Shown here: positions 1 to 64,000 of the stretch, piece after piece
How positions within the stretch are numbered: position 1 is the first letter of the stretch
How the letters are laid out: each line of letters starts with the position of its first letter
Assembly: GCF_018687715.1 (NCBI RefSeq)
Contig: NC_056757.1
Location: forward strand, 11,034,501-11,098,500
Length of the DNA stretch: 64,000 bases
Source: Carya illinoinensis
Taxonomy: Eukaryota > Streptophyta > Magnoliopsida > Fagales > Juglandaceae
Direction: 5' to 3'
Program-made: the position numbers and the translations under genes
Notes under the pieces: model-generated
The model's input: only the letters and a program-made list of their open reading frames with translations
Database searches by the model: none
Told to the model about the DNA's origin: nothing

Positions 1-138
1 GGGGTTAGGGTTTCAATGAAACCCCTAAATCAAATTAGGGTTTCGGATTGGGACCCTAATTTAATTTAGGGTCCCAATCCGAAACCCTAACCCCTAAATT
101 GATTTAGGGGTTTCAATCATGAAACCCCTAAATCAATT
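1..138. repeat. Stacked inverted repeats (hairpin cluster)
   Basis: Two strong inverted repeats lie back to back. The arms at 35-59 and 66-90 are exact reverse complements of 25 bases around a 6-base loop. The arms at 97-114 and 121-138 are exact 18-base complements around a 6-base loop. Bases 1-28 form a weaker third pair. The arms contain TTAGGG/CCCTAA-type words but there is no tandem telomere array. They may be the remains of a foldback or MITE element; the element continues beyond the window start, so its class is not known. Confidence 0.75.
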
Positions 139-502
139 TAGGGGTCCGAATCACAATGAAATTTACAAAAAAAAAAAAAAAAACAATCCATTGAATCCAG
201 ATTCCAAACAATCACACAATCCGAAGAATCCACAGCACACAATCCAAACAATCCCATCCTCCATCTCCGATTCAGCCCCATCCTACCTCCAATCTCCGAT
301 CAAAACTAAAAATAAAAATAAAAAATAATAACCAAACGGAGAAAATCAAAAGGGGAGGAGAAATGTTACCGTGCGGCGTGCGTCCGGCCTCATGCGTCGT
401 GCGAGAGAGAGGGATGATGGAATACGTGCGGCGGCCGGACTGGTTGCCGGTGGGAGGAGGGAACACCGAACACGGGGGCTAGGCAAAAGGGATTAGGCCG
501 AA
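139..502. other. No gene seen
   Basis: This stretch holds a poly-A run near 167-182, a low-complexity CA/AT-rich segment, then GC-rich sequence. Short open frames here have no recognisable domain and are compositional. Confidence 0.5.
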
Positions 503-574
503 GGGGGGGAAGGGACTCGGGAGGGGAGGGGAGGGGAGGGGAGCGGAATCAGGGGATCCGGGGGGGGGGGGGGC
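503..574 (+). repeat. G-rich tract, potential G-quadruplex
   Basis: There are repeated GAGGG/GGGGA units near 520-542 and then an uninterrupted G run near 560-573. At least four G tracts of three or more sit within 30 bases, matching the usual G-quadruplex sequence pattern. Folding is an inference. Confidence 0.6.
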
Positions 575-589
575 TTGGGTTATGGGTTA

Positions 590-714
590 GGGTACTAATT
601 GAAACGGCGCCGTTTTGTGGTTAACAAAACGGCGCCGTTTCAATTAGTGGGTTAATAATAAAACCCACTAATTGAAACGGCGCCATTTTGTCCACCACAA
701 AACGGCGCCGTTTC
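590..714. repeat. GGCGCC palindrome array within a larger foldback
   Basis: Four copies of the palindrome AAACGGCGCCGTTT, one with a single change, occur at about 602-615, 627-640, 675-688 and 700-713. They are nested in a longer inverted repeat: sequence at about 627-652, ending in AATTAGTGGGTT, is complemented by sequence from about 661. This looks like part of a foldback or MITE-type element. Confidence 0.65.
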
Positions 715-905
715 TCTTATATATCCAGTTATAAACTATATATATATATAATATATAATATATTATATATTTATATTATATATATATTTAACGGGGCGGG
801 GCGGGGGAAAAACGGACCGGGGGGGTCCGTTTCCGTCCCCCGCCTCCGCTGGGGGTTGGCATACGGGCCGGGGGTGGTTCCGGGGCCCCGCTGCCCACCC
901 CTACT
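715..905. mobile_element. AT microsatellite and GC-rich hAT-like end, remnant
   Basis: A TA-rich stretch at about 728-790 is followed by very GC-rich sequence. It ends in TGCCCACCCCTA near 890-903, whose complement TAGGGGTGGGCA resembles plant hAT-type terminal repeats. The opposite terminus and an 8-bp target duplication were not found, so the assignment is tentative. The element appears to have removed or replaced the 3' part of the Copia relic to its right. Confidence 0.35.
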
Positions 906-1015
906 ACCAATTGGTGTCACAGAAAAAGGACAAGACACAATGTCTCAAGTGTCATTGGATGTAATGCATCCATTTCTACTTGCATGGCATTCCTCCAACT
1001 TTCATATTCCATAGC

Positions 1016-3493
1016 CTACTTATAAGAAGAGGGAATAGCAATAGAAGAAAGTGTAGCAGGCATAGAAAAATGAGATGAAAAACCATATCGATTCGGGGGT
1101 TTGAAGGCTCTAGAAGTATGCCGACGAGATGGTGGATCATAAGATTTGTCAAGGGATTGTTTAGGAGCCACGAGTAGATGCTTAGAAGGGGTAGAAAGAG
1201 CGGTCAGATCTGTTGGATGAGATGGTTTACACTTGGTGTAAAAACAACCAGGTTTAAACCGAGTGGAAGCTGGTGTAGAAGTTGTATCCTTATCTGAAAA
1301 ATTTGACAAAACACAAAAACTACGAGGAATAGGGTTTAGATGAGTACGAAAAAATTGTTGTTTGTCAAAAAACACCACATTGCGAGAAACTTGAATTCGT
1401 TTAGCTTGATGATCATAACAAACAAAACCCTTCTGAAAAGAATTATACCCTAAAAATGCACATTTGACTGGTTGAGCAGAAAATTTATGTCTTTCGTGAG
1501 ATGGAAGATGCATAAAACAAACACAACCAAACGAGTGCAATTGAGAATAGTATGGGGAGTGTCCAAATAGCAAAGAATAAGGAGAAATATTATCTAATAC
1601 TAGAGTGAGTAATCTATCAATTAAATACACATTAGTAGACAAAGTTTTACACTAAAAACGAGAGGGCACACTCGAATCAATTAGGAGAGCCCGGACCATA
1701 ACAACAAGATGACAATTTTTTTTTTTTTCAGATACTCCATTTTATTGTGGAGTATATAGAAAAGAACGTTGTGAAATAATTCATTAATCTTGACGGAACA
1801 TTTGAAACTCAGTAGATATATGACCTCCTATTGAATCAGAGCGAAGAACCTTAGGAGAGGCAGAAAATTGATTAGTGAGATAAGCCAAGAAACGCTTGAA
1901 TACTGGAAATACTTCATTCTTAGTGCAAAGAAAGTAAATCCACATAAAACGAGTATAATCATCAATAAACGTAACAAAATATTTATAACGATCATGAGAT
2001 TCGACCGAGACAATACCCCATACATCACTATGAATAACATCAAATGCATGAGTGGCATGAGGCCCTTTTGAAGGAAAAAACAAAACTTTACTTTTAGCTA
2101 ACTTACATGTATCACAATCAAAATTTAATTAATCAAAAGAATAGTGCTATTTATTGCCAACTAAATCGGAAGATAACAACTTATGAAGTATGTGAGAATT
2201 GGGATGGCCCAACCGCCTATGCCAATCCTTCACACTCAAAGTAATAACATTACAAGAAAACGAAGATAAAGACTTTGACTCAACAGATTTTGAATCTAAA
2301 CATAAAGGAAACAATTGACCCTCTTTAGGACCCCTTGTGATCATCTTCTCGGTCACCTGATCCTGTACAAGACAACCAAAAGAAGTGACTGACACGCTAC
2401 AATTGCTGTCAACTAATTGGCCAATAGAAATCAGATTGGTATTTAATGAAGGAGACACCAAAACATTATTCAAGGAAGGAGAAATGTCACCTACGACAGT
2501 GATAGGTAGGGCACTACTATCTGCCGTGTGAATTTTAAGTGGACCAGCATACTGTGAGACATTAACAAGAGAGTGAGAAGCACTAGTCATATGGTTGGTG
2601 GCACCGAAATCAAAATACCAAGGTTTAGAGGCAGATTTGGTTTTACCTGAAATACCAAAAACTGAAAGAGTTGAAATGATCATTTGTTGTACTATTTCTG
2701 ATGTAATAGAGGTGGGATTTTGAGAAGTGGAAGCTAGAATATGAGAGGAAGTGGCCAAGGTAGAGCTCGCAGCACTAGTAGCCTCGGTAGCAGCTGAATA
2801 GGCAGTTTCTTGGCGACGTGGAGGACATATCGAGCAATCCTTAATGATATGTCCTTGCTTCTTGCAATAGTAGTAAGTTTTCTTAGAGCAATTTGTAGCA
2901 AGATACCCATAACCTTTGCAATTATAGCATTGAGTAGTGTGCAAATCCCTCCTTTGGGCTTTTCCTTGAGCTACATATGCCACAGGAGCTAGAGTAGCTT
3001 GTTCCATGTCTGTTTACGTCATCAATCTTTGCTCCTCTTGAAACATCTCTCCCAAACACATATCAAGTGGCGGCATAGGATCTCAGTTAATCAGATTAGC
3101 ACAAATAAATTCAAATTCAGGCCTTAGTTTCATAAGAAACTGTGCCCGCATACTTGCTTTATGAACAGCTTGAATATCGGCCAAACATGTTGCTAGAATT
3201 GAAGTGTATACAATATCTGTATACTCAACCCATAAGTTACAAAAACCAGAATAAAACTCCTCCTCAGAGAGAGCTCCTTGAGTGAAATGCGACATCTTTA
3301 ACTCGAGTTGAAATCTCCTATCTGCATTATTCTGAGTATATAGCCGCTTGAGATGATTCCATATATCACGAGCATTCTTAAATGAGCGTAAAATCAAGAT
3401 AATATGAGGATCAATAGATATAAGAATCCAAGACATGACTAGGGTATCCTTGCATTCCCAAGAAGCCCGCTGATCTTTGTCCTTTCGTGCCAC
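1016..3493 (-). pseudogene. Copia gag-protease-integrase, broken
   Basis: The pieces run from right to left. 3,083-3,493 is gag of the UBN2 type. 2,147-3,007 carries two Cys-rich zinc knuckles (CYNCKGYGYLATNC and YYCKKQGHIIKDC), then a protease-like DFGATNHM in which the second residue of the usual DSGA is changed, then the GAG-pre-integrase motif WHRRLGHPN. 1,784-2,083 is the integrase core (HSDVWG, FVTFIDDYTRFMW). 1,016-1,642 is the integrase C-terminal region. Stops and frame changes separate the parts. The altered protease motif and the missing reverse transcriptase mean it cannot encode a working polyprotein. Confidence 0.85.
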
Positions 3494-3742
3494 ACTACTC
3501 CCATCAATATGACCCCAAAGTTCTTTTCATTTCACCAATAGTTAAAACTAAAAAGACCACATAGCATAATTCTTTCCATTGAATCGAATTAGAAGAGAAT
3601 CTCTAATTTCAAAATACATGATAGACAAGAAACCCTAAATGCAACCCTTGAAACTAGAGAAAAAAAATAGCTGCAACTTTGGAAAAAAAAAACCCTAGCC
3701 GAAAAAATCTTAGAATCATAAAAACCTAGAATTCTTAACCTT

Positions 3743-3754
3743 TCTCTGATACCA
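3743..3754 (-). promoter_or_regulatory. Primer-binding site, initiator tRNA-Met type
   Basis: The minus strand reads TGGTATCAGAGA, the common Copia primer-binding sequence complementary to the initiator methionine tRNA 3' end. It lies between gag (left) and LTR-like sequence (right), as expected for this orientation. Confidence 0.75.
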
Positions 3755-4049
3755 TAACAAATTTCTTTTGCTGAATGAATTCATCCTGTTTCTTCTCATT
3801 CATAAAAAGCAAAAATAGATTACATAGATCAAAAATTCAAAATCTGACTTCCTATCCTATAGGTATTCAGATCTTGGATAAGATATGTTTCCGATACTTA
3901 TCTACACAATCTAAATATTCAAATTACAAATCCTATACAGCTATACAAATATGTCTATACCCGAAATACATAGATAAAACATAGGAATTAATTGAAATAA
4001 ATATAATCCACTGATACCTTTATGGTCATGGTAGTGTCACTTCTTTCTT

Positions 4050-5990
4050 CCTACAACTAAGTGTAACACATCTTGGTTCTATGCTAACAATCTCCTTACC
4101 TCTTCACTTTTTTCCCTTTACTCTAGCAACCAAGTTTAGCTTTGCAATCATTAAGTTTTTGTTTGATTGCTAATAGGTCGTCAGCTTGAGCACGCTCTCT
4201 ATCCCATGTTTGGATCACTTCCTGGCATTCCTCATCTACAATCCAACTTGCTTCATATCTTCACAGCATTATTTTATACTCTTATTCTTTCTTGAATTGT
4301 AAGACATACCATAAAGGGGTTATGATCTCAAGTTAAAGCTGGTATCACTGTTGTTTGAGTCTAGCCATAATAGATGTCTATTCTTTGGTTACCACTACTC
4401 GATCCCCTTTCTAACTCTTGTTTGGAAAGAAAAGTAGGACCACCATTACTCCCAACACTATTAATTGCTACCACTACTCCCAACACTATCAATTGCTAGA
4501 CATTTCACAATCTGTTTTTATCTTTAAACCTTGTACACATCTATTTTGTAACTTTGTTTCCATTAGAAATACTGCCATTGTAGAAAGGGCTCGAATTGTT
4601 TGGGGGTTGCCAAGCCCCCAACATTTCCAACTTAGGTGACTCATTGGTCTCGGCACAAATGGGAACCAGCCGTAAAAGTTGTGAAATAAGCTCTTCTATT
4701 CTCATTTGACATGATCACTTAGTCGAGTTTTCTACAATCTTGTGTCATTTAAGGACTCATATCATTACTCTTATTAGTCTTCCTTTTTACTAAACTTGGC
4801 ATAACACATTAAACTATTTTGTACCCTTCAATGAACTCATGCTCTTTTCTTTTCCATTTCTTAACCCCTTGGTTCTTTTGGTTTCTACCCTTCAAATCCT
4901 CCACTACATCAACTTGACTTTCTCTGTAGGATCTATAATAAAAGGCTTTGATTGGTTATTATTAATCAAATCACGTGGTCTTTTCTCATAATCTATCATT
5001 GGAACATACACATTTTCCTCAATTTCAAAGGAAACTAGTTTATTCTAAACTTCCAGTTTTTTCAAAGGAGATTTTGCCTATAAGATTTCCTCTGTTTTTG
5101 AAACTTTTATGGCCCTTGCATTTTCCCCAACCATATAATTGTTATCACCCACCATAATGTCCATGAGGGGCCACTTTTATCTAGGAAACGGTTAACGTCG
5201 GCCATGCCAGCTTGTTGCTTTGAATTAACAGCTCCCATCGACAGACGATAAGTTTTCCAACCTCAAGGTTTGAGTTGAGTCACGTCACTCATAGCCACAC
5301 ACCATACTGGTCCTTATTGACTTCTCTATGAATAATATTTTTTTGTTGAAACAAGCAGCCTTCTTTTGCATGTTTAATCACTCCACATCTAAAACAAAAT
5401 CGTGGCAATCATTCCTATTGAAATGGATCTAATAACATTTTCCTTGAACCATCAGTTTCCTTCCTAGTGATAGAGGTTTTGAGATATCCAACAAGACTCT
5501 AACTTGCAAATATTTCCCCCACCCTACACCAAATTCATTTAAATGTACTTGTTCATCTTTCCCTATGAAAGACCCCATACCTTGCGATTCATACACTCAA
5601 AAGGTATGATGTGGAATTGCACTAAAAAAAGACTCCAAATTACACTCAACTTCTTGCGGAGAGACTAGAGCATCAAAGTCTTTGATACATGGCAAAAATT
5701 TGTCAAACAACCAGGGGCAATCATGCTTCACTTGGTTATATCCTTCTCCATTTCAAGCATGACCAGAAAAATACTCTCACCCACATCAGAGAAAGTGAAA
5801 CCCCCACTAAGCTTTCATACTTTAGGCGTGGTTGTTTTGACGATATCTATATTCATCAATTTATTAGAAATTAATCTTCCTGTAAGGCAAATCGATATTT
5901 GAGTTAATAAGTCTTGGGTATCCGAAAATTATCTGTTTTTTCAATCTAAGTAAGTGCATTCCAAGCACTTACCATGCTTCCTAGAACCAA
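4050..5990 (-). pseudogene. L1-type LINE, heavily decayed (ORF1 and start of ORF2)
   Basis: Read on the minus strand, about 5,340-5,700 matches the LINE ORF1 DUF4283/zf-CCHC region: a broken DUF4283-like stretch precedes a zinc knuckle CFRCGVIKHAKEGC near 5,365-5,410. Further left (about 4,560-4,640) a frame resembles the endonuclease start NxxGLxxPK. Near 4,150-4,290 another resembles the linker before reverse transcriptase (DEECQEVIQ, then KLNDCKAKL). There are many stops. It is cut off near the Copia LTR at about 4,020. The family call rests on motif order and not on an alignment. Confidence 0.6.
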
Positions 5991-7250
5991 ATGCAAAGTT
6001 CCAAATTTTGGTTTATGTTTTATGAACTCTTTTTCCTTTTAGTCCTCAAGTGAATTGTACCATCTGGTGGTTGGAAATTGATTACATCTACTTAGTTGTC
6101 TTTATGTAAACTTTGAACAATATAAGTTGATCAAAAGACACTCCTACCTGTGAAATTTACAATATTCGAATATTAAAAGAGAGGAAAACCTGATAATTTC
6201 GAGTAAAAATTAAAGGAGAGGAATTTCTACTTGTTTGATTTGGAAGCTTTTGCTAATTTGGCTATGTTTCTGGAAGTTACAACGGCTTCCGAGCTTTCGA
6301 AAAATAGTTGTTGCTCTATATACAGCTCTTATTCAGATTAGGTCACTTTCTTTGTTGGAGGTGAAAGACACTACTTTTTTACACAAACTTGAAGTACATA
6401 TATGGTCCTACTGACTTTCGATCATGTCTTTATGTTGCTTCATCTACAACTCACCAAGATACCTACCTTTTACCAATCTTCTAAATGACAATAACATTTT
6501 CATGGACTCGACAAAAGAAATTTGTGCAGTCGTCACCCCAAGTTCAGATTGAACACCATTGTTCAAAAATCACAGGGTGACAACTTCATTGTGGACGAAG
6601 AAATATTTGCTTGTGAAGATGTGGATTGAAGTTTCCTTGGACGCGGTATTGAAAAAAAGTATTCTCAACCACAAGACCTTAATTCTATGCACAATCAAAC
6701 CTCTCTAATTATTGGTGGTCAAAGATTCAACTTGAGATAAATAAGTTCTGTGATTACTTGGCTCAAACTAGGGTTCCTTCACACTCACTTTGTAGGAAAT
6801 GCACATGATGTTTGGTCTGTGGATGCCCCCTCTTTACCCGATGATATCTTTGACCCTTCCACTGTTAACTTCTTGCTCAGGGTAAAAAAGAAAAGAGAGA
6901 GATGATACCAAGCTCAAACTTAAAACACTTGGTTCGGCTAGTTCGCACTTCTCAGAAAGACTAGGCAGTTATCACAGCTTATGTACTGTGTCACAGCTTA
7001 AGAGAATTGGCTCAAAAGCAAGAGAACATACTATTCTCAGTAATAAGAAAAGCTTCCCAACCCTCAGATTCATTATATCTAATTGCCAAAACCACATAGG
7101 AACAACCGCATATGTTTACCAGTCAAATATTACAAGAATACAGAGATATGTGAAGCAATCAATTTCCTTTCAACTACAAAAGCAGAAAACAAAGAAACTT
7201 AAGCATCTATGTAATAACTGCACATCAATTGCTCCATTTTCTGTGCAAGC
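5991..7250. other. No recognisable gene
   Basis: This is AT-rich sequence between the LINE relic and the 3' end of the RING gene. Short open frames, for example 6,988-7,254, show no domain or splice context. The last part may belong to the RING gene 3' untranslated region or downstream flank. Confidence 0.4.
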
Positions 7251-7451
7251 ATAAGAAATAAGTCATACAGAGGTAAGAAGAATGAAGGAACTCCAAATGG
7301 CAGCAAAACAGACAATGAGGCTCAGTTGACAAGTTGCTCTTGACAACAAAATTTGGAGAAGCTTTCCTGTTTCTGCCTCAATTTTCTGTACAAACAGACG
7401 AACAAATTGTGGATACATGAACCCAGACACTAGGGAGTTCCTATCTTTTCT

Positions 7452-8460
7452 TCATACCTGTTCACTTCCCTTAAGAATGTTAAACTTGCACAGTGGACAT
7501 GTTGCATTCATTTTCAGCCATTTCACAATACATGTAGAATGGAAATGATGGTTGCAGGGAAGAGCATGGAGCTCTGCTCCATCCTCATATGAGGTGAGAC
7601 ATATACAGCATTCCTGGAAAAAGAAATTGTCAAAACCAAAATCTCAAGAGAAAATGAATTCTTTTATCAAATAAAATTGTTGGGGTGTTCGCAATTTAAC
7701 TACTTTTAAAGAAAGTCAGTATATAGTAAATCCATGGCCATCATTGGGACAAAAATGAAGATCCTTCATACATGACCAACATCAAAGTCCTACATGTGCT
7801 TTGCATCAGGCTACTCAGTTCAAGTGTCTCAATATTGGCATACATATCCAACAAAAGATATTGAAAAATGGGAACTCCCGCCACTTATAAACCAAAATGG
7901 GCAGAATTTCTGATCAAATATATAAAAAGGTGATATTCCACAGAAACTGTAATGCAATTGTGAAAAAAATACCATTTTAATGAAAAAACTATATAATACC
8001 GGATCACTTATCATTAAAACAAAATAAAAAATACCGCATCCTCAGGTAGAAGTAATCGTTGATTTGCCAGGTATCCACTGTTTGTTTCTACGGGAACCAT
8101 TGACCCTGCTCCCCCACTAAGCTTTTCCTCATTGCTTAATACTTGGAATCTATATTTTGGAAGTATACTGAGATCTGCTTCTGATGCTCCTTCCTATTTT
8201 ATCACATAAGAAACAACATTAATCAGTTACAAGACTTTATTTCAGTACTTGATCACAGTTAATAGTTCTTTCTTCATACCTGTCCCGCAACAGCATAAAG
8301 AATTGCAATTATGCATGGCAAACAGCAACAGAGAGCAATTCCGATCAAACATGCCAAAACAACACAAAAGATCGCAAAGAAGACATCAAATGCCAGGAAA
8401 ACAACAGCCAACCTGCAAAAATTCAGAATCAGGGATACCTCTGCAAAGAGTCTAACACGC

Positions 8461-8508
<48 letters not shown>

Positions 8509-11500
8509 CATAAAAATGGATCTATAATAAAGGGACTATGGTTCTATTATAACAATGTGTCAATATGAGCTGATGACTCATACCTAAAGTTCCAAAAAAA
8601 TTAGAATTTGAAAGGAAAAATATTTATATATAATAGTAATGAATAGTGATCCAGAGACATCAGTGGTTGGAGCATACCAGTACAAACGTGGAGCATTTTG
8701 CATAAGTTCATCGCCACCAGAGACAACCCAATAAAAGCCAACTATCCACCAGAGAAATGATGCCATTGTATTCACCGATTCACAACGTTTAGCGAAACTA
8801 GACCAATCACAATCAAATCAGGAAGGGAGGAGAAAATATTTTCATAAAAATTGTAATGAAGTTACAGCTGAGCTTATAACAACAAATGTAATTTCATATG
8901 AGACAGGAAGCACCAAATGAAAATAAAAGTTAACATTATAACATGCTCTGGCAAGACATTTTGCAGCTTTGTCAACTAGGGCAGGGATATACATTGTAAC
9001 TGATCAGCGTAATTAATGAGTATTCATATTACTGAAAACAGAAGCTACCAGAAACCGTTATCCAATCATAAAGTGCTCTGAAAAGCAGCATCTCCAGCTT
9101 AGCCATTGATCGCTTGATGCCTTCAAATTTTAGAGCATTTCCCGCACTCCAAATGCATTGCATGAGACATTAAGGGCATGTTTGGGTAATGAGATGAGAT
9201 GCTAATTCTGTGAATTGTAGTGAAATGATTTGAGTTAAGATATTTTATTAGGTTTTGGGAAATGAGAGAGAAATAGTTGAATAAAAATATTATAAAGTTA
9301 AAATATTGTTAGAATATAATTTGTGATTTTTGTTTTGAAATAAAAAGTTGTATTGTTTTTTGTGTTTTGTTTAGAAGTTTGGAAAAGTTGTATGATTAGA
9401 CGAAAAAGTTGAGATTTGAAATTGAAAAGTGCTTGTGTAAGAGTGATGTTTGGGAAGGAAATTATGAAAAGTTTTTAGATGAGATGAGATGAAATCATCT
9501 CACTTCCCAAACAAGCCCTAAAACCTCATTCCAGATCATGCAATCTCAATACCTACCAAAATGCGCTCACCAACAAGTGACATTTACACAAGTCTTATGT
9601 ATAACATACTTGTGCAAAAACAGTGAAAAGACTAGTGACCAAGACTCCTTAGCACTAGGAGAATGCAACATAGAGAGTCCTATCACCACTAAAGACCCCT
9701 TCTGCTCACACTAGCTCATCTTTCTTTCTTCATTGATCTTCTCACTACGAGAATCTTTCCCAACGCCAGCTACCAACCAAAATAACTATCAAATGCTTTT
9801 CAAGGAAAACTACATCCAATCTCCTTAGTGCTTTTCAGGCCCTCTATCACTGCATTTCTTTTATAATGTAAGAATTTTTTTGTTTACAAGTAAGAAAAAT
9901 TTATTGATCCTCATAATTAGGAAAAGCCCAAGTACAAAGTAGTATACAAGAGAGATATACCTAATTACAGCCTACTAACAAAGAAAGAAGCATACAAATC
10001 GTTAAAATTAGGCCCCTCACAATAGCCTTAGCCCAAAGTAATAAAGACTGGAAAAAAAAGTCTCTAATACCCCCCCCAAGAGCATTCTCTATTTTCAAAG
10101 CATCGTCCATTCATCTCATTCCATATGCTAATATAAGAATTTTTTTTAATAGCAATCTAGGCGAAGCCCAAATGCATAGGACATATATAAGAGAAGACAC
10201 CTAGTTAGGAAGAAGAGGGAGAAATAGATACAAGGAACTCATGAACATTAAGACTGTTAAAATTTATAGCCATTGTCCAAAGAAAAATGTCTTGAGAAAA
10301 AGACTTCTAAGCTCGTCCACGAACCATTCTTTGTATTTGAAGCTCCGGTTATTTCGTTTCCTCCAATCTATTAATGCATAATTATGGTTTCCCACAAAAT
10401 GCTAGAAAACACCAACTCATTCTCAACCCAACACTACCCTAACAAAACCATGGTACAGTGAAATTTACCTACCAATGGAACACTCCATAAAAACCAACAC
10501 AACTGTAAAATACAATTAAAAAGCTACAAAAAAGTTTTTAATGGAACCTTCCCTCACCAATAAATGTTTTTTTTGAATCAGTAAACAAGAATACAATTGA
10601 TGATATAAATAGGCATAGTTTAAGTACACAGGACATATTCAAGAGTGACACCTAAGCATGTGTCCAGCAATACAAGAAAATCATGGCTATCTTGATTTAT
10701 CTTGTTCACCACCCACAACCTCGATATGGGAGACACGACAATGTTGGTTTTAAGGCTATCTTGATTTAAGTTGGTTTGGGCACGAGCACTAACCCTATGA
10801 TCAACATAGAAATGTCTCTACCAAACATGCACTTTTATACCAGAATTTAGTGCAAATTTTTTCCCCAAAGATGCTCCCTTTACTTATCTCTCATTCTTTC
10901 CATGAACCAGTCACCAGTGTAAATGATAACCCTTCCACACCTCTCCCTTCCTTCTCTCTTTCTTTAAACTCTTGATAAGTGAGGCAATTTATTAAGGTGC
11001 AAAGGGGTACAACCCACTGTACATGAGAGACATACAGGAAAAAGCACTCAATTAGGAAGAAGAATATTTCTTCACACTTACAAAGTTTTTTTTTTTTTTT
11101 TCCTTCTCTTAGACTCAGCTCATCGAGGACTTACTACCACCATCTATAGCAAATAACCTTTCTGTTGTGATTTTCTTTTGACACTTGGATGACTCAATAT
11201 TGAAGGGATCTTAGAAACTAGAATACCATTGCAAGCTTTCCTCTGATGCGCAAAGTCTGCCACCAAGACACCAAGACATCTTCTAGGTCCCAGTTGAAAA
11301 CTTGGTTGGCAGGAAAACTTTGTAAAGGATATTTCTACACCGATTCTAATACCAAAAGAGGTCTGAGATATTTCACATTATTCCACCAGTCATTCACCAA
11401 TCTTGTGGTCTTACTTATGTTAACGTCCAAGACAAGGATATTTCACATTATTCCACCAGTTATTCACCAATCTTGTGGTCTTACTTATGTTAACGTCCAA

Positions 11501-13043
11501 GACAAGGAAAATCTTCTTCAGCCAATGGTAACCACAATGAACTTATAGGCAGTTCCAACTTGAATCGGTTAGTATAAAAAAACCCTGATAACTTATATTG
11601 AAACTTATAACCAACCTACACGGCAGATAATAAAAGATCCTTTTAAATGTCTTAGAGTCTCAAACATTAAGGGGGAGATGAGCAGCCATACATAAATCAT
11701 GTTGGTATGAAACTCTTGCACCATTAACCAAAGAATATCTACTCTCACAAAATAATGCATCTTTTCTTAAAGGATGTGAGTCTTAGACCATGAATATACA
11801 TCACTCCGACATCAATCCTCCGAAGGTAGAATTTCTAGGATCAAAACATGACCATCCTTTTAAAGAAGAGCCTTTTGAATGTCAGTGCTGCGACTAGGAA
11901 CATGGGGATAGAGACAAAAATTCTGGGGTTGTAAGTTTTGTATGACAAAAGGGAGCCCAAAAAACTTGCTAATTATAAAAAACATCAAATTCCCACATCT
12001 ATCAGCAGAAAAGTCAAAACTTATTACTTATCAGGAAAAAAAGGGGAAAGCAACGCGCATCCGTTTTCTAAAACTGAGGCTTGTCCCGAAAATGAATTTT
12101 CACTATCTCCAAAATTGACGACATTATTGGTTGGCCACTTCATAATTATAAAAGTAGCTTTACAACTTAAGGTATTACACTGAGTTTACTTTCACTGGAC
12201 CTTTTTGTGGCTAAAGCATTTTTCATTACATATTGATATAGAAACTTCTTCACTTGTCTTTCTCTTGTTACAATAGATTAGTTAGTTCCACGCTGATAAT
12301 CTCCCAATAGTGTTTAAAGAAGAGAGCTGTTACCAAAGTCAAGACTCAATTCCCATCTAGAGAAATAAAGTGGTAAACCTCAAGATACACCACAAACTCA
12401 TCAACCATTACAGAATCGAAGCCAAGAAGTGTAATTCAGTACGAAATTCCAATTCCACTTGAGAAAATAAATAGCAATCCCAAAATAAATAAATAAAACT
12501 CGACCTGAAAATGAAATAAAAGTCGAAAAAAGAAAGCACTTACCTGGACCGGCTGACACTCGCGGAGACCCTGTCGACGCCATGCTCCTCGTCCTCGCTA
12601 TCGTTGGCTTCCCCCCCAGCCTCCACCTGATTCTCATCGTCCGTAGACGCCCTCCGCGTGTTCCTCTTGCGAAACTCCAACCAGACGAGCACGACGTGCA
12701 CGCCGCACTGCAGCGCATAGCCGCAGATCCAGAGCCGAATGGGCGTGTTGGGACTCTCGTCCAAAGTGCAAAGAAGCATGACGATGGAGACGACGACGAA
12801 GGCGGTGTTCCACATCATGTCGAGGGCTACGACGGGCTTAGAGTAACCCCAGTCGGCGCGGCGCTCCTCCAAGTGGCGGGCGGCGGTTTCACGGACCAGC
12901 ATGGAGGGGCCGCGGCGGCCGGATGCGCGGCCGAGGAGGGAGGCTAGGGTGGCGGGGCGGGCGGGGGAGGGGGGAGAGTCAGAGTCACCCTGGCGGGGAC
13001 GGAGGAGAGGGGCGTTGGATTCGGAAATGGACTGGGTCGACAT
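7452..13043 (-). CDS. Membrane-anchored RING-H2 E3 ubiquitin ligase, five exons, complete
   Basis: Coding exons on the minus strand are 13043-12544, 8797-8678, 8412-8280, 8193-8035 and 7613-7452. All junctions are GT-AG. Exon lengths 500+120+133+159+162 give 1074 bases, 357 codons plus stop, with no frame break. The N-terminus is Ser/Pro-rich. Hydrophobic segments lie at about residues 75-95 and 103-120 (exon 1), in exon 2 ([11 protein letters not shown]) and in exon 3 (a long stretch including [18 protein letters not shown]), suggesting about four membrane spans. The C-terminal exon encodes a complete C3H2C3 [15 protein letters not shown], then [11 protein letters not shown], then [12 protein letters not shown]. 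The arrangement matches the plant At1g12760/At1g63170 family of RING/U-box E3 ligases, whose products are expected to transfer ubiquitin from an E2 at a membrane. The family match is from memory. No substrate can be inferred. Confidence 0.92.
8464..8508 (+). repeat. (GA)n microsatellite
   Basis: An uninterrupted GA dinucleotide run of about 45 bases lies in the intron between exons 2 and 3 of the RING gene. Confidence 0.95.
9174..9518. mobile_element. Tourist-like MITE in intron 1 of the RING gene
   Basis: The left end GGGCATGTTTGGGTAATGAG and the complement of the right end GGGCTTGTTTGGGAAGTGAG form imperfect terminal inverted repeats. A TAA trinucleotide flanks both sides (9,171-9,173 and 9,519-9,521). 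The 345-bp length, the GGGC ends and the TAA duplication fit a PIF/Harbinger-derived (Tourist) MITE. It has no coding capacity. Confidence 0.85.
9868..11090 (-). mobile_element. Cluster of truncated LINE 3' tails
   Basis: At least four segments, starting near 9,870, 10,140, 10,570 and 10,970, each open on the plus strand with a T run and/or an AGTAAnnAA-like motif. Each then has a conserved block resembling GGCATAGCCCAAGTACAnAnGAnnTATACAAGAGA. That is the complement of an L1 3' untranslated end plus poly-A tail, and the same block closes the better-preserved LINE at 51,138. All are in the same (minus) orientation inside RING intron 1. Boundaries are approximate. Confidence 0.6.
11367..11506. 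repeat. 70-bp tandem duplication
   Basis: The 70-base unit beginning GATATTTCACATTATTCC occurs at 11,367-11,436 and again at 11,437-11,506 with one visible difference, so the duplication is recent. It lies within RING intron 1. The surrounding sequence (11,100-12,500) has no recognised coding content. Confidence 0.9.
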
Positions 13044-13647
13044 GGCTAGAGAGAGGGAAGAGGGTGCACCGTTGCGGTGGAAGTAGCAGCAGAAGAAGAA
13101 GAAGAGAGTGGGGAGGGGGGCATCAGTACTTGTTTTGTGCTATACCAATTTACCAAACCACAAAGTCGAAGTTCCAGAAGTCTTTCTTTGGTGTTGAATG
13201 GTAGATACACATACATACATATGCCTTCATTTCTTTCGTTCTTTTCTTTTATTTACTTTTCGTTTGATTTGCGGGTGGGTGGGGGCAACGGTTTTGCTTT
13301 GTTTTTGTTGTCATAGGGGTATTTTCGTCGCTACATCATAGAAGACGAACTCATCTTTGTTTTCAATTACTTTAGTTATTCTAAAGAGTAATGTTGTGTA
13401 CAATAATAAAATATATAAGTATTCTATTATCATTTTTTAAAAAAATAAAATTTATTATTAAAAAAATTAATTTTCTTTTTATATAGATCTTATATATATT
13501 TATTTTTTATAAAATTATTATGCAACACTTACATTCTTATGATTGCAAGTATTATTTTTCTATTTTAAAACCTCTCCACAAAATTTAAAAATTAAAATTA
13601 GAATTATGGTTAAATGTCATATTTACCATTCCAACTACCCCAATAAA
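13044..13647. other. 5' flank of the RING gene
   Basis: Directly upstream of the ATG on the minus strand is a GA/GC-rich leader (about 13,044-13,130) likely to be 5' untranslated sequence. Further upstream the DNA becomes AT-rich. No clear TATA box can be fixed. Open frames over the leader are antisense shadows. Confidence 0.4.
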
Positions 13648-14272
13648 GGCTAGTTTAGATAATAAAATGAAATGAGTTGTGAATAGTAATGAAGTCATTG
13701 AATTGAGATAAGATAAAATAGTTTTTGAAAATTTTATGTGTTTAAAATAAAAAATAAGATGAGATGGTGTTAATTTTTTAGAAATTTGATAAATGTGGGT
13801 TCCATCAATTTTTATATAGTATTTATAATAATTTTTTTATTTATAAATAATAATAGTAATTTATAAATTACCTCCTCAAATTTAATTTTTTATAATATAT
13901 TTCATAATAAAATTATAAGATGACAATATTTTTATTAAATTATATTAATTTTATAAAATATCAAATAAAAATAGTTTTTGCCAAGAAAATAATTAAATAT
14001 TTACAAAATATTTTTTATAAAATTATTATGCTTAAAATTATTTTCCATTTTGATGTCATTTTGCTTAATTTTCTCTTTTTTTCCTGAAAAGCTGAAATGA
14101 TATTTTCTTTTTTGTGAAAAAGGGGACAGTTTTTGTTTTAGGAAGTGAAAATAAATTCAAATCAACCTCCATATCTCAGTTTTTGTCGTTTTGTAAAAAT
14201 AAATTCAAACTCACCTCCACATTTCTGCTTACCGTTTGGATAGGAGATGATTTCTCCTTACAGAATGAGATA
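13648..14272. mobile_element. MITE-like element, copy A (right end missing)
   Basis: This shares long stretches with the element at 19,601-20,291, including the ATAATAGTAATTTATAAATTACC block, TTTTGCCAAG(A/G)AAATAATTAAA, and two AAATAAATTCAAAC repeats near the right end. The left end GGCTAGTTTAGATAA...AATGAAATGAG is a diverged form of the terminal repeat. Homology to copy B is lost after CAGAATGAGAT, so the right terminus is deleted or diverged. Non-coding. Confidence 0.7.
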
Positions 14273-14765
14273 CCTCTCCGGCATTTTTGAAAAACTGTCA
14301 CCCTTCGACTACCAGCACGTGAGCCTCACATTTCGGTAGGGTTGAATCGCCAGCGACCCTATCATTTTGACATTAGACATCTAATTATGTTATTGTTTTC
14401 TCTGAACAAGGACACAGAGGTAGTGGACGTAGAAATCTCCAACAAATATGTAAGTCAGATAAATGTTACACGTCATTTCATATCACATCTTTTATATATT
14501 AAAATATTATTTTTAATTTTTAATTTTTAATTTCATTTTATTCTTATTAAACTAATTAAGTTATTTTATTTACCATTCATACACTACATATTTATTAAAA
14601 TAAAATAAAATAAATAAATGTATAAAGTGTGAGGATGATAAAAAAAATTTTCCATGACAAAATAGTTGCTCGCAACGTCCCATTCCTTTCAACCCACTTC
14701 TTGGGCAATAACAAGGATCCAGACTATTGGTCCATTGCCCTTTTTTTTTTCTTTAATAATTATAT

Positions 14766-14971
14766 GCTTACTACCTTCTACTATTCTTTTATTATTCTAT
14801 TTTATTTATTTATTTAATAATTAAGAAAATAATTATTAATGAAGTTGTATAATTTTTTAATTTTTTTAATGATTAAAGATGTTAAAAAAATACTTAAAAG
14901 AAAATAATAGAAAAATTAAAATTTCAAATAAATTATAAAGTAGTAAAAGAATGGTAGAAGGATAATAAGTC
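14766..14971. mobile_element. Small MITE with 25-30 bp inverted ends
   Basis: The left end GCTTACTACCTTCTACTATT is mirrored by the complement of the right end, GACTTATTATCCTTCTACCATT, around an AT-rich centre. The length is about 206 bp. A target duplication was not recognised, so the superfamily is left open. Confidence 0.65.
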
Positions 14972-15333
14972 TCGTTGTTTTTTTAATTGTAACGAGTATT
15001 CGTTCGGAGCATCTCACCTCCTTCTTTTGTAGCTCTATTTTTAATCTAATGCAAGTTGCTTGTAAAAAAAAAAAAATTTATAATATTTCAGTGACTTTAC
15101 ATGTTATGTCAAATATATTTTATAACAAAGTTTTATAATAAAAATTCAAGATCTAACCTAAGATGCCATATTATCAATTTATATGAAATTGTCTTTTTAA
15201 AATTTTGTAGGCCTAGTCTTACTGATAATTTCGATATCACTTTATAAAAATATTAAATAATATACTTTGTAAAGTGTATTTAAAGAAAGAACAAAAAAAC
15301 CAAGTCTATATATATATATCAAAGACATTTCAT

Positions 15334-16070
15334 TCAGGCAAACATTACATGTTTATACGTCCACATAACTTGTGAAATAATATCTAGAAAGGAATTCCAC
15401 CAGATTGTATTATCTTTTACATTCCAAGCATGTTTTGCAAGTCTATGTGCAGATTCATTCCTCAAGCGTCCTGTATGTTGTACTCTGTAGAGCTGGACAT
15501 TCTTCACCAAATCTTTTATTTCTTGTATTAGGTTACCCAGCAATGACAAAGAATCTCCGCCAGCTTGCAATTCTTTCACCATTAACAAGGAGTACTCACT
15601 CTCCAAGATAAGCACATACAGGCGGCCCAAAGGAACACACAGTTGCAACCCTGTAAACATTGCTAAAAGTTCAGTCTCTGTAAGGTCATTGAGTTCATTT
15701 TCCTTTTTATTAACGAAAAAATCTACGCAACCTCCCAACACCCCAACATCCCACCATTTTTCAATTTTTTAATTTTTTTTAATAATTTTTTTTGAATTTA
15801 TTCTTTTTAAATTAATTTAATTATTTTATTTATTATTTATATATTAATTATTTAATAAAAAATAAAATAATAAAAATTAAAAAAAATGTGAGGTGTTGGA
15901 GTGTTGGGTGGTTGTGTAGCAAAACCCATGAAAAAGAGACCCGTCTGCATTTAGTTTCATTGCCCCTGGAGGAGGAAGCTGAACCCAGAAACACTTTCAG
16001 TTGATTCAGCTGCTTTGGTTTTCCTTGAGCTTCATTATGTACCTTTTGCAGAGATAAGACATGTTCAATC
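15334..16070 (-). pseudogene. RNase H-like domain (LINE-type, RVT_3) split by a MITE
   Basis: On the minus strand the fragment begins near 16,060. It includes PPPGAMKLNADGSLFHGF (about 15,930-15,985), the start of a plant RNase H-like fold with its first acidic residue in NADG. After the MITE at 15,723-15,919 it resumes with GCVDFF, TETELLAMFTGLQLC (second acidic position), LESEYSLL (third) and NESAHRLAKHAW. This order matches the RNase H-like domain found at the end of plant LINEs and in stand-alone relics. No reverse transcriptase lies next to it. The MITE interruption makes it non-functional as it stands. Confidence 0.75.
15723..15919. mobile_element. MITE inside the RNase H relic
   Basis: The left terminal sequence CTACGCAACCTCCCAACACC matches the complement of the right end, CTACACAACCACCCAACACT, at 17 of 20 positions. 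The centre is AT-rich and the length about 197 bp. A clear target duplication could not be assigned by eye. Confidence 0.8.
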
Positions 16071-16079
16071 ACTTGTTCA

Positions 16080-16581
16080 GGTTTTAGTTCTCTCTCTTAA
16101 TGAATTCTCTGATTTCTTCTATACAACAGCCCCCATGCAATAAGAAAGAATTTTTCCAGATCCTCTTTACTCCCATTGTTCATAACTTGTCTTGCTAAAT
16201 CCAGTATACTAATATAATTTTGATACATTATATATATTCTTCTAATCTTTTTCAATGGCGTTATGCCACAAAAAGATATACTAATCTACCCTTGACTGCC
16301 CTTGTTCATAACTCGCCTTAGTTATAAAACTATAACTCACCATGCAATGAGAAAGAACTTCTATTCTTTTGATATGGTTCTCAGATTTAAAAAATAAATA
16401 AAAATTATGATGAAATATTTAAATAATGTAAAGTATCAAAGTTAGGCACCTTGTCAAAATTTCACGGCACACTATACTAATATTAAAAGAAAAAAAGAAA
16501 GAAAGGAAGAAAGCACTGATAAAGCACTTTGAACAAATTATTTAGAAGCTTCAGTTATTAACATATCGAATATGGTGGAAG
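16080..16581. other. No feature seen
   Basis: This is AT-rich sequence without a recognisable gene or a clear repeat boundary, lying between the RNase H relic and the solo LTR. Confidence 0.5.
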
Positions 16582-16586
16582 CCTAT

Positions 16587-18591
16587 TGTGATGACCCGCT
16601 TTTGAGTGTATTTTTGTTGAAATAATTGTTTTTATTTTAATTAATATATTAGTTTAATTATTTTAATTTATTTGCGTTTTAAAATTGGTTTTTAATTTAT
16701 TTGATGTTATGTTTTATTTCTTTTAGTTGTTTTGTGGTTTTTAATCTTTTTGGCGGTTTAGTTTCGTTTCCCAGAATGAGGATTGGACCTCATTTCTTTT
16801 TACATCTTTTTCCTTTTTCTCTTTTTTCCTTTTTTCTTTTTCCCTTCTTTTCTTTTTCCTTTCTTTTTCTTTTTTTCTTTTCTTTTTCTTTTTTCTTCTT
16901 TTTCTTTTTTCCTTCCTGCTCCCGCATCGTCCCCCCCCGATCTCTCTCTCTCTCTTCTCTCTCTCCCTCACCGCCGGAAACTTCAACAGCCCAGACCGCC
17001 GCCGTCCGGCCACCGTTTGGCTCGCCGCCGGTTCCGTTCGAACCCCCTCCCTCCGGTGCACCTTCCCACCAAATATCTTCCCCTGCCGGCCGGCCGTTTG
17101 GCCGGAAAAGCCATTTGAAGTCCCACGGATTTTGCTCCGATCCGCCGCCGTCGCTCCACCACCGGCCACCATTTCTTCACCACTTCATCACCGGTCCCTT
17201 GCCGTCCTAACCCACCCATTTCCGGCCTCCAACGACCACCGGAACAGCTCCTACGAGCTTAGTTTCCGATTTACGTTTTCCAGCCATTTCCGGCGATTCC
17301 GCCGCCACCCACGGCCGTTTATCACTTCCAATAGCTTCACAACCATCCCTAGACCATTCCCTATCAATTTCGTGTCCTAATTTGTCCCCGTTCAAAAGTG
17401 GGTTTTTCAAACCCACGGCCGCAGTGAGTTTTCACTGTGACGTTGCTTTTCCGCCGCCGTTTGCAACGCCGCTTGTTTTCTAAAATTACGGTATAGCGCT
17501 GTAAGTATTTTCCAAACCCTATTTTCAGATTTAAATATATATTGCTCTTTCAATAATTTATTGCTGCTGGTTGGTTGATTCCGGACTGAGTCCGAGGAGT
17601 TCGGGGGTCGGATGGATGGAGGACGGAGTTACTTGTTTTATTGATTTATGTTGGTTGGTTATTTTATTATGCATTGATATGGCATTACATGGTGCATGCA
17701 CGTGTGTTTTTGTGTATGTGTGAAAAGCCTATGTGTTGGCGTAAGTGGTCTTACGGGTGCGTGTGTATCACGACCCCAAGCCGGGATGGGGTATTATCCC
17801 GGTGGAGCTCCTCTGGTCACTCGGGAGCGGAATAAACTGAGTGATGTCCCCTGAGTTGTCGCTAGACGACGGGAGCGGGGGCTAGGGGTTGCTTGGCTAC
17901 GAACGCGCCGGGCGTGGAACCGAGCATCGCTCTACGCACCGACTCCGTGGCCCTTCGCTGGTGAGGGCTAGAGGATGCTTGGCTACGAACGTGCGGGGCA
18001 CGGAACTGGGCATCGCTTGTTAGGTGTCACATGCGTGGTGGTACTCTGCGGTGTGGCACTGGAGCCAGGGTGTGCGGATGACCCCTAGGGGAGGTCATGG
18101 TGCATACGGATAAAAAATGTGATTTTGGCGTGTGTGGAAAACTGTGTCTTTGGGTTTTGTGCATTGGGCATGGTTCATGCATATTGTTTGAGTTCTATAT
18201 GTGTTTTTATCTGGTAGTGTTTGGGTTTTACTTACCTGCGGTACCATTTTTGGTTCCGTAGCTTTTGGTGCAGAGTTAGAGGACGAAGAGGAGGAGGCTG
18301 AGCCCGAGGATGCGGCTCCGCCGGGTTGCTGATGCCATGTTTTATATTTGTCTAAAACTGTATTTGCGTTTCTTGTAATATTTTATTTATGTATGTTTTA
18401 AACAGCTTGTATTACGTTAAGAAAAATTCTGGTACTTAGTTATGACTTTCGTTATCCGCTGCGTGTTTCTTTGTACACATATGTTGCCTTGCACACACTC
18501 GGCACCCGTCGATAGGATGGTGATCCAGGTTGTCTCCATCCGGACGTCTCGATTTTCCCGTGTACGGGCGTGGGGATTTGGGGGCGTCACA
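16587..18591 (+). mobile_element. Solo LTR, copy 1 (about 2.0 kb)
   Basis: The element starts TGTGATGACCCGC and ends GGGGCGTCACA, so its ends are the TGTGA/TCACA inverted pair typical of LTRs. It is flanked by the perfect 5-bp duplication CCTAT (16,582-16,586 and 18,592-18,596). It has no primer-binding site, polypurine tract or coding domain. It contains a long pyrimidine tract (about 16,797-16,915), a proline-rich-looking but non-coding CpG-rich segment, and two copies of a roughly 53-bp GC-rich subrepeat (about 17,879-17,931 and 17,964-18,018). The 5-bp duplication and length suggest a Gypsy-type LTR left after LTR-LTR recombination. The superfamily is inferred. Confidence 0.9.
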
Positions 18592-18596
18592 CCTAT

Positions 18597-19600
18597 GGCT
18601 TTTTCTTTGCTGCTCATGTTTCTTCTGTTCCTAACTTTCCAAGGTTTTTCAATCATTTTTTTTCCCTTTTATTGATTAGGTTAAGTTAGGTACATCTCCA
18701 CCATATTCCTCATGATCTTTCATAGCACTATCATAGCTTTCATTTATATTTTATTAACTCACTTATAAGAACCAAAAAAAAAAAAAAGCACTTCTCCAGA
18801 AACAATTGTGCCACTTTTCTCACTCTTCCATTTTACTTAAACCCAAAAATTAGTTTGCAACAATATCAACCAAAATTATAATGAGTAAAAATTCAAACAA
18901 ATTGGGATTCTTGGGACCAATTATGAATTTCAGAGACTTTTTTTTTTTTTTTTATATGGGAATGTAACATTAATGCCCGTTTGGACTGAGAGTTTATTTC
19001 AACTTATCTCATCTAATTATTACAATTTTTTTAAATTTTCATATAAAATTTAATAAACAATTCAAAAAATAATATTTCAATAATATTTTATTCAACTTTT
19101 AATTTTCATCTCATTTTAACTCACTATCCAAACCTCACTTATAGTATCATTTTTCAAATAGTATATATCTTATGGATATATTGTATAATTATGTGGAAAA
19201 ATCTTGTCCTAATTTGCAAAGACAATTAGTATTTAGACAATAAAGTAGATTTGTTGTAACTTTGAATGAACTACATAGGTTTTTAAGTCATTGCATGTCT
19301 GTGGACAATTTCTAGAAAATATTTTCCTTGGAATAATCTATAAGGCTTGTCTATATATAACGAAGTGAACTCCCATGCTAAGTCAAAGCGCAGAATTTTG
19401 GTAAAATTGATTTAGAAAACATTAAATTAAATGAGTCTTATAATATTTATTGAATATTTAAACGAAAAAAAAAAATTGATATAGGACTTGTTGTGTATAT
19501 ATAACATATATCTCTTTAACTTTGGATTATATAATCAATCAAAATCATAAAAATTACTAATCCATAGTTTGGTGTTACAGATCTTAGAAATGATTCTAGA
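18597..19600. other. AT-rich DNA with one short MITE
   Basis: At 18,975-19,138 a roughly 164-bp foldback begins GCCCGTTTGGACTGAGAG and ends CTCACTATCCAAACCTCAC, which are approximate inverted repeats of the GTTTGGATAG family. The remainder shows no gene. Confidence 0.6.
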
Positions 19601-20291
19601 GGCTTGTTTGGATAGCGAAATAAAATGAGATGAATTGAGATAATTTGTAAATAATAAAAAAATTGTTGAGTTGAGATGAGATGTGATTGTTTTTTAAAAT
19701 TTTGTGTGTTTGAATTAGGAAGTGAGATAAGATGGTTTTAACTTTTTAGAGATTTGATAGATGTGGATCCCATCAATTATTGCATAATATTCGTAATGAT
19801 TTTGTTTTATTTATAAATAATAATAGTAATTTATAAATTACCTACTCAAATTTAATTTTTTATAATATATTTCTAATAATATTATAATATGACAATATTT
19901 TTATTAGATTACATTAATTTTATAAAATATAAAAAAAATACTTTTGCCAAGGAAATAATTAAATAATTAAAAATATATTTATAAAATATTTTTTATAAAA
20001 ATATTACACTTAAAATTATTTTCCATTTTGATGATCATTTTGCCCAATTTTCTCATTTTCTGCTTGGAAAAGGTGAAATGATATATTTTTTTTCCTCGTG
20101 AAAAAGGTGATAAATTTTGTGGTAGAAAGTGAAAATAAATTCAAACCAACCTTTAGATGTCAGTTTTTGTTGTTTTATGAAAATAAATTCAAACCATCCT
20201 TTACATCTCTACTTGACCATTTGAATGAGAGATGATTTCTTCGTACAGATTGAGATGAGATGGTTTCATCTCACTTCTGTATCCAAACGAC
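19601..20291. mobile_element. MITE-like element, copy B
   Basis: The left end GGCTTGTTTGGATAGCGAAA with AAATGAGATGAATTGAG is mirrored by the right end, GAGATGAGATGG...TCTCACTTCTGTATCCAAACG. Its interior matches copy A at 13,648-14,272 across most of its length. It is about 690 bp with no coding capacity. Its ends belong to the same terminal type as the MITEs at 9,174 and 18,975. Confidence 0.75.
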
Positions 20292-22347
20292 TGCGAGATG
20301 AGAAATGAGATGATTTAGAGAGCTCACACGATATTGCGAGATGAGAAATTCTATTTTCTAAGTGAGAATTGCATGTGCAAACCTTTTTATTAAAAGGAAA
20401 AAAATATCATTTTACAATAGATATTTTAGTAATTTTAAAAAATTTTAAAGATAAAATTGTCTATTCCTATATTACAGTCCCTAGGACTGTATGTAGCATT
20501 GTTGTTGTGAGATTGTCCTTCAATTATATTACATTTCTTTTATTTTTCTCAAATTACATGTTACTCACTTTGGTATCATTTTTTGTCAATTTTTTATTTC
20601 AATATTTTTTTTTTTAACTTGAATTCAAACACTTTTTAAATTATAAAAATTATACTTTTGTGAAAAAAATTTTATTTAATCATTTGTATAGATTTTTGCA
20701 ATAAAACTAAGGTCTAAAACAACTTTGAACAAAACTTAAAGAATCTTATCCCAACAACCAACTTTTCAAACCTTTATACATACTTTTGCAATCTTAATAC
20801 AAAGTATATGTCAAAATAATTTGAGTAGTGATACACGAATTTACAATTTTATTTACAAAACTTAATTTATCAATTGTCTTTTTAAATTCAGATTTTAAAT
20901 TTTAGATTTTACAATTTTCAATATATTAATAACTCATAAGTCATTACGTATTATTATATAAATAAAAATTATAAATATAAATATCATTTTTTAAATAATT
21001 TTATTAAAAGAAAAATACAAAAAATATATATTTTTTTTAAAAGCCTTGTCAAAAGTGTTATCATAACTCTTTTTGGCGGTGCATGGCTTTATGTCGCTTG
21101 TCATGTAATCGTATCGTGTAGTTGATACAAATGCAGTTAAAGAGTGGGGTATGACTACTAGTACCGTATAAAGGAATGGCATTAACCCCATCCACGAATG
21201 TGGAGATGTCATGTGGCGGCCACGTCATTCAAGTAGTGTCGACACTTTTTTTCCCCTTTGACCATTTTTTTTCATTATTTTATGAAAAGTTATAAGACAT
21301 TTTTCTTCCCATGTTATTATTGATGTATAGTATGCCTTGTAGATAATTTCCAATAATTTTCTGTTTTAAAGATTTTTTACAATAAAAATTCTAAAAGAAA
21401 ATAGACACAAAATGTGAAGCTCATAATAATAAATATCATCTAAAAACACTGATATGGTATGCCTTTTTTTTTTTTTTTTAAATATAAATAGATCTCATGA
21501 TATGCTTTGTAGCTATTACACGTCATAAAAAGATTAAAAAATAAATTTATAAATTAACATAATTTTATATGATATATTATATATATATATATTTTATAAT
21601 AAAATAAAATTTATAATCTAACGTATTACATCAAATTATGTCTATTTATATATTTATTTTTATAAAATTTATTTATGATTAAAATATTTCTCAGTTTATA
21701 AATAACATAATTAATATAAATATATGTATTAATAGCAACTAATACAGTACAGCTACGCCTGTCAATTTGCATTAAAGATTTTTTTTAATATATATATAAT
21801 GAAACTGAACTAGAATTCAAGATGGATGAATGATAAACAAAGACGAACAAGTACACAACGTGTGGAGTTTGGGAATTAATTACCAGCGGCCAACAATCTA
21901 GTTCACGTGTTGAATCAACTTGAATGTATGCCTGCCGAACATATCGGCCTTTCTTTATGACTCTTTATTCAATGTGATCAGGTTTGGGATCCCAACCCCC
22001 ACTATCTTTTTGGAAAATCATTAACTAATTAATTTAATTATATTCCCCTTACTGTATTCACTCCAATATGTATTTCTTACTATTACCATCAATTGAATTT
22101 GATGGGCTAATTTTTTTTAATATATATATATAAACACACCACAATAAATAATTAAAAAAACTATTATTTTTTTAATACTACTTATACTAAATTTATAGTC
22201 TTTTTTATTTAAAAATAAGAATTTTATGTGTAATCAATTTTACTTACTTTTTGTGCGATCCATTACTTTGATTGGATGTATCATATTTTTTTAATATAAA
22301 ATAATTATTTTAGTCAAACACACCAGTCCAAATATTTAAGTTTTACG
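20292..22347. other. AT-rich intergenic DNA
   Basis: No gene is recognised. A more mixed-composition island at about 21,040-21,240 contains a 73-codon open frame on the minus strand with no recognisable domain. TA microsatellite-like runs occur near 21,570-21,595 and 22,118-22,133. Confidence 0.5.
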
Positions 22348-23358
22348 ATAAATGTGATGACCCGCTTTTACGTGTATTTTCACTGAACTGTTGTTTTTAT
22401 TTTAATTAATATATTAGTTTATTTATTTTAAATTAATGTATTTTAAATTGGTTTTAATTTATTTGATGTTGTATTTAATTTATTTTAGTCGTTTTACAGT
22501 TTTTAATATCGTTTTCGGCGGATCGGTTTTTGGTCTCCAGAGTGAGAATTGGACCTCATTTCTTTTCTTTTCTCTTTTTCTTTTTCCCTTTTCTTTTTCC
22601 TTCTTTTTCTTTCTTTTTCTTTCTTTTCTTCTTCTTTCTTCTCCTTTCTCTCCCGCGTAAGCCGAATAGCTTGTTTTTCTCCTTCCCGTCGCCGCCCCTT
22701 TGACCGCCCAGTTCTCCGCCGTCCGGCCACCGTTTGGTGCACCGTCACCACCATTCTCTTCCCCTTCCACCAGAGATCATTCCCACCAATTTTCAGAGCA
22801 ATCGGACCAGCCGTTAGCTTTCGAGAGCCGCCGGAAGTCGCTGCACCTGCTCTATTTTTACCCCTGTTGCCTGTTGCTTTCGCAGCCCAGAACCGCCGCT
22901 CGCCGGCGGCGTGGCTTACACCACCCACCCAGTTTTCTTCTCCTCTCACCGGTGAACATCCCCACCAAGTTTCACCTCCATTTAAGCCACTGTTAGCCAC
23001 CACGAGCTCCTCTAAGCCATACGGTTTTTCACCGATTCTGGTGCCGTCGCACCACCTCCGGCCACCATCTTTTCACAGCTTCTTCCCCTACCTCTTGCCA
23101 ACCTAAACCACTCATTTCCGGCCTCGATCCGTTGCCGGAGCAGCTCCCACGAGCTCAACTCCGTTCAGCCCCTTTTTGACCTTCGACCGCCATTTCCACC
23201 ACCACCCACGGCCAAAACTCGTTTCCTTTAGTTTCATAAATATCTCAAGACCATTCCCTATCAATTTCGTACCTTGGTTTGTCCCCGTTCGAAAATGGGT
23301 AATTTATTACCCACGGCGACAGTGTAAATTACACTGTTACGTTGCTTTTCTTCCGCCG

Positions 23359-24763
23359 TGTTGCCTAGATGACTAACATAAGAGGGGGGGTGAATTGAGT
23401 TGTATTAAAAAAATAACAATTATAAATCAAATATATAATATAAAATATAAACAAAATATGAAATAACAATAAATATAAAGAGTAAGGGTAAGAGAGAAGC
23501 AAACTCAGTATGTTAACGAAGTTCAGCCCCACTGCCTACGTCCTCGCCTCAAGCTACCCCTTGAGGATTCCCAAATTCACTATTCAACCTCCTTCAGGTG
23601 GAGATAGAAACCTATTACACCTTTGAACAACACCGCTACAAAGGATCCGTGTAGAACACCCTCTACACTTGTAATCACCTTACACGTGGTGATTCAACTA
23701 TTCCCTGTGTAGAATACTTTCTACACACAAGGGTTATACACACCCTTTTTCTGATACAAAAGCTGATAGTGGGTAGGTTATCAGAAAACACTCCTCAACG
23801 AGTGAAATAAGAACAATACAGCGCAAACTATATCTCTCAAAATGAACAAGGATTAAGGCTCAATGTTTAGAGAAGAGAGAATGAAAGCTTTGAATGAATG
23901 TTGTATGCTCTTGGTGTTGTGAATGTGAAGCTCTCAAATGATCTATTTATAGGCATATGAGACTTCATATTCAAATTTAAAAAGATTCACATGTCAAAGA
24001 CAACATCATTCACTTTTTCAAAAAAATTCAAATAAAAGGTTCTTCTTTTTTAATTGTCAAAGACAACATCATTCACTTTTTCAAAGAATTCAAATAAAAT
24101 GTTCTTCTTTTTCAATTGTCAAAGACAACATCATTCACTTTTTCAAAAAAATCAAACCTAATCTTTTACTTTTGGCATATGACAAAATGAGCATACTTTC
24201 ATTTTCAAAAAATTCAAACCTAATTTTTTACTTTTTGTATAAGTCTAAAAAAGCATCAATCACTTTTGAAAATATTCAAATAAAACATGCACATGTGAAA
24301 GATGACAATCAATCATCTTTAATATTTTCAAAGTTCAACCCTTTAATCAAGGCATGCACATGCAAAAGATGACAATCAATCATCTTTAATATTTTCAAAG
24401 TTCAACCCTTTAATCAAGGCATGCACATGCAAAAGATGACAATCAATCATCTTTCAAAATTTTCAAATTTAATTTTCAAAAATATTCATGCACATGTGGA
24501 AAATGTATTTTAATGCTTTATGATAAAATATTAATTTTGAGCATTAATCCTAATTTCGAATTTTGAAGAGATTTACAACATTACTCTATAATTTTAATGT
24601 GAACTTGTTCCCTTCTTGCTCATGCTTGTTTCCTTGATGTGCTTGACTCCATTGTGTAGACAACTTGAGCTTGAGACTTCTTTATTCTTTGAATTTATTT
24701 GTTATCATCAAAATCCATGTGTAAATATATAATTACACAAAACTTGAAATCTTGGGTTCAACA
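23359..24763 (-). repeat. 3' LTR of the SIRE-like Copia
   Basis: This matches 31,264-32,670 nearly base for base. It contains a minisatellite: a unit of about 67 bp beginning CATGCACATG is repeated two and a half times at about 24,285-24,455. A shorter unit around TTGTCAAAGACAACATCATT recurs three times at about 23,990-24,150. The same arrays are present in the other LTR. Confidence 0.95.
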
Positions 24764-24778
24764 ATCTCCCCCTTTTTG
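24764..24778 (-). promoter_or_regulatory. Polypurine tract
   Basis: On the minus strand AAAAAGGGGGAGAT lies directly before the 3' LTR start TGTTGAACCC. This is the expected plus-strand priming site. Confidence 0.8.
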
Positions 24779-25152
24779 TGACAAATACTTGATAGAACCT
24801 GAAACCTGAATTAATACTTAAGCTCCCTCTGAGAATGTGCGTTAGTTTTTCAAGCAAAAGTATAAATATAATTCCAAATATATATAATAAGTTTAGCAAT
24901 TCAAACGATGTTAATGTTCTAGTCTAACACTTCTCCCCCTTTTGGCATCATTAAAAAGGATCCGCAACAAGTAAATGGACCTGAAGAAAACGATGCGTTT
25001 AATAGTCACTGTAGATAGTTGAAAAATAGAGCCGTCCGTGACCCGACAAGTGCTGCAAAGCCTCGAGGCCTAACTCTATGAATTTAATACGGCTGAAGAT
25101 TTAAACAATCGCCTGATGTTGTTGACAAACGGGATTGAAGGCTCTGAGTTTC

Positions 25153-25160
25153 TATAAAAA
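25153..25160 (+). promoter_or_regulatory. Candidate TATA box of antisense ORF 1
   Basis: TATAAAAA lies 86 bases before the ATG of the antisense ORF at 25,239, in the context TCTATAAAA. The same context occurs ahead of the second antisense ORF, which supports a real promoter element. No transcript evidence is available. Confidence 0.45.
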
Positions 25161-25238
25161 AATGATCATTTTCATCTATCGGATGCCAAAAAAAATAATT
25201 ACTTCTTGACCTGAGTTCTGTTTTTCCACAACGATAGA

Positions 25239-25640
25239 ATGGCTGAGCAATTCTCTTCCACTAATGTTCCAGACTTGAATCAGGAACCCTTGACGCATCA
25301 ATCATCAATCTTCTCTCCTGAGGCCGTCAATACCATGATAGGAGCAGTGAACCGTTTTTCTAGTAAGGCTGATTCTGAGATTATTGCAGAATCAAGAATG
25401 CTCAGTAATCAATATGCTGCCTCTGTTACGATCATGTCTCGAAGGTTAATGGCGAGGGTGAGTGAGATTGATCATCTTAACATGCAAATATCTGAGTTAC
25501 GACAGAAGCTTGCTAATAAGGATAGTGAGAATAAAAGGCTAAAGCAAGAAAACCAAGAGTTGAAAAAATTTGCAGATTGGTATGCTCATGATCTGCAACC
25601 ACGAATAGAGGAGCTGGAACGAGAAAGGGTTCAGATATAA
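25239..25640 (+). CDS. Antisense coiled-coil ORF 1 with DLNxxP motif, inside Copia
   Basis: This is a 133-codon ORF on the strand opposite to gag-pol, between the pol end and the 3' LTR. Residues 12-17 read DLNQEP, an exact DLNxxP (EAR-type) motif; in plant proteins this motif recruits TOPLESS-class corepressors. From about residue 65 to 125 the sequence is a heptad-like coiled coil (EIDHLNMQISELRQKL, then ENKRLKQENQELKKF). It is related to the downstream ORF at 25,971 through a shared block (SKADSE / NKSDSD, then QYAASV / RYSSSI, then RRLMARVSEIDHL / QRLQAKNHEIEKL). After the stop the same frame stays coiled-coil-like for about 30 codons, broken by TAA, TAA and TAG where CAA/CAG would fit, so the protein may have been longer. 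Not recognised as a known family. Function unknown; the EAR role is inferred from the motif alone. Confidence 0.6.
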   Translation: MAEQFSSTNVPDLNQEPLTHQSSIFSPEAVNTMIGAVNRFSSKADSEIIAESRMLSNQYAASVTIMSRRLMARVSEIDHLNMQISELRQKLANKDSENKRLKQENQELKKFADWYAHDLQPRIEELERERVQI

Positions 25641-25823
25641 GGTTAACATCGGCAGATAACAGCAGAGGTTCATCGTTTACTAGAAAAATAGGGACAATCT
25701 ACTGTTAATCTCGCTGGCTTAGTAAGAAAACTTTTGACAATGTGTGTCCAGCATATCTTGTATTTCTTTTGACTAAATAAGATTTGAAGAGAAAATAGTT
25801 TGTCTTATTCTTTATGATATCTC

Positions 25824-25831
25824 TATAAAAT
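25824..25831 (+). promoter_or_regulatory. Candidate TATA box of antisense ORF 2
   Basis: TATAAAAT in the context TCTATAAAA lies 147 bases before the ATG at 25,971. It mirrors the box ahead of the first antisense ORF. Confidence 0.4.
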
Positions 25832-25970
25832 CAGTCCTGAAGTTCATCCAATCCGCATCAAGTTTTCATCTCATCTCTATAACTCATCTGCATTCCTTCA
25901 GCATTCTCGTTTTAAGCCTTCTATTCTTTTCTCAATTGCTCATTCTTCTAACATTTCTCTAGATCCATCT

Positions 25971-26372
25971 ATGAGGCATTCTGCATCTCAACCTCATGTT
26001 CTTTCTGCAGCTACCATTGGTGCCATGTTGCAGCAAGAAAATAATAATCTGACTAATAAGTCAGATTCTGATGCTATTTATGACTTGGTGAGTCTTGGGA
26101 CTCGCTACTCTTCCTCTATTGTGGCTTTTTCTCAGCGGCTACAAGCCAAAAATCACGAAATTGAAAAACTCAAAGAACAAATTGTTGTACTTCAACAAAT
26201 TGTTCAAGAGTCTCACACAAGGGAAGGAATCATTCGGCAGAAGAATAAACAGTTGAAATCTTTATTAGATTCTTCATTCCGCTTGCCGGTTCCCATGAAT
26301 AAGAATGACATGATATTGTATGAAGAGAATGAGCGTCTCAAACATGAGGCTAAGAATCTCAAATTTATGTAA
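25971..26372 (+). CDS. Antisense coiled-coil ORF 2, paralogue of ORF 1, inside Copia
   Basis: A 133-codon ORF, the same length as its upstream neighbour and on the same strand, ending about 50 bases from the pol stop on the other strand. The N-terminal half carries IGAML and NKSDSDAIYDL. The centre is a predicted coiled coil (QRLQAKNHEIEKLKEQIVVL, then QQIVQES). The C-terminal part is rich in Lys/Glu (EENERLKHEAKNLKFM). The alignable block with ORF 1 covers about 60 residues, so the pair probably arose by tandem duplication. The frame stays open upstream of the ATG without another Met nearby, so the start is not certain. There is no DLNxxP motif here. Family and function unknown. Confidence 0.55.
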   Translation: MRHSASQPHVLSAATIGAMLQQENNNLTNKSDSDAIYDLVSLGTRYSSSIVAFSQRLQAKNHEIEKLKEQIVVLQQIVQESHTREGIIRQKNKQLKSLLDSSFRLPVPMNKNDMILYEENERLKHEAKNLKFM

Positions 26373-26421
26373 AAGTATTAAAAAAAATCTATCTCTATTT
26401 TTATTGACTCTGGTCTATCTT

Positions 26422-27729
26422 TTAAGAGATATTCATAGCATGCATCATACCTATTTCTCTTCTGATCATACATAATCTATCTTCTGGTAAAGGTTTTGTG
26501 AAAATATCTGCTAACTGATCGTGTGTGTTTGTGAACTCTAACATTATATCACCTTTTTGCACATGATATCGAAGAAAATGATACCTTATTTCAATATGCT
26601 TAGTTCTAGAATGTTGTATTGGGTTCTTTGAAAGATTTATAGCACTTGTATTATCACATTTGATTGAAATGTGATTATACATGAGTTTAAAATCTTCAAG
26701 TTGTTGCTTCATGTAGAGAACTTGAGCACAACAACTACCCGCAGCAACATATTCTGCCTCAGCAGTAGATAGTGCAACAGAATTTTGTTTTTTACTAAAC
26801 CAGGAAACTAATGCATGACCTAAGAAATGGCATGCTCCACTAGTGCTTTTTCGATCTATTTTACAGCCAGCATAATCTGCATCTGTGTAGCTGATTAGAT
26901 CGAAAGATGTGTGCTTAGGGTACCATAACCCTAGGTTAATTGTACCACTAAGATATCTAAGAATGCGCTTAACTGCAATTAAATGTGATTCTTTTGGAGA
27001 TGATTGAAAACGTGCACATAAGCACACACTAAACATAATATCTGGTCTACTAGCTGTTAAATATAATAAGCTACCAATCATACCTCGATATATCTTCGAG
27101 TCAACTGGCTTACCGGATTCATCTTTATCAAGTTTAGTTGATGGGCTCATTGGTGTTCCAATTTCCTTAACATTTTCCATCCAAAACTTCTTCAGTAATT
27201 CCTTAATATATTTTGATTGATTGATGAATGTCCCACTTTTTGCTTGCTTAATTTGCAATCCGAGAAAGAATGTAAGTTCACCCATCATGCTCATCTCAAA
27301 TTCTTCCTGCATAGTCTTAGCAAAAACTTGACACATATTTTCATTAGTAGCACCGAATATTATATCATCAACATAAATCTGAATTAAAAGAATATCATCA
27401 TTTTCATATTTAATGAAAAGAGTTGTGTCAATTTTTCCTCTTGAAAAACCTTTTTCAATCAAGAAACCACTGAGTCTCTCGTACCAAGCTCTAGGAGCTT
27501 ATTTAAGTCCATATAGTGCTTTTGTGAGTTTGAAAACATGATTTGGGGAAATATGATTTTCAAAACCTGGAGGTTGCTCAACATATACCTCTTCATTTAT
27601 AAAACCATTTAAGAAAGCACTTTTAACATCCATTTGAAAAAGTTTGAAATCTTTATAACAAGCATATGCAAGTAGCATTCGAATAGTTTCTAATCTTGCG
27701 ACAGGTGCATATGTCTCATCATAATCGAT
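26422..27729 (-). pseudogene. Copia reverse transcriptase and RNase H, two nonsense codons
   Basis: This continues the pol frame that breaks at a TGA (27,730-27,732, after NQEE). Reverse transcriptase motifs follow: [10 protein letters not shown], then LYGLK followed by a TAA stop (27,499-27,501) where family members have Gln, then APRAWY, then the catalytic YVDDIIFG. The RNase H part has YTDADYAGC, STAEAEYVAA, CDNTSAI, SRTKHIEIRYHFLRYHV and the terminal DIFTKPLPEDR. Apart from the two stops the frame is continuous from about 27,729 to 26,422. The catalytic Asp pair is intact, so inactivation is by nonsense changes only. Confidence 0.88.
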
Positions 27730-29511
27730 TCATTCTTCTTGATTAAAACCTTGGGCTACAAGTCGGGCCTTATTTCTAGTAATGACTCCAGACTCATCTT
27801 TCTTGTTTCTAAAAACCCATTTTGTTCCAATAATAGTATAATTTTTGGGTCTAGGAACAAGTGTCCAAACATCATTTCTTTCAAATTGATTCAACTCTTC
27901 TTGCATAGCTAGAATCCAAGATTCATCAAGAAGTGCGTCATCAATATTTTTGGGTTCAATTTGAGATAGAAAAGCAGTATGATTACAAATATTTCTAAGA
28001 GATGATCGAGTACTTACACCTTTTGAAGGTTCTCCCAAAATTTGTTCCACTGGATGATCTTTCACAAATTTCCACTGTTTGGTTGCATCTTGTATTAAAT
28101 TTTGATGATCTTTCCTGATGGCTCCATGTTGAACTTCCTCTATTGCTTTCTCTTTATTGAGATTGAGACTTTCTGTGTTATTTATACCTTCTGTTTCTTC
28201 ATCAATAGATTTCTTGGAGAGTGGAGAATTAGATTCATCAAATACTACATGCATAGATTCTTGTACAGTTAAAGTCTTTTTGTTGAATACTCTATAAGCT
28301 TTACTATTAGTAGAATACCCGAGAAAAATACCTTCATCAGATTTTGCATCAAATTTGCCTAAATTATCTCTGTCATTTAAAATAAAACATTTGCATCCAA
28401 ATACATGAAAGTAACCAATGTTGGGCTTTTTCTCATTCCAAAGCTCATAGGGGGTTTTATCTAATTTAGATCTTAACATAACTCTATTTATAACATAACA
28501 TGCAGTACTTACCGCTTCGACCCAAAAATAACTAGGCAAGTTGTTCTCATTGAGCATTGTTCTTGCCATCTCTTGAAGAGATCTATTTTTTCTCTCTACT
28601 ACCCCATTTTGTTGAGGAGTTCGAGGAGCAGAAAAATTATGAATAAAACCGTTTTCATTACAAAATGTTTCAATATTTTTATTAACAAACTCTTTTCCCC
28701 TATCACTTCGGATACTTGAAATAGTATAGCCCTTTTCATTTTGAATTCTCTTGCATAACTTGGTAAAGGCATTATGTGCCTCATCTTTATGAGCAAGAAA
28801 GATGACCCAAGTATATCTAGAGAAATCATCAACAATAACAAATGTATAATATTTTCCTCCTAGACTTGCAACTCTATTTGGTCCAAAAAGATCCATGTGT
28901 ATCAGTTGCAATGGTCTAGTAGTGGAAATATGTTTCTTAATTTTAAAAGAAGTTTTTGTTTGTTTACCAAATTGACATGCATCACAAATTTTGTTTTTAA
29001 GAAAATATGTTTTTGGTAAACCTCTCACAAGATCATTTTTTGAAAGTTTGGAAATAAGTTCCATGTTGGCATGACCTAATCTTCTATGCCATAACCAACT
29101 AGTTTCATTTTGAGCTGACAAGCAAATAGCATCTTGTGAGGTAATTTCTTTAAAATCAATTGTATAAACATTATTGTTTCTAAAAGCAATAAAACAAATA
29201 TTACAATCATGATCATTAAAAATAATGCATTTATCCATTTTAAAAGTAACTGTAAATCCTTTATCACATAATTGACTTATGCTCAAAAGATTATGTTTTA
29301 AACCTTCAACAAGTAGAACATCTTCAATTATGAGAGAAGATTCATTACCAATTTTACCTATTCCCACGATCTTCCCTTTCGAGTTGTCTCCAAATGTCAC
29401 GTGTCCTTCTTCTTTAGATCTAAGATCAAAGAACTTAGTCTTGTCTCCCGTCATGTGTCTTGAACATCCACTATCTAAAAACCACTTATTTTTGCTTGTG
29501 GATGACTTCAT
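27730..29511 (-). CDS. Copia protease-integrase-reverse transcriptase N-terminus (truncated pol)
   Basis: Open for 593 codons. Near residues 13-20 is the aspartic protease motif DSGCSRHM. At about 138 is the GAG-pre-integrase motif WLWHRRLGH. A zinc-binding CDACQ segment follows. The integrase core has HMDLFGP (about 207), RSDRGKEF (about 270) and NGVVERKNRSL (about 303), supplying the D, D and E residues. The C-terminal end reaches the reverse transcriptase start (KWVFRNKKDESG, ARLVAQGFNQEE), where a TGA ends the frame. The ATG at 29,511 is in a different frame from gag, after a short gap, so expression would need its own start or a recoding or splicing step. Confidence 0.88.
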   Translation of the reverse strand: MKSSTSKNKWFLDSGCSRHMTGDKTKFFDLRSKEEGHVTFGDNSKGKIVGIGKIGNESSLIIEDVLLVEGLKHNLLSISQLCDKGFTVTFKMDKCIIFNDHDCNICFIAFRNNNVYTIDFKEITSQDAICLSAQNETSWLWHRRLGHANMELISKLSKNDLVRGLPKTYFLKNKICDACQFGKQTKTSFKIKKHISTTRPLQLIHMDLFGPNRVASLGGKYYTFVIVDDFSRYTWVIFLAHKDEAHNAFTKLCKRIQNEKGYTISSIRSDRGKEFVNKNIETFCNENGFIHNFSAPRTPQQNGVVERKNRSLQEMARTMLNENNLPSYFWVEAVSTACYVINRVMLRSKLDKTPYELWNEKKPNIGYFHVFGCKCFILNDRDNLGKFDAKSDEGIFLGYSTNSKAYRVFNKKTLTVQESMHVVFDESNSPLSKKSIDEETEGINNTESLNLNKEKAIEEVQHGAIRKDHQNLIQDATKQWKFVKDHPVEQILGEPSKGVSTRSSLRNICNHTAFLSQIEPKNIDDALLDESWILAMQEELNQFERNDVWTLVPRPKNYTIIGTKWVFRNKKDESGVITRNKARLVAQGFNQEE

Positions 29512-29569
29512 GCATACCTATAAAAACAATTAAAATGATTTTTCTTGGTACCCAAGTTCTTTGGGTCCT

Positions 29570-31204
29570 TTATTTATTAGTATTAGAATAAACAAGATTT
29601 TTAGGTACCCATATGGCCCTAATAGTCATTGTATGATTTCTTCTAATAGGACAAGTATGATAATTATGACCATTTCTATTACAAAAATTACAAATAGCAT
29701 GTGACATATATGAAAAACTTGAATGATTATAATAATATCCTTTTTTGACAAAATTATTTTTATGAAAAGAATTTTGAATATTAGTCTTTGAGGTAGAATG
29801 ATTATCAAAGAAATTTTTATAAGGTTTGTATTTTTGTTTTGGCATATATCCCAAACCTGCCTTGTCAAAAACACATCTTTGACTACCAAGAAGTTTTTCA
29901 AAATTTCTTTTTCCATTCGTAAAGTTTTCAACAATATTTTCTAAATCGGTTTTCTTCTTATTCAATTCAAGATTTTCATCTTTCAAAATGATACTTTCTT
30001 TTCTTAAAATTTCAATTTCGTTTGTTAAAGAAGAATTTTTCTTTTTCAAAGCAGTATACTTGATACCCAATTTTTCAAATTCCTCATAAATCTCTTCTAA
30101 AACATTTTGCAATTCTTCATATGAAAGATTTTCAATATTATCAAGATTTGTTACCTCAATGTCATCTTTAGCCATAAGACAAAGATTTGCTGATTCTTCA
30201 TTGCTTGCTTCACTATCTGAGCTACTTGAATCATCATCCCATGTAGCTTTCATTGCTTTCTTGCCCTTGTTTCGATCTTTCTTTAGCAGAGGACAATCTG
30301 GCTTGATATGACCAGGTTTATTGCATTTATAACAAATTAAAGTGTCGTTTTTACCTGAATCTTTCTTGAAAAACTTTTTGAAAGATTTCCTCGGAGGAGT
30401 TCTATTTTTCTTCAAGAACCTCTGAATTCTTCTTGTTATCATCGCAACTTCTTCATCTTTATCGTCATTTTCCTCATCTTCATCACTTTCACTTTCATGA
30501 GGAACAACTTTAAGTGCTAAGCTCTTCTTTGGCTTTCCTTCTTCTTCTCCTCTTTTCAATGTGTACTCATGGGTGATAAGTGACCCGATGAGTTCATTGA
30601 CTTCGAGCTTCTTGAGGTCTCTAGCTTCAAGAATCGCTGTAACTTTTGATTCCCAATGTTTTGGTAAAGAGTTGAGAATTTTTCTTACTATCTCCACCTT
30701 GGAATAAACTTTGCCAAGAGCTGTCAAGCTGTTTATGATGTTAGTAAAACGAGTGTGCATACTAGAAATAGATTCATCATCATTCATCTTAAACATTTCA
30801 TATTCATGAGTAAGAATATAAATTTTTGATTCCTTGACTTGCGAAGTTCCTTCATAAGTTACTTCCAAGTTATCCCAAATTTCCTTTGCTGTAGCGCAAT
30901 TCATTATTCTATTAAACTCATTTCCATTAAGAGCATTATATAATAAATTCATAGCAGTTAAATTTAAAGTATAAAGTCTATCGTCTTCACGATCAAACTC
31001 TTCTTCTTCCTTTTTGACCTTTACTCCACCAACCACTTTTGTTGGAATATAAAGTCCATTTACAATACATTTCCATATTTCTCTACCTTGAGCTTGAAGA
31101 AATATTCTCATTCTAACTTTCCAGAATGAGTAATTATCTCCACAAAAGAGTGGAGGCCGACTACTAGATTGACCTTCACCAAATGAAGCTGCAATGTTAG
31201 CCAT
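29570..31204 (-). CDS. Copia gag, 544 codons
   Basis: The N-terminus (PPLFCGDNYSFWKVRM) is of the DUF4219 type. Residues about 80-215 match UBN2/gag (NLEVTYEGTSQVKESKI, then ILNSLPKHWESKV). A CCHC zinc knuckle, CYKCNKPGHIKPDC, lies near residue 295, and a second Cys/His cluster CNFCNRNGHNYHTC is near the end. Between them is an acidic, Ser-rich segment and a long coiled coil (about 360-430). The ATG is about 60 bases downstream of the 5' LTR, just past the primer-binding site. The ORF is intact. The product would form the virus-like particle shell in the cytoplasm. Confidence 0.9.
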   Translation of the reverse strand: MANIAASFGEGQSSSRPPLFCGDNYSFWKVRMRIFLQAQGREIWKCIVNGLYIPTKVVGGVKVKKEEEEFDREDDRLYTLNLTAMNLLYNALNGNEFNRIMNCATAKEIWDNLEVTYEGTSQVKESKIYILTHEYEMFKMNDDESISSMHTRFTNIINSLTALGKVYSKVEIVRKILNSLPKHWESKVTAILEARDLKKLEVNELIGSLITHEYTLKRGEEEGKPKKSLALKVVPHESESDEDEENDDKDEEVAMITRRIQRFLKKNRTPPRKSFKKFFKKDSGKNDTLICYKCNKPGHIKPDCPLLKKDRNKGKKAMKATWDDDSSSSDSEASNEESANLCLMAKDDIEVTNLDNIENLSYEELQNVLEEIYEEFEKLGIKYTALKKKNSSLTNEIEILRKESIILKDENLELNKKKTDLENIVENFTNGKRNFEKLLGSQRCVFDKAGLGYMPKQKYKPYKNFFDNHSTSKTNIQNSFHKNNFVKKGYYYNHSSFSYMSHAICNFCNRNGHNYHTCPIRRNHTMTIRAIWVPKNLVYSNTNK

Positions 31205-31249
31205 AAGATCTTAACTCAAAAGATAGTTAATCTTATAATAGAGCTCTTA

Positions 31250-31261
31250 GCTCTGATACCA
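31250..31261 (-). promoter_or_regulatory. Primer-binding site, initiator tRNA-Met type
   Basis: The minus strand reads TGGTATCAGAGC, two bases after the 5' LTR terminus CAACA. Confidence 0.92.
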
Positions 31262-31263
31262 AT

Positions 31264-32670
31264 TGTTGCCCAGATGACTAACACAAGAGGGGGGGTGAAT
31301 TGAGTTGTATTAAAAAAAAATAACAATTATAAATCAAATATATAATATAAAATATAAACAAAATATGAAATAACAATAAATATAAAGAGTAAGGGCAAGA
31401 GAGAAGCAAACTCAGTATGTTAACGAGGTTCGGCCCCACTGCCTACGTCCTCGCCTCAAGCTACCCCTTGAGGATTCCCAAATTCACTATTCAACCTCCT
31501 TCAGGTGGAGATAGAAACCTATTACACCTTTGAACAACACCGCTACAAAGGATCCGTGTAGAACACCCTCTACACTTGCAATCACCTTACACGTGGTGAT
31601 TCAACTATTCCCCGTGTAGAATACTTTCTACACACAAGGGTTATACACACCCTTTTTCTGATATAAAAGCTGATAGTGGGTAGGTTATCAGAAAACACTC
31701 CTCAACGAGTGAAATAAGAACAATACAGCGCAAACTATATCTCTCAAAATGAACAAGGATTAAGGCTCAATGTTTAGAGAAGAGAGAATGAAAGCTTTGA
31801 ATGAATGTTGTATGCTCTTGGTGTTGTGAATGTGAAGCTCTCAAATGATCTATTTATAGGCATATGAGACTTCATATTCAAATTTAAAAAGATTCACATG
31901 TCAAAGACAACATCATTCACTTTTTCAAAAAAATTCAAATAAAAGGTTCTTCTTTTTTAATTGTTAAAGATAATATCATTCACTTTTTCAAAGAATTCAA
32001 ATAAAATGTTCTTCTTTTTCAATTGTCAAAGACAACATCATTCACTTTTTCAAAAAAATCAAATCTAATCTTTTACTTTTGGCATATGACAAAATGAGCA
32101 TACTTTCATTTTCAAAAAATTCAAACCTAATTTTTTACTTTTTGTATAAGTCTAAAAAAGCATCAATCACTTTTGAAAATATTCAAATAAAACATGCACA
32201 TGTGAAAGATGACAATCAATCATCTTTAATATTTTCAAAGTTCAACCCTTTAATCAAGGCATGCACATGCAAAAGATGACAATCAATCATCTTTAATATT
32301 TTCAAAGTTCAACCCTTTAATCAAGGCATGCACATGCAAAAGATGACAATCAATCATCTTTCAAAATTTTCAAATTTAATTTTCAAAAATATTCATGCAC
32401 ATGTGGAAAATGTATTTTAATGCTTTATGATAAAATATTAATTTTGAGCATTAATCCTAATTTCGAATTTTGAAGAGATTTACAACATTACTCTATAATT
32501 TTAATGTGAACTTGTTCCCTTCTTGCTCATGCTTGTTTCCTTGATGTGCTTGACTCCATTGTGTAGACAACTTGAGCTTGAGACTTCTTTATTCTTTGAA
32601 TTTATTTGTTATCATCAAAATCCATGTGTAAATATATAATTACACAAAACTTGAAATATTGGGTTCAACA
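31264..32670 (-). repeat. 5' LTR of the SIRE-like Copia
   Basis: About 1,407 bp, TGTTGAACCC...GGCAACA in element orientation. It carries the same minisatellite arrays as the other LTR and abuts the duplicated target CGCCG on its outer side. Confidence 0.95.
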
Positions 32671-33895
32671 CGCCGTTTGCAACGCCGCAAGCTTTCTAAA
32701 AATACCATATAGCGCTGTAAGTATTTTCCAAACCCTATTTTTCGATTTAAATATATATTGCTCATTCAATAATTTTATCTGTTGGTTGACTGATTCCGGA
32801 CTGAATCCGAGGAGTTCGGGGGTTGGATGGATGGAAGACGGAGTTGCTTATTTTATTGATATATGTTGGTTGTTTATTTTTGCATATCGATATTGTATTT
32901 ACATGGTGCATGCACGTGTGTTTTTGTTTAATTGAGAAAAGCCTGTTTATTGGCGTACGTGGACTTACGGGTGTGTGTGTATCACGACCCCAAGCCGGGA
33001 TGGGGTATTATCTAGGTGGAGCTCCTCTGGTCACTCGGGAGCGGAATAAACTGAGTGATGTCCCCTGGGTCGTCGCTGGGCAACGACGGGAGCGGGGGCT
33101 AGGGGATGCTTGGCTACGAATGCGCCGGGCGCGGAACCGGGCATCGCCCTACGCACCGACTCCGTGGCCCTTCGCTGGTGAGGGCTAGAAGATGCTTGGC
33201 TACGAACACGCGGGGCGTGGAACTGGGCATCGCTCGTTAGGTGTCACATGCGTGGTGGTACTCTGCGGTGTGGCACTGGAGCCAGGGTGTGCAGATGACC
33301 CCTAGGGGAGGTCATGGTGCATATGGATAAAATGGTTTTTGGTTTGAGATGAGTAAAGGCCAAATGTGACTTTTGGCGTGTTTTTGGAACGGGTTTGTTG
33401 TTGGGCCAAATGAGATTTTTGGCGTGTGTGGAAATTGTGATTTTATGGGTTTTACGCATTGGCATTAATTCATGCATATTGTTTGAGTTCTATATGCTTT
33501 TATATGGTGGTGTTTGGATTTTACTTACCTGCAGTACCATATTTGGTTCCGTAGATTTTGGTGCAGGATTCGAGAAGGAGGAGGAGGCTGAGCCCGAGGA
33601 TGCGGCTCTGCCGGAGTTTTGATGTCGAAGTTATGCTTTATAGTTTGGTTTAAAACTATATTTGTGTTTTTGTAATATTTTAATTATGTATGTTTTAAAC
33701 AGCTTGTATTATATTAAGAAAATTCTGGTACTTACTTATATGACTTTCGTTATCCGCTGCGTGTTCATTCGTGCACATTTGTTGCTTTTGTACACACTTG
33801 GCACTCGTCGATAGGGTGGTGACCCGGGTTGTCACCATCCGGACGTCTCGATTTTTCCGTGTCCGTGCGTGGAGATTTGGGGGCGTCATAGTAAA

Positions 33896-34509
33896 TAATG
33901 TTATCCACATGCAGGTTTTCAGGAATGTAAATTCCATATAAATATATAATATCACGTCTTTCTTTCCAAATTGAATGATTAAAAAAATACTTACATGATA
34001 TAATTTGATTTAAAAGATAAATTTTTAAATTCAAATATTGCAAATTACATCTTATTATTTAAGTGATATAAATTGTGTGCTCTACGCACATATTTCAGAA
34101 TATAATAACTCTTCAAATTTAGAAATGTAAAACAAGGAAAGAGCTGTCTTGCATTCAAAACAGAGTTGCATCACATGGCGTGGTGGATAAAAAGAATGCA
34201 GATCTTGAAAACATTAGGTAGCATCACATGGTAGCTAGTACATAAATCTCTTTATTTTCATAATTAAATTATCTAATCGGATTAAACAAGTAGATCTCTA
34301 TTTTTAAAAGGGTAATGCCAATCTTTCCAAAAAAAAATAAAAAACTTCATCTACATGAATTGATTCTAAGAATGCACTTCATATGCTTCTTTGTATTTGC
34401 TAGAAGGTGATGGCTATAGGTAATAAGTAATGATGCCATGTGTTTATGCACGTTCTAGTAGATAATTATAAATATCCATTCCAACAACATTAATTATTTT
34501 TAACAAAAA
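33896..34509. other. AT-rich spacer, no gene seen
   Basis: No domain, repeat boundary or RNA gene is recognised between the solo LTR and the old Copia relic. Confidence 0.5.
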
Positions 34510-36523
34510 TGAAAAGGGACTTGATTGAATCGCACACACTACTTTACAAAAGGGCCTTATTTATATAGAGCCCAATAAAATAACGTACAAAGCATCTCCT
34601 AAACAATGTGGGATTTGATGGACTAGTTTAACCCGCCCCCTCAAACTCAAGTTGGTTTCTAAGATGGAGTACGGGAAACCAACTTGAGTTTGGTAACAAG
34701 ATCGTGAAACCTTTCCAAAGGATGCAACTTGGTAAAAATATCTACGAGTTGATCATGAAAAGTAATGGAATGAAGTTGCAGTGAGCTTTGAAAAAGAATG
34801 TGACGGATAAAATGACAATCAATTTCAATATGCTTAGTCAATTTGTAAAAAATATCATTGCGGACAATTTGAATAGCGCTCATGTTGTTGAGGTATACAA
34901 GAGTTATGTGTATGAGAAGGAGACACTCATTTTTTTAATAGTCAATGCAACCAAAGAAGTTTGGATGTAATGTTTGCAAGTGAATAGTAATATTCGACCT
35001 TAGTGCTAGATGGCGCAATTGCAATTTGTTTCTTATTACGCCAAGAGACAAGGGAATTACCAACTAGAAAAAAATTAGCTCTACAACATTGATTTATAGG
35101 ATCACCTACACAATTGGCATCAGCATAAACTAGTTGAAGAGGAGATCATATGTAAACCATGAAGCAATGTCTATTTGAGATAGTGAAGAATGGAGCATGG
35201 AGCAACTATGAATTGACTCGCTTGATGCACAACACATGAAATATTGGGTTGGGTAATAGTAAGATAGACAAAACTATTGTCAAATATTGACACAAAGTGG
35301 GATCTTGAAAAGGTTTGCTGTCATCAGGATTGAGGTGAGCATTGAGTTTAGTTAGTGTTTTAGTGATCGTATAATCTGTTACGTTGGCATGTGAGAGGAG
35401 ATCATGATAAGTTTGTTTGGTCTAACTCAGATAGGAACCAGCAAAGGCAAAGGAAAACTCAAGGAGTCAAGACCAAGAAAATAACTAAGAGGTCCAAGGT
35501 CGTTCATCTCAAAGTACTGGCTAAGGTATTGCTTTAGCTCCTAAAAATCTGATAAGATTGTCTCCATTGATAACCATGTCATTTACATATAGCAAAAGAA
35601 GAATGGTGCCTCTGGATATGCGATGAATAAACAGGGCTGTCATCGGAGCTAATGGAGTAGACAAGACTAAAGACAGTGGTGCATGCTGAACTTTGCAAAC
35701 TAAGTTTTAGGATGAGAAATCCAATCAGCGGCTACATATATACTTCTTCACTAAGATCGCCATTAAGTAAGATATTTCTTACATCCATTTGGGAAAGGAA
35801 CCAATAACAAGAGACCGGACATCCAAAAGAGCATGGACAGAAGAGATACAGGCAATAGGAGCAAAGGTCTCTTCATAATCTATATTCTTGAGTAAATCTT
35901 TTGGCCACAACCTTGTACCTATCAACAAAACCATCAGAGCGACTCTTAATTTTAAAGACCCATTTATATCCTGCAATAGAATTTCCTGGACGTAAGTCAA
36001 GTAGGCACCAAATACAACTCTTGGATAAAATATCAAATCTCTCTTTCATCATAGCATACCAAAGAGGGTCAGTGGAAGTCTCATGATTGGAGTGAGGTTT
36101 ATGCAAGTCAGTTAAAGCATGAAAACAATGAAGATCATGGAGATGTGATGGGAGAGGCCTTACCCGAGTGGAACGATAAAGGTTAGAGTATAGGAAGATA
36201 GGAGTAAGAGGTGGAGAAGAATTGTGTGGCAATGGAAAAATGTGGAATAGATGGCATGTCATGAAACTTGCCAACCTTGTGGAAAAACCGATGTTCTCAG
36301 AACTCGGAAGACTACATGGCGGGAATTATGAGACGACATGACACGAGATGATAACACCTATAGCTTTTTGCTCAGTCCCACCATATCCAAGAAAGCAACA
36401 CAATCAAGAACTGTGCTCGAGTGAGCTGCACTTATGCAGTTGTAGTGAAACAAACAAGCAGAATCACGTATGTGCAGGTAATGATAAGTGGGAAAAGAAG
36501 CCGAACAACTTGTCATAAGAAGT

Positions 36524-36934
36524 TGTTAAATGGAGGGGGCGCCCACACGGGCAGACCCCCCCTTTATTGCTGCATGCGTTATAACGCATGGCTTAAAGCC
36601 ATGCGTTACACAGCCGGTAAACGCATGGCTTTAAGCCATGCGTTTCCAGCGTATTGAAGGCTGGCCTTTAAGGCCAGCCGTGTAGGGGGGCTATATATAG
36701 CCCCCCTCCTTTTGATATTGATGCATCAATCACAATAGTGAAAATCTCTCTCTCACTTGTTCTCTCTTGAAATAGTTTATAGGCTGTGGATTTATTAAGT
36801 GTTACTCTAGTTTTATAATTACGTAGTACACTTTACCACTAAGAGAAAACGCTTGATTTTTTGTCGCGCTGGAGAAACTTGTGGAGCATTTCTTTAAGCT
36901 AAGCCTGAGGTACTTTTCACTGTGCATTCTTATA
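36524..36934 (+). repeat. 5' LTR of the young Copia, with palindrome cluster
   Basis: 411 bp. Inside are four near-perfect or perfect palindromes: 36,573-36,590 (18 bp), 36,583-36,607 (12-bp arms), 36,619-36,645 (13-bp arms) and 36,659-36,679 (10-bp arms). A fifth, 36,685-36,706, is GGGGGGC-TATATATA-GCCCCCC with the TATA sequence at its centre. The last is the most likely core promoter. Confidence 0.93.
36691..36700 (+). promoter_or_regulatory. TATA box inside a 22-bp palindrome
   Basis: CTATATATAG flanked by G6 and C6, identical in both LTRs. It lies about 230 bp before the LTR end and is the only TATA-like word in the LTR at a sensible promoter position. Confidence 0.6.
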
Positions 36935-36935
36935 T

Positions 36936-36947
36936 TGGTATCAGAGC
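36936..36947 (+). promoter_or_regulatory. Primer-binding site, initiator tRNA-Met type
   Basis: TGGTATCAGAGC begins one base after the LTR end. Confidence 0.93.
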
Positions 36948-37075
36948 ATGTATTTTAATTGCTTCCAGTTTCTTTTTGGTATATGCATGTAAATTGTGAT
37001 TTTTTTTTTATTTGCACACATGTGGTGTTGCAGTTTAAAAAAAAAAAAAAAGTTTTTTTTGGCCGAAGCCGCTGC

Positions 37076-37440
37076 AGTGGTGCAGCGCTCACCACCCTTA
37101 CACGGTGGTGCAGCGCGCACCACTCCTCCACCTGGTGGTGCAGTGCGCACCACCTGAGCATGGTGGTGCAGCGCGCACCGTAGGGTGCTGCGCGGCACCC
37201 CTGCAATGGTGCTGCGCGCACCACGGTGCCGCATGCACCGACTGGAGCCCACGGTGCATAGTGCACCATGGAGGCACCCAGTGGTGCTGCAAGCACCGCC
37301 TCGGTGCTGCGCACACCAGGACGGTGCTGCGCGCACCAGAGGGGTGCTACAAGCACCACCGTGGTGCTGCCAGCACCAACGTGGTGCTGCGCGCACCACC
37401 CACGTGCTGCAAGCACCTCCTTAGGTGCTGCGGCAGCACC
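37076..37440 (+). repeat. Tandem array of mini-hairpin units in the Copia leader
   Basis: About 16 imperfect units of roughly 17-30 bp follow one another. Most contain GGTGC, then a 4-6 base loop such as TGCGC or TGCAA, then GCACC. Each could fold into a short stem-loop, and adjacent units could also pair. The array lies between the primer-binding site and gag, in the region that in retroelements usually holds packaging or dimerisation signals. It is GC-rich in an AT-rich element. Open frames across it on both strands are artefacts of the repeat. Confidence 0.85.
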
Positions 37441-37588
37441 CAGCCTCCTCCGGAGGTTTTTTCCGACGAACAGAGGCGCTGGTAACCTCTTGAAACGGCG
37501 GCTGTGTTTTGCTGGTTTTGCAGTTACTGTTCACGTGAACAGTAACTGCTGGAGGATGAAGATGACCACTGTCATCTGTTTTTTGTTG

Positions 37589-37780
37589 CATGGGCTTGGG
37601 CCCTTCGGCCCACTGTTTTTTGTTGCATGGGCTTGGGCCCTTCGGCCCACAATGTTTTTATATAAAAAAAAAAAAAAAAAGGCTGGGCTTTTAAGCCCAG
37701 TGTTTTTTTCTGTAAGTTTTTTTATTAAAAACTGGAAAAAGTGTTTTTTTTTTTTATTAAAAACTGGAAAAAGTGGCACA
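37589..37780 (+). repeat. Short direct repeats in the Copia leader
   Basis: A block around GGGCTTGGGCCCTTCGGCCCA is present twice (about 37,589-37,611 and 37,629-37,651). TTTTTATTAAAAACTGGAAAAAGTG is also present twice, at about 37,718-37,742 and 37,751-37,775. Confidence 0.8.
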
Positions 37781-37846
37781 ATGGGTTTTGAACCCAAGAC
37801 CTACCACTATACTAAGGAGAGGGCGCACCACTGGGCTGCGAATATT
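37781..37846 (-). other. tRNA-like fragment in the Copia leader
   Basis: The minus strand reads TAGTATAGTGGTAGG (box A-like) and, 6 bases on, GGTTCAAAACC, which matches the box B consensus GGTTCRANNCC and has flanking bases that form a T-arm stem. The spacing is far too short for an anticodon arm, so this is not a working tRNA. It may be a tRNA-derived or SINE-like relic. Confidence 0.4.
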
Positions 37847-38229
37847 CTTTGGTTTAGGTGGGGGTTTTAAATGTTTTTATAATAGTTTTTGTTAAATAAT
37901 AATAAAAAAAAAAAATTTTGGCATGATTCAATATATGCTTAGATATATTGTTATATTACATGTGATCTTTTATTTAATATGATAGATTAAATGTGATAAC
38001 ATGTGAATATTTGTTTATTTTCATGCTATTTTTTTTTTCTTCATAATGTCATAATACATGTGATCTTTTATTTAATTTTTTAGAATTAAATGTGATAACA
38101 TGTATGTGTATATTGAACATGTGGAAATATGATTATTTTATCATCTATGAATGTTAGACTTGAATGTTTAGACATTAGTCTTTATTTCTTTTAGTGATAA
38201 AATAGAAAATCCCACTAAGTAGTCTTAGT

Positions 38230-38560
38230 TAGAATTGTCAATGTGAATGATAGGCTGAAAGAATTGCAGTGACCCCAGTAAGAACTGTAAATGCATTGTA
38301 TAGCCAAAAGACCATGGTGACCCCAGTAAGAACTGTAAATGCACTGCATAGCCAAAAGGACTACAGTGGCCCCAGTAAGAACTGTAAATGCACTGATGGG
38401 ACAAGAAAAATGGACTGTAATGGTCTCATATGAACCATCTTTGTAGATTGGCCCAACAGGTTGCTGTAGTCTGGCTGTCTTTGTAGACTGGCCCAACAGG
38501 TTACTATGGTCTGGGTAGCTGTCCTTGTAGATTGGCCCAAAAGGTTACTGCGGTTTTAGT
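38230..38560 (+). repeat. Two tandem repeat families in the Copia leader
   Basis: A unit of about 53 bp containing CCCCAGTAAGAACTGTAAATGCA occurs three times (about 38,270-38,400). A unit of about 42 bp around TTTGTAGATTGGCCCAACAGG occurs three times (about 38,440-38,560). Both lie upstream of the gag ATG. Confidence 0.8.
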
Positions 38561-38843
38561 AGGTTATGTCTTTACATATGACTAGGCCTAGATGACTACT
38601 TAAGATAGTGGGAGTATGGTTGAGATTTATGATGATAAATTCTCCCATATTCGTTTTTTAAAATTTGCGCGGGAATTGAGTTAGAAATCTAATAATTGGA
38701 TATTGTGGCGCAAGAGATGATTCTGAAGCCTAGCGATTTTTCGATCTTGCGACATGTCTAAATTATTCTTTTTCTAACTTGAAAGGACGCGGCAGATTTC
38801 TTAGGTGTGTGAGTAATATCCATTCTTTGCGTATTGTAGTGAA

Positions 38844-41800
38844 ATGGCATCCAAAAATATTGTTGCCGACTTAAACAAAGGGGAGAAATTAGATGTGGAA
38901 AACTATGACATATGGCATCGCAAGATTCAATATGTCTTAGATGAGCAAGAGGTCTTGGAGGCCTTATCTCACACCCTTACTATGCCTGAGGAAGGGAACT
39001 CAGAACAACACAAGATAGATCAACAAGCCTATACCCAATGGGCTAAGAAAAATCGGTGTGCGCGCATAATTATGTTAAGCAGCATGCACAATGATCTAAT
39101 GTGTGAGTTCAAGGTCTATGACACTGCCCAAAGCATGTGGGAGGCTTTGAAGTTAAAGTTTGGTGGGACTTCAGCCACTAGGTTGCGTGGATTAACCATG
39201 AGGTTCGACTCCTATAAGATGCGCTCTGACCATACGATGAAGCAGCATCTTAGGGCTATGTCAACTATGATCCGCGAACTTAGATCGGCAGGAAACAACC
39301 TGACAGATGAACAGCAAGTACAGGCAGTGATAAGATCACTACCGAATTCTTGGGAGAACATGAGCCAGAATTTGACGCATAACGAGAATATCAAAGACTT
39401 TGATGATGTCTCGCGTCATTTGGAATTGGAGGCTGAGCGCCTAGAGGCTGCTAAGCCCAATCATACGGCCTATGTGGCTAATGCTGGTTCGCGCAAGGCA
39501 TCAAGGCCTAAGCGCAAAAAGCCCAAGAATGGAGTGGCTGCTGGACATATTAAAAAAGTGTCAGGAACTTCTCAGCGCACCAAGAGGGGCAAGCGCGGGA
39601 AAAACAAGTCAAAATTAGAGTGCTTCAACTGCGGAAAAATTGGCCACTTCGCTCGTGACTGCACTGAGCCGAAGAAGGTACACTCTGACTTTTCTCGCAT
39701 TGTTTTTGTAACTAGCCATGTGATGGTTGCTGACTCCTATCCTTTGTGGACTGTTGATTCAGGAGCGACCGAGCACATAGCGCGAGATAGAGTCGAATTT
39801 GTGGAGTATCGCCGGATTCCAACTGGGAGCCGTGATATCAAGGTGGGGAATGGAGCTAGCATGGAGGTACTGGGACTTGGTACCTACAAGCTGGACTTAC
39901 GGGGTGGCCGCACTCTTTTTCTCCACAATGTGCTATACGCTCCCGAGATCCGACGAAACTTACTTTCAGTTGTCACTCTATTAAAACTTGGTTTTCGGAT
40001 TGTTTTTGAAAACAATTATGTTTCCTTTCATTTGGGCCATGTGTTTTATGGCAATGCTTTTCTTCAAGACGGTTTTATGATATTGGATTTGGTTTATTCT
40101 AATATAAATGAATCTATTGCTTTTATTTCTTCATCTATTGATAATTTGGATTCATACACATGGCATGCTAGGCTTGGCCATATAGGGCAAGATAGAATGA
40201 CTCGATTAGTTAGAGAAGGCCTAATAGGCAATCTCGCTAAGGTCATCTTGCCCACGTGTGAACATTGTCTAATGGGAAAAGCTAAGAGAAAACCATTTGG
40301 AAAAGCCACTAGGGCATCTTTTCCACTGCAATTAGTTCACTCAGACATCTATGGTCCAATGAGTGTGAGGGCAAGACACGGAGGTGTCTACTTCATCACT
40401 TTTATAGATGATTTTTCACGTTACGGTCATATCTACTTAATCTCCCATAAGTCTGAAGCATTGGAATGTTTTAGGCGATATCTAAGAATGGTTGAGAATC
40501 AAGTAGATAAGAGTTTAAAAACTCTAAGAACTGACCGAGGACGAGAATATCTCTCTGAGCAATTTAAAAGGCTCTGTGATGAAAAAGGAATCAAAAGACA
40601 GTTAACGATGCCAAGTACGCCACAGCAAAATGGCGTGGCGGAAAGGAGAAATCGAACACTGCTTGAGATGGTTAGGTCAATGATGGCGCAAGCAAACCTA
40701 CCAATTTCTTTTTGGGGGGATGCACTTTTGACTGCTGCCTACATTCTTAACCGAGTGCCCTCCAAATCAGTAACTTCCACTCCATATGAACTATGGACCG
40801 GCGAGAAACCTAATTTGAGTAACTTGCGGCCATGGGGTTCAACGGGTTTTGTTCATGATCTTTCTCATAAGTATGGGAAATTAGGCCCTAGAGGGAAGAA
40901 GTGTATCTTTATAAGGTACTCAGAACACTCTAAAGGGTATATGTTAATAGGTGAACAAACTGATGGAAGTGTAACTGAGATTGAATCACGAGATGTGGAC
41001 TTCATTGAAAATGAATTTCCAAGTAGAGGTGAGGTTGACAGGAGTTTAGAACTTCATGAGATTGTGGAACAAGAAGAAAGTGCTCCAAGGAATTTAGTTG
41101 AGAATGAGGAAGAAATTCTTCAAGCTCCTACAAATGATAAAAGGGACTTAAATCCGAGTGGGAGCACACCGCTTGTCAATCAATCACAACAACCTCAGCC
41201 GCGTAGAAGCACATGTGAAAGTATTCCCCGTCGTCGTTTTGAGATTGAAGGGGAAGCTTTTATGGTAGCTCCGCATGATGATGATGAGCCTAGGACAATT
41301 CATGAGGCTCTCTCATCTTCTACTAAAGATGAGTGGATGAAAGCTCTTAATGATGAAATTGAGTCTATGAAGACTAACCAGGTCTGGGATCTGGTTGATC
41401 TACCGACAGGGCGTAAGACTATTGGGAACAAATGGGTTCTTAAAGTCAAACGCAAGTCGGATGGATCGATAGATAAGTACAAAGCTCGCTTAGTGGCGAA
41501 AGGATATACCCAACAGGAGGGTATAGACTATGAGGAAACTTTTTCACCAGTGGTGAGATTTGCTTCAATTCGCCTGATTCTAGCTATAGTAGCAAACATG
41601 GATTTGGAACTCTACCAAATGGATGTTAAGACAGCATTTCTCAATGGAGAACTAGATGAGGAGATTTATATGGATCAACCAACGGGTTTTGTGGTCAAAG
41701 GTCAAGAGCGCAAAGTGTGCAAGCTCAAACGATCAATATATGGCCTAAAACAATCATCTAGGCAATGGTACCTCAGATTCCATCGAGCCGTTCTTTCGAA

Positions 41801-42851
41801 TAGGTTTACGATGATCACAGAGGACCATTGTGTCTATGTCAAAAGGTCCAAGAAGAGTTTCATTATGTTGTCATTATATGTTGACGACATACTACTAGCT
41901 GGAAATGATAAAGGGTTGATAGTCGCCACAAAAGAGTGGTTATCCTTCAATTTTGAGATGAAGGATATGGGTGAAGCAGAATACATTCTGGGAGTTAAGA
42001 TCTACAGAGATCGCTCAAAGAGACTTTTGTGTTTGTCCCAACAGACTTACATAAAGAAAGTTCTCGAGCGTTTCCTAATGAGTGAATGTAAACCCATTGA
42101 CACCCCTGTTGCAAAAAGCGAGAACTTGTCTAAAGAGTTATGTCCTAAGACTCAAATGGAAAATGAAAAGATGGCCCGTGTCCCTTATGCTAATGCTGTG
42201 GGTAGTCTGATGTACGTAATGATGTGTACTCGGCCTGACATATGCTATGCAGTTGGCTTAGTGAGTAGATTCCAATCTAACCCCGGACTGGCTCACTGGA
42301 AAGCAGTCAAGAGGATTATGCGATATCTCAAGGGAACTGCAGACTATGTGCTGTGCTATCAAGGTTCAGATTTGCAGCTAAAAGGTTACAGCGATGCCGA
42401 CTGGGGCAGTGACCTAGATGAGCGTAAATCAACCACTGGGTATGCCTTTCTGCTCAACAATGGCACCATTACATGGAGCAGCAAGAAACAACCCTGTATA
42501 GCTTTATCCACCATGGAGGCAGAATACATAGCTTGTTCTGCAGCGGTTCAAGAAGCTGTTTGGTTACGGAGATTCCTCAAGCATTTAGACATTGGCACGG
42601 ATTCTTCAGATTCAGTGACAATATTCTGCGATAGCACGACTGCTCTCGCATATGCTAAGGACTCTAAGTACCATGGAAGAACCAAACACATAGATATCAG
42701 ATATCACTACATCAGAGACATGGTAGCGCAAAAGGAAGTGGTTCTAAAACACCTCTCTACAAGTCGCATGGTTGCTGATCCCTTAACGAAGCCTATAGCA
42801 AGAGATGTCTTTGAGGCTCATGTTAGGAATCTAGGACTACGTAGATTGTAA
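38844..42851 (+). CDS. Copia gag-pol polyprotein, intact
   Basis: A single 1335-codon frame. Residues about 60-200 are UBN2-type gag. The zinc knuckle [14 protein letters not shown] starts at residue 260 and follows a Lys/Arg-rich stretch. The protease has [11 protein letters not shown] at 305. GAG-pre-integrase has WHARLGH near 440. The integrase core has HSDIYGP (about 499), TDRGREYL (about 562) and [11 protein letters not shown] (about 596), giving the D-D-E residues. Reverse transcriptase has [10 protein letters not shown] (about 926) and the catalytic YVDDILLAG (about 1011). RNase H has YSDADWGSD (about 1182), [19 protein letters not shown] and [12 protein letters not shown]. Every catalytic signature examined is present and there is no frame break, unlike all other Copia copies here. 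The start ATG follows a leader of about 1.9 kb. The product would reverse-transcribe the element RNA in particles and integrate the DNA in the nucleus. Confidence 0.96.
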
Positions 42852-43922
42852 ATGTTTTTTGTGTTTCAAATGACATTGAGATGTAACCTTTTCTTTGGGA
42901 TATTAATACAATATGATTCAGTTATTGTCTTTATTGTATTGTCTTTCTAATTCACACACAAGATATGTCAACAGGTTTAGATCGGCTCACTCACACGAGC
43001 GATCGCCTCTAGCGCTTGAGAAGCGAGTAGAGATGAGACATTGTGTTCTAAGATACTTGTCCAAGTGGAAAAGTTAGTTGACACAAAGATATGTCGGTTT
43101 TAGTGGGAGCTAAGATCAGGTCCAATGAGAGGACTATGCATGGGTTACCCCACAACCTATGTAGCCTGTGGTTAGCCAGATGTGAGATCCTCTTTGACAC
43201 CTTGGAGGTGAGCAAATAGAGGAACTCGGGTTAGACGCTTTAGGAGCGACTAGACTAAGATCTGTACGGTGTTGATATAGACATATGCTCTTTAAAAAAG
43301 AAAAGAGAAATCCACCGTAGCATGTATTTCATACTACATGTGCTTATTCAACCAAATGAGTAAGTGAGTAAATGGTTCTCCTCTTTCTCACTGTGTGAGT
43401 CTCATTTTTTTTTAAGTGTCCTTTACTTTTGACTATGTCACAAGATGGAGGTTATAATGTCTGCTACTTTGGCATGTTGTCTATGGCCATGATTAATACG
43501 GTCTAAAGAGGCATTGCTAGGAAAGCGGTTTGACCAAAATTGAATCATATGAGAGTAAAGGGAAGATTCTTCGATATCGCATCTTCGATAGTGTTTGCTG
43601 ACGTCAAACTATGACGCTACATACAGGTAGCGACTAAGGTTGTGAACATATTGAAATGATTTAGAGATAGTCAAGCATTGTTCTGAGTTTTCTGAAACTC
43701 AAGAGGGTTTCGAAAATGCTTGAACTAATGCGATCGAATGAGTCTAGGACATAACCAAACACTTTAGGGATGTTACTATGCTAGTCTTCTCTGGGAGAGA
43801 TTTAGTGTATGTACTCCCACCTTTCTGAAGATATGCTTGGTGGTCGCACGACCTATTTACTTGTGTGAACAAGATTGAGAACATTAGAGAGATGCAGACC
43901 TAGGGTCATGCCCATTGTGTGC
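42852..43922 (+). other. Long 3' untranslated region of the young Copia
   Basis: About 1.07 kb lies between the gag-pol stop and the polypurine tract, with no open frame carrying a known domain on either strand. Confidence 0.7.
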
Positions 43923-43932
43923 GAGTGGGAGA
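43923..43932 (+). promoter_or_regulatory. Polypurine tract
   Basis: GAGTGGGAGA lies directly before the 3' LTR start TGTTAAATGG. Confidence 0.8.
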
Positions 43933-44331
43933 TGTTAAATGGAGGGGGCGCCCACACGGGCAGACCCCCCCTTTATTGCTGCATGCGTTGTAACGCATGG
44001 CTTAAAGCCATGCGTTACACAGCCGGTAAACGCATGGCTTTTCCAGCGTATTGAAGGCTGGCCTTTAAGGCCAGCCGTGTAGGGGGGCTATATATAGCCC
44101 CCCTCCTTTTGATATTGATGCATCAATCACAATAGTGAAAATCTCTCTCTCACTTGTTCTCTCTTGAAATAGTTTATAGGCTGTGGATTTATTAAGTGTT
44201 ACTCTAGTTTTATAACTACGTAATACACTTTACCACTAAGAGAAAACGCTTGATTTTTTGTCGCGCTGGAGAAACTTGTGGAGCATTTCTTTAAGCTAAG
44301 CCTGAGGTACTTTTCGCTGTGCATTCTTACA
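43933..44331 (+). repeat. 3' LTR of the young Copia
   Basis: 399 bp, ending CTTACA next to the GAAGT duplication. It lacks 12 bp of the third palindrome present in the left LTR and has a few single-base differences. Confidence 0.95.
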
Positions 44332-45060
44332 GAAGTATTATTATCAAGAATAGGAGAAGGCAACTTGATGATGTAGTCGGCCGTGAGAGATGCTTCACTC
44401 CAAAATGGTCGGCACAAACAATGATAAGACTAGAGCTCAAACAATATCTGAAATGTGTTCAAGTTTACATTCAGCCTTCCTACTTTGCTGCAAGGTAATT
44501 GGACATGAAAGTTGAGAAATAGTGCCAAAATGTTTAAAGATATCTTGAAATGCATGTTGAGTATATTCTAGGGCATTATCATAACGGAAAAAAAAATTTA
44601 AAAGCGCTTTGAAAACTAAATCTAAACACCGTGTGGCGCATCCACATGATCTAGTAGATTATCTACTTTTCATCGAATGAATGTGTGTTCCCTCTAAAAA
44701 TTATTGTTCAAATCTTGGACTTGAGAGAGCATACCCCAAAACTAATGCCCTTAACAGTCAAGCCAATTCAGAGAAATTCATATTACGTTTACGACACATT
44801 GACATATTTTGATGAGGTGAAATCAATGGGTTAGAGTCAGCCAAATTGTTTACATTAAAAGACATCTTATTATTTTCATAAATGAGAAAAGATGATTAAA
44901 AGACATCTTCAAAACTCATGAAGACAGCATCTAACCATGATGGATCTAAGATTATTTTTTTAGGGGTAAATGTATGAGTTTTTTATGATTATCGTCATGG
45001 AATTAATATTAAAAATGGGATAATTTTGCAAAATCTATGAAAATTTGCACACTATAAAAA

Positions 45061-46360
45061 AAGTTGGAGCATGATTCCAAGGCAGCACAAAATGCACAAT
45101 ACAAAATAATTGACTTTATTACTGTAATGGACCCACTTCACGGAGACGTTTGAGATAGTCACTCTCCAAAATGTATAAGAAGAAAGAGAGGAAGAAGAGA
45201 ATACAGAGAAAGATAGAAGAAGAAATTGATTGAACTTCGAAGATGATCTTTCCTCCTTTTCTCCAACTATATATACTTCCCATTAACGACATCGTATTCA
45301 AGTGTTCAGAATGTAAAAGACACAAAATGTCAGCGTATTAGCATTACACTTAAGAGACATTACAGCATACAATATTAAAATGACATCGCTCAACTTATTC
45401 TAAACGATACCGTCGGCTACACACAACTACACACCTTCTCTTCTCTTCAAAACGACTGCGCTGCACCAGAAGAATAACCAACTTAACTAACTCTTCTTCC
45501 GGACTTCGAACACTTCTTCATGACTCCAGCTCCTCTTGCAACCCTTGAAAATTACAAGGTTAAAAGAGTGATTGTTGTATAAACTAAAAAGGCATATGCA
45601 TGAATGCCAATAAAAACTAACTCGAATTAAATATTAAAAACACAAATTTAACGGGTATAAGCAATTCGTATGGACAAGGATCATAGAAGAAATGGATTCG
45701 CTGCTCCTTGCTCATTGGCAAGCCAGGAAACTAATAAGAAAACACTAAAAATGGGAACCACTTAACAGAGGCAAAACTCATTGGCGGAGGCATGAGAGGG
45801 AAAGGATAAAAGCTTTTGCATTTTAAGTTACTTCACAATCATGAGTCATGGAAATCATTTGATAATCTTATTGTCTTTAATGTTACCTATCAAAAAGATT
45901 CTTATTGTCTTTAATGTTGATCCTCTCCATAATGTAGGAATTGACCAAACATAGAGAGATTTGGAGCAATACTTATAATTCAGATCAATAGAATAGATGA
46001 GAAGTTCGAGTAGACCTATTCACCATTCACCACCCCCAAAGTCTAGTCCTTAGTTTCATCAATGGGTTTAGCTCTAACAATACAATTCTTTCTATCCTTT
46101 TCTTTTTCCTCCGGCACTCTAACATCCTCTCTTCTTCATTGTTACACGGCTTCAAATACAAAGAAGAAATCAATTTAAAGGAACACTAGGATCTTTCTAA
46201 TGTTTGCATTTTATGCTGAAGCTGTTACAACGACCAGTGTTCAGAATCAAATTCTATAAATTCATCATGCATACGATGCTACAGATCTGACAAAAATTGT
46301 ACCATTTTAGCAGGCGATTCCTCTCGGCTCATAGCTCATAAATTAATTGATACCATACAC
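45061..46360. other. Spacer and probable 3' end of CPSF3-II
   Basis: No coding sequence is recognised. The right part (about 46,100-46,360) directly follows the stop codon of the minus-strand gene and is the likely 3' untranslated region. Confidence 0.45.
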
Positions 46361-47256
46361 TCAAAGAGTTCCATAGTTGCGATTTTCTAATATCGAGATG
46401 ATTTTCCAAGCAAGTTTCTCATCTGCTATCGACCAAGCGCAGCAAAAAAACACCGCTTCACATTTATTTGGAGGACTGTCAACTATTCTGTAAGGGCACC
46501 TGTCCTTCAGACAGAGTGATACACTAAATGACTCTACTTGAATTTGTTCCCCGAAATATTGGATGTTACCTCCAGAAAGTTCATCTGAAAGTTTAATGTA
46601 CAACATGGGAAGCCAAGAGCTTCTGCCAGACACGGAAAGTGCATTACTTGATGAAGATACATCTGTGCTCTTGGTGTCTTCTAAATTGTCAGTATTTATG
46701 GGGAAACAGTAAGCAAACCGAATATCATGCTTCTTTTCTCCCAACATAAGAAGAAACTCATCTAGGTGAACGATCTTTGCTCTTTTACCCTTTTCCTCAA
46801 CCAATATCCCTTCAGCTGCCCTTTCATCTTTTACTTGCAGCCATGGCATGAACTTTCCATCTTTTAAACGCGAATCGGATTCATCTTCTGAACTCATTTT
46901 AGAAAAATTGAAGTTTGGATTCAAGCTACTTCGAATAAAAGTGTTTGAGGCTCCTACTTCCACATGATGAGTTGAAGGAATGCAAACTGTCTCGTTGTTT
47001 GCAGGGTCATCACATCGAATTCCCAATTCCGAATATATTCGTCCTTTAAGAGTAGCCATCTTAGGTTTCTCACCATGTACTAGGATCACATGTTTGGGGG
47101 AGAGAAACTTGACAAGATCCATAATCCCTTTGGCATCTGTATGAGGACTGAAAGACAATTGATGAATCTGGCAACATAAGACATGTTGAGGTGAACTTTG
47201 GATCAAATGGGAAAGATATTTAAGATGGAAAAGAAATTCAGTTTGTACATGGGTGG

Positions 47257-47311
<55 letters not shown>

Positions 47312-50300
47312 AGTTTCAGAATGACTAAGCATTATATCCAATTTAATGCAGAAAATAGAATTTTGATAGGCAGACACACTTGCACATCTTTGACAGGAAA
47401 TTTACTGTTACTTCTTCCTGTTCTGTTTTCTGGAAAGAGATAATAGTAAGCATATAAAGAGCAAACTGTCTTGTTCTGGTTTTGAAATCAAATTATTTCA
47501 AATCTGGCTTTGCCCTTCCAGACTGTCAATCAAGATGCTAATATTAACTTGGACATTAGCACAGGGAGCACTCTTTAAGAAAGAAAAGAATGGAATCCTA
47601 ATTTTCTATTTTGGGTGATGTGTATATCCTAAACATTGCTGTCATTGTTAATGTAGAAAGAAACTTGTTTGTAAAAATTTTCCTAAAAGAGAACCAGAAA
47701 AATTTAAAAGCGAATACCTGATTTCATTAATCTAGCAGAAACACAAACAGTTGGAAAGAAGATTGAATAGGAGAAATCTTAAATGATAATCAGCAAAGCT
47801 TAGACAAAAAAAATCCAAATGAAGGGCAAAAGACAATAAGATTTACAAGATAATTAAATGTAGACATGAACTGACTTCCTGCCAACTCTTTTTTTGGGAA
47901 GTCTTAACGTTTGTGGGGTTAAAATTGTACAGGAATCTAAAATGTGTTTCTAAGCAATTACTATTTACTGACATAGCCACCCCATACTTGTAATTGCCAT
48001 GTAAAAGGCTGTACACACCTAACCTCTGACTCTTCAAACCATTTCAACTTTTCATATTTCAAAAGGCTTTACTGTTTATTCAAATAACGTGAGTTTTCAA
48101 TGTCCAGAACTCTTCGATTAAAGCAGCTTAAGAGGCATTCATCACACAAAGTCGACTACAGGTAAATTCAATCATACATCCATATATAAAGATTGAAGAC
48201 ATTAGGGGTGTAACGGGTCCGGTTTGGTTGGGTTTTGGACAAAATTTGGGACCAAACCGATATACACCGGTTTTGCATTTTCGAAAACTGATTACGCACC
48301 AGTTACCCTCCTAAACCGGTACCTCTGGTTTTACTGCTTCCGGTCCGGTTTTTCCATGTTTATAATATTAGTATATATATTAGTATTAGTTATAGTGATT
48401 AGAATAACTATATATTAGTATTTGCTCTAGTGATTTTAATTTATTACAACTATATCATTAATAGTGATAGTATTAGTATTACTATATCATTATTTCATAT
48501 ATAATTATTTAGTATAGTGATTTATATAGTAATTTATATATAGACTTAAAATATATTACTAATAGTATTATAATATTAGGCCATAAAATGTAAATTATAA
48601 TTAATATACATTATATACTAATGTATATTAGTATTACTAATTTACTAATATACTTATCAAAAAAAATATATTGAGAATTTATTAGGCCATAAAATGTTAT
48701 TAATATATATATATATTATGATTAAAGCATATGATCAAATAAATTTTCATGTTTAAGATTAAAATTTTATGTTATAAATTATAATAACATTATCTTATAT
48801 ATAATTATAATTTATATTATTATTATATTATATATATAAATTATATATGATATAAAAAATATTATATATAATATTAAAAAAGTTAATTTAAAATATATAA
48901 TATAGCAAACCAGTTCGGTCCTAAAAAGCATAGAACCAGAACTGGATCGGTACTGGCCGGTTTCTGATTTTGGAACTAAGGGAACGGGTACCAGATCAAA
49001 CCGATTCCAACGGTTTGGGCTGATTCGATCCGGTTTTCCAATTAATTTTTACACCCTTGGTAGACACTCATGGAGGGAAAACTTACTTCATTCATTGATG
49101 TACAACAATATAAATACTACATACAATTGACGATTATACCCTCACAAGTTACACATATCACAACCAGTCCTCTAACACCCCCACATATATATCAAACCCA
49201 GCTTGAAACAAATAAGCTTTAACCGAATACAATACAATGACCTAGTAAACATATCTACGAGTTGATCTGCAGACTTCACAAAAGGTGTAGAAATGGCACC
49301 ACTTAGTATCTTATCATGAGTGACCATCAATCTCTCTGTCTTTAGTTTTCTCATGGAATGCAGGATTAGATGCAATATATAGTGCAGCTTAATTATCACA
49401 AAATAACTAAAGAGGGACAAGAGTTGGAAACCCAATCTCTTGAAGGAAGTGTTGCAACCATGTCGGCTCAATAGTAGTATGAGCCATTACCCTGTGTTCA
49501 GCTTTTGCACTAGACCGAGCTAACTGTTTCAACCTAGCAATTCCAACAGTCACTCCCAGTAATTACAATGTCATCCACATATACAATCAACAAAATGTGA
49601 TCTACATCACCATGTAGGTGAAATACCGAATGGTCTGTTTGGCATATACGAAGACCAAATACCAATACAACATCAGAAAACCTCCCAAATTATGCTTGAG
49701 GAGATTGTTTCAAACCATATAATGTCTTTTTTAACTTGCATACAGAACCCTAATACTCCTCCTGAGCAACAAACCTTGGTGGTTGCTCTATATAAACTTC
49801 TTCATGCAAGTCACCATGTAGAAATACATTTTTAACATCCACCTAAAATAAGGGCTAGTCTAAATTAGCAGCAAGAGAGATCAACACTCAAATAGAGGAT
49901 ATTTTGGCAACTGGAGAGAGAATCTCCTCTTAATCAATGCCATATGTTTGAGCATAACCCTTAGCAACTAAGTGGACTTTCAAACGTTCCACAAAACCAT
50001 CAGGATGAAACTTGATTGTATATACTCATTTACAGCCAACAGGTTGTTTACCAAGTGCTAATGGAACAAGATCCCATGTTCCATTATGGTGAAGAGCATC
50101 CATTTCATTTTTCATAGTTGTTCTCCATCCCAAATCAAATAAAGCATCCTAAACTATTTTAGGAACAAAAAGTTTTGAAAGTTGAGAACTAAAACATGAG
50201 AATGAAGGAGATAATGCATGATATGAGACAAATTGACTAATCAAATGTTGAGTAACACAAGAACGAGTACCTTTGCAGAGAGTAATAGATGGAGAGTCTG

Positions 50301-53300
50301 AAATATTAGGTAACTCATTATCTGAAGATGGAGACACGGTTGGTGGAGGCATGGGAGCCGTTGGTGGCAAGTAACATGAGTAAACCTGCAAATGAACTTG
50401 TGAAGGCACTAAGGAGGGTTGCGTAAAATTGGGTGAGAATGAATGAAAAAGTGTTAAGAGTAGGTAATGGTAGAGGATCACGCTCAACACTCGAATATGT
50501 GTCCGAGAAATAGGATATGGACTCAAAGAAGGTAACAACAACACCTGTGAAGTAGCGTCTAAGAACAGGACTATAGTAGCGATATCCTTTTTGAGTCCAA
50601 GAATAACCAACAAAAAAAAACTTGGTAGGACGTAGATCAAGCTTATCAAAGTCTGGGCCAAGGTTATGAACATAGCAAACACACCTAATGATTTTTGGAG
50701 GGAGAGAAAACAGTGGAGATGAAGGGAACAAAATGAAGAAGCAAGAGGAACCATTGAGAACTGATGAAGGCATACGGTTAATAAGGTGACAAGCAATAAG
50801 AACACCATCACTCCAAAAACGTTTAGGAACATGGATAAAAGAGCTCGGGTTACATCTAACAAATGACGATTTTTGCATTCAGTCACCCTATTCTATTGGG
50901 GTATATAGGAACATAAAGTTTGATGAACAATTCATTTATTACAAGTAGTAAAAGGCACTAGATTGATATTCTCTAGTATTATCTTAACACAAAACTTGAA
51001 CCTTTTTGTTAAATTGGGTTTCAAATTTTTAATTTCTTTCCAAAACACTTTGAATATGGAAATAAGTTTAGATCTTGACTTCATCAGAAACAACCATGTC
51101 ACATAAGAATAGTCATCAACAAATGTGACAAAATACTTCTTTTTTTTTTTTTTTTTTATAAGTAAACACAATCTTATTAATAATAATAGGCATAGCCCAA
51201 GTACACAAGATGGTATACAAGAGATAAGACCTATCTAGGTGGCTATAGTAGTCACTAGAAAGTCATGTACATTTTGTCTATTGAAGTCTATAGCTAGAGA
51301 CCATAGGAATAAAGTACTAAAAAATAAGCTACGAATCTCCTCCGTAGTCCGCTCCTTATCTTCGAATGTTCGTTCGTTACGCTCTTGCCAAAACACCACA
51401 TAATGCAGATCGGTACCATCTTCCACACAGCTTTGATTTGTGGATCGCCTCCCGGCATCGCCTAGCTGGCTAATAATTCCACTACTGACTTCAGCATCAC
51501 CCAATTTAGTCCTACTCAGCTGAATACTTCACACCACAATACCCTAGCTGTCTCACAATGTAGCAAGAGATGATTCACTAACTCACCATCTTTCTTACAC
51601 ATACAGCACCAATCAGTAATGATTACCCGACGCTTTCGCAAGTTATCGGTAGTCAATATCTTACCTAGAGCTGCTGTCCACATGAAGAAAAATGATTTGG
51701 GAGGCGCCTGATTCCTCCACAATCTTCTCCATGGAAACGGAGAGTTTGGTATAACTGTAAGAGCCTTATAATAAGAGCGAACCGAGAAAGTACCTTTACC
51801 CGTAGGTTTCCACCATAGCTTATCTTCTTGCAAACCATTTGGCTTCATAGAATACAGGAGGTTAAAGAACTCCGCGAAAGTGTTTACTTCCCAATCATGT
51901 GCTGCTCTATAGAAAGTGACATTCCAAACGACTTGATCCCTTGCACGAACCACTAGGTCCGCCACCGAAGCTTCTTGATCGCAAGCCACTTGTTATACCG
52001 ATGGAAAAGAATCCTTCAGTGCCTCCTCCCCACACCAAATGTCCCTCCAAAATCTTATATGTGTGCCCTCCCCCACCAAGAGTTTAGTATGATTGACAAA
52101 CGTCCCCCACCCTCTTCTTATTTGCTTCCAGATCCCCACTCCATACGATCCATTCCCCTCTCTAGTACACCATCCCCCCCATAGACTGCCATGTTTACTA
52201 TCCACTACTAATTTCCATAAAACTTCTGGTTCCATATTATATCTCCACAACCATTTCCTTAGGAGTGCCCGATTGAAGGTTCACAAGTTTTTTATCCCCA
52301 ATCCACCTGAAGCAATTGGTCTGCACACCTTATCCCAACTGATTAGGTGAAACTTGAATTCATCCCCCAAACCACTCCAAAGGAAATCACGGTACAATTT
52401 TTCGATTCTTGCCGCCACATAAGCTGGAATTGGGAATAAAGACATAAAATAAGTGGGTAAGTTAGAGAGAGTACTCTTTATCAAGGTCACTCGGCCTCCT
52501 TTCGACAAGTACAATCTCTTCCAACCAGCTAATCTTCTTTCTATTTTCTCGATAATTGTATCCCAAATAGCTATTGCTCGTGAAGCCGCCCCCATCGGTA
52601 AACCCAAATATGTCATAGGAATACACACCAGCGTGCTAGCCAACTGACGAGCTCTACTAACATTCCCAACTGAAACTAGTTCTGATTTATTAAAATTCAC
52701 TCTCAAACCCGATGCTGCTTCAAAACATAATAGTAGCGCTTTTAGTGTCCTCAGTTGTTCTTGTTCAGCCTCACAGAAAATTAGAGTGTCATATACAAAA
52801 AGTAAGTGAGAGATCGAGATAAAGCCCCTATTCAAATCACCCACTGAAAATCCAGCCAGCACACCATTGGTAACAAGCGCCATTAACATTCTACTCAGGG
52901 CCTCCACGATGATAACAAAGAGGAGTGGGGACAATGGATCCCCTTGTCTTAAGCCTCTCGAGCTGTTAAAGAATCCTTCTGGATTGCCATTAATCAGAAC
53001 TAAAAATTTTGCCGTTGAAATGCACCATTTGATCCACCTACACCATTTTTCTCCAAAGCCACACCTCATCAGTAGGTAAATCAGGAAGTCCCAATTTACA
53101 TAGTCATATGCTTTTTCCATGTCTAACTTACAAATAATCCCTACAATACCAGATTTTAGTCTACTATCCAAGCATTCATTGGCTATTAATACCGAATCCA
53201 GTATTTGACGACCCCTAACAAAAACATTTTGTGGCTTTGAGATTATCTTACCAATGGCCGCCCCAACCTGTTTGCTAGCACCTTTGTGACAAAATACTGA

Positions 53301-56300
53301 AACTTGTTTGATTGAATGTTGATTGGTCCCATACATCAGAATGAATCAATTCAAAACGACTCGGTGCTCGTTTATCAACACGAGGTACAAAAAACACGAT
53401 GACGCTTACTAAGTTGACATGTTTCACAAGGAAAGAGAGACACATTTCCTAAATTCCTAACTTGATGCTTCAAAAGGGAAAGATAAGGGTGATCAAGGCA
53501 ACAGTGCCATTCATAAGCAAACGATGTGAAGGATGTAAAGGCTCGTGTGTGACTGTTCAACATCAAGATGATATAGACCACCAACTTCATGCCCTGTACC
53601 AATCTCGTTCCCCCATTTTGAGATCCTGAAAAATTATGAAGGAGGGATAAAAAGTCACTGAACATTGAAGATTTTGAGTAATTTTACTAATGGATACCAA
53701 ACTAAAGAGAAAACTAGGAGCATATAGAAGAGATGACTAGGATTTAGAGCTAGTGAGCTTAGTTGATCCAACGCCTATAACTTTAGCAAGAGAACCATTA
53801 GCAAGAGTAACACTTTTGGGAGATGTCACAATATCTAACTTAGATAAGGCAGAGGACAAACCAATCAGATATTCATTAGCTCCTGAATCAATGATCCATG
53901 GATCTTGGGTGGATGAGACTAGGGCTGAGCAAAAATCCAAAAATCTGACTCTAAATCCAGCTCTCCTCCAACTCTGCTCCGAAAAAATAGAGTCGGAGTT
54001 GGACTTTTCTTTTTTAAATTTTCCAGTCCGAGTCGGAGTCAAAGGTGTCGCTAGACTGACTCTGACTTTATGCTCTGACTTTGAATCTGACTCCGATATT
54101 GTACATATATTATAAAAATATGTATTTATCTATATATTTATCATATATACTAGTGTAGTTATATAACTAAAACTTATATCGTTAAATTCAATAATACACT
54201 AGTATAAGCTAATTATTATAAAATAATACATTCATACTATAATAAATATAGAGTAATGATAGTTTAGTATATGTAAATGTCATAGTATTACTATCATGCA
54301 TAATCAAGTATAGAAATAAATTAGACACTAGTATTTAAATAAGTCTAGTATAATAAATTAATAACATACTAATTTACTAAAGTATGATAACATGTAATTA
54401 GACACTAGAAAATATTGTAAATAATTAAGTTATAAATAAGTTAGACATTAGTATAAGGGTTTTGCTACTCATCATCCCCACACACTACACATTTTTTTAA
54501 ATTTTTTGGTTTTTTTAATTTTTTTTTATTTTATTATTCCTAAACTAATTGAATTCGTCTATTCATCATCCATACACTACACATTTGGTAAGAAAAAAAA
54601 TTAAAAAATTAAAAAATTATGTGTGCTGTGTGTTGTGTGCTGTGTGGGGATGATAAGTAGAATTTTTCTTAGTATAATAACATGTAATATTAATGTATAA
54701 TAATATGTAATTAGACACTAAAAATAATATGTAATACCATAATATGATAACATGTAATTTGAAACTATAGTATAAGTTTAGTATAAAAATAAGTTAGATA
54801 TTAGTATAGAAGTAAATTAGCAGTGAATGATTTAGTTTTAGTTTTAAAGTTTTTGGAACAATTTCAATTTGAAAGGTCACAAAAAATTCATTTTTAAAAT
54901 AGGCTAAATATGAAGCTAAAAAAAAACCCAAAACTAAATGCCCAAATCCGACTCCGCTTTGACAAGTCAGAGTTGGATCGAATCCTACACTAGTCGGAGT
55001 TTGGATTTAGGGAAATCGGAGTCGGAGTTGGAGTCGGATTTAGGGGAATCCAACTCCGACTAAGTCGGTGTTGACCCCTAGATGAGACGAGACATGTGGA
55101 AGTTGTACCTGAGTGGACAAAAGAGCTGTGGAAGATGAAGCCCGTGTACAACCCAAAAGATGATCATACTCATCCTCTGATATGCTAATCATATATGGAG
55201 TTTGGTTGTAACATGGTTACTGTGATGTGACATCTTGGAAAATGGCCTGATTAACGAACCCAGATGGTCTACCATGTAGATCCCAACAATAGTCCATCAA
55301 GTGCCTAGTGGTTAGTACAACCACAATGGATGCACTTACAAGATTCTCAATCTCGAGTGCGATTACGTTTGGCATCACGTCCCTCATGTGGACCACTATC
55401 CCCACATGGACCTCAAGTGGCATCAAGCAACTGTGGCTCAAATTTAGTTGCCATGGACATAGGAAAATGTCACAATTCAACTTAGAGACAGAAAATTTGC
55501 ACAGAATATTAAGTATGGATAACAGAATCAAAGAATACAATTTGGATAACAAGAAATCCAGCTCAAGTACCCGAAAAATCAACTTGAAAAACCAAATTTC
55601 AGCTTTGTATCGGTCGAAATCAGTCTAAATTGGCCAGAACAGTCATGTATCGGCTCGGAATCGGCCTGTATCGGGTCGAAATCAGCTTGACTCAGCTCGT
55701 ATTGGGTTTGACTTGAACTATATCGGGTTTGATATACAGGTATCGATTTCAAACTATCCTTAAGCCTGGATTATGTTATCCTAAACGAGAATAAATGATC
55801 TGGGTATTACCTTATCCTTGTTACCAAACAGACGTCATTCTAGATAGGAACACAATCTTACTCCAGGTTGGGAGCAGTCACACTTGAGGTTGAATAGCTT
55901 ACACCTGAAACCAAACGCTCCAAGCCTTTTGGCGTTGCCAGCAATCCCCTACCCTTCCGGCGGCCAATGACGACGTGAAACTCGCTGGACTTCATAGAAA
56001 ATGACAGCGAGCTCAAATGTGGTGCCCAGTATCGGAGACAACACCAGAAAAGTGCCAGAAACAGTTTGAAACTGCGATAAGCGCCGATGACAGAGGGAGA
56101 AGCCACCGGGATGCACAAAGGACGACGGTGACCTCGGATCCGGCAACCAAAGACATTGGTGAGCTTTGATCCGGTGACAAATACCAACTTGGATCCGAAA
56201 ATACCAACTAAAATCTAGAAACTATGATGGACTTCGAAAATACAAACTCAAATCCGAAAATACCAACATAGTACATCAATTTAGTAACTAACAAACAACG

Positions 56301-59092
56301 GCACCACCAACGAGTACTCAAACCTCTCTGATACCACGTAGACATTCATGGAGGGGAAACTTACTTCATTCATTGATGTACAATAATATATATACTACAT
56401 ACAATTGACAATTATACCCTCACAAGTTACACTTATCACAACCATGTCCTCTAACAAAGATAAAGGACAAAATTTGATGCACGGTAACACAATAAAACGT
56501 CCAAGGAGGTGGCAAGACACATAACAAGGATCACCAAAGGAGGTCAAAAACCCAACAAGCATGTATTCTTTTTTAATCTCTGAACCACCAAATACAGGAC
56601 GCCTAGTGATGACAATGGTAAAAAATGAGATAGTAAATGTGAAAGGAAAAAATGTCTTTTCTCTCAAGTTTTTGACAGGGAACTTCAGGTCACATATCAC
56701 CAACAAACAGGTTGCAGAAACAGTTAACCTGAACTCCACTTTCATGGCATGACCAAAATTTTAAACTTTCAAGCAAAGCATTCCTTATAAAAATTGATAA
56801 TGAAAGCAGAAAAACAAAGGAGTGGAAAATTCAAAAAAGAGAACTTATAAGTCATTGTTTTTTATAATGTCTTAAAAGTCATCTTCTAATAATGAACTAA
56901 GATACTTTTTTTTATAAGTCAACGAACTAATAAACATAAATGGCATGATTTTGTATTCAATATTATTAATTCCAATCAATTACATGATTTTGTATTCATT
57001 TTTTAACATCGTTATACAAAATTTTTAATTTCATTGAATTTGGATTATACTGCTGGCCAGGGGAAAGAAAACTATATCTATCTGCAGAAGGATTACAAGT
57101 TCATATTTTTCTGCAGTAATGAAGAAACATAAAGTTGATATTTGCCTGCAGTAAAAGTTAATTATGACATAGATACCATAAAAAGAACAAAAATGTATGG
57201 AGAAGATGAGCTCATTTTTTCTTCTCCTAAAGAAGCTCTGCAACAAGGATATAGTACCATCACTACCTTCAGCATCTATCGGTATCCAGTGGGTGGAACT
57301 TTGATTTTCAAACAAAACAAAGAGAGGGGAGGAGAGAGAATTGGGGGGGGGGGGGGGGGGGGGGGGAGGTTGAAGTTGAAATAGGGTTATGCTGCAGTGT
57401 ACTTAGATGTTTCTCAAAGCAAAGGGGGACAGTCATGCAAACAAAATTTCTCTCTTCCACAAAATAGATGCCAAGCTAGATTGTTATGTGTGATCTATGG
57501 CATGTACGCTATGCAATGTTATACATTATGGACATTGGAAGGAAGTAAATCATACTAAACTATACTAACTGGCAATGTGCAACACAAATAAGCACCAAGA
57601 AATTTTCATGTTAATGTGACAAATTATGAGGCAGATTATATATAAAAACATAAAAACATTCATATAAGAATTAGAGCGATAGTAGCATTCTTGTTTTAAA
57701 AAATGCTGTAACTTTACGGTTTGGTTTTTTTTTTTTTTGGGTGAAATTTTAGACTACTATCCCTTCTTGCATATGATATGTGGATCATATTTCGCATATA
57801 TTGTTTTGTGGTGACATGGGATACGGCTTTCTGCTGCCTCAACATGGCTCTGCTATAAAACAAATAACTTCAAAAGAGAACATGTATGCCTTTAGGAAAA
57901 TATAACTATCCAGTTTAAGACTTGAAATTCCTTTCAGCCGAGTAACCAGAACTAAACAAAAAAGAATAAAGATGTGATAAGATAAGGAAAAATAAATAAA
58001 AAGGATAAAATGCAGAAAGTACAAGAGGTAGACAATAATTATGAACCTGGCATCGCACATCGAGTTGAGTATCTTTGTCCAGATCAATTTTGCTGGGTTT
58101 ACCTGACATCAATTTATGTCCTATGGTTCCAGCCGCGCAGTACCTACAGTACCATTGTTTTTTGAAGCTTTTTAGCAGTGTCAAAAAATCAGTTTTTAAT
58201 GGAAACTTATGGCATTTTTCTTGTAATTTGTAATAACATTGAGTGACCGATCAGTTGTGAATGGGGCTTGGCACATGTGAATAGGACCACCAGTTTCGTG
58301 TAATGTGCCACCTGTCTTGTTTGATGTGCACAGGGTGGGTCTGGCACATAAACACACAGCTGGCTCTCAACAGAAACTGAATATCAGTTGTGCACTTAGA
58401 GAAAATGTCCAGAGTACTACTAGCTATATTATTTACTAAGAAATTAGCTAAAGTATCTGAATACTTGCTAGTAGAGGTGAATTTCTCCATACAATAAGAA
58501 TATGATGGTATGAGGTTAATTCTATTCTACATTCCAAATTCAGGTCATCACATAAGAATATCAGAGCAAGATGCATGAAGTAGGTATACAGAAATGTGCA
58601 TTCCCAATTGCCTATTCAAACAGAGGTATTGATTACACTATATATCTTAAAACAAGCGACATGATATTACCAATTGACATCAACATTGAGCAATCAGCAT
58701 AGAATGACTAGCAATAGGGACATTCAAATTATTTCATCTTCTGATGCACATAAAAACAGTTTCAACGACCCAATAAAACTATATAGAACTAAATGGGCAT
58801 TTGACCAAGATTTTGTGGATCAGCATCATATATTTACCAGGTTTCTAGCTACTATATCAAAGGGTTGGAATTGGGATTGTAATTATAATAACTTTCTCCC
58901 AAACCATGTAAAGTAATTCTTAATCAATATGCAAGTCACAAGATTGGTACCCAGGCAAGGTGATAAGATTCATTTCAGATGGAGCCCACTGCTTGAAAAC
59001 CTCAAGCGAAAAACCGCCACTAATCCAGCCAGGTGTAGCAAAAAGAACACAAGGTCCAGGAGCAGATATCATAGAACGGTCAAAATTGAGAA
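46361..59092 (-). CDS. CPSF73-II: CPSF73-II / CPSF3-II (INTS11-like) metallo-beta-lactamase endonuclease, C-terminal half
   Basis: Three exons are seen on the minus strand: 59092-58951 (142 bp), 58143-58047 (97 bp) and 47167-46361 (807 bp with stop). All junctions are GT-AG and the phases agree, giving about 348 residues. Exon 1 here encodes the beta-CASP segment ([20 protein letters not shown], then [23 protein letters not shown]). Exon 2 gives [11 protein letters not shown] and DVRCQ. Exon 3 gives [18 protein letters not shown], then [17 protein letters not shown] of the RNA-specificity region, then a C-terminal domain ending NRNYGTL. The order matches plant CPSF73-II, a nuclear RNA-processing nuclease homologue. 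The N-terminal metallo-beta-lactamase part with its HxHxDH motif is not in the window; the first acceptor at 59,093 points upstream. The donor of exon 1 (GTACCA) is weak. The residue after ATPG is Trp where relatives, as recalled, have Met. It could be a real gene with huge introns or a 5'-truncated copy. Confidence 0.82.
47258..47309 (+). repeat. (GT)n(GA)n compound microsatellite
   Basis: About 20 bases of GT are followed by about 32 bases of GA. It lies in the last intron of CPSF3-II, about 90 bp before the acceptor on the gene strand, where it forms a (TC)n(AC)n tract. Confidence 0.93.
48203..49059. mobile_element. Non-autonomous hAT-like element in the Copia 3' LTR
   Basis: The left end TAGGGGTGTAAC is mirrored by the right end, TTTTTACACCCTTG (two changes). 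Next to the ends are GGTCCGGTTTGG and complementary CCGGTTTTCC-type subterminal repeats. Candidate 8-bp duplications GAAGACAT (48,195-48,202) and GTAGACAC (49,060-49,067) match at 6 of 8. The core is very AT-rich and has no transposase. Confidence 0.72.
49060..49177 (-). repeat. 3' LTR of the short-LTR Copia (main part)
   Basis: This matches 56,337-56,456 at most positions, from GTAGACA(C/T)TCATGGAGG to CCTCTAACA on the plus strand. A C-rich block (49,178-49,183) on its right is the polypurine tract on the minus strand. Confidence 0.9.
51138..53284 (-). mobile_element. 5'-truncated L1 LINE nested in the Copia integrase
   Basis: It is flanked by a perfect 14-bp duplication TGTGACAAAATACT (51,124-51,137 and 53,285-53,298). 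The poly-A tail appears as T-run 51,140-51,158 at the left end, followed by the L1 3' block GGCATAGCCCAAGTACACAAG. The length is 2.15 kb. The 5' truncation, poly-A tail and long duplication are the marks of target-primed reverse transcription. Confidence 0.95.
51516..53284 (-). pseudogene. LINE reverse transcriptase and zinc-binding domain, inactive
   Basis: The right part (52,281-53,284) encodes reverse transcriptase motifs in one frame: [45 protein letters not shown], then [10 protein letters not shown]. In active elements the last is FxDD; here the first catalytic Asp is Tyr. It continues with YLGLPMG and [16 protein letters not shown]. After a frame break, 51,516-51,989 encodes the zf-RVT domain ([49 protein letters not shown]). 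The endonuclease and ORF1 are missing by 5' truncation. Confidence 0.9.
53920..55080. mobile_element. Non-autonomous hAT-like element nested in the Copia
   Basis: It is flanked by a perfect 8-bp duplication GATGAGAC (53,912-53,919 and 55,081-55,088). It begins TAGGGCTGAGC and ends GTTGACCCCTA, giving TAGGG-type inverted ends like the element at 48,203. Subterminal regions repeat AGTCGGAGTTGGA-like words in both orientations. The core is AT-rich and carries no transposase. A MITE is inserted at 54,457-54,668. Confidence 0.9.
54457..54668. mobile_element. MULE-like MITE nested in the hAT-like element
   Basis: The 212-bp element is flanked by a perfect 9-bp duplication TTAGTATAA (54,448-54,456 and 54,669-54,677), the size typical of Mutator-like elements. 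The ends carry inverted repeats around CTACT(C/T)ATCATCCCCACACA. Non-coding. Confidence 0.9.
56337..56456 (-). repeat. 5' LTR of the short-LTR Copia
   Basis: 120 bp, starting TGTTAGAGGACATGG on the minus strand and running to the primer-binding site. The sequence TGGTATCAGAG (56,326-56,336) directly follows it. Confidence 0.92.
56462..58046. other. Remaining host intron sequence of CPSF3-II
   Basis: AT-rich sequence without recognised exons. It holds a 24-base G run at 57,343-57,366, preceded by a GA-rich stretch. The intron between 58,144 and 58,950 is similarly plain. Confidence 0.6.
57343..57366 (+). repeat. Poly-G run
   Basis: 24 consecutive G bases. Runs this long are often assembly-sensitive. 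Confidence 0.9.
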
Positions 59093-60690
59093 CTGCATCA
59101 TCCAAACACAATCGGTAAGTTGTAGTACATTGAAATGACGATAGTTCTATAGGGTTCATATATCAATTGATTTACACTCAGTATTGGGACATTTCTTTGT
59201 GGAATGGATTCGATATAACAAAACTAGACAAAAGATACTTATTTTGCATATCCCATTTATCATTATTCAGAGAGAGAGAGAGAGAATGTGTGAATGAAGG
59301 CCATCTTAATATATGCCTGATGTGGAACTCAATGCGTGCCTCTGCAATGTCCTCACACAGACGCACTATAGCTAAAAAATATAATAGCATAGGATCTCAC
59401 TTAAATCCCTGACAATCTCATCAGAGGCACCTGCATTGCACCTACTGCATCGGGACACATTTTATTTTCCTCTAGATTTTCAAACAAGGCAGAGTAATAA
59501 GATTTGTTTTTTTCTAAAACTTCTCTTTGGTAACTGTAAAATCCATTGGTGTGTTGGGCGTGTTTTATTTATCACAGGAAACATTATGAGAACTTGATTT
59601 TTTTTATTTGATTTTACGTATTTCATGGGAACTTGACAATGTAATGCTGATTAATATTTTATCAATTAAAAAAAAGAACTGTCACCAAACTGAAGTGTAC
59701 AAGTCAAAACCATAGAAAGGTGCATGAAAGAGAGAGATCCGAGGAGAAATTAGAGATCTAAAAGGAGGAAAATAGAACAGTAAGAATCACGTGCTAGCAT
59801 GATCTATAGACGTGTTAGTCACATCTCTACGGCATCAAAAGGACAAATTACTATAGGGGCTATGCATAAATGGTTATATAGTCCAATTCTTCCTAGTACA
59901 GAACCCAATATGGGACTGGTTTTGTACCAGGAAACTGGACTGTATGAGTAATTATAGGGAGCTGTAATTGTGACTAATTTGGCATATCTTGCAAATGTAG
60001 CTTGCATGTTGTGGATAACGACATTTCAACTGAGTGGGGTGGAAAGGAATTTTTTCTTAATAGGAACAAAATATTGTTCACACTTCACAGTGCCAGTCTT
60101 ATAAATGAGAATACTCATACAATCTGCAAGTATGTGCATATGCTACACAGTTGCAGTGATCAAGTGGTGCTAGATAAACACTAAAATGAATAGCTCTTGC
60201 CACTCCTAATTAATAAGCACAAACGGCATTCTTCAAAGGAAAAACAATGTATTCCATGAATGTATAAAGTATTCAAGTCAAGCACAAATCTAACAAGTAC
60301 AACTTCCAGCAAGGGCATGTGGCTAAATTCTCAGTAGTCTTTTCACATGGAAATGTCTAAAATAGCCTAGTAAGTAAAAGGTTTGGCACAGGAAACTCAA
60401 AGTAAATTAAAATAACTAGAGTAAAAGATAAGTAGATTTTGTTGAAATGGCATAGAAGATGAGAGCATATGAAATTGCCAAGAAAAACTTCCATAGCTTA
60501 AGTTCCCCCCGTTGATGTATTCTACTGTTATACAAGTGCCATAGAATCAAAATAAATATGTTGAGATCTTAGACTAACAATAAAATCATCAAATAACAGG
60601 AGAGCTAATCTTCCAGATAATCATACAACAATTGAGCCTCAAATCTGTCACCAATCCAGCGCCAAATCTATCACCAATAATTATGCACAA
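59093..60690. other. Upstream intron or flank of CPSF3-II, no exon seen
   Basis: The minus strand was searched for the expected preceding beta-CASP exon and nothing recognisable was found. A short GA run occurs near 59,271-59,285. The right end may include the decayed 3' LTR of the next Copia relic. Confidence 0.45.
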
Positions 60691-63235
60691 AGTCTGTCAA
60701 CACTTCCCTCAAGCTGAGGGATAGATATCTTGCATGCCCAGCTTATCCAAGATTGTGTGGAAATTATTATTTGTGACTCCCTTTGTCAAGACTTTTGCAA
60801 GTGTGGAGATGATGCCTACAAAGTTTCTTTTTAGTAAAGTGTCTATCTATCTCAATATGCTTTTGATATATTGGACGGGGATGTGTGCAATACTAATAGC
60901 AGCAAACTGTCACAAAGCAACCTTATGGGATATTTGGTGACACATACCAATTCCTTCAAAACTATCTCTGGTAATAATATTTTCAAGAGTCTTGGAGCAA
61001 CTCAGCCTCTGCACTGGATCTAGCAACAACAGATTGCTTCCTGCTATGCCCAGTTACCAGATCTCCCCAACAAATGTGCAATATCATGAGGTAGATCACA
61101 TATCGGTGACTGAACCTGCCCAATTAGTAGTAGTGTAAGCATCTGTTTTCAGGTAACCATGTCGAGTAAAACATCAAAGCTTTACCAGGTGAAGAATTCC
61201 AATGATTAAGGATTATATAGACAGCTCACATGCAAATTCCATGTGATGAGTGTGCCATGTCTTGATCTTGCTTGAAAGTACTTCGAATTTCCCAGGTCTT
61301 AAATATCAAAAGGATTCCTTGGCAAGAGTTTTCCTTAGTTTTTGCACCTCCTCCTCATCATTTCTAGTCAACACAATGTCATCGACGTATATAATGAGAG
61401 CAGTTACTCATCCATGAGGAGAATGCTTAATTAGTAGTGTTTGGTCTGCCTGACTTTGTTTTTAACTACACTTATGCATAGCTCTAGAAAATATTTCAAA
61501 CCATGCCCTCAGTAACTATTGTAGACCATACAGTGCCTTTTTGACTTTACACACATACTTTTACAACTCAAAAACTAAAGACTGTGAGAACTTCCAATAT
61601 ACTTCTTCTAGGTTGCCATGAAGAAATACGTTCTTTACATCAAACTGATGAATGACAGGTCCAAATTTGCTGGTGTGAATGTTTCTTCATTATTTAACTC
61701 GAGTTTTTGGGTACCCTTTTGTAATCAATCTGACCATGTATCTTTCTACAAATCCATCGGCTTTGTGCATAATGGTAAACACCCATTCACATTCCACTGC
61801 CCCTTTTCCAACAGGCAACTCAAATAAATCTCATGTATTGTTTTTATTGAAGCCGTTCATCTCCTATCACATTGCTTCCAATCACCAAGTGCTTCCTGTA
61901 AATTTTAAGGAGCGGGTGTAGAGGACCATTTCGATATAGATGACTGAAATGAAGGTGAAAGATGCTAGAAAAACACAAACTTAGATATGGGATGTTAAGT
62001 ATGAAACCTCACCACTTTGCATTGTGCAATAGGAAGATCAAAATCATTACCAGTAGGTATTAGAGGATCTACATCAGGGTTATTAGTAGAAACACCCAAG
62101 TCAGATGGTTGGCTAGGAGCTTCTCTCATGGCCTTACGTCTGGAGTAAACCCCTAGTTCCTTAACAGGTGCCTCGTCAGACCTTCATCAGCAAAAGGTAT
62201 TTCTACATCTATCAGCAAAAAGTGCTTGGGAGCTGGAGGATGGTAACCCCTGTAGCCTTTTTGAGAACCCAAGTCACCCAATAAGAGACATTTAAGGGCA
62301 CAAGGATCCAGTTTAAAGATGGACAAAGCAAACACATCCGAAGACATAGGGAGGAATACAAATTTTGGGAGACATGGATGAGGACAGAATTCCAATTGGT
62401 GTCTTGAAGTCCAAGACACACGATGACTTTCTATTGATGAGATATGTTGCTGTGAGCAAGGTATCAACCTAATAACTGAGGAACATTCATAATAAACAAT
62501 AGATGAGTTACTTCTAGAAGGTTCTATCTTTTTTTGATAAGTAAATAAATAAATAAAAAAAACAGTTTCAAATTGTAGAAAAACAAATAAATTTCGCCGT
62601 TGCCAGGGATTCTAGAAGGTTGTATCTTTCTCTTAGCCACACCCTTTTTTGGGTGTATTAGCACATGGTTTGATGAACAATGCCATGCTCATGAAGAAAG
62701 GTATGAAGAGTATTAGATAGGTACTTGCTTCCATTGTCAGAACAAATGATTTTGACGGAGAAATTGAATTGGGCCTGAATCATTTTGTGAATATCTTGAA
62801 AACAGACGGTGCATCACTTTTATTTTTTAATATGTAGATCAATGTAGTGTGCAAGAGAAATCATCAATGAAAGTAACAAACGAATGATGCCCTGACAAAG
62901 ACACAAACCAAGAAGGCCCCCAAACATTAGTATGAACAATGGCAAAAGTCTCGGTACTTTTGTTGGTACTAGAAGGAAATGACATGCGATGGTGTTTTGC
63001 GAGTTCACAAGTTTCACATTGAAACTTAGAAACATTATTATGCACAAATAAGGAAATATTTGATGCAACAAAGAAAAGAAACAATAATGAAGGTGTGGCA
63101 TTGATGCCAGAGCCAACTCTTTCCTCTAGAATAGTATGACCGCACCACATAATATGCTTGCTGAAGTACACCTTGTGTTGTTAGCTGAGGGTGCAGATAA
63201 CAAAGACCATCCCAGTAGGCTACCACTGCCAAGTC
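60690..63235 (-). pseudogene. Decayed Copia retrotransposon
   Basis: On the minus strand, right to left: GAG-pre-integrase and integrase (62,839-63,171: FQCETCELAKHHR, then FAIVHTNVWGPSW, HSFVTFIDDFS); integrase C-terminal region (62,153-62,467: LKCLLLGDLGSQKGYRGYHP); then reverse transcriptase and RNase H traces down to about 60,720. A CCCTCAAGCTGAGGG-type block near 60,710 sits where the 3' polypurine region is expected. A T-run with AGTAAATAAAT near 62,529-62,560 may be a small LINE tail inside it. Gag and the 5' LTR are missing, cut off by the LINE relic on the right. Confidence 0.78.
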
Positions 63236-63242
63236 TAAAATG

Positions 63243-64000
63243 GTCCAAGTAGGGAATGCCGACAACTTAACGAGATTGGCTAACTTGTGGGATTACAAGT
63301 TATCTTCTAATGAATTAATCGAGAAGATTGAGTGTAGATTGGCAAGTTGGAAGAGGTTGTACTTGTTAAAAGGTACTGGAACCAACTTAAACACGAGCAT
63401 GCTCTCAATTTGCCTGCTTATTATCTCGCATTGTTTCCTCCTCCGACCGATGTGGTGAATCACATTAAGAAGCTCCAACATGACTTTTTGGGAGGGGACT
63501 ACATGAAGAATTTCAATTTCACCTAGTCAACTGGGATAAGTTATGCTCCCCAATCTTAGATGGTGGCATGATATTTGGTGTGGCAATACAGTGCTTAAGG
63601 ACACTTTTACTACTGCGTATCTGATTGCATGCAGTCAAAAACTATTGGTGGCAGAGCTATTGGAGTTTCCAGGTGGCTCTTCTCAATGGAACATTAACTT
63701 CCTCAAGGTGGCCCATGACTAGGAAGTTAGTGCTGTTACAGAATTTTTCAGCTTACTGTATTCCACCAAAATAGGTAATCAAGAAGTAGAACAGATGTTT
63801 TGGAGTCCCTCCAAGAAAGGAAAAGTCTTTGTACACTCATTTTAGAGTACCATCATCAATCAGGGTAACAAACACTTCCCTTTGAGGACCATTTGGAGGA
63901 GTAAGGCGCCTCTAAAGGCTGCCTTTTTTATATAATCTGCATCATTAGGGAAGATTCTGACCATGGAAAAATTACGAAAAGGCCAAGTCATTGTATTTGA
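63243..64000 (+). pseudogene. L1 LINE relic, runs off the window
   Basis: The plus-strand frame has EKIECRLASWKRLYLLKGTG (about 63,320-63,380), matching the post-catalytic reverse transcriptase region, then HDFLGG. After frame breaks come zf-RVT traces (FWSPSKKGK, SVHS-like, and LGKILTMEKLRKGQVIV near 63,940-63,995). This is opposite in orientation to the other LINEs in the window. Many stops. Confidence 0.75.

What the first reader, a model, noticed from the sequence alone, without database searches (positions are those of the whole stretch)
24764..26421. Antisense gene pair inside a Copia retrotransposon
Between pol and the 3' LTR of the SIRE-like element, two 133-codon ORFs lie on the strand opposite gag-pol. 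They are similar to each other over about 60 residues and both are coiled-coil rich, so they look like a tandem duplication. Antisense accessory ORFs are known in some Gypsy (Tat/Ogre) lineages, and SIRE Copia elements can have a sense env-like ORF. A duplicated antisense coiled-coil pair in a Copia element is not something I recognise. It could be a captured host gene or a regulator of the element.
Basis: partly seen in the sequence, partly recalled or inferred. Interest (0 to 1): 0.88.

Follow-up and report, generated by a model that had tools for sequence, protein, structure and literature searches.

The report
Antisense coiled-coil genes in Copia retrotransposons
An abundant plant jumping gene carries, on the strand opposite its own genes, two related small genes that are intact in most of the copies examined and likely serve the element as accessory proteins, and one of the two has a relative inside a second, stripped-down jumping gene of the same genome.

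Summary
The window contains a 9.3-kb Sirevirus-type Copia element on the minus strand (LTRs 98.9% identical, TSD CGCCG), with two related genes antisense between pol and the 3' LTR. The 133-codon lengths reflect damage in this copy: elsewhere in the genome the proteins are 150 aa (ORF1) and 145 aa (ORF2).

In 110 fetched copies plus the window, ORF1 is intact in 108, ORF2 in 99, both in 97. Copies were found and ranked by ORF1, so only the ORF2 figure is roughly unbiased.

Public data hold 20 related proteins, full-length ORF2-types down to about 47% identity with a shared C-terminus. ORF2 shows purifying selection: dN/dS about 0.35 against a diverged subfamily, and amino-acid changes depleted among variants shared by copies (p = 0.028). 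ORF1 alone is not significant.

Unexpectedly, that diverged subfamily sits antisense inside a different Copia element (5.3 kb in the one copy spanned): short LTRs, a gag ORF, only pol remnants. Leader and TATA box are alignable too, so a promoter-plus-gene cassette appears shared by two Copia families.

Antisense accessory ORFs are described mainly in Gypsy elements; nine library searches showed none in Sireviruses. Expression and biochemical function are untested.

The parts
23354..23358 (.). Target-site duplication CGCCG, left
23359..24763 (-). 3' LTR of the Sirevirus-type Copia element
   Evidence: 98.9% identical to the other LTR, 13 mismatches and 1 gap opening in 1407 columns
24766..24773 (-). 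Polypurine octamer AGGGGGAG, starting 10 bp before the 3' LTR
   Evidence: motif as described in PMC2829016
24933..24940 (-). Second AGGGGGAG octamer in the linker
25153..25159 (+). TATAAAA, candidate promoter of ORF1, 86 bp before its ATG
   Evidence: identical in 87 of 91 copies
25239..25640 (+). Antisense ORF1 as left in this copy (133 codons; 150 aa in intact copies, where the frame runs to 25688)
25824..25830 (+). TATAAAA, candidate promoter of ORF2, 111 bp before its usual start
   Evidence: identical in 91 of 91 copies
25935..26372 (+). Antisense ORF2: frame of 145 codons in relatives; in this copy open from an inner ATG at 25971
26422..27462 (-). pol, 3' piece (end of reverse transcriptase, RNase H region)
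   Evidence: PF07727; RNase H assigned from position and recall
27730..29511 (-). pol, 5' piece (pre-integrase, integrase, start of reverse transcriptase)
   Evidence: PF13976, PF00665, PF07727
29570..31204 (-). gag
   Evidence: PF14223, PF00098
31250..31261 (-). Primer binding site TGGTATCAGAGC
   Evidence: tRNA-Met type is recalled
31264..32670 (-). 5' LTR
32671..32675 (.). Target-site duplication CGCCG, right

Best explanation
The pair is two tandemly duplicated antisense genes of a high-copy Sirevirus; ORF2 evolves as a protein under purifying selection, both products are predicted to be coiled-coil proteins, and they are likely made from their own internal TATA promoters as accessory factors that would help the same element copy replicate. 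Shown here: position, relatedness of the two, ORF2 beside ORF1 in all 111 copies compared (intact in 99), non-neutral evolution of ORF2, and a related gene with an alignable TATA/leader in a Copia family that has a gag ORF but only pol remnants. Predicted: one long helix with a hydrophobic period near 3.5 residues, and so a dimer or oligomer. Inferred: transcription from the internal TATA boxes, antisense to the LTR-driven genomic RNA, which would let the proteins be made independently of the LTR. Inferred with least support: the proteins act as adaptors on the element's own Gag/RNA particle or on its chromatin; my pattern found no basic cluster that would suggest direct nucleic-acid binding, and an element that keeps this gene and gag but not pol fits a partner that stays with its own RNA while polymerase is borrowed.
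For: ORF2 intact in 99 of 111 copies that were picked by ORF1, not ORF2; in the first 30 loci ORF2 is intact in 28, as is a 233-codon pol piece (28). pol on the opposite strand and LTR adjacent in 30 of 30. ORF2 variants: single-copy 13 synonymous to 49 other, shared 8 to 8, p = 0.028; pol control 8:36 and 4:1, p = 0.010. dN/dS 0.34-0.37 against the diverged subfamily in 8 of 8 loci. P0010 at 53% identity has a 20-residue identical run where 2000 neutral runs reach 17. TATA boxes at fixed distance; leader match between the two families reached in 1 and 6 of 1000 shuffles for the two loci tried. Helix; period. Second carrier with LTRs, TSD, gag and pol remnants. No sense ORF in the linker that could explain the conservation.
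Against: No transcript or protein was seen. ORF1 variants show no significant trend (26:33 and 7:4, p = 0.33), and ORF1 found only one database relative. Two stop variants of ORF2 are shared by two copies each, so loss may not block copying, or those copies are segmental duplicates. Of 7 relatives at 44-57% identity other than P0010 (P0011-P0017), none has an identical run beyond the neutral range, and only P0011 and P0012 exceed the neutral maximum of conservative changes. About 59 of 150 diverged-subfamily copies have in-frame stops (hand count). The ORF1 and ORF2 leaders do not resemble each other beyond chance. Low pTM (0.41, 0.46). Whether Sirevirus copies without the ORFs exist was not tested, since copies were found by ORF1.
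Confidence: 0.68

Rival explanations
1. The antisense transcription, not the protein, matters: an RNA from the internal promoters pairs with the sense genomic RNA and tunes or silences the element; the ORFs are incidental.
For: TATA boxes are conserved; antisense control of this kind is discussed for other elements (PMC7264820, parts 1-2 of 3).
Against: Selection is seen on codons, and the conserved block and C-terminus are protein features. Could act in addition to a protein.
Confidence: 0.12
2. A host coiled-coil gene was captured, inverted, by a Copia element and is carried along, with or without use to the element.
For: Own TATA box and leader, compact gene; generic coiled-coil profile hits.
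Against: No host relative among 20 proteins found; no profile above its cut-off. The examined copies lie in LTR elements. An origin by capture long ago is not excluded.
Confidence: 0.1
3. Young-family passenger: the ORFs look intact only because the copies are recent, and nothing selects for them.
For: Fetched copies are 96.6-98.6% identical to the window over the linker (30 loci), and single-copy ORF2 variants look neutral (13 to 49).
Against: Relatives near 50% identity keep the frame and C-terminus, and dN/dS is about 0.35 at dS about 0.9.
Confidence: 0.06
4. The sequence is a displaced or inverted env-like gene of the Sirevirus, read from the wrong strand.
For: SIRE elements often carry a sense extra ORF at this place (74%, PMC6317226, passages).
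Against: The sense strand is closed, and the family matches, with starts and stops, only on the + strand.
Confidence: 0.02

Closest known systems
Antisense additional ORFs (aORF-3R) of plant Gypsy elements: Grande gene23, RIRE2, Retand ORF4, PvRetro13 (PMC7264820 parts 1-2 of 3; PMC11963269 and PMC4093653 passages)
   Same: [quoted passage not shown] an own promoter is reported for Grande gene23 (through PMC7264820; the original was not read) and is likely here.
   Different: Copia, not Gypsy; two small paralogues of 145-150 aa; no Transposase_28 domain; a related gene in a second, pol-deleted Copia family.
Sirevirus (SIRE) elements with a sense extra or env-like ORF (PMC2829016, PMC6317226, passages)
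   Same: Same lineage marks: PPT octamers, one starting 10 bp before the 3' LTR and a second copy in the linker.
   Different: The linker has no sense ORF over 61 codons; antisense genes occupy it instead.
Antisense HBZ gene of HTLV-1 (features recalled; PMC7264820 mentions the antisense promoter of HTLV)
   Same: Antisense gene in the 3' part of a retroelement, product with a dimerising helix.
   Different: HBZ has a basic DNA-binding region and starts in the 3' LTR (recalled); my pattern found no basic cluster in either protein and the candidate promoters lie in the linker. No sequence relation was seen or searched for beyond the family and structure libraries.

Membership tests
Sirevirus (for the element) | AGGGGGAG octamer 10 bp upstream of the 3' LTR | tested here: met
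   24773-24766, LTR starts at 24763; feature from PMC2829016 passages
Sirevirus (for the element) | More than one octamer copy in the linker | tested here: met
   Two copies; the paper gives four on average
Sirevirus (for the element) | Branching with SIRE in RT/INT trees | not tested
   No reference set of plant Copia domains was at hand
Sirevirus (for the element) | Sense env-like/extra ORF (common, not obligatory) | tested here: not met
   Longest open sense run 61 codons
Antisense additional ORF (aORF-3R) | ORF antisense to gag-pol, between pol and 3' LTR | tested here: met
Antisense additional ORF (aORF-3R) | Present in most copies of the family | tested here: inconclusive
   ORF2 beside ORF1 in 111 of 111, but copies were found by ORF1
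Antisense additional ORF (aORF-3R) | Own antisense transcript | not testable with these tools
   Only TATA boxes seen
Retand-type antisense ORF | Transposase_28 domain (PF04195) | tested here: not met
   Not among the hits for the two window proteins (E up to 0.1) or 13 family members (E up to 0.01)
HBZ-like antisense bZIP regulator | Basic region before a leucine zipper | tested here: not met
   No basic cluster by the pattern used; net charge -3 and +2 (P0001, P0002)

The most novel reading that the evidence does not exclude
A compact antisense gene cassette, promoter plus a 145-aa coiled-coil protein, has moved between distinct Copia lineages and is a dedicated, cis-favouring replication factor: in one lineage it was duplicated beside an ordinary gag-pol, in another it persists in a gag-only element that has lost most of pol, making it a new class of retrotransposon accessory gene.
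Probability: 0.38. Interest if true: 0.85.

Novelty: new variant of a known kind. Interest (0 to 1): 0.7.

Why it matters
What plant antisense accessory ORFs do is an open question, and the ones named in the papers I saw are in Gypsy elements. Here is a small, conserved, duplicated version in an abundant Copia family, with a natural experiment beside it: a related gene in an element that keeps a gag ORF but only pol remnants. Because ORF2 shows the same loss of amino-acid changes with variant frequency as pol, it can be asked directly whether an antisense product helps its own copy. It also shows that surveys with a 250-codon cut-off would miss such genes.

Tried and rejected
Chance ORFs: rejected. 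Similarity of ORF1 and ORF2 as a coiled-coil artefact: rejected by shuffles that keep the heptad register. Origin from the element's own Gag coiled coil: no support, scores lie within the shuffles. DNA similarity between the ORF1 and ORF2 leaders: not significant (163 of 1000 shuffles reach it). Pfam and NCBIfam hits to coiled-coil families: all below their cut-offs, taken as generic. PDB sequences: best E 0.019, a coiled-coil stretch. Fold search: no PDB match for the ORF2-type model, 37 viral matches for the ORF1-type model, none with E up to 0.001. Viral contigs: no relative. TQT motif (recalled as LC8-binding): absent from P0001, P0002 and this Gag. Pfam on four pol-side frames of the second family gave nothing useful; the remnants rest on weak tblastn matches and, for the RNase H end, a 35% match to this element's pol, E = 3.6e-4. 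P0016 in the own genome: best 67% identity among 150 scored places, so P0016 probably comes from another species. dN/dS between ORF1 and ORF2 themselves (0.56) is saturated (dS 1.5) and not used.

Full report
What is there. The window lies in a 674-Mb genome of 17 contigs. The only named protein matches are Carya illinoinensis, up to 97% identical, so the host is likely a Carya; no tool names it. On the minus strand at 23359-32670 sits a Copia element with LTRs of about 1.4 kb, 98.9% identical, a 5-bp duplication CGCCG on both sides, a TGGTATCAGAGC primer site, and two AGGGGGAG octamers in the linker, one starting 10 bp before the 3' LTR. These octamers are the published Sirevirus mark (PMC2829016, passages). 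Gag and pol domains are in Copia order; pol is split into two frames in this copy. The 1.66-kb linker between pol and 3' LTR has no sense open run longer than 61 codons.

The antisense pair. Two + strand ORFs occupy the linker. Two ORFs of this size occurred in none of 5000 simulated linkers and one in 25. They are paralogues. Compared with relatives, this copy is damaged in both: ORF1 closes early and ORF2 lacks its usual start. A TATAAAA box lies 86 bp before ORF1 and 111 bp before the usual ORF2 start, unchanged in 87 and 91 of 91 copies.

How common. A protein search for ORF1 in the own genome gave 4262 first-look candidates; the best 150 were scored, all with E below 1e-78 and 149 without an internal stop. 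I fetched 110 of the 150 (30 with 3.4 kb, 80 with about 2 kb) and added the window. ORF1 is intact in 108, ORF2 in 99, both in 97 of 111. Ranking was by ORF1, so only the ORF2 number is roughly unbiased, and copies without ORF1 could not be seen. In the 30 longer loci pol is on the opposite strand and the LTR adjacent in 30 of 30. A 233-codon pol piece is intact in 28 of 30, equal to ORF2 (28 of 30).

Selection. (a) Neutral simulation to 54% identity (2000 runs): an open frame survives in 32 runs, the longest identical run is 17, conservative changes make up 31% (sd 6, maximum 51%). P0010 (53% identical) has an open frame, a run of 20 and 48% conservative changes. The seven others at 44-57% (P0011-P0017) have runs of 6-10, within the neutral range, and 45-58% conservative changes; P0011 and P0012 exceed the neutral maximum. 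Database entries are open frames by selection, so openness alone is weak. (b) Among 107 copies, after dropping four tandem-array neighbours, single-copy variants of ORF2 are 13 synonymous to 49 others (5 stops) and shared variants 8 to 8 (2 stops), p = 0.028; ORF1 gives 26:33 and 7:4, p = 0.33. An earlier count on 91 copies without dropping gave 9:41 and 8:8, p = 0.020. The pol control on 30 copies gives 8:36 and 4:1, p = 0.010. A fall of this ratio with variant frequency was reported for maize Sireviruses and read as a sign that products favour their own copy (PMC9073684, abstract and outline). (c) ORF2 of L001 against the diverged subfamily: dS 0.87-0.96, dN 0.31-0.33, ratio 0.34-0.37 for 8 of 8 loci; bootstrap of pN/pS for one pair 0.37-0.68. 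Within that subfamily the ratio is 0.17, but its eight loci were picked by protein similarity, so I do not lean on it.

A second carrier. The P0010-type gene, about 54% identical to ORF2, has 4559 first-look candidates in the same genome, of which 150 were scored, at 91-98% identity. About 59 of the 150 have in-frame stops (hand count). In 8 of 8 fetched loci neither the Sirevirus octamer nor a P0001-type neighbour is found. Around one of them (L112 with flanks L119 and L120) I find LTRs of about 240 bp, 95.4% identical, with a 5-bp duplication ATATT, spanning 5262 bp; a minus-strand Copia gag ORF (PF14223, E = 1.7e-6); short, weak reverse transcriptase and RNase H remnants (46-53 aa, 35-38% identity); and the gene on the + strand between them. 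The RNase H remnant was found on the opposite strand in 8 of 8 loci (one only in part), and sequence of the short LTR on its far side in 8 of 8. Gag and the second LTR were looked for in L112's flanks only. So an antisense gene of this family sits in two structurally different Copia elements. The leader upstream of the ATG, TATA box included, is alignable between them: score 33, reached in 1 of 1000 shuffles, for L112, and 27, reached in 6 of 1000, for L114; the other six loci were not aligned. The ORF1 leader shows no such match (306 and 123 of 1000). Whether the cassette moved sideways or both elements inherited it is undecided.

The protein. Twenty proteins form the family in public data; most come from short contigs (588-2400 bases) of unnamed origin, a size that would fit assembled transcripts, but neither strand nor kind of source could be checked. 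AlphaFold gives a long helix (residues 44-113 of the ORF2-type, 45-149 of the ORF1-type; mean pLDDT 80 and 83, pTM 0.41 and 0.46) with a hydrophobic period of 3.45-3.5 residues, as in coiled coils. The block around DAIYELVSLGTRYSSSIVAFSQRLQ and the C-terminus LKF[LM] are the most conserved parts. No domain, fold or motif names a function.

Most likely mechanism. I read the pair as accessory genes with their own promoters. The proteins would oligomerise and act as adaptors for the element's own replication, on its Gag/RNA particle or on its chromatin. Presence beside a gag ORF in an element with only pol remnants favours a partner of Gag or RNA (inference). Everything beyond ORF2 selection, position, duplication and sharing is untested.

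Literature. Antisense aORFs are described for Gypsy elements (PMC7264820, parts 1 and 2 of 3; PMC11963269, passages). The broad survey counted extra ORFs of at least 250 codons, found in 582 Copia elements and sorted into 45 groups, and in the passages I read names only the forward type as typical of SIRE (PMC6317226, passages); its additional files were not seen. Nine searches of the open library showed no listing of an antisense gene in a Sirevirus or of one shared between Copia families; subscription papers are mostly not covered. PMC4093653 (passages) lists two Copia families with an extra ORF of 381 and 393 aa; PMC11728184 (passages) deals with Gypsy aORFs of sunflower.

Noticed in passing
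window 36521-44336 (+): A second Copia element 4 kb away: direct repeats 97-98% alike at 36521-36939 and 43930-44336, and one uninterrupted gag-pol ORF of 1335 aa at 38844-42851. The antisense family has no convincing match in it.
   Followed up: partly
window 37077-37442: G+C-rich tandem arrays of 20-60 bp units built on GGTGCTGC..GCACC palindromes, between the first repeat and gag of the second Copia element.
   Followed up: no
window 23992-24467 and 31899-32374: Both LTRs of the Sirevirus hold 62- and 67-bp tandem arrays.
   Followed up: no
L027, L036, L047, L096 (C1:15282240, 15290082, 15297924, 15305766) and L078, L079 (C5): Element copies spaced 7842-7843 bases apart in one orientation, as if in tandem with shared LTRs; left out of the variant count except one each.
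   Followed up: partly
L118 3134-3309: A second copy of the short LTR sequence close to the antisense gene, which suggests a shortened version of the second element.
   Followed up: no
window 46361-47377 (-): Frame with an RMMBL domain (PF07521, E = 2.2e-14), probably an exon of a host metallo-beta-lactamase RNA nuclease gene.
   Followed up: no
window 52281-53336 (-): Reverse transcriptase of the RVT_1 type (PF00078), probably a LINE remnant (LINE is an inference).
   Followed up: no
window 2147-3007 (-): Fragment of another Copia pol (PF22936, and PF13976 below its gathering score or near it).
   Followed up: no
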